NCBI RefSeq assembly: GCF_030296595.1 | Contig: NZ_AP027731.1 | Span: 930,001 to 994,000, forward strand | Direction of reading: 5' to 3' | DNA from: Naasia aerilata | Lineage (GTDB): Bacteria; Actinomycetota; Actinomycetes; Actinomycetales; Microbacteriaceae | Length of the DNA stretch: 64,000 bases | In this document: positions 1-64,000 of the stretch, in pieces | How the letters are laid out: every line of letters starts with the position of its first letter | Position numbering within the stretch: the first letter of the stretch is position 1 | Position numbers and translations under genes: made by a program | The notes under the pieces: model-generated | The model's database searches: none | What the model was told of the DNA's origin: nothing | Seen by the model: the letters and a program-made list of their open reading frames with translations, nothing else

Positions 1-34
1 CTGCGGTGTCGGAGGTGCCAGGCAGAATGAACGG

Positions 35-3000
35 ATGACCGGCGGCGCGCTCGACCGCTTCTCCCCGGCGACCCGTGAATGGTTCGCCGGGGCCTTTCCC
101 GCGCCCACGGACGCCCAGCTGGGCGCCTGGGACGCGATCTCGAAGGGCGCCAACGCGCTCGTCGTCGCCCCGACCGGGTCAGGCAAGACCCTCGCGGCGT
201 TCCTCTGGTCCATCGACCGGCTCACCGCCGCGGGTCCGGTCGAGGCGGGCGCTCCCCGCACGCGCATCCTCTATCTGTCTCCCCTGAAGGCCCTCGGCGT
301 CGACGTGGAGCGCAACCTGCGCAGTCCGCTCGTCGGCATCACGCAGACCGCGAAGCGCCTCGGCAGCACGCCGCCCGACCTGCGCGTGGGCGTGCGCTCG
401 GGCGACACCCCGGCTTCCGACCGCCGAGCCCTACTCAAGGATCCGCCGGACATCCTCATCACGACGCCCGAGTCCCTCTTCCTGATGCTCACCTCGAGCG
501 CGCGGGAGACCCTCCGTGGCGTGCAGACGGTCATCGTCGACGAGGTGCATGCGGTCGCGGCGACGAAGCGCGGCTCGCATCTCGCGCTGTCCCTCGAGCG
601 GCTGGATGCCCTGCTCGAGCGTCCCGCGCAGCGCATCGGGCTGTCGGCGACGGTGCGGCCCCTCGAGGAGGTCGCCCGGTTCCTCGGCGGGCGCGCCCCG
701 GTCACGATCGTGTCGCCGACCTCGACGAAGCGGTTCGACCTCCGCGTGGTCGTCCCGGTCGACGACATGAGCGACCTGGCCGCCGCTCCCCCGCCGGATG
801 GCTCCGCGGCCGCGCCGACGAACGGCTCGATCTGGCCGCACGTCGAGGAGGCGATCGTCGACCTCGTCACCCAGCAGCGCTCGACCATCGTGTTCGCGAA
901 CTCCCGGCGCCTCGCGGAACGGCTCACCGCGCGGCTGAACGAGGTCTACGCCGAGCGGCAGGAGCTGGAGCTCGCCCCGGCCGGGCTTCCGGCCGCGCAG
1001 ATGACGGCGCAGAGCGGCTCGACCCGCGGCGCCGACACCCTGCTCGCCCGCGCGCATCACGGCTCGGTGAGCAAGGAGCAGCGGGCCACGATCGAGGACG
1101 ACCTCAAGAGTGGGCGGCTCCGCGTGGTGGTGGCGACCTCGAGCCTCGAGCTCGGCATCGACATGGGCGCCGTCGACCTCGTGGTGCAGGTCGGCTCGCC
1201 GCCGTCCGTCGCGAGCGGCCTGCAGCGCCTCGGGCGCGCCGGGCACCAGGTGGGCGAGGTCTCCCGCGGCGTCATGTATCCCACGCACCGCGCCGACCTC
1301 ATCTCCTCCGCCGTCGTGGCGGGCCGCATGGTCGCGGGCGAGATCGAGGCGCTCTCCGTGCCCGCCAACCCGCTCGACATCCTCGCCCAGCAGACGGTCG
1401 CGGCCTCGGCCATGGACGACCTGGACGTCGAGGAGTGGTACGACCTGGTCCGGCGCAGCGCGCCCTTCGGCTCCCTTCCCCGGTCCGCCTACGAGGCGAC
1501 CCTCGACCTCCTCGCCGGGCGCTACCCCTCCGACGAGTTCGCGGAGCTGCGACCGCGCGTCGTCTGGGATCGCGACGCCAACACGATCGTCGGCCGGCCC
1601 GGCGCCCAGCGCCTCGCGGTGACGTCCGGCGGCACCATCCCGGACCGAGGGCTCTTCGGCGTCTTCATGGTGGGCGACCCCGGCACCTCGTCCCGCGTCG
1701 GGGAGCTCGACGAGGAGATGGTCTACGAGTCGCGCGTCGGCGACGTCTTCGCGCTCGGCGCGACCAGCTGGCGGATCCAGGAGATCACCCACGACCGGGT
1801 CCTGGTGACCCCGGCGTTCGGCCAGCCGGGCCGCGTCCCGTTCTGGAAGGGCGACGGCATCGGGCGGCCGGCGGAGCTCGGCCGCGCCATCGGAGCCTTC
1901 ATCCGGGATGTGGGAGGCCTCGAGCCCGGCGCCGGGACGGAGCGGGTCGCGCGCCTCGGCCTCGACGAGCGGGCGACCTCGAACCTCCTCGCCTACGTCG
2001 CCGAGCAGCGCGCCGCGACCGGCACCGTGCCGACCGACCGCACGCTCGTGGTCGAGCGCTTCCACGACGAGCTGGGCGACTGGCGGGTCGTGCTGCATTC
2101 CCCGTACGGCATGCAGGTGCACGCCCCCTGGGCTCTGGCGGTCGGGGCCCGGGTCGAGGAGCGCTACGGCATCGACGGCAACACCATCGCGAGCGACGAC
2201 GGCATCGTCGTGCGCATCCCGGACACGGACGCCGAGCCTCCGGGCGCCGACCTCTTCGTCTTCGATCCCGACGAGATGGACAGCATCGTCACGGCCGAGG
2301 TGGCGGGCTCCGCCCTCTTCGCGTCGCGGTTCCGGGAGTGCGCCGCCCGGGCCCTGCTGCTTCCGCGCTACAACCCGGCTCGCCGATCCCCGCTCTGGCA
2401 GCAGCGCCAGCGCGCCTCCCAGCTGCTCGACGTCGCGCGGAAGTTCCCCTCCTTCCCGATCATCCTCGAGACCATCCGCGAGGTGCTGCAGGACGTCTAC
2501 GACCTGCCCGCCCTGGACACGATCACCCGCGAGATCGCGTCCCGGAGGATCCGGATGGTGGAGACGACGACCGAGGTCGCGTCGCCCTTCGCGAGCTCGA
2601 TCCTCTTCGGCTACGTCGGCGCGTTCATGTACGAGGGGGACAGCCCCCTCGCCGAGCGTCGGGCCGCCGCACTCTCCCTGGACGCCTCGCTGCTGTCCGA
2701 GCTGCTCGGCCGGACCGAGCTGCGCGAGCTCCTCGACCCCGGTGTCATCGATCGCACCGAGAGCGAGCTGCAGCGCCTCGCGGAGGACCGCCGCGTCCGC
2801 GACCTCGAGGGCGTCGCCGACCTGCTGCGCCTGCTCGGCCCCCTGACGACCGAGGAGGTCGCGGCTCGTGTCCAGCCCGAGTCGTCCGCCGAGTCGGCCG
2901 GCTGGCTCGCCGAGCTTGTCTCCTCGCGCCGCGCCCTCCAGGTCTCCTTCGCTGGAGGCGACTGGTGGGCCGCGATCGAGGATGCGAGCCGCCTGCGCGA

Positions 3001-4563
3001 CGCGCTCGGCGTCCCCCTGCCGATCGGCACACCGACCGCCTTCGTCGAGCCGGTCGACGATCCGCTCGGCGATCTGGTCGGCCGGTACGCCCGCACCCAC
3101 GGTCCGTTCACCGCGGCCGCCGCCGCCTCGCGACTGGGCCTCGGCGTCGCCGTGGTGACGGACGCCCTCCGCCGGCTCGCCGTCGAGCGTCGCGTGGTGG
3201 ACGGCGAGTTCCGGCCCGGCGGCCAGGGCACCGAGTGGTGCGACGTCGAGGTCCTCCGCCGGCTGCGCAGCCGCTCGCTCGCAGCCCTGCGCAAGGAGGT
3301 CGAGCCGGTCGACCACGCCGCCTACGGCCGCTTCCTGCCGTCCTGGCAGCAGGTGGGCGGCAAGCTCCGCGGCGTGGACGGTGTCGCAGCGGTGCTCGAC
3401 CAGCTCGGCGGCGTGCCAATCCCCGCGTCCGCCTGGGAGAGCCTCGTGCTGCCGAGCCGCGTCCGCGACTACTCCCCCGCGATGCTCGACGAGCTGACCG
3501 CGACCGGCGAGGTGCTCTGGTCCGGCTCGGGCGCCCTGCCCGGCAACGACGGCTGGGTGAGCCTCCATCTCGCGGACACGGTCGCCCTCACCCTCCCTGA
3601 CCAGCCGGAGCCCGAGCTCAGCCCCCTCGAGCGCGAGATCCTCGCCGCGCTCGGCAGCGGCGGCGCATTCTTCTTCCGCCAGCTGTCCGACTCCGTGGGC
3701 AGCCTCGACGACGCGCTCATGACGACCGCGATCTGGAACCTGGTCTGGGCGGGCCTCGTGACCAACGACACGTTCGCGCCGCTCCGGGCCCTCGTCGGCT
3801 CCGGCGGATCCGCGCACCGCCAGCCGCGCAAGCCCTCGCGGACCCGCTCCTTCCGGGGCCGGAGCCTCCCGCGCCCCAGCATGCCGTCGCGATCGGGTGC
3901 GCCCATCGTGGGCGGTCGCTGGTCGATCGTGCCCCTCGCCGAGGACGAGCCCACCCTCCGCGCCGCCGCGACGGCCGAGCTCCTGCTCGACCGGCACGGC
4001 GTCGTCACCCGTGGAGCGGTGGCGAGCGAGCGCGTTCCGGGCGGCTTCGCACTCGTCTACAAGACGCTGAGTGCGTTCGAGGACAGCGGCAAGGCGAGGC
4101 GCGGATACTTCATCTCCTCGCTGGGTGCCGCCCAGTTCGCTACGTCGGGCGCGGTGGACCGGCTCCGCTCCTTCAGCCGCGACCCCGGCGACGAGCAGCG
4201 GGAGGTGTCCTGCATCGCCCTGGCCGCCACCGACCCGGCCAACCCCTACGGCGCCGCGCTGCCCTGGCCGCAGCTGGAGGGACACCGCCCGGGACGCAAG
4301 GCGGGCGGCCTGGTCGTGCTGCTCGACGGCGACCTCGCGCTCTACCTCGAGCGAGGCGGCAAGACGATGCTGACGTTTATCTCCGAGGCCGGCGCGCTCA
4401 CCCAGGCCACGGCGGCACTCGCCGACCTGGTCCGCAGCGGGGCGGTGGACAAGCTGGCGATCGAGAAGGTGAACGGCGACTTCGTGCTCGGGACCGACGT
4501 GGGCCGGGCGCTCGAGGCCGCCGGCTTCTCGGCGACCCCCGCGGGCTGCGACTCCGTGCCTGA
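35..4563 (+). CDS. lhr: Lhr-type ATP-dependent DNA helicase (frame broken near its 3' end in this assembly)
   Basis: Superfamily 2 helicase of the large Lhr class, which translocates on single-stranded DNA and unwinds duplexes during repair. Visible motifs are Walker A APTGSGKT near residues 45-52, the DEVH box near 169-172, the motif V stretch LELGIDMG and the motif VI arginine region QRLGRAGHQ; a long winged-helix/beta-barrel Lhr core and C-terminal domain follow. The reading frame runs straight into the next gene because of a C5 run at 4536-4540. Adding one C gives the C-terminus ATPRGLRLRA followed by TGA at 4561-4563, which overlaps the GTG of nei by 8 bases, for a protein of 1509 residues. 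The ATG at 35 has only a weak upstream GGAGGT at 11-16, too distant to be ideal. Confidence 0.9.
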
Positions 4564-5350
4564 GGGCGACACCGTCTACCAGGCTGCCCGCCGGCTGGAT
4601 GCGGCGCTCCGCGGACGGGTCCTCACCGGCTGCGATGTGCGAGTGCCGAAGTACGCGACCGTGGACCTCACCGGCCAGGTGGTGCACGAGGTCGTGTCGC
4701 GCGGGAAGCATCTGCTCATGCGCGTCGGTGACAGCACCATCCACTCGCACCTCAAGATGGAGGGCGTCTGGCAGGTGTACCCCACCGGCGGCCGCTGGCG
4801 CCGGCCCGCCCACGAGGCGCGCATCGTTCTCGACACCGCCGAGTCGCAGGCCGTCGGGTTCGCGCTCGGCATCCTCGAGATCCTCCCCACCAGCGAGGAG
4901 GAGGGCGTCGTCGGGTACCTCGGACCCGACCTGCTGGGCCCCGACTGGGATGCGGCGGAGGCGGAGCGCCGGCTGCGCGCCGAGGGGGCGCGCCCGATCG
5001 GCATCGCGATCCTGGATCAGCGCGTGATGGCAGGACTCGGCAATGTCTACCGCAGCGAGGTGTGCTTCCTGCGGGGCGTCCTTCCCACCCGGCCCGTGGA
5101 TCAGACCCCGGACCTTCCCGCCTGGATCGACCTCAGCAAGCGCGTCATCACCGCCAACCGCGACCGGGTCGAGCGGATCTTCACGGGCAACACCCGTCGC
5201 GGCCAGGGCACGTGGGTCTACGGGCGGGCCGGAAAGCCCTGCCGGCGCTGCGGGACCCCGATCCGGATGGAGTGGCTCGGCGACCCGGTGGTGGAGGGCC
5301 GCGGAAGCACCGACCGGCAGGTCTATTGGTGCCCGCAGTGCCAGTCGTGA
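4556..5350 (+). CDS. nei: Fpg/Nei-family DNA glycosylase/AP lyase
   Basis: Base-excision repair glycosylase that removes oxidised bases and nicks the abasic site. The family needs a free N-terminal proline as nucleophile; here GTG at 4556 is followed directly by Pro2-Glu3 (MPEGDTVYQ), so this GTG must be the true start. The C-terminus carries the zinc finger with two CxxC pairs (CRRC and CPQC), and the total of 264 residues is normal for the family. It overlaps the repaired end of lhr by 8 bases, so translational coupling is likely. In the raw sequence it is in frame with lhr and looks like a fusion, which would abolish the Pro2 chemistry; I consider that artefactual. Confidence 0.9.
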   Translation: MPEGDTVYQAARRLDAALRGRVLTGCDVRVPKYATVDLTGQVVHEVVSRGKHLLMRVGDSTIHSHLKMEGVWQVYPTGGRWRRPAHEARIVLDTAESQAVGFALGILEILPTSEEEGVVGYLGPDLLGPDWDAAEAERRLRAEGARPIGIAILDQRVMAGLGNVYRSEVCFLRGVLPTRPVDQTPDLPAWIDLSKRVITANRDRVERIFTGNTRRGQGTWVYGRAGKPCRRCGTPIRMEWLGDPVVEGRGSTDRQVYWCPQCQS

Positions 5351-5520
5351 CCTCGATGTGAGATCGCACGAGCGCGGCCGGCCCCGGTCGTCACGCGTCC
5401 CCCGAATGGCCGCTAGATGAACGATTTGGTAACGGCCCTACCGATGTCGGCGCGCCTCGATACGCTTCGACCACCGGCCGCGTGCCACCCACACGAAGCG
5501 GACGACACGAAACGCGCTAC

Positions 5521-5589
5521 CGATGCCCGGCCCCAGGCAGCGCGCGGCTGAAGACAGGGCCGAATCACCCCGAGACGAGCGGTCACGCG
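5521..5589 (+). promoter_or_regulatory. Leader of first small membrane protein, copy A
   Basis: The 69 bases before the start codon align with those before the next small gene (about 5988-6059). Shared blocks are CGATGCCC, GAAGAC-GGG and CCCCGAGAC-AGCGGTCA, then ATGACCAC. Further upstream (near 5463-5501) CGCTTCG and CGAAGCG can form a 7-bp stem. This may be a conserved promoter-proximal element or a structured RNA leader; the sequence alone does not decide. Confidence 0.5.
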
Positions 5590-5850
5590 ATGACCACAGC
5601 ACCGCCCCCTGCCCCCATCACCACGACCGGCGAGGTCGCCCTCCCCGTCAGCTCCGGATCCATGCTCCGCATGCTCAGCGAGCAGTCCGAGCCACAGCAC
5701 ACGTATGCCGTGCCGCGCGACCACGCGCACTCCTCGCGTCGGGATTCGTTCCGCCCGCGGCGCCGCGGAGAGGTCGCCCTCCTCTGGAGCGCGACCGGCT
5801 CGCTGATGCTGGCATCCACGGCGCTCGTCGCGGGCGTGCTCATCCGCTGA
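5590..5850 (+). CDS. Small membrane protein with single C-terminal membrane segment, paralogue A
   Basis: An 86-residue protein I do not recognise. It starts MTTAPPPAP, has a proline/threonine-rich then arginine-rich soluble part (SSRRDSFRPRRR near residues 48-59), and ends in one hydrophobic segment of about 20 residues just before the C-terminus, so it is probably inserted with a short outside tail and a positive cytoplasmic face. The next gene encodes a protein of the same plan (MTTA start, SGSM motif, arginine-rich middle, terminal membrane helix) and the two share their upstream sequence, so I infer a local duplication. I chose the ATG at 5590 because the similarity to the second copy begins exactly there. 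Confidence 0.6.
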   Translation: MTTAPPPAPITTTGEVALPVSSGSMLRMLSEQSEPQHTYAVPRDHAHSSRRDSFRPRRRGEVALLWSATGSLMLASTALVAGVLIR

Positions 5851-5987
5851 CACCCCTTCTGGGGGTGCGGCGCTAGCACAGTCGGAGCCTCTGCGACACC
5901 CTCCGCAGTACCGGCACCTCGTCACGTACCGTTTCTGTCACCGGGTCGTACTACCCGGCTCGTCGGTGGGGACGAATCGCAGGAAGC

Positions 5988-6059
5988 GATGCCCCGCAGC
6001 ACGAGTCGTCCCGGGCGAAGACGGGGTCAACTGAGCCCCGAGACAAGCGGTCAGATGCC
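5988..6059 (+). promoter_or_regulatory. Leader of second small membrane protein, copy B
   Basis: Counterpart of the leader at 5521-5589. It holds two good hairpins: CCGGGT/ACCCGG just upstream at 5941-5958, and GGGG-ATCGC pairing with GCGAT-CCCC around 5969-5995. A third possible pairing is GGGGTCA with TGAGCCCC at about 6023-6039. The last block, CCCCGAGACAAGCGGTCA, is nearly identical to copy A. The arrangement hints at a structured leader RNA, but no known class was matched with confidence. Confidence 0.45.
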
Positions 6060-6305
6060 ATGACCACTGCATTCGATGTCACCAGCGCAGCTCCTCTCCC
6101 CTCCGGCTCCATGACTCAGCGCGTCGCCGACGCGGTCGTCCCGCTGATCGGCGGTCGCGCCCCGTCGACGCGCCGGTCCAGCGCCGGCCGCCGCCAGACC
6201 TACGTCGCCCGCTCGGCCGACCGCTTCCTCGTGCGCGCGGCGACCGGGTGCCTCGCTGTCGGCGGCCTCCTGCTGTCCTTCGGCGTCACCAGCCTCTTCC
6301 TGTAA
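6060..6305 (+). CDS. Small membrane protein with single C-terminal membrane segment, paralogue B
   Basis: An 81-residue protein without a recognised family. It begins MTTAFDVTSAAPLPSGSM, has an arginine-rich stretch around residues 38-57 and ends in one hydrophobic segment of about 22 residues at the very C-terminus. Its architecture and its leader match the preceding gene, though the sequences have diverged apart from the first residues and the SGSM motif. It lies tail to tail with the carbohydrate cluster, whose last gene ends 20 bases away on the other strand. Function unknown; a membrane-localised peptide regulator is only one possibility. Confidence 0.6.
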   Translation: MTTAFDVTSAAPLPSGSMTQRVADAVVPLIGGRAPSTRRSSAGRRQTYVARSADRFLVRAATGCLAVGGLLLSFGVTSLFL

Positions 6306-6324
6306 GCGTTCGGCCTCCGACCCC

Positions 6325-8439
6325 TCACCGGACCCGACCGGTAAGGACGCGGTCTGCGAGCCTCTCGCCCAGGTCCTCGACACGGTGGATGCCCCGGACA
6401 TGGGCGACGGGCACCCAGGGCAGCCAGCGGCGGTTGAGACCGTATCCGCGGCGAGGCGAGAAGCTCCAGTGCTCCTGCTGCCAACCCGGCCCGCGCAGGT
6501 CGAAAAGCCGTCCGTCTCGGGCCAGCATGGTTGTCGTACCGTGGGTCACCAAGCGGGCGACGGCCAGCCAGTGGTCGTCCTCTGTCTCCCGGTAGAGCCG
6601 CGCGAATGCTGAGGCGTTCACGGCGAGGAAGCCATCGGTCATCGAACAGCCGGTCGTTATGAGCTGATGCCCGATGGTGCTCACTCCCCGCTTCCAGTGG
6701 ATGTCCGCCTCGGCATCGACGGGCATCGGCACATTCCAGATGTAGATCCAGGTCTCGGCGACGGACGCGGCGGACAGCGCTCGATCGAGCCAACGCCGGT
6801 CCCCCGTCGCCTCCCACAGGTCGAGGAATCCTTCGGCGGAGAGGATCGCCGCCTCTTTGTCGACGACGTCCGGGTTGTCGAGCGTCGCTCCGGCGTACCA
6901 GCCGGAGCTTCCGCCGGCGTTCCACCCGTAGTCGGCCGCCGCTATCGCCCCGTCGAGGTACCGGCGCTCAGCCGTCGCCGTCGCCAGGGCGGCGAGGAAC
7001 GGGACGACGACGTACGCCGCCGAATCCGAGACATCGAGGGGACGTCCGGTCCCCGCCTCCCAAGCCCGCGGCAGCGATCCCCCGCGCTCTGCTGGGACAC
7101 CAGCCAGTCTCCGCCCTTGCAGCACCAGGCCAGCCAGCCTGGGCGATCCCGTCCCCGCTCTCGCTCCCACCGCCACGCATCGAGCACCGCGAGGCAACCT
7201 TCCGCCACGGAGCGCGCATACACCGCGTCCGCGTCACGATATCGCCGGTACGTCGTGGCCTCGCCTGAGCGCCCCGAGAACCCCTCCGCGCTTGGCGGGT
7301 CGAGAGGATGCCGGTGAACGTGTCGATGACCCGCTCGCCCAGATCGCGGAACCGGGTTCCGTCTACTCCCGATGTCGACTCGGCGACGCGCAGCAGCACA
7401 TATGCCGCGTCCGTGTTGGCGCCCACGAAGCCCATGACCGCCGAGTCATCCTCGTCCGTGCGTTCGGGGGCCACCGCATCCGACTCCAGCCTGATTCCAG
7501 TGCGACCTCGCACAGTGATGACCTGCTCGGCCAGCACAGCCGTGCAGTCCTCGACTACTGCGTGAAGATCCGCTTCCGCCACCGTGGGATTCAGAGCCTG
7601 CCAGGCCCAGCGCCACACGCTTCCCCAGCACTCGACCGGCCCCGCTGAATGCCCCGCACGGAAGGCGACGGCGTACCGCTGGGTGACACCGTCCGTCGTG
7701 GGATGGTACCTGCGGCGCCAGGCGGGCAGTTGAAGCAGCGGGAGGCCGCCGCTGCTGTACGTGAGCTCCCCTCGGACCCCGGGAAGCGGACGCCCAGTGT
7801 CAGTCCGTCCGCTTCCTGCACGGTTCCGAGCGAGGCGAACGCGAACCGGGGGTCCACCAGCGTTTCGCCGCCATTCGCGGTCCGCCCGTCCTCCGCAATG
7901 GTGGTGCCGTCGGGGTCAAGATGAAGCACTCCGAGCCAGGCGCCGCCCGGCTTGCGAAGTGCGAACACAGGGGCGGCCATCCGGTCCTCCCGGATCAGGC
8001 AGTGCCGGACCCGGGCGAGGCGAGATGGCCTTCCGGCGAGCGCACGCTCCGCCACTCGCGGGGCGTCCCCGTAGGCGACACCGGGAACGAACGCCTCAGC
8101 CTCGGTCCACTCGCGCACCCCGGTCGGGAGGGCGATGGAGGTCCCGAAGGCCAGAGGCGCGCTTCCCCGCACCCGCACCTCGCGGGCCAGGACCACGGCG
8201 TCCTCTGCCACGGACCATCGGTCCTCGACCTCCAGTCGGCATCCTCGGGCGAGGGAGACGACGGCGGTGCCGGTGAATCCGGCATCGGCAGGGTGGACGC
8301 CGTCGTAGGGAACCGAAATCCCGCCGTCCGGACGCTCGACCTCAACCGGGCGTGGCTGGACGAGGGACCAGCCCTCGAGTTCGACACCGACTCCCCATGC
8401 ATCGCCCGCGGCTACCGCGGCGACCGTCGGCGCGTTCAT
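6325..8439 (-). CDS. Putative (alpha/alpha)6-type carbohydrate-active enzyme, paralogue 1 (three frame breaks)
   Basis: Protein of 705 residues after repair, with no signal peptide, so cytoplasmic. The N-terminal third looks like a beta-rich domain and the remainder like helical repeats of an (alpha/alpha)6 barrel; landmarks are WYAGATLDNPDVVDKEAA and the IWNVPMP region. A second gene at 16793-18959 shares these landmarks (TLDNPNLVDKEAA, LQNVPNVP), so the two are paralogues. I cannot assign a glycoside hydrolase or lyase family. Frame changes lie at C4 7777-7780, near 7281-7299, and at C5 7079-7083; restoring one base at each gives a continuous frame. The ATG at 8439 overlaps the permease stop as ATGA, and it is the last gene of the cluster, so it probably trims imported oligosaccharides. 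Confidence 0.6.
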
Positions 8440-9302
8440 CCCTTGATCCCGCTCGAGGCGATGCTCGGCACGATGAAGCGCTGAAAGACCAGGAACATGA
8501 CGACGATCGGAATGGTGAGCAGCACCACCCCAGCCATCTGCACCGTGGGCAGGGTGTAGTTCTGCGCCTGCAGGCTGTTGAGCCCGACGGTGAGAACGAA
8601 CAGGTCGGGGTCCGAGGTCATGGTGACGGGGACGAGGAAGCCGTTCCAGGTCCACGTCCCCGCGAGGATGGCCTGGGTTGCGATCCCGGTGATGCTGAGC
8701 GGCACTCCGATCTGCAGGAAGGTGCGGAACCGGCCCGCGCCGTCGATCGCTGCGGCCTCCTCCAATTCTCTCGGCAGGGTGCTGAAGGACTGGCGCATGA
8801 GGAAGATCAGAAGCGGGTTCACGAGGAAAGGGATCACGAGCGCCTGGTAGCTGTTCAGCCAGCCGAGGTCGACGATCTGCAGATAGAGCGGGATCAGGTA
8901 GGCCTGCAGCGGCACCATCAGCACCGCGACGATGGCCAGGAACACCAGCTGGCGGCCGCGGAATCGGAAGCGGGCAAGTGCCCATCCCGCGAGCGTGTTG
9001 ACGATGACGGCCCCGAGCACCACGCCTGCCGTGACGATGGCGGTGTTGAGGTACCACTGCCCGATGGGGGCGTGGGTGACCACGTAGCTGTAGTTGTCGA
9101 GGGTGAGCTGGGTGGGCGGCACCAGCGACAGATAGTCCGCGGGCGACAGCAGCGAGGCGTACAGCACGAAGAACAGCGGTGCGGCCATCACGAGCGCGAA
9201 GAGGATGAGGAACGCGTACCGGATCATGGAGAGCGCTCTGCGACTGCCGCTCGCGCTCCGCGGCGAAGCTGCTGCCGCCTGTCGGGTCGCGACCGCGCTC
9301 AT
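8436..9302 (-). CDS. Carbohydrate ABC transporter permease, MalG type
   Basis: Inner-membrane permease of 288 residues with six predicted membrane segments. The cytoplasmic EAA loop that docks the ATPase is visible at about residues 182-201 (EAAAIDGAGRFRTFLQIGVP). It overlaps the MalF-type partner by four bases upstream (stop/start overlap at 9299-9302) and the putative hydrolase downstream by four bases, so the three are translationally coupled. No ATPase gene lies in this cluster; in related bacteria such importers commonly share one MsiK-like ATPase encoded elsewhere, which I infer here. Confidence 0.9.
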   Translation of the reverse strand: MSAVATRQAAAASPRSASGSRRALSMIRYAFLILFALVMAAPLFFVLYASLLSPADYLSLVPPTQLTLDNYSYVVTHAPIGQWYLNTAIVTAGVVLGAVIVNTLAGWALARFRFRGRQLVFLAIVAVLMVPLQAYLIPLYLQIVDLGWLNSYQALVIPFLVNPLLIFLMRQSFSTLPRELEEAAAIDGAGRFRTFLQIGVPLSITGIATQAILAGTWTWNGFLVPVTMTSDPDLFVLTVGLNSLQAQNYTLPTVQMAGVVLLTIPIVVMFLVFQRFIVPSIASSGIKG

Positions 9303-10242
9303 ACGTCCTCCTCCTTGGGGCCGAGACGTCTGCTGACGATGCCGGCGACCAGCACGAGCACGAGCAGAACGACCGTGGCCGCGCTCGCGTAGCCGAGGGC
9401 GTTGAGCCGGAATGCCTGCTGGTAGATGAAGACGACGATCGTCGACGTCGCGCCCGCAGGGCTCCCGAGCACCGTGCCGCCGGAGATCACATAGGCCTGG
9501 TCGAAGATCTGCACCGCCTGGATCACTCCCGCCACGACGACGAAGACCGCGAACGGCCGGATCCCCGGCAGCGTCACGTGCCAGAACCGCCGAAGCACGC
9601 CGGCGCCGTCCATGCTCGCCGCCTCGTAGAGGAAGTCGGGGATGGTCTCGATCCCGCCCACGAAGATCACGATGTACAGCCCCACGAACATGTAGACGTA
9701 GACGATGACAAGGAAGGCCAGGGCCAGTCCCGGGTCGGCATACCAGGTGGAGTTCGGCAGGCCGAAGGCGGCCAGACCCGTCGCCGCCGGTCCGCCTTTG
9801 ACGAAGAGCTGCATGAAGATCGTCGTGATGGCGACGGTCGAGGTCATGTACGGGACGAAGTATGCGGTGCGCAGGACGCTCCTCCTCGACGCACGCCGTG
9901 CAGCGCGGCGGCCACCAGCAGGGCGAGCAGCGTCTGAGCCGGCACGACGCCGAGCACGAACGTGCCCGTGATTCCGAGCGAGCGCAGGAACGCAGGGTCG
10001 CCGAAGAGCTGGGCGTAGTTGTCCAGCCCCACGACTGATCGCCGCCCGAAGTCGAACTTGCTGACCTGCTGGAAGCTGAGGAGCACCGACTGCACGATCG
10101 GCGCCACGAACCACCAGGCGAGCAGCACTACGGCGGGCGCGAGCATGAGCCACGCGGCGCCGGTGTCCCTCCTCGCCCCTCGGTCGCTGGCGCTCGAGGT
10201 GCTACGGGTGATCAGTGCACCGGGAACCGGGGGTGCGGTCAC
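9299..10242 (-). CDS. Carbohydrate ABC transporter permease, MalF type (one frame break)
   Basis: Partner permease of the same importer; 314 residues after repair. The N-terminal part has a membrane segment (AWLMLAPAVVLLAWWFVAP) and the C-terminal part the EAA loop (YEAASMDGAGVLRRFWHVTLP). The frame changes around 9880-9886, between the LVAAALHG stretch and LRTAYFVPYMTS; one restored base near the GG pairs joins the halves. The GTG start at 10242 is preceded by GGAG with a 6-base gap. It sits 62 bases downstream of its binding-protein gene. Confidence 0.8.
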
Positions 10243-10304
10243 GCTGTTCTCCGTTCCTCGAGGGGAGGCGGCACTCGCCCGCCGCCTCCCCGACTCGGCG
10301 GGGG

Positions 10305-11549
10305 CTACTGCCCGTACTTGTCCTGCAGACCGGCGAGGAGCTCCTTCGACGACGTTGAGCCGTCCGCCACGAGCTGCTGGAATCCCGTCACCAGGTCGTT
10401 GCCGAACTCCGTCGTCTTGATCGGGTAGTCGAGCGATACGCCGGCGGCGAGCACGTCCGCCGTGAAGGCGGCGTACTGGGGCGTCTCGTCCCGGTACTGG
10501 TCCGCGTACTTCGTCATGGCCGGCACGAACCCGAGTTTGGTGCTGAGGACGGCCTCCTGCGAGGTCGTGTCCGTGAGCAATGCGATGACCTTGGCAGCCG
10601 TCTCCGGATCCTTGGCCGCCGCAGAGAGGCTGAACCCGCCGCCGTAGGTCGCGACCACGGGGCTGCCCGCATCGACACCCGGGATGGGCGTGAGTTCGTA
10701 CTTGACGTCCGGCGCCGTGGTGCCCATGAAGCCGATGTACCAAGGGCCCCCGTCGGACGACGCCGCGAGCCCATTGGCCAGCGCCTCACCGTCCCAGGTC
10801 GCGCCCAGCTGCTGTGCTGTCTGGGCGGAGCCGTCCTTGAACAGGCCGAGCAGGAAGTCGAGGCCGGCCTCGTTCTCCTTCGAGTCGATGGTCTTGCCGA
10901 AGTCGTAGCCGCCGCCGGCCGCGAGCATGTACTGCGTGAGGTGGAAGAGGTTATCGAGGAGCACGATGCCCGGCTTGCCCGTGGCGCTCTTCACCTGCCG
11001 CGCGTCGGCGGCAAGGTCGTCGAGTGTCTGCGGGAGGTCCGTGATGCCGGCAGCGCCGAGAACATCGGTGTTGAAGGCATAGGCCGAGTTCTGCAGATAC
11101 GACGGCACCGCGTACAGGCCGTCCTCGATGCGCCAGCCCTCGACCAGCGCCTTGGGGTAGAGGCCGAGGTCGACGTCGGTTCCCTTGATCAGGTCGTCGA
11201 TCGGCTGGATCGCCCCCTCGGTCGCATACTGCGCGATGGGCGCGGAGTTGTCCCACAGGATGATGTCGGGCGCGGTCTTCGCTGCGAACTGCGTCGGCAG
11301 CTGGTTCAGCTGGTCGTCATAGGTCGGGTACACCGCTGTCTTGATCTTCACGTCCAGCTTGTCCTCGACGTGCTTGATGATGGTGGACATATAGGTGTCG
11401 ACGGCACCGCCGCCGGCGTAGCCGATGGTGATCTGGCCGGCTCCTTGACCTCCTGACGAGGGGCCTCCTGACGAGCCGCACCCGGTGAGTGCGGCGGCGA
11501 CGACGGTGAGTGCGGCGAGAGCTCCGCTGGTTCGGCTGATTCGGTTCAT
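10305..11549 (-). CDS. Extracellular carbohydrate-binding lipoprotein of ABC importer 1
   Basis: Solute-binding protein of the family that feeds MalFG-type sugar importers; 414 residues. The N-terminus is a lipoprotein signal with the lipobox LTGC, so Cys24 is the likely lipidated residue, followed by a Gly/Ser-rich linker. The mature part shows typical family features such as APDIILWDN near the ligand cleft. Its position directly before two permeases defines importer 1. The ligand is unknown; the adjacent GH127 gene suggests an arabinose-containing oligosaccharide. Confidence 0.88.
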   Translation of the reverse strand: MNRISRTSGALAALTVVAAALTGCGSSGGPSSGGQGAGQITIGYAGGGAVDTYMSTIIKHVEDKLDVKIKTAVYPTYDDQLNQLPTQFAAKTAPDIILWDNSAPIAQYATEGAIQPIDDLIKGTDVDLGLYPKALVEGWRIEDGLYAVPSYLQNSAYAFNTDVLGAAGITDLPQTLDDLAADARQVKSATGKPGIVLLDNLFHLTQYMLAAGGGYDFGKTIDSKENEAGLDFLLGLFKDGSAQTAQQLGATWDGEALANGLAASSDGGPWYIGFMGTTAPDVKYELTPIPGVDAGSPVVATYGGGFSLSAAAKDPETAAKVIALLTDTTSQEAVLSTKLGFVPAMTKYADQYRDETPQYAAFTADVLAAGVSLDYPIKTTEFGNDLVTGFQQLVADGSTSSKELLAGLQDKYGQ

Positions 11550-11607
11550 GGGGGCCTCCTTGCCCGGGCTGCGATTCTTGGGGACGTGCGGTTCGATCGG
11601 CGACGGG

Positions 11608-13580
11608 CTACTCGGCGCCTACCCCCTTCCTAGAGCTGTCGGAGGAATTGTCGGCCGGGAAGCGGAGCCCGTCCTGCTCGTCGAGCAGCGGGAGCCAGAC
11701 CCGCATCTCGGAGGGCCCGCGCTCGGCCCAGCGGTGGTACGGGATCATCCGCAGGCGGGTGGGCGTCACCTGTGCGACGGCAGCGGGAGGACCGTAGGGC
11801 CATGCCTCGTCCGGATCTTCGGCCTGCATGGCGGCCATCTGGACGCCCCCTCCTCGCGGGAGGGGCTCGCCCCTGCCGGAATGGAGAGGGAGCGGAGATG
11901 CGTCCCTGGCGCCAGGTCGACGGACTCCGCACAGAGCACGAGGGGGCCGGCCTCGACCGCGACCGAGTTCCGGAGGGCATCGATCCTCGGGTCGGGGAGA
12001 GTGATCCGCGGTTCGATCGGCAGGCTCAGGCGCACCACGTCCCCGGAGCGGAACCGGGAGCTCACCTCGGCAGTAGCCCCGAGCACGGGCTGGTCGCCCA
12101 TGCCGGTGTCGAGCGTCGCGCGCCCTCGCGCCCACGAGGGAACGCGCAGGGACAGCGTCCACTCCCGACCCGCGTCGGCCTCGACCGTCACGGCGATGTC
12201 TCCCGACCAGGGGTAGTCGGTGTTCACGCTGAGCCGCACCCGCTCGCCGTCCGGAAGGACGGTGTCGAGAGCACAGGCAGCGTACTGCTGGAGCTGGACG
12301 CCGGCCGTGCTCTTCGTCGCGATGTAGCCGGACAGGCTCGCGACGGTACGGGCCACGTTGGTGGGGCAGCAGGAGACGTCGAACCACGGCGCCCGCTGGC
12401 TCGATGCTGCACGCGGGCTCGGCTCGTCCACCATCGCCTCGATACCGGGGCTGTTGCGCTGGAGCGGGTTCACATAGAAGAACGATGTTCCGGATGCGTC
12501 GGGACTGGTCGCCACCACGTTGAAGAGGGTGCGCTCGATGAGGTCGGCGTACTGCGCCCCACCCTCGGCGAGCAGGAGGCGGTGGCTCAGCATGATGGAG
12601 GCCACTCCCGCGCACGTCTCCGAGTAGGCCCGGTCGGAGGGGAGTTCGAAGTCGTCCCCGAAGGACTCCCCCTCGTGCCGCGATCCCATGCCGCCCGTGA
12701 GGTAGGTGCGATGGGCGACGGTGTTGCGCCACTGCGTCTCGACGGCGGAGAGCAGGTCGTGGTCCCCGTCCTCCACCGCGACGTCCACCGCGCCGGATGC
12801 CAGGTACAGCGCGCGCACTGCGTGGCCTCGGAGCACGTCCGCCTCGCGGACCCGCACGTCATCTTGGAAGTACTCGGGACCCGTCTCTCCCGCGTTCAGA
12901 GTGCCGGTGCCGCGGCGCTCCACGAAGAGCCGCGCCTGGTCCAAGTACCGACGGTTCCCCGTGACGCGGAACAGCTCGGCGAGCGCCGGCTCGATCTCGG
13001 GGTGTCCGTCGATACGCTCGATGCCGCCGGGGCCGAAGGTGTCGCAGATGTGGTCCGCCAGGCGGAGCGCAGCGGCGACGAAGGCGTCGACCCCGTGCGT
13101 GCGGGCGCGGGCGACTGCGGCCTGGATCAGGTGGCCGGCGCAGTACAGCTCGTGCCCCCACTCGAGGTCCGAGTACCGGGGCTGCTGGCCGGGGCCGCCG
13201 AAGCGGGTGTTGAGATATCCGTCGGGCTGCTGGGCAGCGACCACCCGGGCGGATACGTCCTGGAAGGTGCGCTCGACCCACTCGTCTCCGCTGCGCGCAG
13301 ACTCCCAAGCGAGAGCCTCGAGCAGCTTGTAGATCTCCGAGTCCGCGAACTCGCGGCCGGCGCTCGGGGCTTCCACGCCCGAAGCGGCGCGATCGAAGTT
13401 CCCGATCCAGCCGAGGCGCTCCATCCACTTCAGGCAGTGCCGCAGCGTGGCGGTTCCGTTGACCTCCTGGCGGTCGGCCCAGAAGCCGCCGGTGATGGTG
13501 ACGTCCGCGGCGCTCACGGGAAGAAGAGCGCCGCTGCTCGGCAGAACGGTGGCGGCAGGCTGATGGTCGGTCAGGGTCAC
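11608..13580 (-). CDS. GH127-type beta-L-arabinofuranosidase (one frame break)
   Basis: Predicted to release L-arabinofuranose from beta-linked oligosaccharides, such as those of plant hydroxyproline-rich glycoproteins. After repair it has 657 residues, matching family size. The metal site and nucleophile of the family are visible: Glu321 and Cys323 in YSETCAG, and Cys404-Cys405 in DVSCCPTN, corresponding to the Cys3-Glu zinc site of characterised GH127 enzymes. There is no signal peptide, so it should act on imported material. The frame changes at C5 11846-11850, and one added base continues into the C-terminal beta domain ending at 11608. The GTG at 13580 lacks a strong ribosome site. It lies between the two import sets. 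Confidence 0.85.
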
Positions 13581-13629
13581 GGGGTCGTCCGTCCGTTCTG
13601 GGTCAGTGGCTGTGCGCGTCCGACTCGGC

Positions 13630-14445
13630 TCACTTCAGGCTTCCCGCCGTCATGGCCGCCACGATGCGGTCGCTGAGGATGATGTAGATGACTACGGTCG
13701 GCGCCATCCCGATCACAGTCGCGGCGAACGCCAGCGGGTAGTTCGCCGAGTAGGTCGTGAGGAAGTACCGGACGCCCACCTGGATGGTCTGGGCTTCTGT
13801 GTCCTTCGTGAGGATCGCGGCGAACAGCAGCTCGTTGAACGCGGTGATCATCAGGAAGATGGCGGCCGTGATCGCGCCGGGTGAGGCGAGGGGCGCCGCA
13901 ATGCGCACGAACACGGAATTGAAGCCGGCCCCGTCGATCCGCGCCGCCTCGAAGATCTCCGCTGGAGTCGTGTCCATGTAGGTCTTCACGATGAGGAAGC
14001 CGAGCGGGAAGAACAGTCCCGCGTACACGAGGCCCAGGCCGAGGACCGAGTTGTAGAGGCCCATCATGTTGACCAGGAAGAAGATCGGGGTCATCAGAGC
14101 GTTGACCGGCAGCAGGATCCCGAACAGCAGGAAGCCGAACGTCGCCCGGCTGAGCCGGAAGCGGTGCAGCAGCGCGTAGGACGCCATGAGGGAGGCGAGG
14201 ACGATCACGACGGTGGCCAGCACGGCCGCCCCGATGCTGTTGCGCAGGTACAGGTAGAGCGGGTGCGCGTCGAGCGCTGCCGCGTAGTTGTCGAAGCGCC
14301 ATTCGCTGGGGAGACCGAACGGGTTCGCGAAGATGTCCGCCTGCGTCTTGAATGACGACGCTACGAGCCACAGCAGGGGGAGCAGGGTGATGAGCGTGAA
14401 GACCCCGAGGACCACCCACCGGAAGCTCTTGCCGATGATGCTCAT
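13630..14445 (-). CDS. Carbohydrate ABC transporter permease, MalG type (importer 2)
   Basis: Membrane permease of 271 residues with six predicted segments; the EAA loop is seen as FEAARIDGAGFNSVFVRIAAP. Its ATG at 14445 overlaps the stop of the preceding permease as ATGA. Only about 50 bases separate it from the GH127 gene downstream, so co-transcription is likely. It belongs to the second of two import sets in this cluster. Confidence 0.9.
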   Translation of the reverse strand: MSIIGKSFRWVVLGVFTLITLLPLLWLVASSFKTQADIFANPFGLPSEWRFDNYAAALDAHPLYLYLRNSIGAAVLATVVIVLASLMASYALLHRFRLSRATFGFLLFGILLPVNALMTPIFFLVNMMGLYNSVLGLGLVYAGLFFPLGFLIVKTYMDTTPAEIFEAARIDGAGFNSVFVRIAAPLASPGAITAAIFLMITAFNELLFAAILTKDTEAQTIQVGVRYFLTTYSANYPLAFAATVIGMAPTVVIYIILSDRIVAAMTAGSLK

Positions 14446-15392
14446 CGCTCGGTCCTCCTCAGCACCCAGAAGGTGGCCGCGGTCAGGGCGATGCCCAGCA
14501 CGAGGGTGACGACGCCCGCCGCCATGGCAAGCCCGTACTGGTTCGCGGTGAGCATCTGCCGATAGATGTAGAGCGACAGCGTGATGGACGAGTCGGCCGG
14601 CCCGCCGCTCGTCATGATGAACGGGTACTCGAAGCTGCGCAGCGCGTACCCGACGACGAAGAGGACCTGCAGCGCGATGGCGCGGCGGATGAGCGGGATG
14701 GTGATCGACCAGTCCTGTCGCAGCGACGAGGCGCCGTCGAGCTGAGCGGCCTCGTAGTACTCCTGCGGGATGGTCGAGATCTGGGTGAGGAACAGGACCA
14801 TGCCGAAGCCGATGTAGACCACCCACGGGGTCATGGTCACTCCGAGCGCCGTCGACGGATCGAACAGCCAGTTCCGGGTGAGGTTCGAAAGCCCGACGAG
14901 CTTCAGGCCCGAGTTCAGGAGTCCCAGGCTGACGTGGAAGACGAAGTACCACAGCAGGGCGAGGGAGGTCGCGGAGATGATGTTGGGGAGGAACAGGACG
15001 GTGCGGAACACCTTCCATCCCCGCGGCTTCCGGGACACCACGAGCGCGACGAGGATGCAGAGGGGCGTGTGGATCAGCACCCCCACCGCCACCCACAGCA
15101 GCGTGTTCGCGATGGCCTTGAGGAACGCCGGGTCGTTGAACAGCCGCACGTAGTTGTCGAACCCGATCCAGGCCGGCACGCCGACCCCGGACCACTGGGT
15201 CCCGCTGAGAGCGATCACCACGAGCGTCGGCACGGCGAGGAACACGGTGACGAGGGCCAGGGCCGGGAGCAGGTAGAGCAGCACGCTCCAGCCGTGCCCG
15301 CCCTTGCGGACGGTGCGGGGTCGTGGGAGCGTCGCAGCGCTCGTCACCGCTGCGGCCGGCGGAGCGGCGACGCCGGGACTTGTGGTCGTCAT
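14442..15392 (-). CDS. Carbohydrate ABC transporter permease, MalF type (importer 2)
   Basis: Partner permease with an N-terminal Ala/Pro-rich cytoplasmic extension before the first membrane segment (WSVLLYLLPALALVTVFLAV) and the EAA loop YYEAAQLDGASSLRQDWSIT. The ATG at 15392 is chosen because it follows a strong ribosome site, GAGGAGGT, five bases upstream. It lies 90 bases downstream of its binding-protein gene and overlaps its partner by four bases. Confidence 0.9.
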   Translation of the reverse strand: MTTTSPGVAAPPAAAVTSAATLPRPRTVRKGGHGWSVLLYLLPALALVTVFLAVPTLVVIALSGTQWSGVGVPAWIGFDNYVRLFNDPAFLKAIANTLLWVAVGVLIHTPLCILVALVVSRKPRGWKVFRTVLFLPNIISATSLALLWYFVFHVSLGLLNSGLKLVGLSNLTRNWLFDPSTALGVTMTPWVVYIGFGMVLFLTQISTIPQEYYEAAQLDGASSLRQDWSITIPLIRRAIALQVLFVVGYALRSFEYPFIMTSGGPADSSITLSLYIYRQMLTANQYGLAMAAGVVTLVLGIALTAATFWVLRRTER

Positions 15393-15482
15393 GGCACCTC
15401 CTCGGTGCGTGGTCGGTCGGTGGGGGCCGAAGAGGAAGGGAGGATGGCCGGGCACAGGAGACCCGGCCATCCGGTCTATCCC

Positions 15483-16784
15483 CTACTGGGCGTTCGCGGC
15501 CTGGAGCTTGGTCGCGAACTGCTCGGGCGTCGTCTGACCGAGCGCCAGCGACTCGAGCAGGCTCGGCAGCTGGGCCTGGGCATCGGTGGTGATGCCGCGG
15601 GCCATCTGGACGATCGCGGCCGGAGCGGCGTTCGAGATGTCGAGGACCTCCGCCATCTGGCAGGAGGCCTTCTCCTTGTCCGCGTCCGAGAGCTCCGTCT
15701 GCACGGCCATGGGGTACTCGCCCTCGACCGCCATCTTCACGGCGCTGTCGTTGGAGGTGAAGAACTTCATCCAGGCGACGACCGCCGCCTCCTTCTTCTT
15801 GTCCGTCTGCTTCGCAGCACCCCACACGTTGAGCGAGTCGGTGACGGTGTAGCCGGGGTCGATCTCACCGTTGTCGAACGTGGGTGCCGCCGCGACGCCG
15901 ATGCTGCAGGCGTCCTTCACCGTGCTCTGGATCGAGCTGATGAGCCACGGTCCGTCAATGATGGACGCGGACTGGCCATTGAGGAAGTTGCTCGAGCTGG
16001 CGGCGTAGTTGCCGCCCACCGCGTCCGGCGTCGAGAGGGCGAGGAGACGCTTGGTGTAGTCGGCCGCCTTGACGATGGCCGGGTTGTCGAGGTCCGAGCC
16101 GGGTGCGTAGACGTCCGCGCCGCCTTCCGCAGTGGCGAGGTAGCTGAACGCGTTCATGGTGTGCCACGAGTCGTCCGCGGTCATGAGCGAGATCGCGCCG
16201 ACACCGGAGTCCTTCAGCTTCTGCGCGTCGGCGAGGTACTCGTCCCACGTGGCGGGGAAGGCGTCGATGCCCGCCTTCTTGAACAGGTCCTTGTTGTAGT
16301 AGAAGAGCGTCGGCGCCTGGTCGCCGGGAATCCCGATCAGCTGGCCGTCGATGGTCAGGGCGTCGAGGTTGTCCTGCTTGAAGCGGGCCTTCCAGTCGGC
16401 GTCGTCTTCCAGAGCGCTGGACCAGTCCATGAGGGCGCCCGACTTCTCTCGCGAGAGGTCGGTCGGGTTGTAGTTGTAGAGGAACACGTCGGGCGCGCTG
16501 CCTGCGCTGATGGAGGAGCGGATCTGCTGCTGCAGCGTCGGCCAGTCGGGCTGCGCCTTGGAGACGACCGTGTAGTCGCCCTTGTGCTCGGAGTTGAACT
16601 GCTTGATGAGCTCGTCGAGCACCTTTCCGCGGGTGACGTCGGAGGTGAAGTTCGAGAGGATCTCGATCTCCGTGCCGGAGCCCGAGCCGGAGCCGGACCC
16701 GCCTGCCGGCACTGCGCTGTTGCAACCGGCGAGGAGCGCGACCGCGGCGGTGATCCCGAGCACGGCGAATGCGTTCTTCTTCAT
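15483..16784 (-). CDS. Extracellular carbohydrate-binding lipoprotein of ABC importer 2
   Basis: Solute-binding lipoprotein starting MKKNAFAVLG with lipobox LLAGC, so Cys21 is the predicted lipidation site, then a Gly/Ser linker. Mature landmarks include FYYNKDLFKKAGI and YNPTDLSREKSG, usual for this family. Two starts are possible: ATG 16784, with AAGG five bases upstream, and ATG 16796, which overlaps the stop of the previous gene as ATGA; I prefer 16784. It is only distantly like the importer 1 binding protein, so the two importers probably take different oligosaccharides. Confidence 0.88.
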   Translation of the reverse strand: MKKNAFAVLGITAAVALLAGCNSAVPAGGSGSGSGSGTEIEILSNFTSDVTRGKVLDELIKQFNSEHKGDYTVVSKAQPDWPTLQQQIRSSISAGSAPDVFLYNYNPTDLSREKSGALMDWSSALEDDADWKARFKQDNLDALTIDGQLIGIPGDQAPTLFYYNKDLFKKAGIDAFPATWDEYLADAQKLKDSGVGAISLMTADDSWHTMNAFSYLATAEGGADVYAPGSDLDNPAIVKAADYTKRLLALSTPDAVGGNYAASSSNFLNGQSASIIDGPWLISSIQSTVKDACSIGVAAAPTFDNGEIDPGYTVTDSLNVWGAAKQTDKKKEAAVVAWMKFFTSNDSAVKMAVEGEYPMAVQTELSDADKEKASCQMAEVLDISNAAPAAIVQMARGITTDAQAQLPSLLESLALGQTTPEQFATKLQAANAQ

Positions 16785-16792
16785 GATTCCCT

Positions 16793-18959
16793 TCATTGGG
16801 GTGATGTGGTGGAGAGGTGGCTGTTGGTGAGGGAGGTCGAGTCGACGGCCGCGAGGTACTCGCCGAGGCCATAGGTGCCGGCGGTGTAGGGCCAGCCGAG
16901 GCCGCCCCAGGTGTCGCCCTTGCCGATCAGGCCCTCGTCGACGCCCTGCGGACAGAAGGAGATCCCCTCGGGCTGCATGCCGACATCGGCGTACCCGTGG
17001 GTTCGCCCGGGGGTCGCGAGCATCTGGAGGGACGATGCCGCGATGAGCTCGGCCACTCGCACGAAGCGGTCGATGCCGAGACGCACGCCCAGCCGATGCA
17101 GGTCGGCCACGTAGAAGAGCGAGTAGATGTCGGTGACGCCCACGCCCCATACGCTGTTGATGCCGCCCCAGCCCACCGAACGGGCTCGGGCGCGGCCGAG
17201 GGGGTCCCCGGCACATTGGGCACGTTCTGCAGGGAGTGCCAGGTGATCGCGACCTCCGCCGCCTCGCGGGCGCCGTCGACGAGGTCTCCGGGGTCCGTGT
17301 CCACCTCCGCCGCCGCCAGGAGGGCCCGCATGGCGATGAACGCGGCCTCTTTGTCCACGAGGTTGGGATTGTCGAGGGTTCCGCCTCGGTACTCGGCCCG
17401 GCGCACATGGTTCTCGAGCACGAACGAAGCCCCTGCGCGTGCGGCGGCGGCGAAGGCACTCGCCTCGGCCCCCGCCTCCTCGGCGAGGGCCACGAGGAAC
17501 GGGACGACGGTGCCCGTCGCGCTCTTGCCCGAGTGATCGCGCTCGCCGAACCAGTCGCCGCCGACGAGGGGCTCCCCTCGGGCGAGTAGGCGCGGTACCA
17601 GGAACCGTCGCCCTCCTGGACGCGGACGAAGAAGCGGCCGAGCCGCAGAGCGGCCTCGCGCCAAGCGCCGACGTCCCCGCCGCGATCCCGATGCAGGGCG
17701 ATGTTGAGCAGCAGGTCGCCGCCGGCCTCCGCCATCATCCTCGTGTAGGTTCCCGGCAGGTCCGAGCGTCCCAGGTAGTGCATGACGGGGCCGCTGGGAT
17801 CCCCGCACGCGAACACCGGGCGGCCCTCCCGAACATTCCACAGGGTGTGGACCCAGCCCGACGGCGTCGCCATGCGCTCGACGAAGGAGTCGACGACTGC
17901 GCGCGAGCGGTCCATCCACTCGGAGTCCCGGCCGGCCAGGAGGGCCGCCAGATTCAGCTGCCGCCCGGTGAAGCCGTACTCGATGATGTCGCGGGCATTT
18001 CCCATGGCGTGGTCCGCGAACGAGGCGCCGAACGCCTTGGCTGTCGAGGGGTAGCCCCGCTCCGGGTCGAAGTTGAGGACGAAGGCTGCGAACCCAGACG
18101 GGTCCCGGACCCAGGTGCGTGACGCTGAGTCGAGCCGGAGATCGATCGACTCTGCCAGCGACACCGGGGCTTCGGTGGGCACGGGCGCCGCAAGGTCGAG
18201 CGTCTCCTGGAAGGCGGCGGTGACGGCGTCGACGTAGCGCTCGGCTTTCGCGAAGCCGACGCGGTAGCGCGCCACGAACTCCAGGCCGTTCTCCGGAACC
18301 GGCAGGTAGGCCCGTGCAGGAGATCCTGCGGCGTCCAGCATGGCGCTCCTGGCACCCTCGCGATACGGCAGAGTCGCGATCAGCCTGTCGATACCGGGCA
18401 CGAAGCCGACGGCACCCAGGTCCGTCTGGTGGAGGAAGTCGTGCTGGCCCCTCGCTCGCTGTGCGCCTCGGTCCACCGTTGCGGTGCCGACGCGGGCCAG
18501 CCACGTGACGACCCCGGTGCTCTCCGCCCACCGCCCGACGACGGGGTAGGCGAGACGCGAGTCCGCGAACGTCCGCTCCACCCCTTCCTGCCACTGCTCC
18601 GGCGAGTAGACCATGCCGGGGGCGAAGAATCGGCCCGCAGGCGCGGCCTGGAGGTCCAAAGCCGACTCGAGGCGCGCCCCGGCGCCGGGAGAAGAGGCGG
18701 TGAGGCGGACACGCCGTTCCAGAGTTCCGTCTTGCTCGTCCCAGGTCTCGTGGATCGCGGCCGTCACGACGCCGAGGCTGAGACCCCATTCGGTGGTTAC
18801 GCGGGAGCCGACCCGCCGGCTCCCTCGTGGCCGGAAGTCGCCCACCTCGCCGGATAGCAGGACGAGCCGAGGCGCCGAAACAGTGACCGAAACGGGGAGA
18901 TCTGACGCGGCCACGACCGCTTCGCCGCTGTCTAGGGCCATCGCCACGGAGATCGTCAT
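16793..18959 (-). CDS. Putative (alpha/alpha)6-type carbohydrate-active enzyme, paralogue 2 (two frame breaks)
   Basis: First gene of the minus-strand cluster; 722 residues after repair, without a signal peptide. The N-terminal part is beta-rich, and the rest resembles helical-barrel sugar enzymes, with the landmarks YRGGTLDNPNLVDKEAA, WHSLQNVPNVP and WGGINSVWGVGVTDIYS. It is paralogous to the gene at 6325-8439. The frame changes at C4 17574-17577 and G5 17200-17204, each cured by one added base. In the raw sequence the first frame rejoins the following binding-protein gene and gives a false 1158-codon fusion. The product family is unassigned. Start ATG 18959 faces the LacI promoter. Confidence 0.6.
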
Positions 18960-18998
18960 GCGAATGGGCTCCCTTGCCAGGTCTCAGCGAAAACTACC

Positions 18999-19010
18999 GA
19001 AAGGCTTTTC
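18999..19010. promoter_or_regulatory. Candidate LacI-family operator
   Basis: In the 129-base gap between the divergent cluster and the LacI gene lies GAAAGGCTTTTC, an imperfect palindrome with GAAA/TTTC arms, extended as ACCGAAAGG-CTTTTCAG. It sits 40 bases before the first cluster gene and 79 before the regulator. Position and symmetry suit a LacI-type site; binding is inferred. Confidence 0.4.
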
Positions 19011-19088
19011 AGCAAGATAGAGTGGATCCTGGCCGGAGGTCAATCCGGCACACCGAGTTGGGGCGCTGGCGAAGAGCCCGGGGGACGG

Positions 19089-20120
19089 ATGAGCGCAGAA
19101 GACGCCCCGTCGCGGCCCCGCACTGCGACCCTCAGCGATGTCGCTCGAGCTGCGGGAGTCTCGATCGCCACGGCATCCAAGGCTCTGAATGGCCGAGATC
19201 AGGTGAAGGCGGAGACGCGTGACCGCGTCCTGCGGGCAGCGGAGCGACTCTCCTTCTTCCCCAACGCGCTCGCGAAAGGGCTGCTCGCAGGTCGAACGGG
19301 AACGGTTGGACTCCTCACCTCCGACCTGGAGGGCCGGTTCTCCATCCCGATCCTCATGGGGGCGGAGGACGCCTTCGGCGCCGGCAAGATGTCGGTCTTC
19401 CTCTGTGATGCCCGGGGTGATGCCATCCGCGAGCAGCACCACGTGCAGGCCCTGCTGTCCCGCCGCGTGGACGGGCTCATCGTGGTCGGGTCCAGCACGA
19501 ACCCCCGGACGTCCCTCGGCTCCGACCTGCCTGTGCCAGTGGTCTACGTATACGGTCCCTCCGAGGATCCCGCGGACCTGTCGATCATCACCGACAACGT
19601 CGACGCCGGCAGGCAGGCGGTCGACCACCTCATCGCCACCGGCCGCCGGCGCATCGCGCACATCTCGGGGGATGTCTCCTACTCGGCGGCCCGCGACCGG
19701 GCCGAGGGAGTGACCACAGCACTGACCGAAGCGGGACTGCCTCTTTCGGGCGAGCGAGTGATGTTCGGCTCGTGGAGCGAGAGCTGGGGCCGTGGCGCCA
19801 CGCGGCTGCTGCTCGAGCGCGCGCCCGACACCGACGCCATCGTCGCGGGAAGCGACCAGATCGCGCGAGGCGTCATGGACGCCCTCCACGAACGCCGCGT
19901 CGACATCCCGGAGGACATCGCGGTGATCGGCTTCGACAACTGGGCCGTCCTCGCCACCAACTCCCGCCCGCAGTTGACGAGCGTCGACCTGCGACTCGAG
20001 GAGCTCGGGCGACTGGCAGCTCAGCGGCTCTTCGAGGCGATGGACGGCGATGTGCGCCACGGCGTGGAGAGTCTGCGCTCCCGTGTGGTCACCAGGGGCT
20101 CGACCACTCCTTCGCACTGA
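19089..20120 (+). CDS. LacI-family transcriptional regulator of the carbohydrate cluster
   Basis: Sugar-responsive DNA-binding repressor of 343 residues. The N-terminal helix-turn-helix is clear (TLSDVARAAGVSIATASKA, about residues 14-32), with the hinge helix after it (ALAKGLLAGRTGTVGL). The rest is a periplasmic-binding-protein-like effector domain with the C-terminal landmark VIGFDNWAVL. It is divergent from the import/hydrolase cluster and is the obvious local regulator. The effector is probably a sugar released by the cluster enzymes. Confidence 0.9.
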   Translation: MSAEDAPSRPRTATLSDVARAAGVSIATASKALNGRDQVKAETRDRVLRAAERLSFFPNALAKGLLAGRTGTVGLLTSDLEGRFSIPILMGAEDAFGAGKMSVFLCDARGDAIREQHHVQALLSRRVDGLIVVGSSTNPRTSLGSDLPVPVVYVYGPSEDPADLSIITDNVDAGRQAVDHLIATGRRRIAHISGDVSYSAARDRAEGVTTALTEAGLPLSGERVMFGSWSESWGRGATRLLLERAPDTDAIVAGSDQIARGVMDALHERRVDIPEDIAVIGFDNWAVLATNSRPQLTSVDLRLEELGRLAAQRLFEAMDGDVRHGVESLRSRVVTRGSTTPSH

Positions 20121-20139
20121 CCTCTTGTAGCGTCGAGGA

Positions 20140-20814
20140 GTGGATCCCGCTCCCGATGCCCCCGTCCTCATCGTGCAGCACGAGAGCACGGTCGGCCCCG
20201 GCAACCTGACCGGCTGGCTCGACGCGCAGCGCATCCCGTGGCAGCTGGCCGACGCCCGCGCTTCCCGCTACCCGGAGAGACCCTGGCGAGCGATCGTCGT
20301 GCTCGGCAGCGAGGCATCCGCCTACGACGACACCCTCGACTGGCTGCGTGCCGAGAAGGCATACCTGCAGCCGCTCGTGGACTCGGGGACGCCGGTCCTC
20401 GGCCTGTGCTTCGGCGCCCAGCTGCTGGCCGTCCTCACCGGCGGGGAGGTGCGCCGCGCCGCCGCGACGATCCGTGGCTGGACCGACGTCCGGTCGGAGG
20501 AGGAGACTCTCGGCGGCCGCTGGCTGTCGTGGCACGGCGACGAGATCCTGCCCGCTTCCTCCGCCGAGGTCGTCGCCCGCAGCGCCACCTGCGTGGAGGC
20601 GTTTCGCGTGGGCCCGCACCTCGGGCTCCAGTTCCACCCCGAGGTCACCGCGGACATCGTGGCGGGCTGGACCGAGGAGGACTTCGGAGCATCGGGACTC
20701 GAGGCGGAGGCGTCCCGCGTCGAGCGCGACACCGCTTCCTGCCTGACCGACGCGACTGTGGGAGCGGCGGCGATCTACGAGCGGTTCTTCACGCGCGTGC
20801 CCGTGGAGAGCTAG
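20140..20814 (+). CDS. Class I glutamine amidotransferase-like protein (GMP synthase-like domain)
   Basis: A 224-residue stand-alone class I amidotransferase domain. The nucleophile elbow GLCFGAQ places the catalytic Cys near residue 90, and LQFHPEV gives His166 and Glu168 of the triad. Such single-domain proteins hydrolyse glutamine or small gamma-glutamyl compounds, and many are uncharacterised. It begins with GTG at 20140, 19 bases after lacI, and may be co-transcribed with it, but nothing links it to sugar use. Confidence 0.8.
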   Translation: MDPAPDAPVLIVQHESTVGPGNLTGWLDAQRIPWQLADARASRYPERPWRAIVVLGSEASAYDDTLDWLRAEKAYLQPLVDSGTPVLGLCFGAQLLAVLTGGEVRRAAATIRGWTDVRSEEETLGGRWLSWHGDEILPASSAEVVARSATCVEAFRVGPHLGLQFHPEVTADIVAGWTEEDFGASGLEAEASRVERDTASCLTDATVGAAAIYERFFTRVPVES

Positions 20815-21039
20815 TCAGAGCTCCTGGCCGTGCCGCTCCAGGAAGCACCGCGCGGAGTGCCGGGAGTAGAGCCGCGCCAGCCGGTCGATCGCCTCATGCG
20901 TGATCGACGACGGCGCCTCCTGCAGCAGATGCGTGCGGCAGGAGAAGCACCACTGCGCGATCCCCTTTTCGGTCAACACGAGGATCCCGTCGAGGAGGAG
21001 CCGGTCGTAGCGCTGCACGGCGGATTCGAGGACGTCCAT
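20815..21039 (-). CDS. Small uncharacterised protein with CxxC
   Basis: A 74-residue protein starting MDVLESAVQRYDRLLLDG. It contains WCFSCRTH (a CxxC with a nearby His) and a second Cys at ARCFLERHG, suggestive of metal binding or redox chemistry. No membrane segment or signal is visible. It is tail to tail with the amidotransferase gene with no gap. I do not recognise the family. Confidence 0.55.
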   Translation of the reverse strand: MDVLESAVQRYDRLLLDGILVLTEKGIAQWCFSCRTHLLQEAPSSITHEAIDRLARLYSRHSARCFLERHGQEL

Positions 21040-21115
21040 GCGCGATTGTCGCGATCCCGGGCCCGACGAGCGGGAGCGACACTCCGACGGCAACCTCGGC
21101 GTTACCTTCCGGCGC

Positions 21116-21343
21116 TCACGCAGGGCAGCAGTCGGCGGGACCATCGGCTGCCGGCTGCAGCGCGGCACAGCACTCCTCGACCTGGCGACGGGAGCCGGCG
21201 ACGAGCTGCGCCAGCCGGTGTCGCCAGGAGGCTGCCGAGACGGGAGCTCTCTCCTCCGCGATCCGGCGCCGCTCGAGCTCCTCGAGGAGGCGCGATTCCG
21301 CCGCCGCGCGCAGGTGAGGGAAGTAGAACTCGGCCACGAACAT
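21116..21343 (-). CDS. Small uncharacterised protein with C-terminal cysteine pairs
   Basis: About 75 residues, starting MFVAEFYFPHLRAAAES, with a charged helical middle (LLEELERRRIAEE) and two adjacent-cysteine pairs near the end (EECCAA and DCCPA). ATG 21343 is preferred over ATG 21358 because AAGGGGG lies just before it and the upstream ATG falls inside a palindrome. It is divergent from dinB. No recognisable family. Confidence 0.5.
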   Translation of the reverse strand: MFVAEFYFPHLRAAAESRLLEELERRRIAEERAPVSAASWRHRLAQLVAGSRRQVEECCAALQPAADGPADCCPA

Positions 21344-21355
21344 CGGGGCCCCCTT

Positions 21356-21408
21356 CATCGATGGATGTCGATAGTCTGGCGCCTCGCATCCATCGACACA
21401 GGTCGATG
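21356..21408. promoter_or_regulatory. Pair of matching 18-bp palindromes between divergent genes
   Basis: Two sites of the form CATCGAY-N4-GTCGATR: CATCGATGGATGTCGATA at 21356-21373 and CATCGACACAGGTCGATG at 21391-21408, 35 bases apart centre to centre. The second has perfect 7-base arms. A further half-like CATCCATCGA lies between them. They occupy the divergent promoter region of the small Cys-rich protein and dinB, so they look like a double operator. The regulator is unknown, and the sites do not match the actinobacterial LexA box TCGAAC-N4-GTTCGA. Confidence 0.5.
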
Positions 21409-21490
21409 AACTGCCGTCTTCCGTCGAAGAACGGCCACCCTCGACTCACTCCGTCTTCGCCATCCGACCCGTGACCGGCACACTGGTCCC

Positions 21491-22570
21491 GTGAGCGATG
21501 AGGCCGTCCCCTGGGTGCTCCACGTGGACATGGACCAGTTCATCGCCGCGGTGGAGATCCTGCGGAACCCCGAGCTCGCCGGGAAGCCGGTGATCGTGGG
21601 CGGGCGCGGCGACCCGACCGAGCGCGCCGTCGTCTCCACAGCGTCCTACGAGGCGCGCGCCTTCGGAGTCGGCTCCGGCATGCCGCTGCGGATCGCGGCG
21701 CGCAAGGTGCCCGATGCTGTTCTCCTGCCGGTCGACCGCGACGCCTACACGGCCGCCTCGGACGAGGTGATGACGACGCTGCGGGCGCAGCCGGGCGCCA
21801 CGGTGCAGGTGCTGGGCTGGGATGAGGCCTTCGTCGGGGTGCGCACCGCGGATCCAGAAGGCTACGCGCGGCGACTCCAGCAGGCGGTGCTCGAGCGAAC
21901 CCAGCTGCACTGCAGCGTGGGGATCGGCGACACCCTCGTGCGCGCCAAGGTGGCCACCGGCTTCGGCAAGCCCCGCGGCGTCTTCCGGCTGACCGCCGAC
22001 AACTGGCTCGAGGTGATGGGCGCGCGCCCCACCGCCGACCTTTGGGGCGTCGGCTCCAAGATCTCGAAGCGCCTCGCGGCGGGCGGGATCACCACGGTCG
22101 CGCAGCTCGCCGCAACGGATCCGCAGACGCTCGTGGCCGAGTTCGGCCCCCGGATGGGTCCTTGGTACGCCCAGCTCGGCCGCGGTGACGGAACTCGAGT
22201 GGTCGACGACACGCCATGGGTCGCGCGAGGGCACAGCCGGGAGACGACCTACCAGCGGAACCTCAGCGAGCCCGACGAGGTCGAGGACGCCCTGCGCGAG
22301 TTGACCGCACAGGTTCTGGAGGACGTCGCAGCAGAGGGGCGACCGGTGATCGGGCTGACGCTGAAGGTCCGGTACGCGCCCTTCGTGACGAGGACGTTCG
22401 CGCACCGGATCGCGTCGACCTTCGATCGGGAGACGGTGCTCGCGGAAGTCCTGGCGCTGGCCGGGAGATTCGAGGCCGGCCGCGCCATCCGCCTCCTGGG
22501 ACTCCGCGCCGAGATGCCGATGCCGGAGGACGCCCGGGAGGGACACACGCCGACCCGCAGCGGCTGGTGA
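21491..22570 (+). CDS. dinB: Y-family DNA polymerase (DinB/PolIV type)
   Basis: Translesion polymerase of 359 residues. The catalytic aspartate motif is VLHVDMDQF near residues 9-17, and the second acidic motif reads LGWDEAF, keeping the Asp-Glu pair although the flanking serine of the usual SIDEAY is changed. Helix-hairpin-helix (VGSKISKRLAAGGI) and little-finger regions follow. There is no obvious C-terminal beta-clamp peptide; the end is HTPTRSGW. Actinobacterial DinB proteins lacking strong clamp motifs exist. It is divergent from a small Cys-rich gene across a double palindrome. Confidence 0.85.
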   Translation: MSDEAVPWVLHVDMDQFIAAVEILRNPELAGKPVIVGGRGDPTERAVVSTASYEARAFGVGSGMPLRIAARKVPDAVLLPVDRDAYTAASDEVMTTLRAQPGATVQVLGWDEAFVGVRTADPEGYARRLQQAVLERTQLHCSVGIGDTLVRAKVATGFGKPRGVFRLTADNWLEVMGARPTADLWGVGSKISKRLAAGGITTVAQLAATDPQTLVAEFGPRMGPWYAQLGRGDGTRVVDDTPWVARGHSRETTYQRNLSEPDEVEDALRELTAQVLEDVAAEGRPVIGLTLKVRYAPFVTRTFAHRIASTFDRETVLAEVLALAGRFEAGRAIRLLGLRAEMPMPEDAREGHTPTRSGW

Positions 22571-22606
22571 CCAGCGCCGGAGCGCAAGCTCGGCGCGCGG
22601 CTCGGG

Positions 22607-24161
22607 CTAGTCCCGCGTCTCCTCGTCGTACCGGCGACGCAGCAGGTGCTTCTGCACCTTGCCGCTCGCCGTGCGCGGCAGCTCGTCCACGACCTCGAGC
22701 GTCCGCGGGACCTTGTAGCGCGCGAGGCGGGTCGACAGCCTCGCCACCATGTCCTCGGGGTCGAGGGTGGTGCCCGGCTTGAGGGTCACCACGGCATGCG
22801 GCACCTCCCCCATCGCTCGTGCGGCACGCCGATGACGGCGGCGCCCGTCACCCCTCGAGAGCGAGAAGGACCATCTCCACCTCGGCCGAGTAGATGTTCT
22901 CTCCGCCGGAGATGATCATGTCCTTCACCCGGTCGGCGATGAAGAGGAACCCACGGTCGTCGGTGTAGCCGATGTCGCCCGTCTTGAACCAGCCGTCCTC
23001 GGTGAAGGCGGCGGCCGTCGCGTCCGGGTTGCCCCAGTACTCGAGGAACACGTTGGGGCCGCGCACCTCGATCTCACCGAGCACCCCGGGATCGTCGGCG
23101 CCGGCGATCCGGAACTGAGTGAAGGAGTGGGCGAGCCCCGCCGACCCTGCTCGCTCCACCGAGAAGCGCGCCGGCAGCATGGTGACGCCGGGCGCCGTCT
23201 CGGTGAGCCCGTAGCCGCCGGAGAACGCGAGGCCGCGCGCCTCGTAGGCGTCACGGACCCGCGCAGGAACCGGAGACCCGCCGCAGGTCAGCATCCGCAG
23301 CGACGAGAGGTCGGTGCCGGCCCAGGCGGGATCGTCGAGCATCAGCTGGTAGGTCGTGGGCACGCCGCTGATGGCGGTGGCGCGCAGGCGCTCGATGGCG
23401 GCCAGCGCGCCGCCGGGCAGGAAACGCTCCTCGAGGAGGACCGTTCCTCCCTTGAGCAGGACGGGGAGGCAGCCCATGCCCAGCGAGGCCACGTGGAACA
23501 GCGGCGAGATCATGAGCGCGCGGTCCGACCCGGCCAGGTCGTAATCGGCGATCACGTTGACCGCGTTCCACGTCAGGTTGCCGTGCGTGAGGACGGCGCC
23601 CTTCGGCCGCCCCGTCGTGCCCGAGGTGTAGATGATGAGCGCCCGATCCTCGAGCGTCACCGCCGGCAGATCGACAGGCTCGGCCGGCGCGTTCCTCAGC
23701 ACGTCCTCGTAGCGCTCGGCGTCCGCATCCGGCACGACCGGGTCGTCCGCGTCGGCCTCCCCGACCACGATCCTGGTGGCCGGACGCCCGGCCTCCCTGA
23801 GCGCCCCGGCCGCGATCGGGTCGAGCGACACCGAGTTGAGCAGGAGGGCTGCACCGGAGTCGGTCAGCATGTAGCCGAGCTCGGCCACGGAGAGGCGCGT
23901 GTTCAGCGGCACGAACACGGCGCCGATGCGCGCGGTGGCGAACAGCGCCTCCACGAAGGACGGATGGTTGTTGCCGAGGTAGGCGACCCGGTCCCCCGCC
24001 CGGATGCCGCGCTGCTGCAGGGCGGCGGCCAGCCGGTCGACCCGGTCCGCGAGCTCGGCGTAGCCGATCTCCGCGTCGCGGAACACGAGCGCGACGCCAC
24101 TGGCGGACGACACCGCTCGACGGCGGAGCCAGCCGCCGATGCCCTCGGGAAGAACCGTCAC
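22607..24161 (-). CDS. AMP-dependent acyl-CoA synthetase/ligase (two frame breaks)
   Basis: Activates a carboxylic acid to its CoA thioester. The AMP-binding P-loop is YTSGTTGRPKGA, the second motif GGYGLTETAPG, and the hinge YTDDRGFLFIADRVKDMI. The C-terminal catalytic lysine motif is TASGKVQKHLL. Frames change at C4 22851-22854 and C5 22807-22811; restoring one base at each yields GVTGAAVIGVPHERWGEVPH between the halves and a normal 518-residue enzyme. GTG 24161 follows GAAGGGA and lies 15 bases after the MaoC stop. The acid is unknown. Confidence 0.85.
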
Positions 24162-24176
24162 CGTGGTTCCCTTCGT

Positions 24177-24635
24177 CTAGCGCAGGAAGCGGGCGAGGAA
24201 GTCGACGACGACCGCCGGCCGCTCCTGCCCCTCGATCTCGATGACGCCGGAGGTCGTGAGCTGAACGCCGCCCTTGACCTCCTCGACCTTTGTGAGGGTC
24301 GCCTTCATGCGGACCCGGGCGCCGACCTTCACGGGCGACGTGAACCGCACGCGGTCGAGGCCGTAGTTGATCTTCGTGCCGACGCCCTCGACGTCGAAGA
24401 TCGACGACCAGAGCGGGATCAGCAGCGAGAGGGTCAGGAAGCCGTGCGCGATAGCGCCGCCGAAGGGCCCCTCCTTCGCGCGCTCGGGGTCGGTGTGGAT
24501 CCACTGGTGGTCATCGGTCGCGTCGGCGAAGGTGTTCACCCGCTCCTGGGTGATCTCGAGCCACTCGGAGGGCCCGATCTCGGTGCCGACCAGGGCCGGC
24601 AGCTCGTCGATGGTCACGATCTTCTTGTCGGTCAT
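24177..24635 (-). CDS. MaoC-family (R)-enoyl-CoA hydratase
   Basis: Hot-dog-fold hydratase of 152 residues that adds water to enoyl-CoA. The family hydratase motif is visible as FADATDDHQWIHTDPERA, with the catalytic Asp and His, and GAIAHGFLTLSL follows. Its ATG at 24635 overlaps the amidohydrolase stop as ATGA. It lies between the amidohydrolase and the acyl-CoA ligase genes, suggesting one CoA-dependent degradation route. Confidence 0.9.
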   Translation of the reverse strand: MTDKKIVTIDELPALVGTEIGPSEWLEITQERVNTFADATDDHQWIHTDPERAKEGPFGGAIAHGFLTLSLLIPLWSSIFDVEGVGTKINYGLDRVRFTSPVKVGARVRMKATLTKVEEVKGGVQLTTSGVIEIEGQERPAVVVDFLARFLR

Positions 24636-25521
24636 TTGTTCTCCTTGGTGAGTCCGAGCAGGCGGATGGCGTTGTCGCGCAGGATCTTGGACCGCACCTC
24701 GTCCTTGAGCTCCAGCGCGTCGAAGTCGCGGCGCCAGCGATCGGGGGTGAGCAGCGGGAAGTCGGAGCCGAAAAGGACCTTGTCCTGCAGGAACGAGTTC
24801 GCGGCCCGGACGAGTTGGGCAGGGAAGTACTTGGGGCTCCAGCCGGACAGGTCGATGGCGACGTTGCCCTTGTGGGTCGCGATCGAGATGGCTTCGTCCT
24901 GCCACGGCACCGACGGGTGGGCGAGGATGAGCCGGAGGTCGGGGAAGTCGGCCGCGACGTCGTCGAGGAGCATCGGATCCGAGTAGCGGAGCCGGAAACC
25001 CCCACCGCCAGGGGTTCCCGCGCCGATTCCGGTCTGCCCGGTGTGCACGATGGCCGGCACGCCGAGCTCGGCGATGGCCTGCCACAGGGGGCGGAACTCG
25101 TCCGCGCTCGGAGCGAAGCCCTGCACGGTCGGGTGCAGCTTGACGCCCCGAGCTCCGTGGTCGACGACGAGCTCGCGGAGGAGGTCGACGGCCGCCTCGC
25201 CCTGCCGCGGGTCGACCGAGGCGAACGGCAGGAGGACGTCCGCCTGGTCCGCCGCCTGGTCGATGATCTCGGCGCTCGGGATCGGCTCGTGGCCCAGCTG
25301 GGTGCGCGCGTCGACCGTGAAGACCACGGCCGCCATCCGGCGCTCCCGGTAGTAGGACGCGATGCCGGCGAGGTCGGGAGTGACCCCGTCCGTGCGGAAG
25401 TAGCGGGCTGCGGCCTCGGCGAGCTCGGGGGCAGCGACGAGTGGCCGTCCGATCCGACCTCGACATGGACGTGGACGTCGAAGGCTTCGATGCGGTCGAC
25501 GTCGATCGCGGGCGTGTACAC
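24632..25521 (-). CDS. Amidohydrolase-family (TIM-barrel) hydrolase or decarboxylase (one frame break)
   Basis: Amidohydro_2-type metal enzyme, 296 residues after repair. N-terminal metal ligands are in FDVHVHVE; further landmarks are KLHPTVQGF, IVHTGQTG, ILAHPSVPW and the late catalytic Asp in LFGSDFPLL. The frame changes at G5 25427-25431, and one restored base joins SSLPPELAEAAARYF to the rest. GTG 25521 begins eight bases after the dehydrogenase stop. This family includes ring-acid decarboxylases as well as hydrolases, so the reaction is open. Confidence 0.75.
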
Positions 25522-25529
25522 GGCTCGGG

Positions 25530-26462
25530 TCAGCTCGCGGGGCGGTTGAGCTCGTCGGGCAACGGCGGGAACTTCTCGCCGACGCTCTGCAGCTCGCTCA
25601 GGATGCGCGGCGCGACCTGCTCCGCGAGCGCATCGGCCGTCCAGCCGCCGTCGCGCAGCTCGCTGAACACGGGCTCCGGGTGGGACCAGAGCTGGACGCG
25701 ATCGCCTCCTGCGCCGATCACCTGGCCGCTGATCCCCGCCGCCTCGTCGGAGGCGAGGAAGACCACGAGCCCGGCGACGTCCTCCGCGGTGCCGAAGCCG
25801 AGGTCCTTGCGGAAGAAGTCCGGCATCGGCCGCCCCGCGTCCTCCGCCTCGATGGCCGCGGCGAAGTAGGGGATGGTGCGCGTCATCGCGGTGGCCGCAA
25901 CGGGGACGACGGCGTTGACGAGCACGCCGGCGCGGGCCATCTCGAGGGCCCAGGTGCGGACCATGCCCACGATGCCGGCCTTCGCCGCGGCGTAGTTGGT
26001 CTGGCCGAAGTTGCCGCGCTGGCCCGTGGGCGAGCCGATCGTGATGATGCGGCCGGCGATGCCCCGGTCCTTGAAGGAGGCGAAGGCGGCACGCACGCAG
26101 GTGAAGGTGCCCCGCAGATGCACGTTGACAACCTGGTCGAAGTCGTCGTCGGTCATCTTCAGCAGCGACTTGTCGCGGAGGATGCCGGCGTTCGTCACGA
26201 GGATGTCCAGCCCGCCGAACTCGCTCACGGCGGTGTCGACGAGCTGCTGGGCGACCTCCGAGGTCCCGACGGGCGCGACGACGGCGACCGCGCGTCCCCC
26301 GGCGCCGACGATGGCGGAGACGGTCGACTCCGCGGCTTCGGCGGAGACGTCGTTGACCACGACCGCGGCCCCCGCTTCGGCGAGCGCGAGTGCGTAGGCG
26401 GCGCCGAGGCCGGCACCGCTGCCGGTGACGATGGCGGTCTTGCCTTGGAGGGATACGGCCAT
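25530..26462 (-). CDS. Short-chain dehydrogenase/reductase
   Basis: NAD(P)-dependent oxidoreductase of 310 residues. The Rossmann motif is GSGAGLGAAYALALAEAG, the structural NAG motif is LVTNAGI, and the active-site Ser, Tyr and Lys are in IGSPTGQRGNFGQTNYAAAK (Ser, then YxxxK). The length and the GAGLGAAYA form resemble the 3-hydroxyacyl-CoA dehydrogenase domain of multifunctional beta-oxidation proteins, consistent with the MaoC partner. It is first in the minus-strand cluster and divergent from the MarR gene. Confidence 0.88.
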   Translation of the reverse strand: MAVSLQGKTAIVTGSGAGLGAAYALALAEAGAAVVVNDVSAEAAESTVSAIVGAGGRAVAVVAPVGTSEVAQQLVDTAVSEFGGLDILVTNAGILRDKSLLKMTDDDFDQVVNVHLRGTFTCVRAAFASFKDRGIAGRIITIGSPTGQRGNFGQTNYAAAKAGIVGMVRTWALEMARAGVLVNAVVPVAATAMTRTIPYFAAAIEAEDAGRPMPDFFRKDLGFGTAEDVAGLVVFLASDEAAGISGQVIGAGGDRVQLWSHPEPVFSELRDGGWTADALAEQVAPRILSELQSVGEKFPPLPDELNRPAS

Positions 26463-26497
26463 GGAAGCTCCTTCGCTGACGCTGGATTAGACTACGG

Positions 26498-26509
26498 CAA
26501 CAATAGTTG
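26498..26509. promoter_or_regulatory. Candidate MarR operator
   Basis: The 73-base gap between the dehydrogenase and MarR genes contains CAACAATAGTTG, a palindrome with CAAC/GTTG arms. It lies between the two divergent starts, where a MarR protein would control both directions. Inferred from position and symmetry only. Confidence 0.35.
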
Positions 26510-26535
26510 ATCCTTCCAACGGTTTCGAGGTTCCG

Positions 26536-26988
26536 ATGCAGGACGACCTTCCCGCCGACGAGCTGCCCCTGCTCGGCGAGATCGGCTTCCTCGCGGTGCG
26601 CACCGGCGCCACCGCGATGCGGCTGGCTCGCGAACGCCTCAAGCCCCTCGGCCTGCACGTGCGCTCCTACTCGGTGCTGGCCCTCTCCGCGACGGACACC
26701 GGCCGCACTCAGCGCGAGGTCGCCGAGTACCTCGACCTCGACCCCAGCCAGGTCGTGAGCCTCGTCGACGAGCTCGAGCGCGCGGGACTGGTCACGCGCG
26801 AGGTGGCGCCCGGCGACCGGCGTTCGAAGCTGGTCCGAGCCACCCCCGAGGGGTTCGCCGTCCTGCCCGCTGCGCGCGAGGCGACCGCATCGGCGGAGGC
26901 CGAGGTGCTCGCGGCGCTCCTCCCGGCCGAGCGGGAGACGCTCCTGCGGATGCTGCAGAAGGTGACGGTCCCGCAGGCACGGTCCTGA
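26536..26988 (+). CDS. MarR-family transcriptional regulator
   Basis: Winged-helix dimeric regulator of 150 residues. The recognition helix and wing region is [20 protein letters not shown] followed by [17 protein letters not shown], the typical MarR wing with its Asp-Arg-Arg. MarR proteins usually repress divergent genes until an aromatic or acyl ligand binds. The divergent acyl-CoA ligase/MaoC/amidohydrolase/SDR cluster is the likely target. Confidence 0.9.
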
Positions 26989-27032
26989 TCAACCCCGGCT
27001 TCCCCGAAGCCGGCGGGACTAGGCTCCCCGGC

Positions 27033-28055
27033 ATGCCCGGCAGCCGCAACCCACTCGACGACCTGCGCGAGAACATCGGCCACCTGGGCGACCTGCTCAA
27101 GAAGCCCGGCTTCGAGCGGGTGGACGACCTCGTCGGCGACCTCTTCGGGAGCCGCCCGAGCCCCGCACGCCCGCTCGCGGAGGTGCAGGCCGACCTGGAT
27201 GCGCTCGTCGGGCTCGACACCGTGAAGGAGCAGGTGCGGGCGCTCGTCGCGTTCCTCCAGGTGCAGGCCCGCCGGAAGGCGCACGGCCTGCCGGAGGTGG
27301 CCACGTCCCAGCACCTGGTCTTCCTCGGCAACCCCGGGACGGGCAAGACCACCGTGGCGCGGCTGCTCGCCGAGATGTACCGGGCGGTCGGCCTGCTGCA
27401 GAAGGGCCACCTGGTCGAGGTGGACCGATCGGGCCTGGTCGGGCAGTACGTCGGCGCGACGGCCCTCAAGACCGACCGCGTCATCCGGCGCGCGCTCGAC
27501 GGCGTCCTCTTCATCGACGAGGCGTACGCGCTCGCCCCCGAGGACGGCCGGATGGACTTCGGTCCCGAGGCCATCGAGGTTCTGCTGAAGCGGATGGAGG
27601 ATCATCGGCACCGGCTCATCGTGATCGTCGCCGGCTACCCGCGGCTCATGGAGGCGTTCCTGCTCTCCAACCCCGGACTGCGCTCACGCTTCGCGCGCGA
27701 GATCACCTTCCCCGACTACTCCGTCGACGAGCTGGCCGCGATCTTCGGCAGCATCGCCCAGCAGCACGAGTACACGCTGGAACCGGGGGCCGAGCAGACG
27801 CTGCGGAGCATCCTGTCCGGCCTCCGCGCCGGCGAGGAGTCGGGGAACGCCCGCTTCGCACGCACGCTGTTCGAGCAGGCCCTCAACCGGCAGGCGCTTC
27901 GGCTCTCCGCGGGACACGACCTCGCCCTCGACGAGCTCGATCGGAACGAGGTGACGACGCTCACCGCCGCCGACCTCGCGGAGGCGGCCCGGGCGCTGGG
28001 CGAGGGCCCCGGCCCGGATCCCGAGCAGTCCCGCTGGCGGCGCTGGCTCGGCTGA
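27033..28055 (+). CDS. CbxX/CfqX-type AAA ATPase (EccA-like)
   Basis: A 340-residue AAA protein with an N-terminal helical part, Walker A GNPGTGKT at residues 99-106, Walker B LFIDEA at about 159-164, and sensor/arginine-finger regions ([16 protein letters not shown]). The domain matches CbbX rubisco activase and the ATPase half of EccA of type VII secretion. No ESX or rubisco gene is nearby, and the N-terminal TPR domain of EccA is absent, so its client is unknown. Confidence 0.85.
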
Positions 28056-28150
28056 CCGGCGTCACCGCCGCAGCCGAGTGGCGGCCGGGCGATGGTCCGG
28101 TCCCACCGCCTCGGTTTCCCGAGAGTGCGGACCACCGCCCCGTGGCAGCA

Positions 28151-29098
28151 TCACGCGGATGACTCGGCCGCAGCGCGCCGGCGGAGCATCAGCACCAGCG
28201 CGGCTGCGGTTCCGACCGCCGCGGCCAGGGCCGCCCCGGCGGTCAAGGTCAGCGCATCCGGGCTGAGGAGCGCCTGCCCGCGTTCCGCCTGCCACCAGAG
28301 CAGCACGACGAGTCCCGCGGTGCCTGCCGCCGCGATCCGGACGAGCCGGACCCGGGTCGTGCCGTCGAGACGGGTCGTCCTGGCCAGCAGCCAGGCGAGG
28401 ATCGGCAGCGCCTGCAGCGCGTGCAGGCCGACGAAGTGCGCGACGCGGAGGTCGCCGTGCAGCAGGCTCCAGTCGGTGAGCGGCATCCCGGGTCCGCCGT
28501 CCGGAGCGCCCACGGTGTGCCCGCCGGAGTCGCCGGCGGTGCGGTTCACCGTCATGGAGATCGCCTCCGCCATGCCGAGGACGGAGACGGCGAGCCCCCA
28601 ACGGATGCCCGCGGCGATGCCGGCGTCGAGCCCGCGCTGCCGCCAGAGCAGCACGCCCACCACCATGGTGGCGAGGAACACGAGCGAGATCGCGCCGCCC
28701 GCGGCGTAGTACGCGGCCGCGTCGCCGGCCGTCGCCTCGTTGAAGTGGCTCGTCGTCCCGCGCAGCACCTGCGTGTCAATCCACGCGGTCTCGAAGGCGA
28801 ATACCGCGGTGGTCACGATCGCGAGGACCGTGAGCAGCCGGCGGTGGCCCGTCACGAAGCCGAGCATCCAGCGCAACGTCACCAGGTAGGCGGTGATCGC
28901 GATGCCGAACTTGACCGGCTTGAGCCAGGCGGGCGCTCCGTCGATCAGGCGCTGGTCGAGCAGAAGAGCGGTGACGGCGCCCACCAGGACGACCGCACTG
29001 ACGATGGTCGCCAGCGAGAGGATGCGGAGCGCCGGGGACGGCGACTGCACGGGCGCCCCGGCACGCGGCGTGGCAGTGGCGATTGCGATGGAGGTCAT
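28151..29098 (-). CDS. Polytopic membrane protein of unknown function
   Basis: About 315 residues with roughly eight hydrophobic segments. Recognisable stretches are WLKPVKFGIAITAYLVTLRW, with a Lys-Pro-Val-Lys-Phe motif inside the membrane region, and HFVGLHALQALPILAWL with intramembrane histidines. I chose ATG 29098 over upstream possibilities because the Ala/Thr-rich lead fits a cytoplasmic start. It is divergent from the two-component system 155 bases away and could be its target. Confidence 0.65.
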   Translation of the reverse strand: MTSIAIATATPRAGAPVQSPSPALRILSLATIVSAVVLVGAVTALLLDQRLIDGAPAWLKPVKFGIAITAYLVTLRWMLGFVTGHRRLLTVLAIVTTAVFAFETAWIDTQVLRGTTSHFNEATAGDAAAYYAAGGAISLVFLATMVVGVLLWRQRGLDAGIAAGIRWGLAVSVLGMAEAISMTVNRTAGDSGGHTVGAPDGGPGMPLTDWSLLHGDLRVAHFVGLHALQALPILAWLLARTTRLDGTTRVRLVRIAAAGTAGLVVLLWWQAERGQALLSPDALTLTAGAALAAAVGTAAALVLMLRRRAAAESSA

Positions 29099-29253
29099 GC
29101 CGGCAAGCGTTCCGCGGCGGCCCGCATCCCACATCGTCCTCGCGGCCGCCTCCTCCTCGTCCCGCGGACGGAGGTGCCGGAGCGGGGAGGCCGGTGCGCT
29201 CCCCGTCCGCGCCGCTACGGTGCGAAGGAGCCGTCGGAACGGAAGGGGCCAGC

Positions 29254-30399
29254 ATGGCAGTCGACTCCCCCGCCGCCGTCGCGCGCGAGGACCGGATCGC
29301 CGACCTCGTCTACGCCGGAGTCGCCGCGCTCGCCGCGGGCGCCGCGGCTCTCGAGTCGGAGTTCTCGCCGGTCGTGGCCGTCTGGCTGCTGGTCGGCCTC
29401 GTGCCGTGGGTGCTCGTGGTGCTGCGCCGCGAGCCGCCGCTTCCGGCCTTCGCCGTTCTCGCCCTCGCGCCAGTGCTCGCGGTCACGCTGATCTGGGGGA
29501 TCGGCGTCGCTCTCTTCGTCGGCACGGCCGCCGCCAGCCGGGTCGCCGCCCGGGCGCAGGGCCTCTGGCTCGTCGCGGCGGTCACCATCGTCGCGGTGGC
29601 GCTGCCGTTCCTCCCGCCGCTGGCCGGCCACGAGGCGCAGCTCGGATCCCTCTACTTCGCCTTCGGGAACCTCTTCGGGGTCCTCGTCGGGGTGCTGCTG
29701 CGGCGGACCAGCGAGTTGACCCGTCGGCTGCGAGCCGCGGATGCCCGGCTGCTCGAGGCGAGCGCCCGCGAGGAGCGGCACCGGCTGGCCCGCGACGTGC
29801 ACGACCTCGTCGCACACTCACTCACGGTCGTCGTCCTGCACATCGGCGGAGCCCGGCGGCTGCTGCGATCCGATCCCACGACCACCGAGGCGGCGCTCGG
29901 CGATGCCGAGCGGGTGTGCCGGGAGAGCCTGGACGGCATTCGCGGCGTCGTGGGACTGCTCCGCGACGACGGGCAGGCAGCGGATCCCGCCGTCGATCTC
30001 GCGGACCTGGTGTCGACGTACCGGGACGCGGGTCGGCCCGCGGAGCTGATCCTGCACGGGGACGCCGATGGGCTGCCGCTGCTCACGCGGGGAACGCTCC
30101 ACCGGGTCGTGCAGGAGGCGCTCGCGAACGCCTCCCGCTACGCTCCTCCCGGCTCCCCCGTCACCGTCGACGTGGCGGTCACCGACTCCGGAGTCACCGC
30201 CCGCATCGAGAACGTCCTGTCCGGCACCGCCCCATCTCCTCGCGGTGCCGGAGGATTCGGGCTGATCGGGCTGCGCGAGCAGGTCGCCGCCGTCGGCGGA
30301 GAGCTGACCAGCGGTCCGGCCGGCGCGAACTGGACGGTGCTCTGCCGGCTGCCGGTGGCCACCGGCTCGCTTCCGAGTGCCAGTCGGACGCTCCGATGA
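29254..30399 (+). CDS. Sensor histidine kinase, NarL-pathway (HisKA_3) type
   Basis: Membrane sensor of 381 residues. Several hydrophobic segments in the first 150 residues form the sensing part; the phospho-accepting His is in LARDVHDLVAHSLT near residue 183. The HATPase_c domain shows the N box VVQEALANASRYA and the G box GFGLIGLREQ. Its stop overlaps the start of the response regulator as ATGA, so the pair is translated together. The signal is unknown. Confidence 0.9.
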   Translation: MAVDSPAAVAREDRIADLVYAGVAALAAGAAALESEFSPVVAVWLLVGLVPWVLVVLRREPPLPAFAVLALAPVLAVTLIWGIGVALFVGTAAASRVAARAQGLWLVAAVTIVAVALPFLPPLAGHEAQLGSLYFAFGNLFGVLVGVLLRRTSELTRRLRAADARLLEASAREERHRLARDVHDLVAHSLTVVVLHIGGARRLLRSDPTTTEAALGDAERVCRESLDGIRGVVGLLRDDGQAADPAVDLADLVSTYRDAGRPAELILHGDADGLPLLTRGTLHRVVQEALANASRYAPPGSPVTVDVAVTDSGVTARIENVLSGTAPSPRGAGGFGLIGLREQVAAVGGELTSGPAGANWTVLCRLPVATGSLPSASRTLR

Positions 30400-31064
30400 C
30401 CGACACCGTGCGCATCGTCCTGGCCGATGACCAGGCGATGGTCCGCGCCGGACTGGTGCTGATCCTGCGGGCCGAGCCCGGGTTCGAGGTCGTCGCCCAG
30501 TGCGAGGACGGCCGGCAGCTCGTGCGCGACGTGACCGAGGCGCAGCCCGACGTGGCCCTGACCGACATCCGGATGCCCGGCATGGACGGGGTCGAGGCGA
30601 CGCGGCGCATCCGGGCGCTGCCCAGCGGACCGCCGGTGCTGGCCCTGACGACCTTCGACGACGACGACGTGCTGTGGCCGGTGCTCACCGCGGGAGCTGC
30701 GGGCTTCGTGCTGAAGGACAGCCCGGCGGAGTCGCTGGTGGCCGCGATCCGCGCCGTGGCGGCGGGAGGCGCCTGGCTCGACCCCCGAGTCCTGCCACGG
30801 GTGCTGTCCCGTGCCCGGGAGCAGCCGGCGCCCGAACCCGCCCTGCAGCGGCTCCTGCAGGAGCTGACCGCGCGCGAGCAGGAGGTGCTCCGGCTGGTGT
30901 GCCAAGGCGCGAGCAATGCGGAGATCGCTCTGGCGCTCGGCATGGGCGAGCGCACGGTCAAGTCCCACGTCTCGGCGATCCTCGCGAAGCTCGGCGCGCG
31001 CGACCGGGCTGCGGCGATCGTCACCGCGTTCCAGGCAGGGTTCCCGGCGTCGCCGGGCAGATGA
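30396..31064 (+). CDS. Response regulator, NarL/LuxR family
   Basis: Receiver plus DNA-binding regulator of 222 residues. The receiver has the acidic pair DDQ at about residues 11-13, phospho-acceptor Asp57 in VALTDIRMPG, the switch Thr in ALTTF and Lys in FVLKDSP. The C-terminal LuxR helix-turn-helix reads LTAREQEVLRLVCQG through GERTVKSHVSAIL. It partners the kinase encoded just upstream. Confidence 0.93.
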   Translation: MTDTVRIVLADDQAMVRAGLVLILRAEPGFEVVAQCEDGRQLVRDVTEAQPDVALTDIRMPGMDGVEATRRIRALPSGPPVLALTTFDDDDVLWPVLTAGAAGFVLKDSPAESLVAAIRAVAAGGAWLDPRVLPRVLSRAREQPAPEPALQRLLQELTAREQEVLRLVCQGASNAEIALALGMGERTVKSHVSAILAKLGARDRAAAIVTAFQAGFPASPGR

Positions 31065-31102
31065 CCCGGGTCCGACGCGGTGCCCGGGAATGCCAGGGGT
31101 CC

Positions 31103-31375
31103 TCAGCCGACCCGCTCGAATTGTCCCGTGTGCGTCGTCTTCCGGCTCGGGGCTGCGTAGAGAAGGGCTCCGACGATGAGCCAGGCGAAGAGGCTCGTGC
31201 CGCCCACCGCGGCCAGCACGTAGCCGAGCGGCACGAGAAGCAGAAGCAGAGGCAACTCCTGCAACGCCACGCTCTGCGCAGCAGCGAATCCAGCGGCGAT
31301 CGCAAGCGGGCCGAGGAGCAGTCCAGCGACAGTCATCCAGCCCAGGGCCGACTTGTAGGGGTTCACTGTCGGCAC
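31103..31375 (-). CDS. Small membrane protein with two or three membrane segments
   Basis: About 90 residues beginning VPTVNPYKSALGW (GTG 31375; an alternative GTG is at 31366). Two clear hydrophobic stretches are seen, MTVAGLLLGPLAIAAGFAAA and LLLLLVPLGYVLAAVGG, followed by a third (LFAWLIVGALLYAA). No family recognised. It lies between the response regulator, convergent with it, and tRNA-Ser. Confidence 0.55.
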   Translation of the reverse strand: MPTVNPYKSALGWMTVAGLLLGPLAIAAGFAAAQSVALQELPLLLLLVPLGYVLAAVGGTSLFAWLIVGALLYAAPSRKTTHTGQFERVG

Positions 31376-31469
31376 GCTACCGTCGGGCCAGCCGGCGACG
31401 GGGAGGCTGGCCAGCACAGAGCGAAGGCCCCTGCTCCACATGGTCGTGCGGATCCAGGGGCCTTCACAG

Positions 31470-31559
31470 TGGCGGTAGCGGTGGGATTTGAACCCACGGT
31501 GGAGTCGCCCCCACACATGTTTTCGAGACATGCTCCTTAGGCCGCTCGGACACGCTACC
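31470..31559 (-). tRNA. tRNA-Ser (anticodon CGA)
   Basis: Full cloverleaf of 90 nucleotides on the minus strand. The acceptor GGTAGCG pairs with CGCTACC, a G discriminator follows, and CCA is encoded. The anticodon loop CTCGAAA gives CGA, read as Ser (UCG). The long variable arm (TGTGGGGGCGACTCCACC) and the T loop TTCAAAT are typical of a class II serine tRNA. Confidence 0.97.
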
Positions 31560-31673
31560 GGGGTCGAGTGTACGCGAGCGGGGCGGGCCTCCGCGAACGG
31601 GCGCAAGCGGCGGGTTTCCCACGGGTCGGCGTCCCTCCCGGGCGGTGTCGGGGCCCGCGCCTAGGGTGGGCGC

Positions 31674-33005
31674 ATGCCCAAGGCCTCCGCGTCGTCGACC
31701 CTGCCCTTCCGCTGCACGGAGTGCGGGTGGAAGACCACCAAGTGGGCCGGACGCTGCGCCGAATGCCAGCAGTGGGGAACCGTCGCCGAGACGGCCGAGA
31801 AGGTCGGCATCGTCCGGACCCTGCAGCCGGTCACCATGTCCCAGGACCGCAAGGCGAAGCCGATCGCGGAGATCACGTCCGACGACTCGCAGCACTGGTC
31901 GAGCGGCATCGCGGAGTTCGACCGGGTGCTCGGCGGCGGCATCGTGCCGGGGGCCGCGATCCTGCTGTCCGGTGAGCCCGGTGTCGGCAAGTCGACGCTG
32001 CTGCTCGAGGTGGCCTCGCGGGCCGCGTCGACCGGCGCGAGCGTCCTCTACATCACCGCGGAGGAGTCGGTCGGCCAGGTGCGCGTCCGTGCCGAGCGCA
32101 CCGGCGCCCTGCGCCCGCGCCTCTATCTCGCGGCGGAGAACGACCTCGCGTCGGTGCTCGGGCAGATCGAGGCGGTGGAGCCGCAGCTCGTCATCGTCGA
32201 CTCGGTGCAGACCGTCGCCAGCGCCGACGCGGAGGGCATCGCGGGAGGGCCGTCCCAGGTGCGGGAGGTCGCGCAGACGCTCATCCGCGTGGCCAAGGAG
32301 AAGAACATCCCGATCCTGCTGGTGGGCCACGTGACGAAGGACGGCAGCATCGCCGGCCCGCGCCTCCTCGAGCACCTCGTCGACGTCGTGTGCACGTTCG
32401 ACGGCGATCGGCAGACATCACTGCGCTTCATCCGCGCGCTCAAGAACCGTTTCGGGCCGACCGACGAGGTCGGCTGCTTCGAGATGAACGGCGTCGGCCT
32501 CGCCGAGGTGCCCGACCCGTCCGGTCTGTTCCTCAGCCGCAACCCGACCGCGGTGAGCGGCACGTGCACCACGGTCGCCATGGAGGGCCGCCGCGCCCTG
32601 CCTGTCGAGGTCCAAGCGCTGGTCGTCGCCTCCTCGGCGCCGCAGCCCCGTCGCGTGACGAACGGCGTGGACTCGAGCCGGGTCGCGATGCTCCTCGCCG
32701 TGCTGGAGCGGCGGGCCGGCATCCGGCTCAGCCAGTTCGATGTGTACGTGTCGACCGTGGGCGGCGTGCGGCTGACGGAGCCGGCCGCGGACCTCGCGAT
32801 CGCCATCGCCGTGGCTTCCGCGGCGGCGGACCTGGCGGTCGCGCACGACGTCGTCGCCGTGGGCGAGATCAGCCTTGCCGGCGAGATCCGGCCGGTGTCA
32901 CTCGCGTCTCAGCGCGGCGCCGAGGCGGAGCGCATGGGCTTCACGACGGTCCTCGACCACCGGATGTCGACCGCGAAGGCGGCACTCGCCCACGCCTTCG
33001 GGTGA
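31674..33005 (+). CDS. radA: DNA repair protein RadA (Sms)
   Basis: Branch-migration ATPase of homologous recombination, 443 residues. N-terminal zinc finger with Cys14, Cys17, Cys28 and Cys31; Walker A GEPGVGKST at 100-108; the RadA-specific KNRFG motif in LKNRFGPTDEVG; and a C-terminal Lon-like domain (EPAADLAIAIAVASAAAD). The gene stands alone after tRNA-Ser and is convergent with the next gene. Confidence 0.96.
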   Translation: MPKASASSTLPFRCTECGWKTTKWAGRCAECQQWGTVAETAEKVGIVRTLQPVTMSQDRKAKPIAEITSDDSQHWSSGIAEFDRVLGGGIVPGAAILLSGEPGVGKSTLLLEVASRAASTGASVLYITAEESVGQVRVRAERTGALRPRLYLAAENDLASVLGQIEAVEPQLVIVDSVQTVASADAEGIAGGPSQVREVAQTLIRVAKEKNIPILLVGHVTKDGSIAGPRLLEHLVDVVCTFDGDRQTSLRFIRALKNRFGPTDEVGCFEMNGVGLAEVPDPSGLFLSRNPTAVSGTCTTVAMEGRRALPVEVQALVVASSAPQPRRVTNGVDSSRVAMLLAVLERRAGIRLSQFDVYVSTVGGVRLTEPAADLAIAIAVASAAADLAVAHDVVAVGEISLAGEIRPVSLASQRGAEAERMGFTTVLDHRMSTAKAALAHAFG

Positions 33006-33044
33006 TCACATCCTGCGGTTGCACCGCGCTCGGAGGGGCCTAGC

Positions 33045-33683
33045 TCAGTTGAGGACGAAGGTCGCGCTGTCCGAGGCCGGGAAGCCGCCCACGCTCACGT
33101 CGAAGTGATAGGTGGCGCCACCGCCGACCGCCTCGGGCCGGTCCTCCGTGTCGCAGGAGTCCGGCGAGGAGCGGACGCGATCCCACGGAAGCGGCGTCGA
33201 CTGGGCCGGCTCCACGCCACTCGAGGAGGGCGGAAGCGTGTACGGGGCGTCGGCGCCGTTGCTCTGGCAGTCGGTCGACGTCCAGATCGTGTCGCTGCCG
33301 CTCGTGATCGTGAACACCTGCTGGCTCGTGCCGGCGTTGAGAGAGCACGGAGCCGCGCCCACGTTGCTGATCGTCCAGGACAGCTGCGGCAGCTCACCCG
33401 GCGCGTACTCGCCCTTGTCGGTCAGGGCCGTGACCTGGACCTGCCCCGGCGCGCAAGGCGGGATCGTCCCGTCCGCGGCCGGCGGGGCGGCGGTCTCCAC
33501 GGGAGCCGGCGCGACGGCCGTCGGCGAGGGGGTCACCGACGCGGCGGGGACCGCCTCGGCGCTCGGCCGCACCACGATGAGCACGACCACGGCGATGACC
33601 GCGAGGAGGCCGAGCAGCACGACGATCCGGCGGCGCCAGTAGACGCGGCTGGGCTGCGGCCCTCCCGGATTGCCGATCGACAT
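33045..33683 (-). CDS. Membrane-anchored extracytoplasmic protein of unknown function
   Basis: A 212-residue protein with a basic N-terminus (YWRRRI), one membrane segment (VVLLGLLAVIAVVVLIVV), a Ser/Pro/Ala/Thr-rich linker, and a C-terminal domain that looks like an immunoglobulin-type beta-sandwich (LPQLSWTISNVGAAPCSLN ... TYHFDVSVGG). Four cysteines outside the membrane may form disulfides. Probably a cell-surface protein; no specific family known to me. Confidence 0.65.
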   Translation of the reverse strand: MSIGNPGGPQPSRVYWRRRIVVLLGLLAVIAVVVLIVVRPSAEAVPAASVTPSPTAVAPAPVETAAPPAADGTIPPCAPGQVQVTALTDKGEYAPGELPQLSWTISNVGAAPCSLNAGTSQQVFTITSGSDTIWTSTDCQSNGADAPYTLPPSSSGVEPAQSTPLPWDRVRSSPDSCDTEDRPEAVGGGATYHFDVSVGGFPASDSATFVLN

Positions 33684-33743
33684 GCGGTCAGGTTAGGGAC
33701 CTCAGGCCTTCCGGCCCCGCATTGCCTCGGAGATTCCCTCAGT

Positions 33744-34250
33744 TCACAGGTGTTTCACCATGCGCGTGTTGCCCAGGGTGTTCGGCTTCACGCGCGCGAG
33801 GTCGAGGAACTCGGCGACGCCCTCGTCCGGCGAGCGCACGAGCTCGAGGTACACGTCGGCGTCGACCAGGCTCTCGCTGATCGCCTCGAACCCGTGCCGG
33901 GAGAAGAAGGACGTCTCGAACGTCAGGCAGAAGAGGCGGGTGAGCCCCAGCGCGCGGGCCTCCTCCTCCAGCCGCTCCAGGATCGCGTGCCCCACGCCGG
34001 AGCGCAGGTGATCGGGCGCGACGGCGAGCGTGCGGACCTCCCCGAGGTCCTCCCACATCACGTGCAGGGCGCCGCACCCGAGAAGGGTGCCCTCGTCGTC
34101 GACCGCCACTACGAACTCGTGCACCGACTCGTAGAACGCGACGAGGTTCTTGCCGAGCAGGATGCGCTGCTGCACGAGCGGCTCGACCAGCGCCTGGATG
34201 CCGCGCACGTCGCTCGTCCGGGCGGGACGGACGGTGTACGCGGTGCTCAT
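33744..34250 (-). CDS. argA: Amino-acid N-acetyltransferase (GNAT family, ArgA-like)
   Basis: GNAT acetyltransferase of 168 residues. The acetyl-CoA loop is VRTLAVAPDHLRSGVGHAIL and the late motif FFSRHGFE. Its size and landmarks (LGCGALHVMWEDLGEV) resemble the short actinobacterial N-acetylglutamate synthase, which makes the first intermediate of arginine synthesis from glutamate and acetyl-CoA. No other arginine gene is nearby, so the substrate is likely but not proven. It lies downstream of clpC on the same strand, behind a long palindrome. Confidence 0.7.
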   Translation of the reverse strand: MSTAYTVRPARTSDVRGIQALVEPLVQQRILLGKNLVAFYESVHEFVVAVDDEGTLLGCGALHVMWEDLGEVRTLAVAPDHLRSGVGHAILERLEEEARALGLTRLFCLTFETSFFSRHGFEAISESLVDADVYLELVRSPDEGVAEFLDLARVKPNTLGNTRMVKHL

Positions 34251-34336
34251 CCGCCCATTCTCCCCGCGTGCTTCTATTGCGGCCAAACCGGGCGCAGGGC
34301 AAGCCACCGCAGAACCTCGGTGCAACATCCACTCAC

Positions 34337-34424
34337 CTGACCAAATCAAGGAGATTCGCCGCCCTTCGGGCCTGGATCCGCCTGACCAGGCGGCGCGAGC
34401 CCCGCTTCTCCTTGATTTGGTCAG
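34337..34424. repeat. Long nested inverted repeat between clpC and the acetyltransferase
   Basis: Perfect 18-bp arms CTGACCAAATCAAGGAGA (34337-34354) and TCTCCTTGATTTGGTCAG (34407-34424) surround a 52-base spacer that itself holds CGCCGCC/GGCGGCG and a CGCCTG-AC-CAGGCG palindrome. The arms are markedly richer in A and T than their surroundings. It lies in the 242-base gap downstream of clpC, so it could act as terminator or attenuator, or be a copy of an intergenic repeat family. Confidence 0.65.
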
Positions 34425-34492
34425 CGTCCGCCCCGGGAACGCGAAAGCGGGACCGGCCCGAAGGCCGATCCGCTTCGCGGTCGTGCTGGTGT

Positions 34493-37006
34493 CTAGCCGG
34501 CGGCGGCGATGTCCGGGCCCGCCGCGATGGCGGCCTGGGCTCCGGCGCCGACCATCTCGCCGCGCTTGCCCGTCGTGAAGACGAACTCGCCGTCGGCGAA
34601 GTCGACGTGCACGTGGTCGCCCGCGTTGAGCTCGCCGTGCAGGATCTTCTCGCTCAGCTTGTCCTCGATCTCGTGCTGGACCGCGCGGCGCAGGGGCCGG
34701 GCGCCGAGGGCCGGGTCGAAGCCGAGCTTGATGAGCTGGCCCTTCGCCGCCTCGGTGAGCTCCACCGTGAGGTCGCGGTCGAGCATCCGCACGCCGAGCC
34801 GCTTGATGAAGAGGTCGACGATCTGCATGAGCTCGGGCTTGCTCAGCTGCGGGAAGACGATGGTCTCGTCAACGCGGTTGAGGAACTCGGGCTTGAAGTG
34901 CTTCTTCAGCTCCTCCGTGACCTTGGCGCGCATGCGGTCGTAGCCGCTCGCGGAGTCGCCCTCCATGACGAAGCCGACCGGTCCGCCCGCGATGTCCCGC
35001 GCGCCGAGGTTGGTGGTCATGATGATCACGGTGTTCTTGAAGTCGACCACGCGGCCCTGACCATCCGTCAGCCGGCCCTCCTCCAGGATCTGGAGCAGGG
35101 AGTTGAAGATGTCCGGGTGCGCCTTCTCGATCTCGTCGAAGAGCACCACGCTGAACGGCTTGCGGCGCACCTTCTCGGTGAGCTGGCCGCCCTCCTCGAA
35201 GCCGACGAACCCGGGAGGGGCACCGAACAGCCGCGAGACGGTGTGCTTCTCGCCGTACTCGCTCATGTCGAGGGAGATCAGCGCGTTCTCGTCGTCGAAG
35301 AGGAACTCGGCGAGCGCCTTGGCCAGCTCGGTCTTTCCGACGCCCGTGGGGCCGGCGAAGATGAACGAGCCGGAGGGACGCTTCGGGTCCTTCAGGCCGG
35401 CCCGCGTGCGGCGGATGGTCTTGGCGAGGACCGAGATGGCCTCCTCCTGACCGATGACCCGCTCGTGCAGCGCCTTCTCCATGAAGATGAGCCGCGAGCT
35501 CTCCTCCTCGGTGAGCTTGAACACCGGGATGCCGGTCGCCTGCGCGAGCACCTCGGCGATGAGTCCCTCATCCACCTCGGCGGTCGTCGCGACGTCGCCC
35601 GACTTCCACTTCTTCTCGAGGCGCAGGCGCTCGGCGAGGAGCTGCTTCTCCTCGTCGCGCAGGCCGGCGGCCTTCTCGAAGTCCTGGTCCTCGATCGCGG
35701 TCTCCTTGGCGGCGCGGACCACGGCGATTTTCTCGTCGAACTCCCGCAGCTCCGGCGGCGCCGACAGGATCGACAGGCGCAGGCGGGCGCCGGCCTCGTC
35801 GATCAGGTCGATGGCCTTGTCCGGCAGGAACCGGTCGCTGATGTAGCGGTCGGCGAGGTTCGCCGCGGCGACGATGGCACCGTCGGTGATGGACACCCGG
35901 TGGTGCGCCTCGTAGCGGTCGCGCAGCCCCTTGAGGATGTTGATCGCGTGGGGCAGCGACGGCTCGGCGACCTGGATGGGCTGGAAGCGGCGCTCGAGCG
36001 CAGCATCCTTCTCGAAGTGCTTGCGGTACTCGTCGATGGTCGTGGCGCCGATCGTCTGCAGCTCACCGCGGGCGAGGAGCGGCTTGAGGATCGAGGCCGC
36101 GTCGATCGCACCCTCGGCAGCGCCCGCGCCGACGAGCGTGTGGATCTCGTCGATGAAGGTGATGATGTCGCCGCGCGTGCGGATCTCCTTGGTGACCTTC
36201 TTGAGGCGCTCCTCGAAGTCGCCGCGGTAGCGGCTGCCGGCGATGAGCGAGCCGAGGTCGAGCGTGTAGAGCTGCTTGTCCTTCAGCGTCTCCGGCACGT
36301 CGCCGCGGACGATCGCCTGAGCGAGGCCCTCGACGACGGCGGTCTTGCCGACGCCGGGCTCACCGATCAGCACCGGGTTGTTCTTCGAGCGGCGCGACAG
36401 GATCTGCATCACGCGCTCGATCTCCTTCTCGCGCCCGATGACCGGGTCGAGCTTGCCGTCTCGCGCGGCCTGGGTCAGGTTGCGACCGAACTGGTCGAGC
36501 ACCTGGGATCCCTGCTGCTGCCCCTGCTGCTGCTCACCGCCCACCGCGATGGCCTCCTTGCCCTGGTAACCGGACAGCAGCTGGATGACCTGCTGGCGTA
36601 CCCGGTTGAGGTCGGCGCCGAGCTTGACGAGCACCTGGGCGGCGACGCCTTCGCCCTCGCGGATGAGGCCGAGCAGGATGTGCTCGGTCCCGATGTAGTT
36701 GTGGCCCAGCTGGAGCGCCTCACGCAGGCTCAGCTCCAGCACCTTCTTGGCCCGCGGCGTGAACGGGATGTGTCCCGTCGGCTGCTGCTGGCCCTGGCCG
36801 ATGATGTCCTGGACCTGCTCGCGCACTGCGTCGAGCGAGATGCCCAGGGACTCGAGAGCCTTCGCCGCGACGCCCTCACCCTCGTGGATGAGGCCGAGCA
36901 GGATGTGCTCGGTGCCGATGTAGTTGTGGTTGAGCATCTTGGCCTCTTCTTGGGCCAGGACGACGACACGGCGGGCTCGATCGGTGAATCTCTCGAACAT
37001 GTTCAC
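34493..37006 (-). CDS. clpC: ATP-dependent Clp protease ATP-binding subunit ClpC
   Basis: Hsp100 unfoldase of 837 residues that feeds ClpP and handles stress-damaged proteins. Two N-terminal Clp_N repeats (each with [12 protein letters not shown]), AAA-1 Walker A GEPGVGKT, a linker with the UVR-like coiled coil ([19 protein letters not shown]), and AAA-2 Walker A GPTGVGKT. Near the C-terminus a [15 protein letters not shown] sensor-2 region is seen. The ribosome site GGGAG lies eight bases before ATG 37006, and a palindrome follows further upstream. Confidence 0.96.
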
Positions 37007-37037
37007 TCTCCCTCGACGCCGGTCAGGGAGGCGGCGC

Positions 37038-37056
37038 CGTTACAGAAAGGGTAACG
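37038..37056. promoter_or_regulatory. Palindrome upstream of clpC
   Basis: CGTTAC-AGAAAGG-GTAACG, with perfect 6-base arms and a 7-base centre, ends 32 bases before the clpC start codon. It could be a repressor or activator site, or a hairpin in the leader. It does not match the CIRCE or HAIR heat-shock boxes. Confidence 0.4.
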
Positions 37057-37189
37057 ACGGGGGACGCCCGGAACGTCCGCTGTTCGCTGTCGGCATGACC
37101 GCGTGGCGGAGGGCCTGCGACAGGCGTACAAGCGCGAGCCCGCCGCACCGGGCGGAGGGGCCCGAACCGCTGGGCAGCGCCGGGACCGG

Positions 37190-37366
37190 CTACTGGGCGG
37201 CGGGGCGGCCGGCCGCGAAGCGGGCGCGCTCCTCGGCCTCGATCTTGGCCTGGGCCTTGCGCTCGTGCCGGTCGGCGCGGATGACCGACCAGAGGATGAA
37301 CCAGAACACCAGGCCGACGAGGATCGTCGGGGTGACCGACCAGACGGCGTTCCAGAAGTAGTCCAT
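37190..37366 (-). CDS. Small single-pass membrane protein
   Basis: A 58-residue protein, MDYFWNAVWSVTPTILVG at the start, with one membrane segment ending IRADRHERKAQAKIEAEE, a basic and then helical charged tail. Such short tail-charged membrane proteins are common beside actinobacterial genes and mostly uncharacterised. It lies upstream of clpC on the same strand, 183 bases away. Confidence 0.6.
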   Translation of the reverse strand: MDYFWNAVWSVTPTILVGLVFWFILWSVIRADRHERKAQAKIEAEERARFAAGRPAAQ

Positions 37367-37488
37367 GGCTTTCTCAGGATACGCGCGTCGCGGCGGGTCG
37401 GGCATTCCGCGGGTCGTGCGGACATCCGCCACCCCGCACACCGTCGCGAGCTGTCCGCAGCGCCCGCGCATCAGCTTCCGGAACGACC

Positions 37489-37518
37489 GAACGCCGCCGG
37501 GCGAACCCGGCGGCGTTC
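37489..37518 (-). terminator. Hairpin downstream of the sugar-binding protein gene
   Basis: Stem GAACGCCGCCGGG (37489-37501) and CCCGGCGGCGTTC (37506-37518) with a 4-base loop, 13 perfect pairs, 20 bases after the stop of the minus-strand importer. No strong T run follows, as is usual in high-GC bacteria. Confidence 0.75.
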
Positions 37519-37537
37519 GTTCCTTGCGAGAGAGCTG

Positions 37538-38650
37538 TTACTGCTTGGTCAGCGGCGCGAGCTTGTCGTTGTCCTTGTAGACCTCGGCCGCGTTGTCGGC
37601 CGTGACGACGACTGGGTCGAGGTAGTAGGTCGGGACCTTCGTCGCGCCGTTGTCCTCTTCGGCGTTCGTGTCGGCCTTGTCGCCCTTCGCGAGCGAGTTG
37701 ATCATGTCGACCGTCTGCGCGACCAGCTTGCGCGTGTCCTTGTAGATGGTCATGTACTGCTCACCGGACATGATCAGCGGGATCGACGCGGCCTCGGAGT
37801 CCTGACCGGTGATGACGATCGGGCCCTTCTTCGCGTCGGAGACCGACTGGAGGGCGGCACGCGCGAGCGTGTCGTTCGGCGAGAGGACGCCGTTGATGTT
37901 GGTGTCGCCCTGGTAGAAGCCCTGCAGCACGGTGTCCATGCGGGACTGGGCGTTGGCCGGGTCCCACTTGTCCGTCTGGACCTTCTCGAACGTGTCCTGG
38001 CCCGAGACGACCTTGAGCGTGCCGTCGTCGATCTTCGGCTTGAGCACGTCCATGGCGCCGTTGAAGAAGACGGTCGCGTTCGGGTCGGTCGCGGCGCCCG
38101 CGATCAGCTCGATGTTGTAGGTCTTCTGGTCGGGGAACTTCTTGGCGAGACCGTCGAGCAGCGCCTGGCCCTGGTCCTGGCCCACCTTGAAGTTGTTGAA
38201 CGCGACGTAGTAGTCGACGTCCTTCGTGTCCGAGATGAGGCGGTCGTAGGCGATGATCGACACGCCCTGCTCCTTGGCGTCGGCGACCTGCGCGCCGAGC
38301 TGCTTGGCGTCGTTGGCGCCGATGACGATGACCTTGGCGCCGGCCTGGATCATCGCCGTGATCTGAGCCTGCTGGTCCGGGACCGGAGAGGTCGAGCCCG
38401 CGTACTGGACGTTGGCCTTGTAGCCGGCCTTCTCGAGGTCGTCGGTGAAGATCTGGCCGGCGATGGTCCAGTTCTCACTCGTCTTGTCGGGGAGGGCGAC
38501 GCCGATGACCGATCCGGCCTTGAAGCCGCTGGCGGCCGTGTCGCCGCCCGCCGAGTCGCCACCGCGGTCGTTGGACGACCCCGAGCAGCCCGAGAGGGCG
38601 AAGACGGCAGCCGAGGCGACCGCCACGGCTGTGATGAGGACTTTGCGCAT
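37538..38650 (-). CDS. Multiple-sugar ABC transporter substrate-binding lipoprotein (ChvE/XylF type)
   Basis: Binding lipoprotein of 370 residues for monosaccharides such as xylose, glucose or galactose. The signal has the lipobox ALSGC (Cys22). Sugar-binding landmarks of the ChvE/XylF family include IIAYDRLISDTKDVDYYVAF and VLSPNDTLARAALQ, and VITGQDSEAASI supplies the hinge Asp. It is the last gene of a minus-strand ATPase-permease-binding protein set, an order differing from the binding-protein-first layout of other species. Confidence 0.9.
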   Translation of the reverse strand: MRKVLITAVAVASAAVFALSGCSGSSNDRGGDSAGGDTAASGFKAGSVIGVALPDKTSENWTIAGQIFTDDLEKAGYKANVQYAGSTSPVPDQQAQITAMIQAGAKVIVIGANDAKQLGAQVADAKEQGVSIIAYDRLISDTKDVDYYVAFNNFKVGQDQGQALLDGLAKKFPDQKTYNIELIAGAATDPNATVFFNGAMDVLKPKIDDGTLKVVSGQDTFEKVQTDKWDPANAQSRMDTVLQGFYQGDTNINGVLSPNDTLARAALQSVSDAKKGPIVITGQDSEAASIPLIMSGEQYMTIYKDTRKLVAQTVDMINSLAKGDKADTNAEEDNGATKVPTYYLDPVVVTADNAAEVYKDNDKLAPLTKQ

Positions 38651-38709
38651 CGTTGCTTTCTCTTTCACTTGGTGGGGGTGGGGCGTGCGCCCCGGTCTCC
38701 GTGACGAAC

Positions 38710-40103
38710 TCAGAGGTTCGGCACGGTGCTCTTGGGCCGGGCCGAGGCCTCGGCGGTGTTCTCGGCCGGCGGGACATCCGGTCGATCGAGGGCGGCGAAG
38801 TCGCCACCCGGGCGGCGGAAGCGGGCGATGAGCGAGAGCCCACCGGACCGCTTGCTGAGGACGTCGAGGCCGACGGCCACGAGGAGCACGAGGCCCTTGA
38901 TGATCTGCACCTGGTCGCTCGAGACGCTCAGCAGCTGGAGTCCGTTGTTGAGGACGGCGATGACGAGACCACCGATGATCGAGCCGATCACCGTGCCGAT
39001 GCCGCCCGACACCGCGGCGCCACCGATGAACACGGCCGCGATCGCGTCGAGCTCCCAGCCGGTGCCGTCGCCCGGTCCGGTGGCGAGCGAGCGCGAGACG
39101 AAGACCACGCCGGCGAGCGCCGCGAGCACCGACATGTTCATCATCACGAAGAAGTTCGTGCGCTTGATGTTGACGCCAGACAGCTCGGCCGCGTGCCAGT
39201 TGCCGCCGATCGCGTAGATGTGGCGGCCCGTGACCGTGTTGTTGGTGACGAACGAGTAGACCAGCACGAGGACGCCGAGGATGATGCCCGGGATCGGGAA
39301 GCTCGTGCCCGGGCGGCCCGTGGCGAAGAGGTAGGTCGCGAAGGCCAGCACCAGGACGAGGAGCACGACCTTGACGATGCTCACCCACTGCGGGGCCATC
39401 ACGGCGCCCATCTCCCGCTGACGGCGGCGCAGGCGCACCTCGTTCCAGATGACGGCGAGGGCGGCGAGCAGGCCGAGGATGACGGTGCCGTTGCTGAAGG
39501 GGAAGTAGGGCGGGAAGTCGGGGATGTACCCGCCGCCGATGTAGCCGAGGTAGCTCGGGACCGTCTGCGGCGTGGAGTGGCCGACCGCCTGGTTCGCGCC
39601 GCGGAAGATGAGCATGCCGGCGAGAGTCACGATGAACGCCGGAACGCCCACGTAGGCGACCCAGAACCCCTGCCAGGCCCCGACGACGACGCCGATGAGG
39701 ATCGCGATCCCCATGGCGAGGAGCGACATGACGACGCCCTTGGACACCGCTCCGGCGCCGTCTGCGGGCGCCACCCAGGCCGAGTCGATCCCCTTGAGGA
39801 TGATCACGGTGAGGATGTTCGAGAACGCCGCGACCGATCCGACCGACAGGTCGATGTGCCCCGCCACGATCACCATGACCATGCCGATGGCGAGGATCAG
39901 GACGTAGGCGTTCGCGCGGACGATGTTGATGACGTTGCCCGGGTCGAGGGTCTTGCCTCCGGTCAGCACCTGGAAGATCACGATGATGAGGACCAAGGCG
40001 CCGAGGATGCCGAACTGGCGGAGCCCGGAGGTGCCCCCGCCGAACATCCGGCCCAGGTCGCGGATTCCGCCCGACTTCTTCACGGGCGCTGTGGTGTCGG
40101 TCA

Positions 40104-40104
<1 letters not shown>
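38710..40104 (-). CDS. mmsB: Multiple-sugar ABC transporter permease (MmsB/GguB/XylH type)
   Basis: Permease of 464 residues with ten or more hydrophobic segments. Family landmarks are GMVMVIVAGHIDLSVGSVAAF and AAVFIGGAAVSGGIGTVIGS. The ATG at 40104 overlaps the ATPase stop as TGATG. It forms the channel of the importer whose binding protein is encoded 59 bases downstream. Confidence 0.9.
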
Positions 40105-41672
<1,568 letters not shown>

Positions 41673-41747
41673 CGTGACCTCCTTGTCGAGCGGTGCCGCA
41701 TCGGTATCTCGCGGCCCGGGTGGACGTTAGCGAAACCCGAGCCCGCG

Positions 41748-41834
41748 TTCAAGTCTTGAAGCCAGGAACGCCCGATAGGCGAACATACGCCTGTCTCGCC
41801 CCCTTTTGGCGTCAACAAATCAACGCAATATAAC
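41748..41834 (+). promoter_or_regulatory. Divergent control region with palindromes and a candidate promoter
   Basis: The 244-base gap between mmsA and the ROK gene holds TTCAAG-T-CTTGAA at 41748-41760 (perfect, odd-centred), AGGCG-AACATA-CGCCT at 41777-41792, and a good promoter for the plus strand: TTGGCG at 41806-41811, a 17-base spacer and TATAAC at 41829-41834. The palindromes are the best candidates for ROK binding sites. Confidence 0.5.
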
Positions 41835-41916
41835 GATCCGGTCACGCCCGCGACCAGGGGCGTTCGGCCCGCGCCGGAGGGGCGGCGCCGCCGGGGCGCC
41901 GCGGTATTCTGCTCGC

Positions 41917-43110
41917 GTGACGAGTCGACGGCCGACCCCGGGTTCTCAGTCGTCACTGCGCGAGGCGAACCGCGCCCGCATCGTCGATTCTCTGAAGGTG
42001 CACGGCCGGCTGACGCAGGTGGAGCTCGCCGGCGTGACCGGCCTCTCCCCCGCCACGGTGTCGAACATCGTCAAGGAGCTCTCCGGCTACGGCATCCTGC
42101 ACACGTCCGCGTCCTCACGCAGCGGGCGCCGCGCCGTCGAGGTCTCTCTGGCCCGGCAGCTGGGTCTCGTAGCCGGGTTGCACTTCTCCTCGCGGCATCT
42201 GCGGGTCGCCGTCGCCGACGTCGCGCACACCGTCATCGCCGAGAACTCCGTGCCCGTCGCGCTCGAGCACCGCTACGACCGTGAGCTGGACCGGGCGGCC
42301 CTGCTGCTCGGCGACATGATGGAGTCCGTCGAGGCGGACCTCTCCGACCTGCTGGCCATCGGCCTCGCGCTGCCCGTTCCCGTCGACCAGACGACCGGCA
42401 TGGTCGCCGCACCCGGCATCCTCCGCGGCTGGGACGGCGTGCGCGTCGGCGAGCAGCTCGAGGCACGGCTGCAGCGGCCCGTCCTCGTCTCGAGCGACGC
42501 CGAGGCGGGCGCTCTCGCCGAGTACCGCTTCGGCGCGGGCAGCGGCTCCCGCGGGCTCGCCTACCTGCGGGTCGGCCACACCATCAGCGCCGCGCTGCTC
42601 GTGGACGGGGAGCCGTTCCGCGGCACCACGGGCAAGGCCGGGCAGATCGGGCACGTGACCATCGACGAGAACGGCCCCATCTGCCGCTGCGGCTCCCGGG
42701 GCTGCCTGGAGACCCTCGCCGGCGGTCCGGCCCTCCTCGAGCTGTTCCGGGGCGACCCGGGCATGCAGCGGCTGCGCGATCTCCTCGCCCGCGCGGACAC
42801 CGGGGACGCCAGCGCGCGCCGCGTCATCGCGGACGCCGGCCGGCACATCGGCATCGCGGCGGCCAACCTCTGCAACCTCTTCGACCCCGACCTCATCGTC
42901 GTCGGCGGGCAGCTCGCGGGGGCGGGCGAGACGCTCATCGCGCCGCTGCGTCACTCGCTCGAGCGGAGCGTGCTCGCCGGGATCGGCGAGAGCGCCCGCA
43001 TCGTGCAGGGCGAGCTCGGGGAGCGCGCGGAGCTGCTCGGCGCCCTGGCCCTCGCGATCGACAACGTCGGCGTGGTGGCCGACAGCGCCGTCACGTCGGT
43101 CGGGGCGTAG
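41917..43110 (+). CDS. ROK-family transcriptional regulator
   Basis: Regulator of 397 residues. The N-terminal winged helix is seen in RLTQVELAGVTGLSPATVSN; the ROK sugar-kinase-like domain has the family signature ending in IGHVTIDENGPICRCGSRG with the zinc-binding CxCGxxGCLE motif. The kinase phosphate-binding region is not well kept, consistent with a sugar-sensing repressor of the XylR/NagC group. It stands between two sugar importers, and likely controls both. GTG 41917 was chosen because the DNA-binding domain begins soon after it. Confidence 0.9.
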   Translation: MTSRRPTPGSQSSLREANRARIVDSLKVHGRLTQVELAGVTGLSPATVSNIVKELSGYGILHTSASSRSGRRAVEVSLARQLGLVAGLHFSSRHLRVAVADVAHTVIAENSVPVALEHRYDRELDRAALLLGDMMESVEADLSDLLAIGLALPVPVDQTTGMVAAPGILRGWDGVRVGEQLEARLQRPVLVSSDAEAGALAEYRFGAGSGSRGLAYLRVGHTISAALLVDGEPFRGTTGKAGQIGHVTIDENGPICRCGSRGCLETLAGGPALLELFRGDPGMQRLRDLLARADTGDASARRVIADAGRHIGIAAANLCNLFDPDLIVVGGQLAGAGETLIAPLRHSLERSVLAGIGESARIVQGELGERAELLGALALAIDNVGVVADSAVTSVGA

Positions 43111-43112
43111 GG

Positions 43113-44159
43113 ATGCCCTTCCGCCTCCCTCGGCTCGCGCTCGCCGTCGCGCTGACCCTCCTGGCCTCGCTGACCGGGTGCGCTCCGCTCGGGCCCGCCC
43201 AGGGGACGATCGCGCTCCTGCTGCCCGAGTCGAAGACGACCCGCTACGAGGCTGTCGACCGGCCGGTGTTCGAGCACCGCGTCAAGGAGCTCGGCTCCTA
43301 CCGGCTGCTCTACTCCAACGCCGACCAGGACGCCGCCAAGCAGCAGGCACAGGCGGAGGCGGCGCTCGCCTCCGGCGTTGAGGTGCTCGTGCTCGACCCC
43401 GTCGACGCGGAGGCCGCGGTCAGCATCGTCTCCGCGGCCAACGCGCAGGGCGTCCCCGTCATCGCCTACGACCGCCTGCCGGCCGGCGGCCGGCTCGCCT
43501 ACTACGTCTCCTTCGACAACGAGCGGATCGGCGAGCTGCAGGGCGAGGCGTTCGCGAAGGCCGTCGAGGAGACCCCCGGGGACACGGGGGTCCTGATGGT
43601 GAACGGCTCCCCCACCGACCCCAACGCCATCCAGTTCCGGCAGGGCGCCGAGTCGCGCATCGACGAGGCCGGCCTGACGGTGCTCGCCTCCTTCGACACC
43701 CCCGACTGGAGTCCCGACCAGGCGCAGAACTGGGTGGCCGCGCAGATCACCCGGTTCGGCCCGCGCATCGTCGGCATCTACGCCGCGAACGACGGCACGG
43801 CCGGCGGGGCCATCGCGGCGCTCAAGGCGGCGAACGTAGCCCCCATGCCCGTCGTCTCCGGCCAGGATGCGGAGCTCGCGGGCATCCAGCACATCGTGGC
43901 CGGCGACCAGTACCTCACCATCTACAAGGCGATGCGGAAGCAGGCGGAGCTCGCGGCCGAGGCGGCGGTGGCCCTCGTGAACGGCGATCCGGTGTCCGCC
44001 GACTCCGAGGTGGACGGGACGCCGGCCACGATCCTGCCGGCAGAGGTCGTCACGAAGGACACCATCCTCTCCACCGTCGTGGCCGACGGCGTGTACTCCA
44101 TCGACCAGATCTGCACGCCCGACTACGCGGCCGCGTGCGCGCGGGCGGGAATCGAGTGA
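43113..44159 (+). CDS. Sugar ABC transporter substrate-binding lipoprotein (XylF-like)
   Basis: Binding lipoprotein of 348 residues with lipobox SLTGC (Cys23). Landmarks VIAYDRLPAGGRLAYYVSF, YAANDGTAGGAIAALK and VVSGQDAELAGIQ mirror the ChvE/XylF-like protein encoded at 37538-38650, so the two are distant paralogues. It starts two bases after the ROK stop, so the regulator and this importer form one operon. Confidence 0.9.
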   Translation: MPFRLPRLALAVALTLLASLTGCAPLGPAQGTIALLLPESKTTRYEAVDRPVFEHRVKELGSYRLLYSNADQDAAKQQAQAEAALASGVEVLVLDPVDAEAAVSIVSAANAQGVPVIAYDRLPAGGRLAYYVSFDNERIGELQGEAFAKAVEETPGDTGVLMVNGSPTDPNAIQFRQGAESRIDEAGLTVLASFDTPDWSPDQAQNWVAAQITRFGPRIVGIYAANDGTAGGAIAALKAANVAPMPVVSGQDAELAGIQHIVAGDQYLTIYKAMRKQAELAAEAAVALVNGDPVSADSEVDGTPATILPAEVVTKDTILSTVVADGVYSIDQICTPDYAAACARAGIE

Positions 44160-44182
44160 GCCGGGCAGGGCAGGATGGAGCC

Positions 44183-44983
44183 ATGGCCTCGCGCGTGCTC
44201 TCCGTGGCCGACACGGACGAGAACCCGGACCGGATCCTCTCGCTGCGGGGCATCGCGAAGAAGTTCGGCGCGGTGCGCGCGCTTGCCGGCGTCGATCTGG
44301 ACGTGCATGTGGGCGAGGTCGTCGCGATCGTCGGCGACAACGGCGCCGGGAAGTCCACCCTCGTCAAGATCCTCGCCGGTGTGCACCCGGCGGACGGCGG
44401 CCGCATCCGCTTCTTCGGACAGCCGGCCGCGATCGACACCCCGACCGACTCCCTCGACCTCGGCATCGCGACCGTCTTCCAGGACCTCGCGCTCTGCGAC
44501 AGCCTCGACGTCGTCTCCAACCTCTGGCTCGGCCGCGAGCTGACCCGCGCGGGGAGCCTCGACGAGGTGGAGATGGAGAAGCGGTCGTGGGGCCTGCTCC
44601 GCGAGCTGCACGCCCGCATCACCGACGTCCGGGTTCCGGTCGCCTCCCTCTCCGGCGGCCAGCGGCAGACGGTGGCCATCGCCCGCTCGCTGATCGGCGA
44701 CCCGCACGTCGTCGTCCTCGACGAGCCCACCGCCGCACTCGGGGTGTCGCAGACGGCGGAGGTGCTCAACCTCATCGAGCGCCTCCGCGACCGCGGGCTC
44801 GGGGTCATCCTCGTGAGCCACAACATCGCCGACGTGCTCGCCGTGGCCGACCGCGTCGTCGTGCTGCGCCTCGGCCGCAACAACGGCGACTTCCGCGCCT
44901 CCGACACCTCGAGCGACGCCCTCATCGCCGCGATCACCGGCGCGGTCGACCACTCCCGGCGGCCGAGGGACGACGACGAGTGA
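44183..44983 (+). CDS. Sugar ABC transporter ATPase, single domain
   Basis: Single ABC domain of about 266 residues, unlike the 522-residue twin-domain MmsA nearby. Walker A GDNGAGKST, signature LSGGQRQTVAIARSL, Walker [13 protein letters not shown] and the H-loop VSHN are all intact, so it should be active as a dimer. ATG 44183 has AGGA seven bases upstream; a GTG at 44156 overlapping the previous stop is an alternative. It resembles the single-domain ATPases of FrcA-type importers. Confidence 0.88.
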   Translation: MASRVLSVADTDENPDRILSLRGIAKKFGAVRALAGVDLDVHVGEVVAIVGDNGAGKSTLVKILAGVHPADGGRIRFFGQPAAIDTPTDSLDLGIATVFQDLALCDSLDVVSNLWLGRELTRAGSLDEVEMEKRSWGLLRELHARITDVRVPVASLSGGQRQTVAIARSLIGDPHVVVLDEPTAALGVSQTAEVLNLIERLRDRGLGVILVSHNIADVLAVADRVVVLRLGRNNGDFRASDTSSDALIAAITGAVDHSRRPRDDDE

Positions 44984-46215
44984 GGAAGGACCCCGCCGCC
45001 TCGCCGAGAACCCGGACCTCTCGGCCGGCCCCGTGAAGGACCTGGTCGCCACGGGCGTCTACCGCGTCCGCACCGGTGACCTCGCCAACGCGCCCGTGCT
45101 GATCGGACTGGCGCTGATCTGGCTCGTGTTCGGGATCCTCAACCCGGTGTTCCTCAGCCCGACCAACCTCGTGAACCTCACGATGCAGTCCGCGCCGACC
45201 GGCGTCATCGCGATCGGGATCGTCCTGCTGCTGCTCATCGGGGAGATCGACCTGTCGGTCGGGTCGGTGAGCGGCCTCGCGGGCGCGATCCTCGCGGTCG
45301 GCGCTACCCAGCTGGGCCTGCCGCTGCCGGTCGTCCTGCTCGCCGCCCTCGCCTGCGGCCCGATCATCGGCGTCGTCTACGGCTTCCTGTACACCCGCCT
45401 CGGTGTTCCGGGCTTCGTGCTGACCCTCGCAGGCCTGCTGGCCGCCCTGGGCCTGCAACTGCGGGTGCTCGGCACGGCCGGATCGGTCACCATCCCGTTC
45501 GACTCGTGGATCGTGCAGTTCGGGCAGCAGCTGTTCCTTCCCGCGCCGGTCATGTATGCGATCGACGCGGTCGTCGTGGGCGTGGTCGCCTGGCGGCTCT
45601 TGGCGACCGCCCGACGGCGGGCGGAAGCGGGGCTGGCCGCGCGCAGCACGCTCGGCATCGCGCTGCGCGTCGTCGCCCTCGCGGTGCTCCTGTTCTTCTG
45701 CACCTGGTACCTCGACCTGGGCGCCGCGCGGGGTGGGGGCGATGGTGCTCGTGTTCGTCGCGCTGGTCGCGGGCACCCACCTGCTGCTGACCCGCACCCG
45801 CTTCGGCCGCGCCGTGTACGCGGTGGGCGGCAGCGTCGAGGGCGCGCGGCGCGCCGGCATCCGGGTCGCGCGGATCCAGATCTCCCTTTTCGTGCTCTGC
45901 TCCACGTTCGCGGCGCTCGGCGGGATCCTGGCGGCCGCACGGCTCGCGGGCGCGAACCAGTCGAGCGGCGGCGGCGACGTCTTCTTGAACGCCATCGCGG
46001 CCGCGGTCATCGGCGGCACCAGCCTCTTCGGCGGCCGCGGCTCGGCGTTCTCCGCCCTCCTCGGGGTGCTCGTGCTCACCTCGATCTCGCTGGGGCTGAC
46101 GCTGCTCTCGCTCGACTCCTCGGTCCGCTACATCGTGACGGGCGCCGTGCTGGTGCTCGCCGTCACGGTGGACTCGCTGTCCCGCCGCTCGCGCGCCGCC
46201 GCCGGGCGCGCGTAG
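44980..46215 (+). CDS. Sugar ABC transporter permease, XylH/RbsC type (two frame breaks)
   Basis: Permease of about 412 residues after repair. Landmarks are LLLLIGEIDLSVGSVSGLAG and AAAVIGGTSLFGGRGSAFS. GTG 44980 overlaps the ATPase stop as GTGA; reaching the main frame needs one base at C4 44991-44994, otherwise GTG 45033 would be the start. A second break near G4 45730-45733 is cured by two added G, giving the family-like RGVGAMVLVF. It completes the ROK-controlled importer. Confidence 0.75.
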
Positions 46216-46242
46216 CGCTTCGGCGCCGAGCGCGCCCCGTAC

Positions 46243-46278
46243 CGACGAGCGCGCCCCGGCTACGCCCCGCGCTCGTCG
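46243..46278. terminator. Hairpin between convergent genes
   Basis: CGACGAGCGCG (46243-46253) pairs perfectly with CGCGCTCGTCG (46268-46278). Just before it, GAGCGCGCCCCG occurs twice in direct orientation. It lies between the convergent permease and small membrane protein genes and may end transcription in both directions. Confidence 0.6.
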
Positions 46279-46333
46279 TCCCGCACCGCGCGCGGCGGGA
46301 GGGACGGCGCTCGGCGGAACGGAGCAAGCGGAG

Positions 46334-46489
46334 CTAGCTGCCGCTGCCGCCGGACACGATGCCGATGATGCCGCTCACGAGGAAGTAGAGCCCGATGGCG
46401 CCCACGATGACCCAGATCGCGATCCGGTTGATCGAGGGCGGCTTCGGCTTGTTCGGGTCGCGCAGCTCGTCGTCGGGCAGGTAGCTCAT
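46334..46489 (-). CDS. Small single-pass membrane protein downstream of lysS
   Basis: A 51-residue protein: MSYLPDDELRDPNKPKPPSI, one membrane segment IAIWVIVGAIGLYFLVSGII, and a short Gly/Ser tail. Start ATG 46489 lies seven bases after the lysS stop, so it is probably translated from the same message. This N-terminal acidic, Pro-Lys-rich layout recurs in small actinobacterial membrane proteins but has no function known to me. Confidence 0.65.
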   Translation of the reverse strand: MSYLPDDELRDPNKPKPPSINRIAIWVIVGAIGLYFLVSGIIGIVSGGSGS

Positions 46490-46496
46490 TCGCGCC

Positions 46497-47996
46497 TCAC
46501 TTCACCAGGGGGAAGAGGATGGTCTCGCGGATGCCGAGGCCGGTGAGCGCCATGAGGAGACGGTCGATGCCCATCCCCATGCCGCCGCTCGGTGGCATGC
46601 CGTGCTCGAGCGCGCGGAGGAAGTCCTCGTCCACGCGCATGGCCTCCGGGTCGCCGCCCGCCGCGAGGCGCGCCTGCTCCACGAAGCGCTCCCGCTGGAT
46701 GACGGGGTCCACGAGCTCCGAGTAGCCGGTCGCGAGCTCGAAGCCGCGCACGTAGAGGTCCCACTTCTCGACGACGCCTACGCGACTGCGGTGGTCGCGG
46801 ACGAGCGGCGACGTGTCGACCGGGAAGTCGCGCACGAAGGTCGGGGCGGTGAGGCCCGGCTTCACGTGGTGCTCCCACAGCTCCTCGACCCACTTGCCGC
46901 GCAGCGGGTGGTCGAGCTCGATGTCCACGGCCGCGGCCAGCTGCTCCAGCCGGCTGAGCGGGGTCTCCGGCGTGATCTCCTCGCCCACCGCCTCGCTCAG
47001 CGACTCGTACATGCCGATCCGGGCCCACTCGCCGCCGAGGTCGTACTCGGTGCCGTCGGCCCAGGTCACGACGGTGGAGCCGGACACGGCGAGCGCCGCG
47101 TTCTGCACGAGCTCCTGGGTGAGGTCGGCGATCCCGTTGTAGTCGGAGTACGCCTGGTACGCCTCGAGCATCGCGAACTCGGGCGAGTGCGTCGAGTCGG
47201 CGCCCTCGTTGCGGAAGTTGCGGTTGATCTCGAAGATCCGCTCCAGCCCGCCCACGACGGCGCGCTTGAGGTACAGCTCAGGCGCGATGCGGAGGTAGAG
47301 GTCCGTGTCGAACGCGTTGCTGTGGGTGACGAAGGGACGCGCGGACGCTCCGCCGTGCTGGATCTGCAGCATCGGCGTCTCGAGCTCCAGGAAGTCGTGC
47401 GCGGCGAAGGTGGACCGCAGGGAGGCGACCGCCGTGGCCCGCCAGCGCACGGTCTCACGAGCGCGATCGCGGACCAGGAGGTCGAGGTAGCGGGCGCGGA
47501 CGCGCGTCTCCTCGCTCAGCTCGGCGTGCAGGTTCGGCAGCGGACGCAGCGCCTTCGCCGCCATGGTCCACGACGACGCGAGGACGGACAGCTCGCCCCG
47601 GCGGGAGGAGATCACCTCGCCGGAGACCTGCACGAGGTCGCCGAGGTCGACGAGCTCCTTCCAGCGCGTGAGGGCGTCCTCCCCCACCTCCGCGAGGCTC
47701 AGCATGACCTGGAGGCGGTCGCCCGCGCCCGACTGCAGCGCGGCGAACACCAGCTTCCCGGTGATGCGCTGGTGGACGACCCGCCCCGCGAGGCTGACCG
47801 TGACCCCGGTCTTGTCGTCGGGCTGCAGGTCGCCGAAGCGCGCGCGGACCGCCCCGATGGTGTCGGAGACCTCGACGCCGACCGGGTAGACCTCGTCGCC
47901 GTCGGCGAGGACCCGGTTGCGCTTCTCGAGGCGCACGGCCATCTGCTCACTGACCTCGGCCTCGGTGAGCTGGGTGGGCAGGGGCTCGTCGGTCAC
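46497..47996 (-). CDS. lysS: Lysine--tRNA ligase, class II
   Basis: Charges tRNA-Lys with lysine. 499 residues: an N-terminal OB-fold anticodon domain ([15 protein letters not shown]), then the class II core with motif 1 around [10 protein letters not shown], motif 2 [20 protein letters not shown] and motif 3 [16 protein letters not shown]. It lies 116 bases downstream of panC on the same strand. Confidence 0.96.
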
Positions 47997-48112
47997 GTGC
48001 TCTCTCTCCTGGATGTGCGGGCGACTGTCAACGCTACCGCGGCTCGTGCGGACGCCCGCCCTCCCGCAGGCGGCCCGCGGAGGTCCGCACGCCCCGCGGG
48101 AGCGGACCGGCG

Positions 48113-48996
48113 TCAGCCGAGGTAGGCGGCGTCGTTGTCGATGAGGCGGGTGCCGTCCACGGTCGCGGCGATGAGGATCCGGACGGGCCCGCGGAAGCCG
48201 TCGTCCACCGGCCGGAACGTGGCGGGGTCGACGACCGCGAGGTAGTCGAGCTTGACGAGCGGTTCGCCCATGAGCGCGGACTGGGCGGCCGCCACGCAGG
48301 AGTCGACGCCGCCGCGGTCGGCGGCCGACACCGCGGCCTCGAGGGCGGTGTGCAGCGCGCGGGCGGCGGAGCGGGCGCGCGGATCGAGACGGGCGTTGCG
48401 GCTGGAGAGGGCCAGGCCGTCGGTGTCCCGGACGGTCTCGACCACGTCGACCGTGACGGGGAAGTCGAGATCGCGCACCATCTGCTGCACGAGGAACACC
48501 TGCTGGGCGTCCTTCTGGCCGAAGACGACGGTGTTCGGGCCGACGATGTTGAGGAGCTTCGCGACGACCGTGAGCACCCCTCGAAGTGACCGCGGCGGCT
48601 CTGTCCCTCTAGCAAGCCGGCCACCGGCCCTCCTGTGACCCGCGTCGCGCTCGGGCCGTTCGGGTACATGACCTGCTCGGTCGGTGCGAAGACGAGCGTC
48701 GCGCCCTCCGCGGCGAGCGCCGCCACGTCCGCCTCCAGGGTGCGAGGGTAGAGCGCGAGATCCTCGGACTGGCCGAACTGCAGCGGGTTCACGAAGATCG
48801 ACACCACGACGATGTCGGCGACCGAGGCGGCGTGCCGCACCAGGGCGAGGTGGCCCGCGTGGAGCGCGCCCATGGTGGGAACGAGCGCGACGCGCGGTGC
48901 CGGGACGCCGGCGGCGACCGCGTCCGCCCGCGCCGCGCGCACCGCGTTCCGGATGCCCTCCACGGTCGGGAGCACGGCGGGAAGCACGGTGGTCAC
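48113..48996 (-). CDS. panC: Pantothenate synthetase (one frame break)
   Basis: Joins pantoate and beta-alanine with ATP in coenzyme A synthesis. 294 residues after repair. The nucleotide motif is [14 protein letters not shown], with FVNPLQFG and [11 protein letters not shown] later and the second-half motif [11 protein letters not shown]. The frame changes at C4 48577-48580; one added base restores [19 protein letters not shown] 48996 overlaps the preceding stop as GTGA. Confidence 0.9.
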
Positions 48997-49742
48997 TCGT
49001 CCTCCGGCAGCTCGTCGAAGCCGTCAGCGGGAAGATCGGCCGGATCGATGCTATCCGGCTGCGCACGGCTCAACGCGTCCTCGACCGTCGTGCGGGCGAG
49101 GGCGCCGAGCACCGAGCCCGGGGACTCGACGCCGAGACCGGCGAGGATGCGCGTTGCCTGCTCGATGATCGACGTCGAGAACGTCGACACCGTCGTGATC
49201 GCCTCCGCGTAGGCCGGCCGGTCGGCCTCGGCGATGAGGACAGGCTCGCCGCCCATCTCCACGACGAGGGCTTGGCCGATCGGCTGCACGGGCGTCGGCG
49301 CGGTGACGGCGAACCACGCCTCGGCGAGCCGGGCCAGGTCGAGGCTCGTGCCGGTGAACGACATCGCCGGATGGATTGCGAGCGGGATCGCGCCGGCCGC
49401 GGTCGCCGGTGCGAGCACCGCCGTCCCGTAGCCCGGGGCCGTGTGCACGACGAGCTGACCCGCCTGCCAGTCGCCGGTTGTGGCGAGTCCCTCGACGAGA
49501 CCCGGCAGCTGGTCCGGCGGCACGGCGAGGAGCACCAGCTCGCTGCGCTCCACGATCTGCGGCACGGTCAGCACGGGGACCGCGGGCAGCAGCGCCGCGG
49601 CGCGCTCCCGACTGCGCTCGGAGATGGCGGAGATGCCGGTGAGGGCGTGCCCGGCTCCGGCGAGGGCCGCGCCGAGCACGGGGCCCACGCGGCCGGCCCC
49701 GATCACGCCGACACCGAGTCGGCCGGAGCGCGCGGCTCTCAC
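48993..49742 (-). CDS. Rossmann-fold/DUF2520 protein
   Basis: A 249-residue dinucleotide-binding protein: [20 protein letters not shown] at the N-terminus, then a helical DUF2520-like C-terminal domain with [18 protein letters not shown]. This family is commonly found just before panC in actinobacteria; some members were considered for ketopantoate reduction, but the function is not settled. GTG 49742 overlaps the stop of the PH-domain gene. Confidence 0.8.
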
Positions 49743-51355
49743 GATGCGGTCCTCGGGCTGTTCCAGCGGTGGGTGGTGTCGGCCTCCCCGGAGGTGACTG
49801 CCGTGGTCCGGAGGTCGTCGAAGAGGCTCACGGCGGTCCGGGCATCCACGACCTCGAGGCGCGGGAGCACGGGACCCGCCACGGTGTGGGCGTGCACTCC
49901 GGCGAGCCGGAGACGGCGCTGGAGGGGACCCTGCACGAGGGCGACGCTCTGCAGCCGCGCCTGCGGAACGAGGATCAGGGAGCGCCAGATGGCGCCACGG
50001 CGGAGGACGAGCGCAGAGCCCGTCAGGGTGAAGCCCGTGCGCCGCCAGGAGAAGGGGCGCAGCCAGCGCGCGCGCCGCGGTGCGTTGACGAACCCGTCCG
50101 TGCCGCCCTTTCCGACGAGCCCGGTTTCGAGCAGGCTCGGGTCGGCGTCCCCGAGGGCGGGGTGGAGGAGCGCCAGCACGCGCGCCACATCGGCGCGGCT
50201 GCCGACCGGGAGCAGCGTCGTGGCGGGCGTCGCGCCGCCACGACCCGAGCCGGAGCCGGAGCTCGCGAGGTTCGTGGTGATCTGCCACCACCCTGCCGCG
50301 CGCCACAGGAGCGGCTGGCGCACCGCAATGGCGTGCACGCGGCCGGGCGGGATGGTCTGGTTGCTCGTCGACAGCAGCCCGTACCCCACGCGGACCCCGT
50401 TGGGCGTGCCGGCGATGCTGTACCGGAGGGTGCGGGTGAAGCGCTGCACGATCAGGCTGCCCATCCCGAGCAGGGCCGGGAAGGCGCCGAGGAGCACGTA
50501 CCAGCTGCCGACGCTGAGCGACCACGGGATGCCCACCCCGAGGACCAGCACCAGGATCAGCGTCGACTCGGTGAGGAGGAGGGACCCGATGAGCCGGCCG
50601 GGCGGGATCTTGACGACGGATTCCGGCGGCGCCTCACCGGGATCGAGCTCGGGGGCAAGGAGCTCGCCGACGCGCTGCTCGAGGAGTCCGGTTCGCGCGC
50701 GCTCGACCGCGGGAGCACCGCCCCGCTTGGCGCCGGAGGCCAGCGCGAGCACGTCGCGGCGGAGGGTGTCGGCCGCGGCCGACCCGAGGAAGGCGAGCCG
50801 GACGTTGGCGTCCTGTCCGGCGACCGAGATCTCGAGGCGGGCGGCTCCGAACAGCCGGGCGAGGAGGGGGCGGCCGAGATTGATCCCCTGAATACGGTCG
50901 AGCCTCGCCTGCCGCTGGGTCCGGAAGAGGATGCCGGAGCGCACCTCGACCACCTCGTCGGTGACGCGGAACTGGTTGAAGCGCCAGGAGAGGTAGAAGC
51001 CGACAACGCCGAGGAGGACCAGCACGATGGCGCCGCCGAGCACCGGCAGCAGCCAGCCCCGCTCGATCAGGAGGTCGAACGGATCCTTCTCCTCGAAGCC
51101 GACCGCGAGGTCGATGAGGCGGTCCCGGAAGTTGGCGACCAGGATGCCGAGGATCGCGACGAAGGCGACTCCGCCTCGGAGGAACGGCGTCGCGGGGTGC
51201 AGGCGGTGCCATTCCCCGTCCGCGAGCGCAGCGGCCTCGGCCCTCGGCGCCTCCGCGGCCCGGATCGCCTCGGGCTCGGTGCCGGCCGGCCGGCCGCCAG
51301 GGTCCCCGACCGGACCCGCCTCGGCGCCGAGCGGCCGGATCGGGTCGGTGCTCAC
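49739..51355 (-). CDS. Bacterial PH-domain (YdbT-like) membrane protein
   Basis: A 538-residue protein with a Pro/Ala-rich N-terminus, two membrane-helix pairs, and PH-like domains (bPH2 type), shown by VRSGILFRTQRQARLDRIQG and a repeat RVGYGLLSTSNQTIPPGRVH. The C-terminal third holds a third such segment. Related YdbT proteins affect cell-envelope stress resistance, but no reaction is known. It is translationally coupled at both ends. Confidence 0.82.
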   Translation of the reverse strand: MSTDPIRPLGAEAGPVGDPGGRPAGTEPEAIRAAEAPRAEAAALADGEWHRLHPATPFLRGGVAFVAILGILVANFRDRLIDLAVGFEEKDPFDLLIERGWLLPVLGGAIVLVLLGVVGFYLSWRFNQFRVTDEVVEVRSGILFRTQRQARLDRIQGINLGRPLLARLFGAARLEISVAGQDANVRLAFLGSAAADTLRRDVLALASGAKRGGAPAVERARTGLLEQRVGELLAPELDPGEAPPESVVKIPPGRLIGSLLLTESTLILVLVLGVGIPWSLSVGSWYVLLGAFPALLGMGSLIVQRFTRTLRYSIAGTPNGVRVGYGLLSTSNQTIPPGRVHAIAVRQPLLWRAAGWWQITTNLASSGSGSGRGGATPATTLLPVGSRADVARVLALLHPALGDADPSLLETGLVGKGGTDGFVNAPRRARWLRPFSWRRTGFTLTGSALVLRRGAIWRSLILVPQARLQSVALVQGPLQRRLRLAGVHAHTVAGPVLPRLEVVDARTAVSLFDDLRTTAVTSGEADTTHRWNSPRTAS

Positions 51356-51843
51356 AAGCCGACCCGTCGCGTCTCGGCAAGGCCGACCAGCCGGTCGCGG
51401 AGCCCCTCCGCCTCGCCCTCAGGCAGCCCGGGGATGGTGACGTTGGTGGCGGCCGCCGCCGTCACGAACTTCAGCTCGGACAGCCCGAGAGCCCGCGAGA
51501 GCGGGCCGCGGTTGATGTCGATCAGCTGCATGCGGCCGTACGGGATGGCGACGAACCGCTGGAAGAGCAGCCCGCGCCGGAAGAGCAGGTCGTCCTCGCG
51601 CAGCTGATAGCCGTAGGACCGCACCCGGCGAGGCACGAGCGACGTGGCGAAGAGGGCGACGAGGGCCGCGGCCGTGAAGATCGCGGCCATCACTCCGGCG
51701 CCGAGCAGGAAGGTGACGACCGCGAGCACCACGGCGAGCAGCACAGTCACCCCGCTGCCGGCGAGCTCCACGCCGACCTGCTTGGGCGAGACGCGCTTCC
51801 ACTCGCCGTCGACGGGCTCCAGCCGCTCTGCCATGCCGCTCAT
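51352..51843 (-). CDS. Bacterial PH-domain (YdbS-like) membrane protein
   Basis: About 163 residues: two adjacent membrane segments and then a single bPH2 domain with FRRGLLFQRFVAIPYGRMQL. It is the short partner that normally precedes a YdbT-like protein. ATG 51843 is preferred because it overlaps the previous stop as ATGA and has GGGAG close upstream; ATG 51834 is an alternative. Confidence 0.82.
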   Translation of the reverse strand: MSGMAERLEPVDGEWKRVSPKQVGVELAGSGVTVLLAVVLAVVTFLLGAGVMAAIFTAAALVALFATSLVPRRVRSYGYQLREDDLLFRRGLLFQRFVAIPYGRMQLIDINRGPLSRALGLSELKFVTAAAATNVTIPGLPEGEAEGLRDRLVGLAETRRVGL

Positions 51844-52321
51844 TCTCCCTGGAGCCCGAGGGGCGGGGTCGCCTTGTCGGGGTCGTCCTCCGGCGGGATC
51901 CGGCACCAGTGCTCCACGAGCAGTCCGCAGACGATGAGGATGATCGCCGCGGCGATCGAGACCGCGGTCGCCACGAGCGACGGGACCGGAGGGAGCACGG
52001 GCCGGCTCAGCAGGTAGACGCCGACGCCGATCGCGGCGCCACCCAGGAGGGCGCCCACCAGGGTGGACGCCTTGGCCAGGAGCAGGATGCGCATCGCCCG
52101 GAACGGGTCGACGCGGCGGGTCGACGACCCGTGCACCGACTGCCGGATGGGCCAGCCGACCGCCACGACGATCGCGCCGATGCCGACGAGGGTGACGGGA
52201 AGCGAGTAGGGCGGCACCAGCACGGGGAGTCCCCCGCGGCCAGTCCCACCTCGAGCAGCCAGCCCAGCACGGCGCCGGCCAGGGCGAGCGCGAGGGGCAG
52301 GGCGACGCCGGTCCGTCTCAC
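51840..52321 (-). CDS. DUF3180 membrane protein (one frame break)
   Basis: About 160 residues with four hydrophobic segments, after repair of a break at C5 52231-52235. The N-terminus reads VRRTGVALPLALALAGAVLG and continues after the break with GLPVLVPPYSLPVTL. GTG 52321 overlaps the folBK stop as GTGA. DUF3180 proteins occur between folate genes and PH-domain genes in actinobacteria; their function is unknown. Confidence 0.8.
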
Positions 52322-53163
52322 CGCGCATCCTCGGCGGTGAGACGGGCGAGGAGCTCGTCCACCCGTCCGTGTCCGGGAAGCACCGCGTCGGGGTCCGCGG
52401 CGAGCCAGGGGCGCAGCACGAAGTCGCGCTCGGCGGCGCGCGGGTGGGGCAGCTCGAGCGAGGGGGTCACGATGCGCTCGGTGCCGTAGGCGATGAGGTC
52501 GAGGTCGAGCGTCCGGTCGCCCCAGCGCTCGTTGCGCTCGCGCCCGTGGGCGCGCTCGATGTCCAGCAGCACGCCGAGAAGGCGCTCCGGGGTCAGGTCG
52601 GAGGTGCCGAGCACGACCTGGTTGAGATAGGCCGGCTTGTCCGGGTCCTCCCCTGCGAGGGTGAGAGCGACCGTCTCGAGCACCGGCGACTCCGCCGTGA
52701 TCTCGAGGCCCTCCTCGCCGCGCAGGGCGGCCACCGCCGAGGCGAGGGTGCCTGCCCGGTCGCCGAGGTTGCTGCCCAGCGCGATCACCACGGGGCTCCG
52801 CCGCTGCCGGGTCAGGGAGACGCTCACATCGTCGAACGCTACCGGGATGGGCGCCTGCGGCTTGTGCACCGTGACGGCGACCGCGAGAACTCGGTCCGCG
52901 CGGAGGACGGCGGAGGCGATGCGGTCCGCGAGCGTCTCGATGAGGTCGACGGGATCCCCGGCGACGATGCCTGCCACCTCCTGGGCGAGCTCGCCGTAGT
53001 GCACGGTGTCGCGGACGTCGTCCGAGGCCGCGGCGGGCGCGAGGTCCAGCGTGAGGTCGAGGTCGATCACGAAGTCCTGGCCGGCGATCCGCTCCTCGGG
53101 GAGGACGCCGTGGTAGCCGCGGGTCCGCAGCCCGCGCAGGCTGATGCGATCGGACGCGCTCAT
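52318..53163 (-). CDS. folBK: Bifunctional dihydroneopterin aldolase / HPPK
   Basis: A 281-residue fusion of two consecutive folate enzymes. Residues about 1-120 are FolB (ISLRGLRTRGYHGVLPEERI, active-site region) and about 125-281 are FolK (VIALGSNLGDRAGTLASAVA; ERWGDRTLDLDLIAYG; LPHPRAAERDFVLRPW). It converts dihydroneopterin to the hydroxymethyl-pterin diphosphate used by FolP. The start overlaps the folP stop. Fused FolBK is common in actinobacteria. Confidence 0.93.
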   Translation of the reverse strand: MSASDRISLRGLRTRGYHGVLPEERIAGQDFVIDLDLTLDLAPAAASDDVRDTVHYGELAQEVAGIVAGDPVDLIETLADRIASAVLRADRVLAVAVTVHKPQAPIPVAFDDVSVSLTRQRRSPVVIALGSNLGDRAGTLASAVAALRGEEGLEITAESPVLETVALTLAGEDPDKPAYLNQVVLGTSDLTPERLLGVLLDIERAHGRERNERWGDRTLDLDLIAYGTERIVTPSLELPHPRAAERDFVLRPWLAADPDAVLPGHGRVDELLARLTAEDAR

Positions 53164-53966
53164 GCTGTCGCCTTCCGCCAGGCGTCGGCCACGTCGAGCG
53201 CCGCCACGGTCGCGGCCACGTCGTGCACGCGGAGCGCGGCGACCCCCTCGAGCGAGAGCAGCGCGCTGAGCACGGCGGTGGGGAGGTCGCGCGCCGTCGC
53301 GTCCTCGCGGCCCGCGAGGCTCGGCAGGGCGCCGAGGAAGCGCTTGCGCGATGCCCCGATGAGCAGGGGCTGGCCGAGCGCGTTGAGCACGGGGAGCGCC
53401 CCGAGCAGCTGCCAGTTGTGGGCCGCGTCCTTCGCGAACCCCAGCCCGGGATCGAGCAGGATGCGGTCACGGGAGATCCCGGCTGCCGTGAGCGCCTCGA
53501 CGCGCTGGGCGAGCTCGTCCCGGACCTCGGCCACCACGTCGGTGTAGGAGGCCGGGGTGCCCGCGGGTCCCCGCCAGTGCATCGCCACGAAGGGGACACC
53601 CGCCTCGGCGACCACCACGGCCATCTCGGGGTCACCGAGTCCGCCGGACACGTCGTTGACGACCGCGGCGCCGGCCACGAGCGCCGCACGCGCGGTGGCG
53701 GCGTGCATGGTGTCGATGCTGACCGGCACTCCCCGGTCGACGAGCGCCTCGATGACGGGGACGACCCGGCGCTGCTCCTCGGCGATGGGCACCGGATCGG
53801 CGTGCGGCCGGGTCGACTCGCCGCCGACGTCCACGTAGTCGGCACCCGCGTCCACGAGGCGCAGGGCCGCGGCCACGGCGTCCGAGGGTCCGGCGAAGCG
53901 TCCGCCGTCACTGAACGAGTCCGGCGTCACGTTGAGGATGCCGAAGACCAGGGGCCGATCGCTCAC
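53160..53966 (-). CDS. folP: Dihydropteroate synthase
   Basis: Condenses the pterin diphosphate with p-aminobenzoate; the target of sulfonamides. 268 residues, with GILNVTPDSFSDGGRFAGPS at the N-terminus, the second family motif DVGGESTRPHADPV, and the later landmarks VSIDTMHAATARAAL and GASRKRFLG. GTG 53966 overlaps the folE stop as GTGA. Confidence 0.95.
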   Translation of the reverse strand: MSDRPLVFGILNVTPDSFSDGGRFAGPSDAVAAALRLVDAGADYVDVGGESTRPHADPVPIAEEQRRVVPVIEALVDRGVPVSIDTMHAATARAALVAGAAVVNDVSGGLGDPEMAVVVAEAGVPFVAMHWRGPAGTPASYTDVVAEVRDELAQRVEALTAAGISRDRILLDPGLGFAKDAAHNWQLLGALPVLNALGQPLLIGASRKRFLGALPSLAGREDATARDLPTAVLSALLSLEGVAALRVHDVAATVAALDVADAWRKATA

Positions 53967-54617
53967 TCGGGCACCTCGGGGGCCGCTCCGAGCAGGGCGA
54001 GCGCCTCCCCCGGCGTGCGGGGTCGGCGAGCTCGCCTCGCGAGGCGAGGGTCACCGCGTCGGCGCCCACGGTGCGGGTGCCGCGCGCCCAGAGGCAGCCG
54101 TGGGACGCGGACAGCACGACGAGCACGCCGCGCGCGCCCAGACCGTCCTCCACGGCGGAGGCGAGCTGCTCGCTCATCCGCTCCTGCATCTGCGGCCGGG
54201 AGGCGACGACGTCGACGGCGCGGGCGATGCGGCCGAGCCCGGCGAGCCGGTCCGCCGGCAGGTAGGCCACCGAGGCGACGCCGCTGAACGGGAGCAGGTG
54301 GTGCTCGCACATCGAGCGGAACGGGATGCCGCGGAGGGCGATCAGCTCCGTGGCGGCATCACCGATCGGCAGCGCGTCCTGGGCGAGGATCTCGGACGCG
54401 TCGACGCCCACGCCGGCGAATAGCTCGGAGTAGGCGTCGGCGACGCGGGCGGGAGTGTCCGCCAGCTCGGGCCGGGTGGGGTCCTCACCGAGGGCGGTGA
54501 GGAGCTCGGCGACCGCGGCTCGGACGCGCGCGCGGTCCACCGGGCTGCCGCTGTTCTCCGGGTCGGCGGGGCGGGGCGAAGCCGGATCGGCCTCGCCCTG
54601 CACCTCGTCGCCGGACA

Positions 54618-54618
<1 letters not shown>
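53963..54618 (-). CDS. folE: GTP cyclohydrolase I (one frame break near its end)
   Basis: First enzyme of folate synthesis, making dihydroneopterin triphosphate from GTP. 218 residues after repair. The zinc and substrate motif is CEHHLLPFSGVASVAYLP, with DVVASRPQMQERMSEQLA and the late SHGCLWARGTRT. The frame is lost at C5 54007-54011, and one base restores RRGEALALLGAAPEVPE and the stop at 53963. GTG 54618 overlaps the ftsH stop by one base. Confidence 0.92.
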
Positions 54619-56624
<2,006 letters not shown>

Positions 56625-56708
56625 GATGGTGCAAGGGTACAGGCCCGATTCTGGGCCTTATCCGGTTGTCAGCCGTAGGCGAACCATGAAAGGGCCCGCA
56701 CGCGCCCC

Positions 56709-57272
56709 CTATTGGGAGGGGGTGGAGTACACGTGAGGGGCGAGGACGCCCACGCCGCGGAGATTCCGGTACCTCTCGGCGTAGTCCAGGCCGTAGCCGA
56801 CGACGAACTCGTTGGGGATGTCGAAGCCGATGTAGCGGGGGTCGACGCGCATCTTCATGGCATCCGGCTTGCGCAGGAGCGCGGCGACCTCGACGGATGC
56901 CGGACCCCGGGAGCGGAGGTTGTCGAGGAGCCAGGAGAGGGTCAGCCCCGAGTCGATGATGTCCTCGACGATGAGGACGTGCCGGTCGTGCAGGTCGCTG
57001 TCGAGGTCCTTCAGGATGCGGACGACGCCGGAGGACTTCGTGCCGGAGCCGTAGGAGCTCACCGCCATCCAGTCCATCTCGATCGGCAGGGTCAGCTCGC
57101 GCGCGAGGTCGGCCATGACCATGACGGCGCCGCGGAGGACGCCGACCAGCAGCAGATCCTCGCCCGCGTAGTCGCGCTCGATCTCGCGGCACATCTCCGC
57201 GATCCGCCCCCGGATCTGCTCCTCGGTGAGGAGGAGCCGGACCAGGTCGTTCTCGACGTCAGCGGGGATCAT
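56709..57272 (-). CDS. hpt: Hypoxanthine phosphoribosyltransferase
   Basis: Purine salvage enzyme of 187 residues; joins hypoxanthine or guanine to PRPP. The PRPP loop is [18 protein letters not shown], the pyrophosphate loop [10 protein letters not shown], and the flexible-loop [10 protein letters not shown] region is intact. It overlaps tilS by 14 bases. The tilS-hpt-ftsH order is widespread. Confidence 0.95.
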
Positions 57273-58334
57273 CGGACGGCGTTCCTCCAGAGTCGTGGGG
57301 CGGGGAGTCGGCTTCGAGCGCGGACGCGGCGGCGGTTCCCCCGCCCGGTGCGGCCGAGAAGCGCAGCAGGCCCTCCCGGCGCTCCACTGTAACGCCGGGC
57401 AGGTCGACGCCTCCCTGCCCGTGCCAGTCGCTGACGAGCCGGGCGACCGCCACCGTCTGCGCGCGGGTCGGGGTCACGCCGAACTCCCCCTCGACCGCGA
57501 GGCGGATCACGCGGTGGCGGAGGGCCGGCGGGTTCGACTCGAGAGCGGCGACCGGGAGGGCGATGCCCGCCTCCGAGTGCTCGGCGATCTCCTCGACCCA
57601 CTCCTCCGCCAGGGCGTCGAGCGCGGCGGCGTCCTCGCGCAGCTGATCGGCCGTCCGCGCCAGGGCGTCCGCGACGCCCGGGCCCAGTTCGCGCTCGAGC
57701 AGAGGCAGGATCGTCCGGCGGACGCGGACGCGCAGATATCGCTCGTCGGTGTTGTGCGGGTCATGCCAGGGTTCGAGCCCCAGGTCCGCGCACGCCGCCT
57801 CGGTCGTCGCGCGCGGGACGCCGAGCAGCGGCCGGAGGTACGGGGGCGCATCGGCGCGCATGCCGGCGAGGGAATCGGGGCCCGAGCCGCGGGCGAGCCC
57901 GAGCAGCACGGTCTCCGCCTGATCGCTGCGGGTGTGCGCCAGCAGGACGCGGACCGCGCCGGTCTCCTCGAGTGCGGCCTGAAGCGCCCCGTGGCGCGCA
58001 GCACGGGCGGCCGCCTCAGGTCCGCCTCCCCGTCCACCCGCACCGGTCGGACCTGCACCGGGTCCAGGCCGAGCGCCCGCGCGGCCTCGGCGGCGGCCGC
58101 GGCGACCTGCGCCGAGCCCTCCTGAAGGCCGTGGTCGACGACGACCGCGCCGGCCCGGAAGCCCGCGCGCGGCGCCTCGAACGCGGTCGCGGCGGCGAGG
58201 GCGAGAGAGTCCGCTCCGCCGCTCAGTGCGACGAGCAGCAGCCGGTCCTCGCCGGGCCCCAGCGGTCCGAGGGCGGCGCGGACTGCGCGGCGGGTGTCGG
58301 CGACGGCCGGCGTCAGGCGGGGCCGGGAGGGCAT
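57259..58334 (-). CDS. tilS: tRNA(Ile)-lysidine synthetase (one frame break)
   Basis: Modifies the CAU anticodon of tRNA-Ile to lysidine. 358 residues after repair. The ATP pyrophosphatase P-loop is [13 protein letters not shown], followed by the landmarks [20 protein letters not shown] and [13 protein letters not shown]. The frame changes at C4 58028-58031, in [19 protein letters not shown] after repair. Divergent from ppa. Confidence 0.9.
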
Positions 58335-58401
58335 CCACTAACGTTATTGCGTCCCGCGGGGCCCCGCCCGCCGTCATCCAGCACGAGGAGAGCCGACGCA
58401 C

Positions 58402-58902
58402 ATGGCCGACTACGACGTCGTCATCGAGATCCCCAAGGGGAGCCGGAACAAGTACGAGGTCGACCACGAGACCGGTCGGGTCTACCTCGACCGCGTGCTG
58501 TTCACGAACTTCGTGTACCCCGTCGACTACGGCTTCTTCGAGAACACCCTCGGCGGCGACGGCGACCCGCTGGACGCGCTCGTGCTGCTCGAGTACCCGC
58601 TGTTCCCGGGCGTCGGCGTGAAGGTGCGCCCCGTCGCCGTGCTCAAGATGAGCGACGAGGCCGGCATGGACGAGAAGATCCTCGCCGTCCCCTACAAGGA
58701 CCCGCGCTGGTCGCACATCCAGGACCTGGACGACGTGCCGCAGCAGATCCGCAACGAGCTCGAGCACTTCTTCGCCCACTACAAGGACCTGGAGCCCGGC
58801 AAGTGGGTCAAGGTCGAGGGCTGGGACGGCCGCGAGGTCGCCGAGCAGCTCGTCGTCGAGGCAATCGCCCGGCTCGAGGACTCCGGGGAGCACGCCTCCT
58901 AG
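58402..58902 (+). CDS. ppa: Inorganic pyrophosphatase
   Basis: Family I soluble pyrophosphatase of 166 residues. The metal-binding signature is [13 protein letters not shown] with preceding [13 protein letters not shown]; the N-terminal [10 protein letters not shown] and the later [14 protein letters not shown] contribute active-site residues. It clears pyrophosphate made by biosynthesis. Convergent with the NlpC/P60 gene across a block of short repeats. Confidence 0.97.
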
Positions 58903-58926
58903 GGGCCTGTCCCTAAGGCGGAATTC

Positions 58927-59027
58927 GCGCGGATCAGGAAAACCGCCGCGACACTCCGCCGAAGATCCTGATCCGCGTGCGAAATGCGCCGGTCGTCCTG
59001 ATCCGCGTGCAATCTCCTGATCCGCGC
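58927..59027. repeat. Four copies of a 13-base repeat between convergent genes
   Basis: TCCTGATCCGCG(C/T) occurs directly at 58966-58978, 58996-59008 and 59015-59027 and inverted (GCGCGGATCAGGA) at 58927-58939. The first, inverted copy can pair with the second into a 12-13 bp stem with a 26-base loop. Two copies continue as TGC. The block fills the 148-base gap between ppa and the NlpC/P60 gene; it may be a two-way terminator or an intergenic repeat element. Confidence 0.7.
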
Positions 59028-59050
59028 AAGCAGCGGAGCGGAGCTGGGGC

Positions 59051-60367
59051 TCAGGCGCTGGGGCGGGCCACGTAGTCGACGCGGTCGGTGTTGCGCACCG
59101 GGGTCTCGCGGACCGGGACGCCCTCCCGGGGCGCCTCGACCATCATGCCGCCGCCCGAGTAGATGGCGACGTGGTACATGTCGCCACCCCCGTCGGTGAA
59201 GAAGATGAGGTCACCGGCCTGGCGCTCGGACCACGGAACGAGCCGGCCGTTGTTCGCCGCGTAGTTGTACTGGTTCGTCGCGGAGTGGGTGCCGATGTAG
59301 ATGCCGGCGGCAGCATATGAGGCCTTCGTGAGGCCGGAGCAGTCCCACTGGTCGGGACCGTAGCCGTTGAGCACGTACATGTCGCCGAGCTGGGCGCGGG
59401 CGAAGGCGAGCGCCGTGCTGACCGCGTTGGGCGAGGGGTCGGGCGTGCCGCCGGACGGCGCGGCCGGAGCGGCCGGAGCCGCGGGTGCCGCCGGTGCCGG
59501 CGTCGCAGGAGCCGCGGGGGCGGCCGGTGCCGTGCCTCCCGAGGGTGCCGAGCCGCCGGACGACGCACCGGAGGCGGAGCCGCCGGTGGACCTGGTCTGC
59601 GTCGCCGCAGCGGTCTGCTCCCGGCGGTACGCCGCCTCGGCCTCGGCTGTGGTGTTCTTGAGCGTGGCGAGCTGGGCGAAGAGCTGCGCCTGGCGGGTCT
59701 GCTGGTCCGCGAGGGCGGACTGCGCCTGGCCGGCGGCCTCGTTCGCGGTGGCGAGAGCCTTCTGTGCGTCCCCGGCGAGCTTCTGCCGCTCGGTCTTCGC
59801 CGACTCCGCCTGCCCCTTGAGCGACTCCGCGAGGTTGCTGTCCGCCATCGCAGCGGAGTAGATGCCCTGGGACTGCTCGGTGAGCTTGCCCATGGCGCTC
59901 AGCTGGTCGAGGAGTCCGCTGGTGTCGCCGCCGAGCGCGAGGCTGAGATTCACGTCGCCGCCCGCCGCCCGCGCGAGGTGGGCCGCGAGCAGTCCGGCAC
60001 GCATCTTGGAGACCTTGGCGCGCTCCTTCGCCGCAGCCGCGCTCTTGGCCAGCTCAGCCTCGCGAGCCGTCGCAGCGTCCACGGCATCCTGCAGGACGTG
60101 GTACTTCTCGGCCGCGATCTGCTGCTGCTTGCCGGCTTCCGCGGCGGCGTTCTCGAGCCCGGTGAGCAGCCCGTTGAGGGCGTCGATCTCCGCCTGGGCG
60201 GAGGCCTGGCTGCGCTGAGCGTCCTGCACCTCGTCCCAGGTCGGGTAGTCCGGGCTCGCCGTGGCCGCATTGACGCCGACGGACGCCGTGACGGCGCCGA
60301 TGGCGACGGCCGATAAGGCCATCTCGGGCCGATACTTGCGGCCGAGGCGGCGGCGCCGCTCAGCCAA
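59051..60367 (-). CDS. Secreted NlpC/P60 peptidoglycan endopeptidase with coiled coil
   Basis: A secreted hydrolase of about 438 residues. Signal segment after RRRRLGRKYRPE (hydrophobic MALSAVAIGAVTASVG), a long coiled coil (about residues 50-240), an Ala/Pro-rich linker, then an NlpC/P60 domain with catalytic Cys in QWDCSGLTKASY and His in MYHVAIYSGG. TTG 60367 has GGAG six bases upstream; ATG 60403 is an alternative without one. The coiled coil is similar to that of the preceding M23 gene (DYPTWDEVQDAQ and DYPSWDDVQNAK), so the two look like a duplicated regulatory part with different catalytic domains. Confidence 0.88.
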   Translation of the reverse strand: MAERRRRLGRKYRPEMALSAVAIGAVTASVGVNAATASPDYPTWDEVQDAQRSQASAQAEIDALNGLLTGLENAAAEAGKQQQIAAEKYHVLQDAVDAATAREAELAKSAAAAKERAKVSKMRAGLLAAHLARAAGGDVNLSLALGGDTSGLLDQLSAMGKLTEQSQGIYSAAMADSNLAESLKGQAESAKTERQKLAGDAQKALATANEAAGQAQSALADQQTRQAQLFAQLATLKNTTAEAEAAYRREQTAAATQTRSTGGSASGASSGGSAPSGGTAPAAPAAPATPAPAAPAAPAAPAAPSGGTPDPSPNAVSTALAFARAQLGDMYVLNGYGPDQWDCSGLTKASYAAAGIYIGTHSATNQYNYAANNGRLVPWSERQAGDLIFFTDGGGDMYHVAIYSGGGMMVEAPREGVPVRETPVRNTDRVDYVARPSA

Positions 60368-61604
60368 GCTCGGCTCCGCGATCCCGCATGAAAGGCTCCG
60401 CATCGATCGCGCTGCCGTTGATGCGCACCTCGAAGTGCAGGTGGCAGCCGGTGGAGGCGCCGGTGGAGCCGACGGAGGCGATGTTCTGGCCCGCGTCCAC
60501 CCAGTCGCCGACGCCGACGAAGATGCCGCCGCTGCGGATGTGCGCGTAGCCCGTGCTCACGCCGCTGCCGTGGTCGATGAGGACGAAGTTGCCGTACGTG
60601 CCGTTGGGGCCGGCGTAGGTGACCGTGCCCCCAGTCGCCGCATAGATGTCCGACGAGCAGCTGGCCCCGATGTCGGTGCCGCGGTGGAAGGCGTTCGCCC
60701 CTGCCGGCTGGCCGGGCCGATACCCGTAGGTGTCGGTGATGCGTCCGTAGGCGGGCACCGCCCAGCCCTGGTCGCTCAGCTGTCCCCAGTCGCCCGAGCT
60801 TCCCGAGCCGGCGGCGGCTGCGGCGGCAGCGGCCTCGGCCGCCTTGCGCTTGGCCTCGACGCCCGCCTGGTACTCCGCCGTCGTCTTCGCGGTGACGTCC
60901 TTGAGTGCCTCGAGCTGCTGCTCGAGCATGATGTTCGTGGCCTGCTGGTCGGCGAGGACCTGCTGGGCGGCGTCGGAGGCGGCGATCGCCTCCTGCATCT
61001 TCTTCTCGGCCTCGACGCGGAGCTTCTCCCGCTCATCCCGGGCGACGGCGGCCTGGTCGGTGAGGGACTGCGCGGTGTTCTTCGCCGCGAGCGCGGCCGC
61101 GTAGACGCCCTCGTTGATCTGGGTGAGCTTGCTGGCCTGGCCGAGGCGGGCGAGGAGCTGGTCCGCCCCGCCGCTGTTCTCGAGGAACAGGTTGGCGCTG
61201 AGCTCGGCGCCTCCGCCGGAGCGGTAGAGCTGCGCGGCGAGAAGGCCGGCGCGGGCGTTCGCGTGGTCCGCGCTCGCCTGGCTCGCGTCGGCCTGCTGCT
61301 GCAGCGACGTCGCCTTGAAGTCGGCCGCGTCGAACGCGTCCTGGGCAACCTGGTACTCGGCGCCGCGCTGGTCCGCGACCGCCTGCGCAGCCTCGACCTG
61401 CTTCTGCTGCTCAGCGATGAGGCCTTCGATGCGCACGATCTCGGCCTGCTTGGCCGTCTCGTTGTTCTTGGCGTTCTGGACGTCGTCCCAGCTGGGATAG
61501 TCGACGGCCCACGCAGGGGAGGTCGTCCCGACCAGAACCGCAGCGACGACGAGAGCCACTGCCCCCAGTCGACGCACATGAGCACGCACGCGCACGCCGA
61601 TCAC
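60360..61604 (-). CDS. Secreted M23-family peptidase with coiled coil
   Basis: LytM/M23 peptidase of 414 residues. Signal peptide ending near TTSPAWAVDYPSW, long coiled coil, then a zinc peptidase domain with HRGTDIG and HLHFEVRING, both ligand motifs intact. Such coiled-coil M23 proteins cut or activate cell-wall cutting at division. Its 3' end overlaps the NlpC/P60 gene, so the two are probably co-translated. Confidence 0.88.
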   Translation of the reverse strand: MIGVRVRAHVRRLGAVALVVAAVLVGTTSPAWAVDYPSWDDVQNAKNNETAKQAEIVRIEGLIAEQQKQVEAAQAVADQRGAEYQVAQDAFDAADFKATSLQQQADASQASADHANARAGLLAAQLYRSGGGAELSANLFLENSGGADQLLARLGQASKLTQINEGVYAAALAAKNTAQSLTDQAAVARDEREKLRVEAEKKMQEAIAASDAAQQVLADQQATNIMLEQQLEALKDVTAKTTAEYQAGVEAKRKAAEAAAAAAAAGSGSSGDWGQLSDQGWAVPAYGRITDTYGYRPGQPAGANAFHRGTDIGASCSSDIYAATGGTVTYAGPNGTYGNFVLIDHGSGVSTGYAHIRSGGIFVGVGDWVDAGQNIASVGSTGASTGCHLHFEVRINGSAIDAEPFMRDRGAELG

Positions 61605-61783
61605 CCCCAGGTGTCAGTAAACCCTCAAGTGCGAGTTGACCGTAACTCCCCGTTCGTGGGGGTCCCCGCCCGCCTCGCCGCGCAACCCCCAATCGCCGGG
61701 ACGCCCGGCGTGCCGTCGTCGAGTTGGCTCCCCCTTCCCCGTGCCCTATGCTTGACCGTCGTTGAGTTCCTCATAGAGATCTC

Positions 61784-61856
61784 GGCCCCATCGTTTAGCG
61801 GCCTAGGACGTCGCCCTTTCACGGCGATAACACGGGTTCGAATCCCGTTGGGGTCA
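61784..61856 (+). tRNA. tRNA-Glu (anticodon TTC)
   Basis: Cloverleaf of 73 nucleotides: acceptor GGCCCCA with TGGGGTC (one G-U pair), A discriminator, and the anticodon loop CTTTCAC giving TTC. The T arm has GGGTTCGAATCCC. No encoded CCA. First of a three-tRNA cluster. Confidence 0.95.
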
Positions 61857-61887
61857 CGTTCCTCTAGACTGGGACTCACACAAGCAA

Positions 61888-61961
61888 GGCCCTGTAGCGC
61901 AGCTGGTTAGCGTGCCGCCCTGTCACGGCGGAGGTCGCGGGTTCAAGTCCCGTCAGGGTCG
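61888..61961 (+). tRNA. tRNA-Asp (anticodon GTC)
   Basis: Cloverleaf of 74 nucleotides: acceptor GGCCCTG with CAGGGTC, G discriminator, and anticodon loop CTGTCAC giving GTC. The T arm is GGGTTCAAGTCCC. CCA is not encoded. A GAAGGG-GCCGG/CCGGC-CCTTC hairpin (about 61984-62010) lies between it and tRNA-Phe. Confidence 0.95.
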
Positions 61962-62010
61962 CGGAAGCGGCGGAAGCCGCCTCGAAGGGGCCGGTTCAGT
62001 CCGGCCCTTC

Positions 62011-62083
62011 GGCTCTGTAGCTCAGTTGGTAGAGCGCACGACTGAAAATCGTGAGGTCACGGGATCGACGCCCGTCGGAGCCA
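62011..62083 (+). tRNA. tRNA-Phe (anticodon GAA)
   Basis: Cloverleaf of 73 nucleotides: acceptor GGCTCTG with CGGAGCC, A discriminator, anticodon loop CTGAAAA giving GAA, and T arm GGGATCGACGCCC. CCA is not encoded. Last member of the tRNA cluster, followed by a strong terminator. Confidence 0.95.
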
Positions 62084-62090
62084 CTCTCGA

Positions 62091-62112
62091 AGCCCCGGTT
62101 CGCCGGGGCTTT
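62091..62112 (+). terminator. Terminator of the tRNA cluster
   Basis: AGCCCCGG-TTCG-CCGGGGCT, eight perfect pairs around a stable TTCG loop, followed by TT, seven bases after tRNA-Phe. Confidence 0.9.
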
Positions 62113-62173
62113 CGTCGTTCCCGGGTATGATCGGGCTCCGGGTGAAGGCGCAGCCAGGTCGGCACGTGCCCGG

Positions 62174-62758
62174 TCAGCTCGGACGGCGCACCCGGTAGCG
62201 CAGGTGCAGAACCCGGTCGCCCTGGACGATCTCCGCGTCTTCGAGCAGGTGCTGGGCGTCGAGGGACCCGAAGTAGCGCTTGCCGGACCCCAGCACCACA
62301 GGGACGACATCCATCCGCACCTCGTCGATCAGGCCCGCGGCGAGCGCCTGGCCGCCGACCTCGCCGGCCGCGACCTCGACGATGCGGTCGCCCGCGAGCT
62401 CCTGAGCCTCCGCAACGGCCGCCTCGATTCCGTCGACGAAGGAGAACGGCGCCTCCGGGTTCCACCCGTCGGGCGCCGGGCGATGCGTCACGACGACCAC
62501 GTGGTCGACTCCGCTCGGCGGGATCCCGTCCCAGCCGTCCGTCATGTCGAAGACGTGCCGGCCGGCGACTGTCACGCCGATCCGATCCCAGTAGGCCCGG
62601 ACGTAGTCGTGGGACGCCTGCGACACCTTCAGCACGCCGCTGTCGTCCAGCGGAACGTCGCCGCCCGTCAGCCAGTCGAACAGAGGTCCGGGATCGTCGT
62701 TCTCGTCGGCGATGAAGCCGTCAACCGACACGGATGCATACAGAACGACGGTGCCCAT
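62174..62758 (-). CDS. RibD C-terminal/DHFR-like reductase
   Basis: A 194-residue NADPH-dependent reductase-fold protein of the group found singly in many actinobacteria. N-terminal motif YASVSVDGFIADENDDPG, then TVAGRHVFDMTDGWDGIPP and VLGSGKRYFGSLDAQHLLED. The substrate is unknown; it is not the main folate enzyme. ATG 62758 follows GGAG with five bases between. Confidence 0.8.
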   Translation of the reverse strand: MGTVVLYASVSVDGFIADENDDPGPLFDWLTGGDVPLDDSGVLKVSQASHDYVRAYWDRIGVTVAGRHVFDMTDGWDGIPPSGVDHVVVVTHRPAPDGWNPEAPFSFVDGIEAAVAEAQELAGDRIVEVAAGEVGGQALAAGLIDEVRMDVVPVVLGSGKRYFGSLDAQHLLEDAEIVQGDRVLHLRYRVRRPS

Positions 62759-62842
62759 GGGCGCTCCTCCGACTCGAGTTGCGCCCAAGTTAGCGCGCCG
62801 TGCACCTGCGCAGGGAGGACTCTGGGTCGGCCGCCGACGGGC

Positions 62843-64000
62843 TCAGTCCGTCTCGCCGATGGGGAGCTGCCCGTAGCGGGACACCTCGTCGCGGTGCCTC
62901 ATCACCTCGGACCGCATGCCGATGCCGCAGACCCCGACCAGCTCGGCTCCGACGAAGTAGCCGTACACGCAGTCCTCCCCTCGGCGTCCCGCCAGCAGCT
63001 CCACCCGGTCGGCCAGCGCCGGCAGGCCGTAGGCCAGGAGGCGGATGTCGTACTGGTCGCTCCAGAAGGAGGGGATCGGGGCGAACCGCTCGGCGACCGC
63101 ATCCGCCAGGCCCGGATCGCCGGCCAGCTGCAGCGCGAGCACCCGGCCCGCGCGCTTGGCCGTCTCGGTGGGGATGTTCCAGTGCTCGATCGACGCGGGA
63201 GTGTCCCCGTAGATGGCGTTCGGGAACCGGGCGACATCCCCGACGGCGAACACATCTGGCCAGGGACTGCCATCGACCCTGAGCACGCGCATCGCCGAGT
63301 CGGTGCGCAGTCCCAGGTCGGCGTCCACGTCGTTCCCGCTCAGCCACTCGGTGTTGTGCACCGAGCCGATCGCCTCGACGAGGACCTGGCAGGCGAGCTC
63401 CGACCCGTCCGCCAGCCGGACGCCCTCGACGAGGTCTCGGCCGATGACCTCGGCGACGTGCGTCCCCATGTGGAAGGAGACACCTCGCTGCTCGTGCCGC
63501 TCCATCAGGTCCTCCGCCAGCGCTTCCCCGAGCGGCCCCAGCATCGGAAGCCCCGAGGAGCCCACCACGGTCACCTCGCACCCGAGCTGGCGCGCCGTCG
63601 CGGCCACTTCGCAGCCGACAAAACCCGAGCCGGCGATCACCACCCGCGTGCCCGGCGTCAGGGCCGCGCTGAGCTCGCCGGCATCGTCGAGGGTGCGCAG
63701 CGCGAACGCACCGGCCAGCGCCGCCGTGCGCGGGAAGAGCCGCTTGGGACGGAGCCCCGTCGCCACGACCAGGGCCCGATAGCCGACCTCCTCGCCGTCC
63801 GCGGTGCGGACCCGGCGGCGTTCGAGGTCCGCCGATCCGATCCGCGTTCCGAGCCGCCAGAGGACATCTGCGGTCGCGGCACGCTGCGGGAAGGCGACCG
63901 CCGCGTGAGTGACCTCGCCGCCCGCGAGGACGTCCTTCGACAGAGGCGGCCGATTGTAGGGAGCGTGCGGCTCGTCGCCGAAGACCGTGACGGGGCCGGC
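62843..64000 (-). CDS. FAD-dependent pyridine-nucleotide reductase, N-terminus beyond the window
   Basis: The open frame reaches the window edge, so the start and the first FAD-binding loop are missing. What is seen: EPHAPYNRPPLSK, typical of rhodocoxin/putidaredoxin-type reductases, the VVATGLRP loop, a NAD-binding RVVIAGSGFVGCEVAATA, and the FAD-binding VFAVGDVARFPN. It would pass electrons from NAD(P)H to a ferredoxin-like partner, which is not in this window. Over 385 residues are present. Confidence 0.82.
   Translation of the reverse strand, partial: AGPVTVFGDEPHAPYNRPPLSKDVLAGGEVTHAAVAFPQRAATADVLWRLGTRIGSADLERRRVRTADGEEVGYRALVVATGLRPKRLFPRTAALAGAFALRTLDDAGELSAALTPGTRVVIAGSGFVGCEVAATARQLGCEVTVVGSSGLPMLGPLGEALAEDLMERHEQRGVSFHMGTHVAEVIGRDLVEGVRLADGSELACQVLVEAIGSVHNTEWLSGNDVDADLGLRTDSAMRVLRVDGSPWPDVFAVGDVARFPNAIYGDTPASIEHWNIPTETAKRAGRVLALQLAGDPGLADAVAERFAPIPSFWSDQYDIRLLAYGLPALADRVELLAGRRGEDCVYGYFVGAELVGVCGIGMRSEVMRHRDEVSRYGQLPIGETD

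Follow-up and report, generated by a model that had tools for sequence, protein, structure and literature searches.

What is taken up and degraded by a locus that holds two sugar importers around a single GH127 gene, and what are the two enzymes without a family name at its ends? How GH127 systems work has been established in bifidobacteria and Bacteroides. We analyzed this locus in a window of 64,000 nucleotides from Naasia aerilata, the whole stretch of DNA considered here. It lies on the minus strand, from 18959 to 6325, and comprises nine genes in the order A, SBP1, P1, P2, GH127, SBP2, P3, P4, and B. The first-pass annotation had placed nine minus-strand genes and two importers around GH127 here, and both gene order and Pfam matches agree with it. 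The features are as follows:

19089..20120, plus strand, LacI-family regulator (Pfam LacI and Peripla_BP_3), divergent from the operon
18998..19010, minus strand, operator-like near-palindrome GAAAAGCCTTTCG, preceding A
16793..18959, minus strand, enzyme A, A subfamily, broken frame (tblastn with the intact L007, 716 aa, and L018 homologues, three pieces)
15483..16796, minus strand, SBP1, lipoprotein-type sugar-binding protein (PF01547, 122.5 bits)
14442..15470, minus strand, P1, permease (PF00528, 42.7 bits), the true start probably lying further in, near 15392
13630..14445, minus strand, P2, permease (PF00528, 52.6 bits)
11608..13580, minus strand, GH127, common to both modules (PF07944, 268 bits; 4qjy, 330.9 bits)
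10305..11549, minus strand, SBP2, lipoprotein-type sugar-binding protein (PF01547, 89.3 bits)
9299..10206, minus strand, P3, permease, broken frame (PF00528, 63 bits; tblastn with L017, two pieces); at 10206 the tblastn match stops, and this end is no start codon
8436..9302, minus strand, P4, permease (PF00528, 71.1 bits)
6325..8439, minus strand, enzyme B, B subfamily, broken frame (tblastn with the intact L018, 716 aa, and L017 homologues, four pieces)

The importers form two sets of the CUT1 type, each with a lipoprotein binding protein and two BPD permeases, and no ATPase gene occurs among the nine genes. ATGA overlaps mark the A/SBP1, P3/P4, and P4/B junctions. Besides A, B, and P3, GH127 is also recovered by tblastn with intact homologues in more than one piece (two, with a frame change near 11859 and the tail in another frame), and homologues of the broken genes are intact in relatives. 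Since a second GH127 gene elsewhere in the same genome is also split, these breaks probably stem from errors in sequencing or assembly. As for regulation, GAAARSSYTTTCG has one exact match in the 3.39 Mb genome, the site before A, and its reversed control has none; similar operator-like sites lie upstream of related modules, and LacI homologues adjoin the modules in L017, L018, L024, L025, L057, L058, and L059.

Two types of module occur apart in other actinobacteria: LacI next to A-SBP-P-P-GH127, and LacI next to GH127-SBP-P-P-B. The window locus is these two modules merged over a single GH127. Among loci of at least 13 kb, GH127 is present in 5/5 of the A type and 7/11 of the B type, the other four (L019, L022, L023, and L056) having no GH127 nearby. 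One intact B protein shares 24–27% identity with four A-type proteins and each subfamily keeps its own module partners, which rules out a local duplication: A and B are two old subfamilies, each with a LacI and an importer of its own, and mostly with GH127. The first-pass annotation had treated the outer pair as paralogues; they do belong to one family, but they are not a local pair, each sitting in its own module in other loci. A chimeric GH127 at the fusion point was also rejected, as no switch is seen when the window GH127 is compared in eight blocks of 75 residues. In seven of them no copy comes closer to it than the A-module copy of G004 (tied with L017 in one and with G133 in one), and in block 451–525 the GH127 of the L018 B module (56%) and that of G133 (55%) exceed G004 (52%). 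The window clearly exemplifies the joining of two catabolic operons over one common enzyme gene.

The central gene, reported earlier as a GH127 between the importers, is just that, with complete active-site residues and a PF07944 match of 268 bits over positions 1–375 of 376, along with matches to the middle and C-terminal GH127 domains. Its residues E305, E321, C323, C404, and C405 are invariant in 8/8 module GH127s and were aligned with HypBA1 and 4qjy; we take them to be the acid/base Glu, the Cys nucleophile, and the Cys3-Glu zinc set.

The outer enzymes are harder to place. The TLDNPxxVDKEAA and NVP landmarks first seen in them are present in both, as TLDNPNLVDKEAA plus NVP in A and TLDNPDVVDKEAA plus NVP in B. 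The N-terminus is hydrophobic in both binding proteins but in neither enzyme, which bears out the lack of a signal peptide in the enzymes. The lack of a named family also held: neither A nor B of the window has a match reaching a Pfam or NCBIfam cut-off, and a clear match to a named family was sought and none obtained. A few distant relatives exceed Pfam cut-offs, through patches of 27–48 residues alone, and a close relative has no sequence match in the PDB. No description of the family was recognized in the literature by title and abstract, where papers are not searchable by sequence and absence is weak evidence. With named families compared through Pfam and NCBIfam profiles, it is plausible that the family is undescribed. 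By record titles it spans six phyla, and genomes of Cellulomonas, Curtobacterium, and Actinotalea carry it intact; in Phycisphaerae, B relatives adjoin a sulfatase.

In all 16 rows of the family alignment, DNPxxxDKE keeps its two Asp residues and its last Glu. The alignment A3, which holds A, B, and outgroups, has 22 invariant and 17 nearly invariant columns; six charged residues are invariant, which in L018 B are R421, R470, D533, D539, E541, and E669, so that two arginines are among the invariant residues, and one lysine and one tyrosine are nearly invariant. A weak profile similarity to the GH127 catalytic domain (probability 42%, E 2.6e-4, 232 columns, with short patches to PF07944) made GH127 itself a candidate for A and B. 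It was rejected: unlike GH127, A and B have no Cys among the invariant or nearly invariant columns, and thus no Cys nucleophile and no Cys3-Glu zinc site. A3 has no invariant adjacent Asp pair of the GH76 kind (D136/D137, taken from entry titles, position unmapped), and PF03663 stays below cut-off in all relatives scanned.

AlphaFold models of intact homologues (L007 for A, L018 for B) both consist of a beta-sandwich plus an (alpha/alpha)6 barrel. All six invariant charged residues lie on one barrel rim, on loops leading to inner helices; enrichment at the rim is significant in the B model (16/20, p 0.006) and not in the A model (15/20, p 0.064). For both models the best Foldseek match is PL27 (BACCELL_00875, 5no8 or 5nok), at 8–10% identity and an rmsd of 6.9 Å or more, and among the best 50 rows of VIA, PL27 is the sole one to cover both domains (Z 24.9 for A, 22.8 for B). 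PL27 has a beta-sandwich followed by an (alpha/alpha)6 barrel (available text of PMC8377490), the same domain order as A and B; in contrast to this whole-length likeness of fold, there is no profile-level sequence match, 5no8 being absent from the PDB profile matches at E up to 10. GH94, GH63, GH116, GH121, and PL26 are also in the Foldseek list for A, none of them clear of the background common to (alpha/alpha)6 proteins; nothing is excluded by its rank in that list or its absence from it. In general, the models resemble lyases, epimerases, and glycosidases alike in fold.

We favor, with a probability of roughly 45%, a reading in which the locus is a fused, LacI-controlled operon whose A and B are cytosolic exo-glycosidases that, together with a HypBA1-like GH127, act on L-arabinofuranosyl oligosaccharides brought in from outside. 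The steps would be: (i) LacI controls the operon for oligosaccharide uptake and breakdown; (ii) short oligosaccharides, probably from plants, enter the cell through the two binding-protein importers; (iii) A and B, in the cytosol and with two different specificities, each take off a residue beyond the reach of GH127; (iv) GH127 releases its sugar, most likely beta-linked L-arabinofuranose; and (v) this sugar enters metabolism via arabinose isomerase. We infer the hydrolytic nature and exo mode of A and B, which sugar is involved, and how the enzymes share the work. The window's genome carries an arabinose isomerase gene, which occurs in 9/9 genomes with family members against 96/150 background genomes (Fisher p 0.02, the genomes being related and the background differing in family make-up); in G387, the module has araA and an aldolase-II gene at a distance of ~5 kb. 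A bolder proposal, which we hold only tentatively, is that A and B form a new glycoside hydrolase family of six phyla, with catalytic carboxylates in the DNPxxxDKE loop and in a QxE loop before the last inner helix, that would provide a missing actinobacterial exo-step with GH127 on beta-L-arabinofuranosyl oligosaccharides, its two subfamilies, differing in specificity, brought under one operator by module fusion.

The PL27 likeness can also be taken at face value. A and B would then act on uronates, as distant kin of the PL27 rhamnosyl-glucuronate lyase or as GH154-like dehydratases, eliminating across a uronate in arabinogalactan-type oligosaccharides from which GH127 trims arabinose. The top Foldseek rank of PL27 for both enzymes, the shared domain order, the two invariant arginines, and the nearly invariant lysine and tyrosine fit this idea. 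So does GH154, a related (alpha/alpha)6 family that resembles A and B in being carbohydrate-active with an activity uncertain from fold and context; in the available text of PMC12269599 it is reinterpreted as dehydratases and acts with a second glycosidase. However, the identity and rmsd to PL27 are poor, and the route needs GH88/GH105-type hydrolases, with which GH154 co-occurs (same text) and the modules here do not, a comparison of pathway and not of sequence. PF07470 is over cut-off in 3/8 module genomes, with no match inside the modules themselves as retrieved, and has no match in the window's own genome; the five of eight without a match over cut-off are G000, G133, G557, and G559 (no match) and G556 (below cut-off). 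This rarity argues against an unsaturated-uronate route, and we consider uronate action doubtful. Far less probable are two roles suggested by partial likenesses of fold. Cellobiose 2-epimerases and sugar isomerases reach VIA Z scores of about 21–25 over the barrel, as expected if A and B had the N-acylglucosamine 2-epimerase fold and epimerized or isomerized the imported sugar ahead of GH127, but similar scores there go to GH76, AprG, and even terpene cyclases, the aligned range is the barrel only, with the beta-sandwich outside, and A3 has no invariant or nearly invariant His, whereas epimerase entry titles name active-site His mutants. In Foldseek, disaccharide phosphorylases of GH94-like architecture align over long stretches of both models (E as low as 2e-7), yet they superpose poorly (rmsd 23 Å or more) and PDB profile searches gave no 94-like motif or sequence match, making this role similarly remote.

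A different objection accepts A and B as hydrolases and questions the sugar: GH127 might release another of like configuration, such as aceric acid, 3,6-anhydro-D-galactose, or a hexofuranose of a microbial polysaccharide. In NCBIfam, the window GH127 matches nothing but aceric acid hydrolase, though with a score of 318.7 of 950 bits, and GH127 members releasing 3,6-anhydro-D-galactose exist (available text of PMC5698469). The sugar-binding residues H142, Y145, H194, and R273 of HypBA1 (named in the available text of PMC10850190) have counterparts in the window GH127, invariant in 8/8 module GH127s, and equally in the solved relative 6ex6, and therefore do not distinguish beta-L-arabinofuranose from the other sugars of GH127. 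Moreover, the second GH127 of the genome adjoins oxidative sugar genes (SMP-30-type, SDR, Ldh2, and FAA-hydrolase), so GH127 here need not mean arabinose; the sulfatase of Phycisphaerae points the same way. On the other side, the nearest solved relative by score, 4qjy (330.9 bits), is a beta-L-arabinofuranosidase, arabinose isomerase accompanies the family in 9/9 genomes with members, and the DGHPEIE stretch of HypBA1 is kept in the window GH127, where 6ex6 has PGHQIAE (by eye) and several module GH127s have CGH. We judge another sugar rather unlikely.

As a whole, the system is of a known kind, with an A/B enzyme family that looks uncharacterized. The beta-L-arabinooligosaccharide cluster of Bifidobacterium longum comprises the GH127 HypBA1, the GH121 HypBA2, and an ABC importer (available text of PMC7263609 and PMC10850190), and like the window it sets a binding-protein importer by GH127 and holds enzymes for imported short oligosaccharides. 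The window differs in having two importers to one GH127, and in extra enzymes that belong to an unnamed family without signal peptide, with no GH121 among the nine genes. If A and B are hydrolases, as we favor, they may add a carbohydrate-active enzyme family; if they are lyases or dehydratases, they would broaden the recent reinterpretation of GH154. The family recurs by GH127 in soil and plant actinobacteria without a Pfam or NCBIfam name, and its activity is directly testable. Among 394 genomes of the class, the A profile has matches in 17 and the B profile in 20, just three of the latter with E below 1e-40 (G000, G049, and G387); the remaining B-profile matches are weaker and mostly cover part of the barrel, and one of them, L047, looks by eye like a thioredoxin-domain protein.

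The locus is a real and well-conserved system of a known kind, a binding-protein importer with a GH127 enzyme, and its twist on that kind is that two modules are fused over one GH127 gene. The nine minus-strand genes reported by the first-pass annotation are borne out by the ORF list and by Pfam and NCBIfam: they run from 18959 to 6325 in the order A, SBP1, P1, P2, GH127, SBP2, P3, P4, B (A and B, outer enzymes; SBP, binding proteins; P, permeases), with an ATGA overlap at three junctions. Two features lie in front of them:

18998-19010: operator-like GAAAAGCCTTTCG
19089-20120: LacI gene, divergent from the operon

Searching by tblastn with intact homologues revealed broken frames in A (three pieces), B (four), GH127 (two), and P3 (two). 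Another GH127 gene, located elsewhere in the genome, is split too. Since relatives carry intact copies, and given the number of breaks, these point to probable sequencing or assembly error. An Lhr-type helicase and a formamidopyrimidine-DNA glycosylase-type domain share a single open frame at 35-5350, a fusion that may be artefactual given how often frames are broken in this genome.

The modules were read by tblastn of the window's proteins on fetched loci. The A unit, LacI followed by A-SBP1-P1-P2-GH127, occurs in the window, G004 (L057), G387 (L058), and Actinotalea (L018), and is rearranged in G133 (L059); all five A-type loci carry GH127. In L018, the LacI match begins at residue 90 and A follows directly, the intervening stretch being missing there. 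The B unit, LacI followed by GH127-SBP2-P3-P4-B, is found in Curtobacterium (L017), Actinotalea (L018), and two Cellulomonas (L024, L025). Eleven B-type loci measure 13 kb or more (the window, L017-L025, and L056; L026 and L027, under 4 kb, were excluded). GH127 was detected in 7 of them, with no tblastn detection in L019, L022, L023, and L056; it was weak in L020 and L021, and a Pfam scan of L020 confirmed it there at 57.4 bits. This adjacency is not due to chance, as the 3.39 Mb genome has, besides one marginal match, only two clear GH127 genes. In the window, the same GH127 closes the A unit and opens the B unit; its nearest relative is the copy in the A unit of G004 (79%; also compared in blocks). 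A and B, earlier described as paralogues, are no local pair: they are the partners of two modules, each belonging to its own conserved one.

A CGAAAAGCTTTTCG-type palindrome precedes the first gene in G004, G387, the B unit of L018, L024, and L025 (G387 and parts of this list read by eye), with a less perfect one in L017; in G133, it precedes GH127, and L019 and L076 have palindromes of other types. The consensus GAAARSSYTTTCG, composed with the window site in view, matches exactly at that site and nowhere else in the genome (reversed control, 0). With up to three mismatches, it has two matches in the window alone, a count that 14 of 100 shuffles also attained, so it is the between-genome comparison that carries the operator case.

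A and B form an enzyme family that is unnamed in the Pfam and NCBIfam libraries. The earlier claim that they match no named family held in both libraries, the window pieces falling below all their cut-offs. Among ten relatives scanned, none passed an NCBIfam cut-off and three passed a Pfam one, each over a short stretch only (PF07944 for L020 and L016, 27 and 28 residues; PF09492 for L027, 48 residues). The landmarks noted earlier are present in both A and B and belong to a family-wide motif. The single L018 protein had no match among PDB sequences up to E = 10, and family profiles gave partial (alpha/alpha)6 matches only, the best to a pectate lyase (7.9e-7, 77 positions); profile comparison with GH127 reached a probability of 42%. 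Models of intact B (L018; 10 sequences, pLDDT 77.6, pTM 0.85) and intact A (L007, a 716-aa protein of the same-genus G004 found via the B query; 16 sequences, pLDDT 79.8, pTM 0.87) agree on a beta-sandwich followed by 12 helices forming an (alpha/alpha)6 barrel, with long, poorly predicted loops near the active-site rim.

Sixteen relatives (A, B, and outgroups) share 22 invariant columns, none of them Cys or His. In loops to inner helices or their first turn lie 16 of the 20 barrel invariants in the B model (p 0.006) and 15 of 20 in the A model (p 0.064), counts that serve as a guide, the helix and loop limits being drawn by hand from secondary-structure strings without coordinates. All six charged invariants are on the rim (R421, R470, D533, D539, E541, and E669 of L018 B; the same ranges were read in A).

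A and B are most likely putative exo-glycosidases, and the candidate substrate is most likely an L-arabinofuranosyl oligosaccharide. A rival reading is a lyase or dehydratase chemistry. Entries of the lyase family PL27 are the best Foldseek matches (5nok for B, 5no8 for A), at TM-scores of 0.38-0.48 and rmsd of at least 10 Å; next come GH94, GH63, GH116, and others, whose alignments are long but fit poorly. Among the 50 VIA rows listed, 5no8 alone covers both domains (B: Z 22.8, 481 residues, 8.3 Å; A: Z 24.9, 497 residues, 6.9 Å), and barrel scores of 21-25 are common among single-barrel enzymes. The lyase or dehydratase chemistry was tested via its expected partner PF07470 (GH88, including GH105): it exceeded the cut-off in three of eight module genomes, fell below it in one, and had no match in four, including the window's, where 90.6% completeness and broken frames make a miss possible. 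Arabinose isomerase is present in the window's genome and in all nine genomes with family members (one, G049, lacks GH127 beside its B), against 96 of 150 genomes of the window's family, two of the nine among them (Fisher p 0.02, a guide only, the nine being partly related and partly from other families). In G387, a distance of ~5 kb and three other genes separate the module's LacI gene from araA and an aldolase-II gene. Taken whole, the reading of A and B as putative exo-glycosidases acting with GH127 on imported L-arabinofuranosyl oligosaccharides has a probability of roughly 0.45, a figure that allows for the indirectness of the GH88 and AraA tests and for the lack of significance of the rim test on the A model.

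Among solved structures, the window's GH127 scores highest against the Geobacillus beta-L-arabinofuranosidase 4qjy (330.9 bits), ahead of 6ex6, an aceric acid hydrolase (308.5), and HypBA1 (274.6). Alignment counted by eye gives counterparts of the zinc-site and catalytic Glu and Cys residues. It likewise gives counterparts of R273, H194, H142, and Y145, the HypBA1 binding residues according to PMC10850190. All these are invariant in eight of eight module GH127s; 6ex6 also carries the four binding residues, which therefore do not fix the sugar. NCBIfam gives a single match, to aceric acid hydrolase, which scores 318.7 of 950 bits, and some GH127 members release 3,6-anhydro-D-galactose, according to PMC5698469. 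The genome's second GH127 locus is:

C1:3114000-3133900, 4573-17699: L076, with a split GH127

Its GH127 is 63% identical to the window's in the first part and its LacI 60%; it also has a binding protein, two permeases, a large enzyme, unassigned and spread over two frames, and SMP-30-type, SDR, Ldh2, and FAA-hydrolase genes. These genes suggest that the released sugar is broken down oxidatively and may not be arabinose.

A hydrophobic N-terminus is absent in eight of nine actinobacterial A/B proteins (12-residue maximum at most 1.78; binding proteins, 2.49 and 2.53), the exception being L017 B (2.44, near residues 27-39), and present in two Calditrichia relatives (3.91, 2.74). This pattern fits enzymes that would be cytosolic in importer-bearing actinobacteria and exported elsewhere.

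Near genomes matched the B piece in 6 of 60 and the A piece in 4 of 150, the window's own counted in each and most matches weak. One pattern-based scan of species genomes, queried with B's C-terminal portion, yielded 11 loci, which record titles place in Actinomycetes, Calditrichia, Phycisphaerae, Verrucomicrobia, and Armatimonadota. A single record among 72,556 plasmids, from Deinococcus aetherius, has a B relative, annotated 'hypothetical protein'. There (pDAETH-1, L056, 10862-25098), it sits beside an importer and FGGY kinase, SDR, FAD oxidoreductase, phosphotriesterase-like, aldolase, and SIS-domain genes, a pathway that could show which sugar it releases. In a Phycisphaerae MAG (L022, 9464-13672, minus strand), a B-type enzyme is fused in frame to a sulfatase (PF00884, 209 bits), a sign that some members of the family may act on sulfated substrates; the locus also holds another B-type enzyme. 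Further distant subfamilies (L015 and L016, from G076 and G163, and L027) are 26-28% identical to L018 B and keep the DNxxxxDKE motif. A separate, common-looking subfamily of ~630-700 aa, outside the operon locus (L004, at C1:1836325-1836900 of the window's genome, L008, L009, L010, L035, and L038), has a 'DQASxSNQHLHAYGL' stretch and lies near the PF07944 cut-off.
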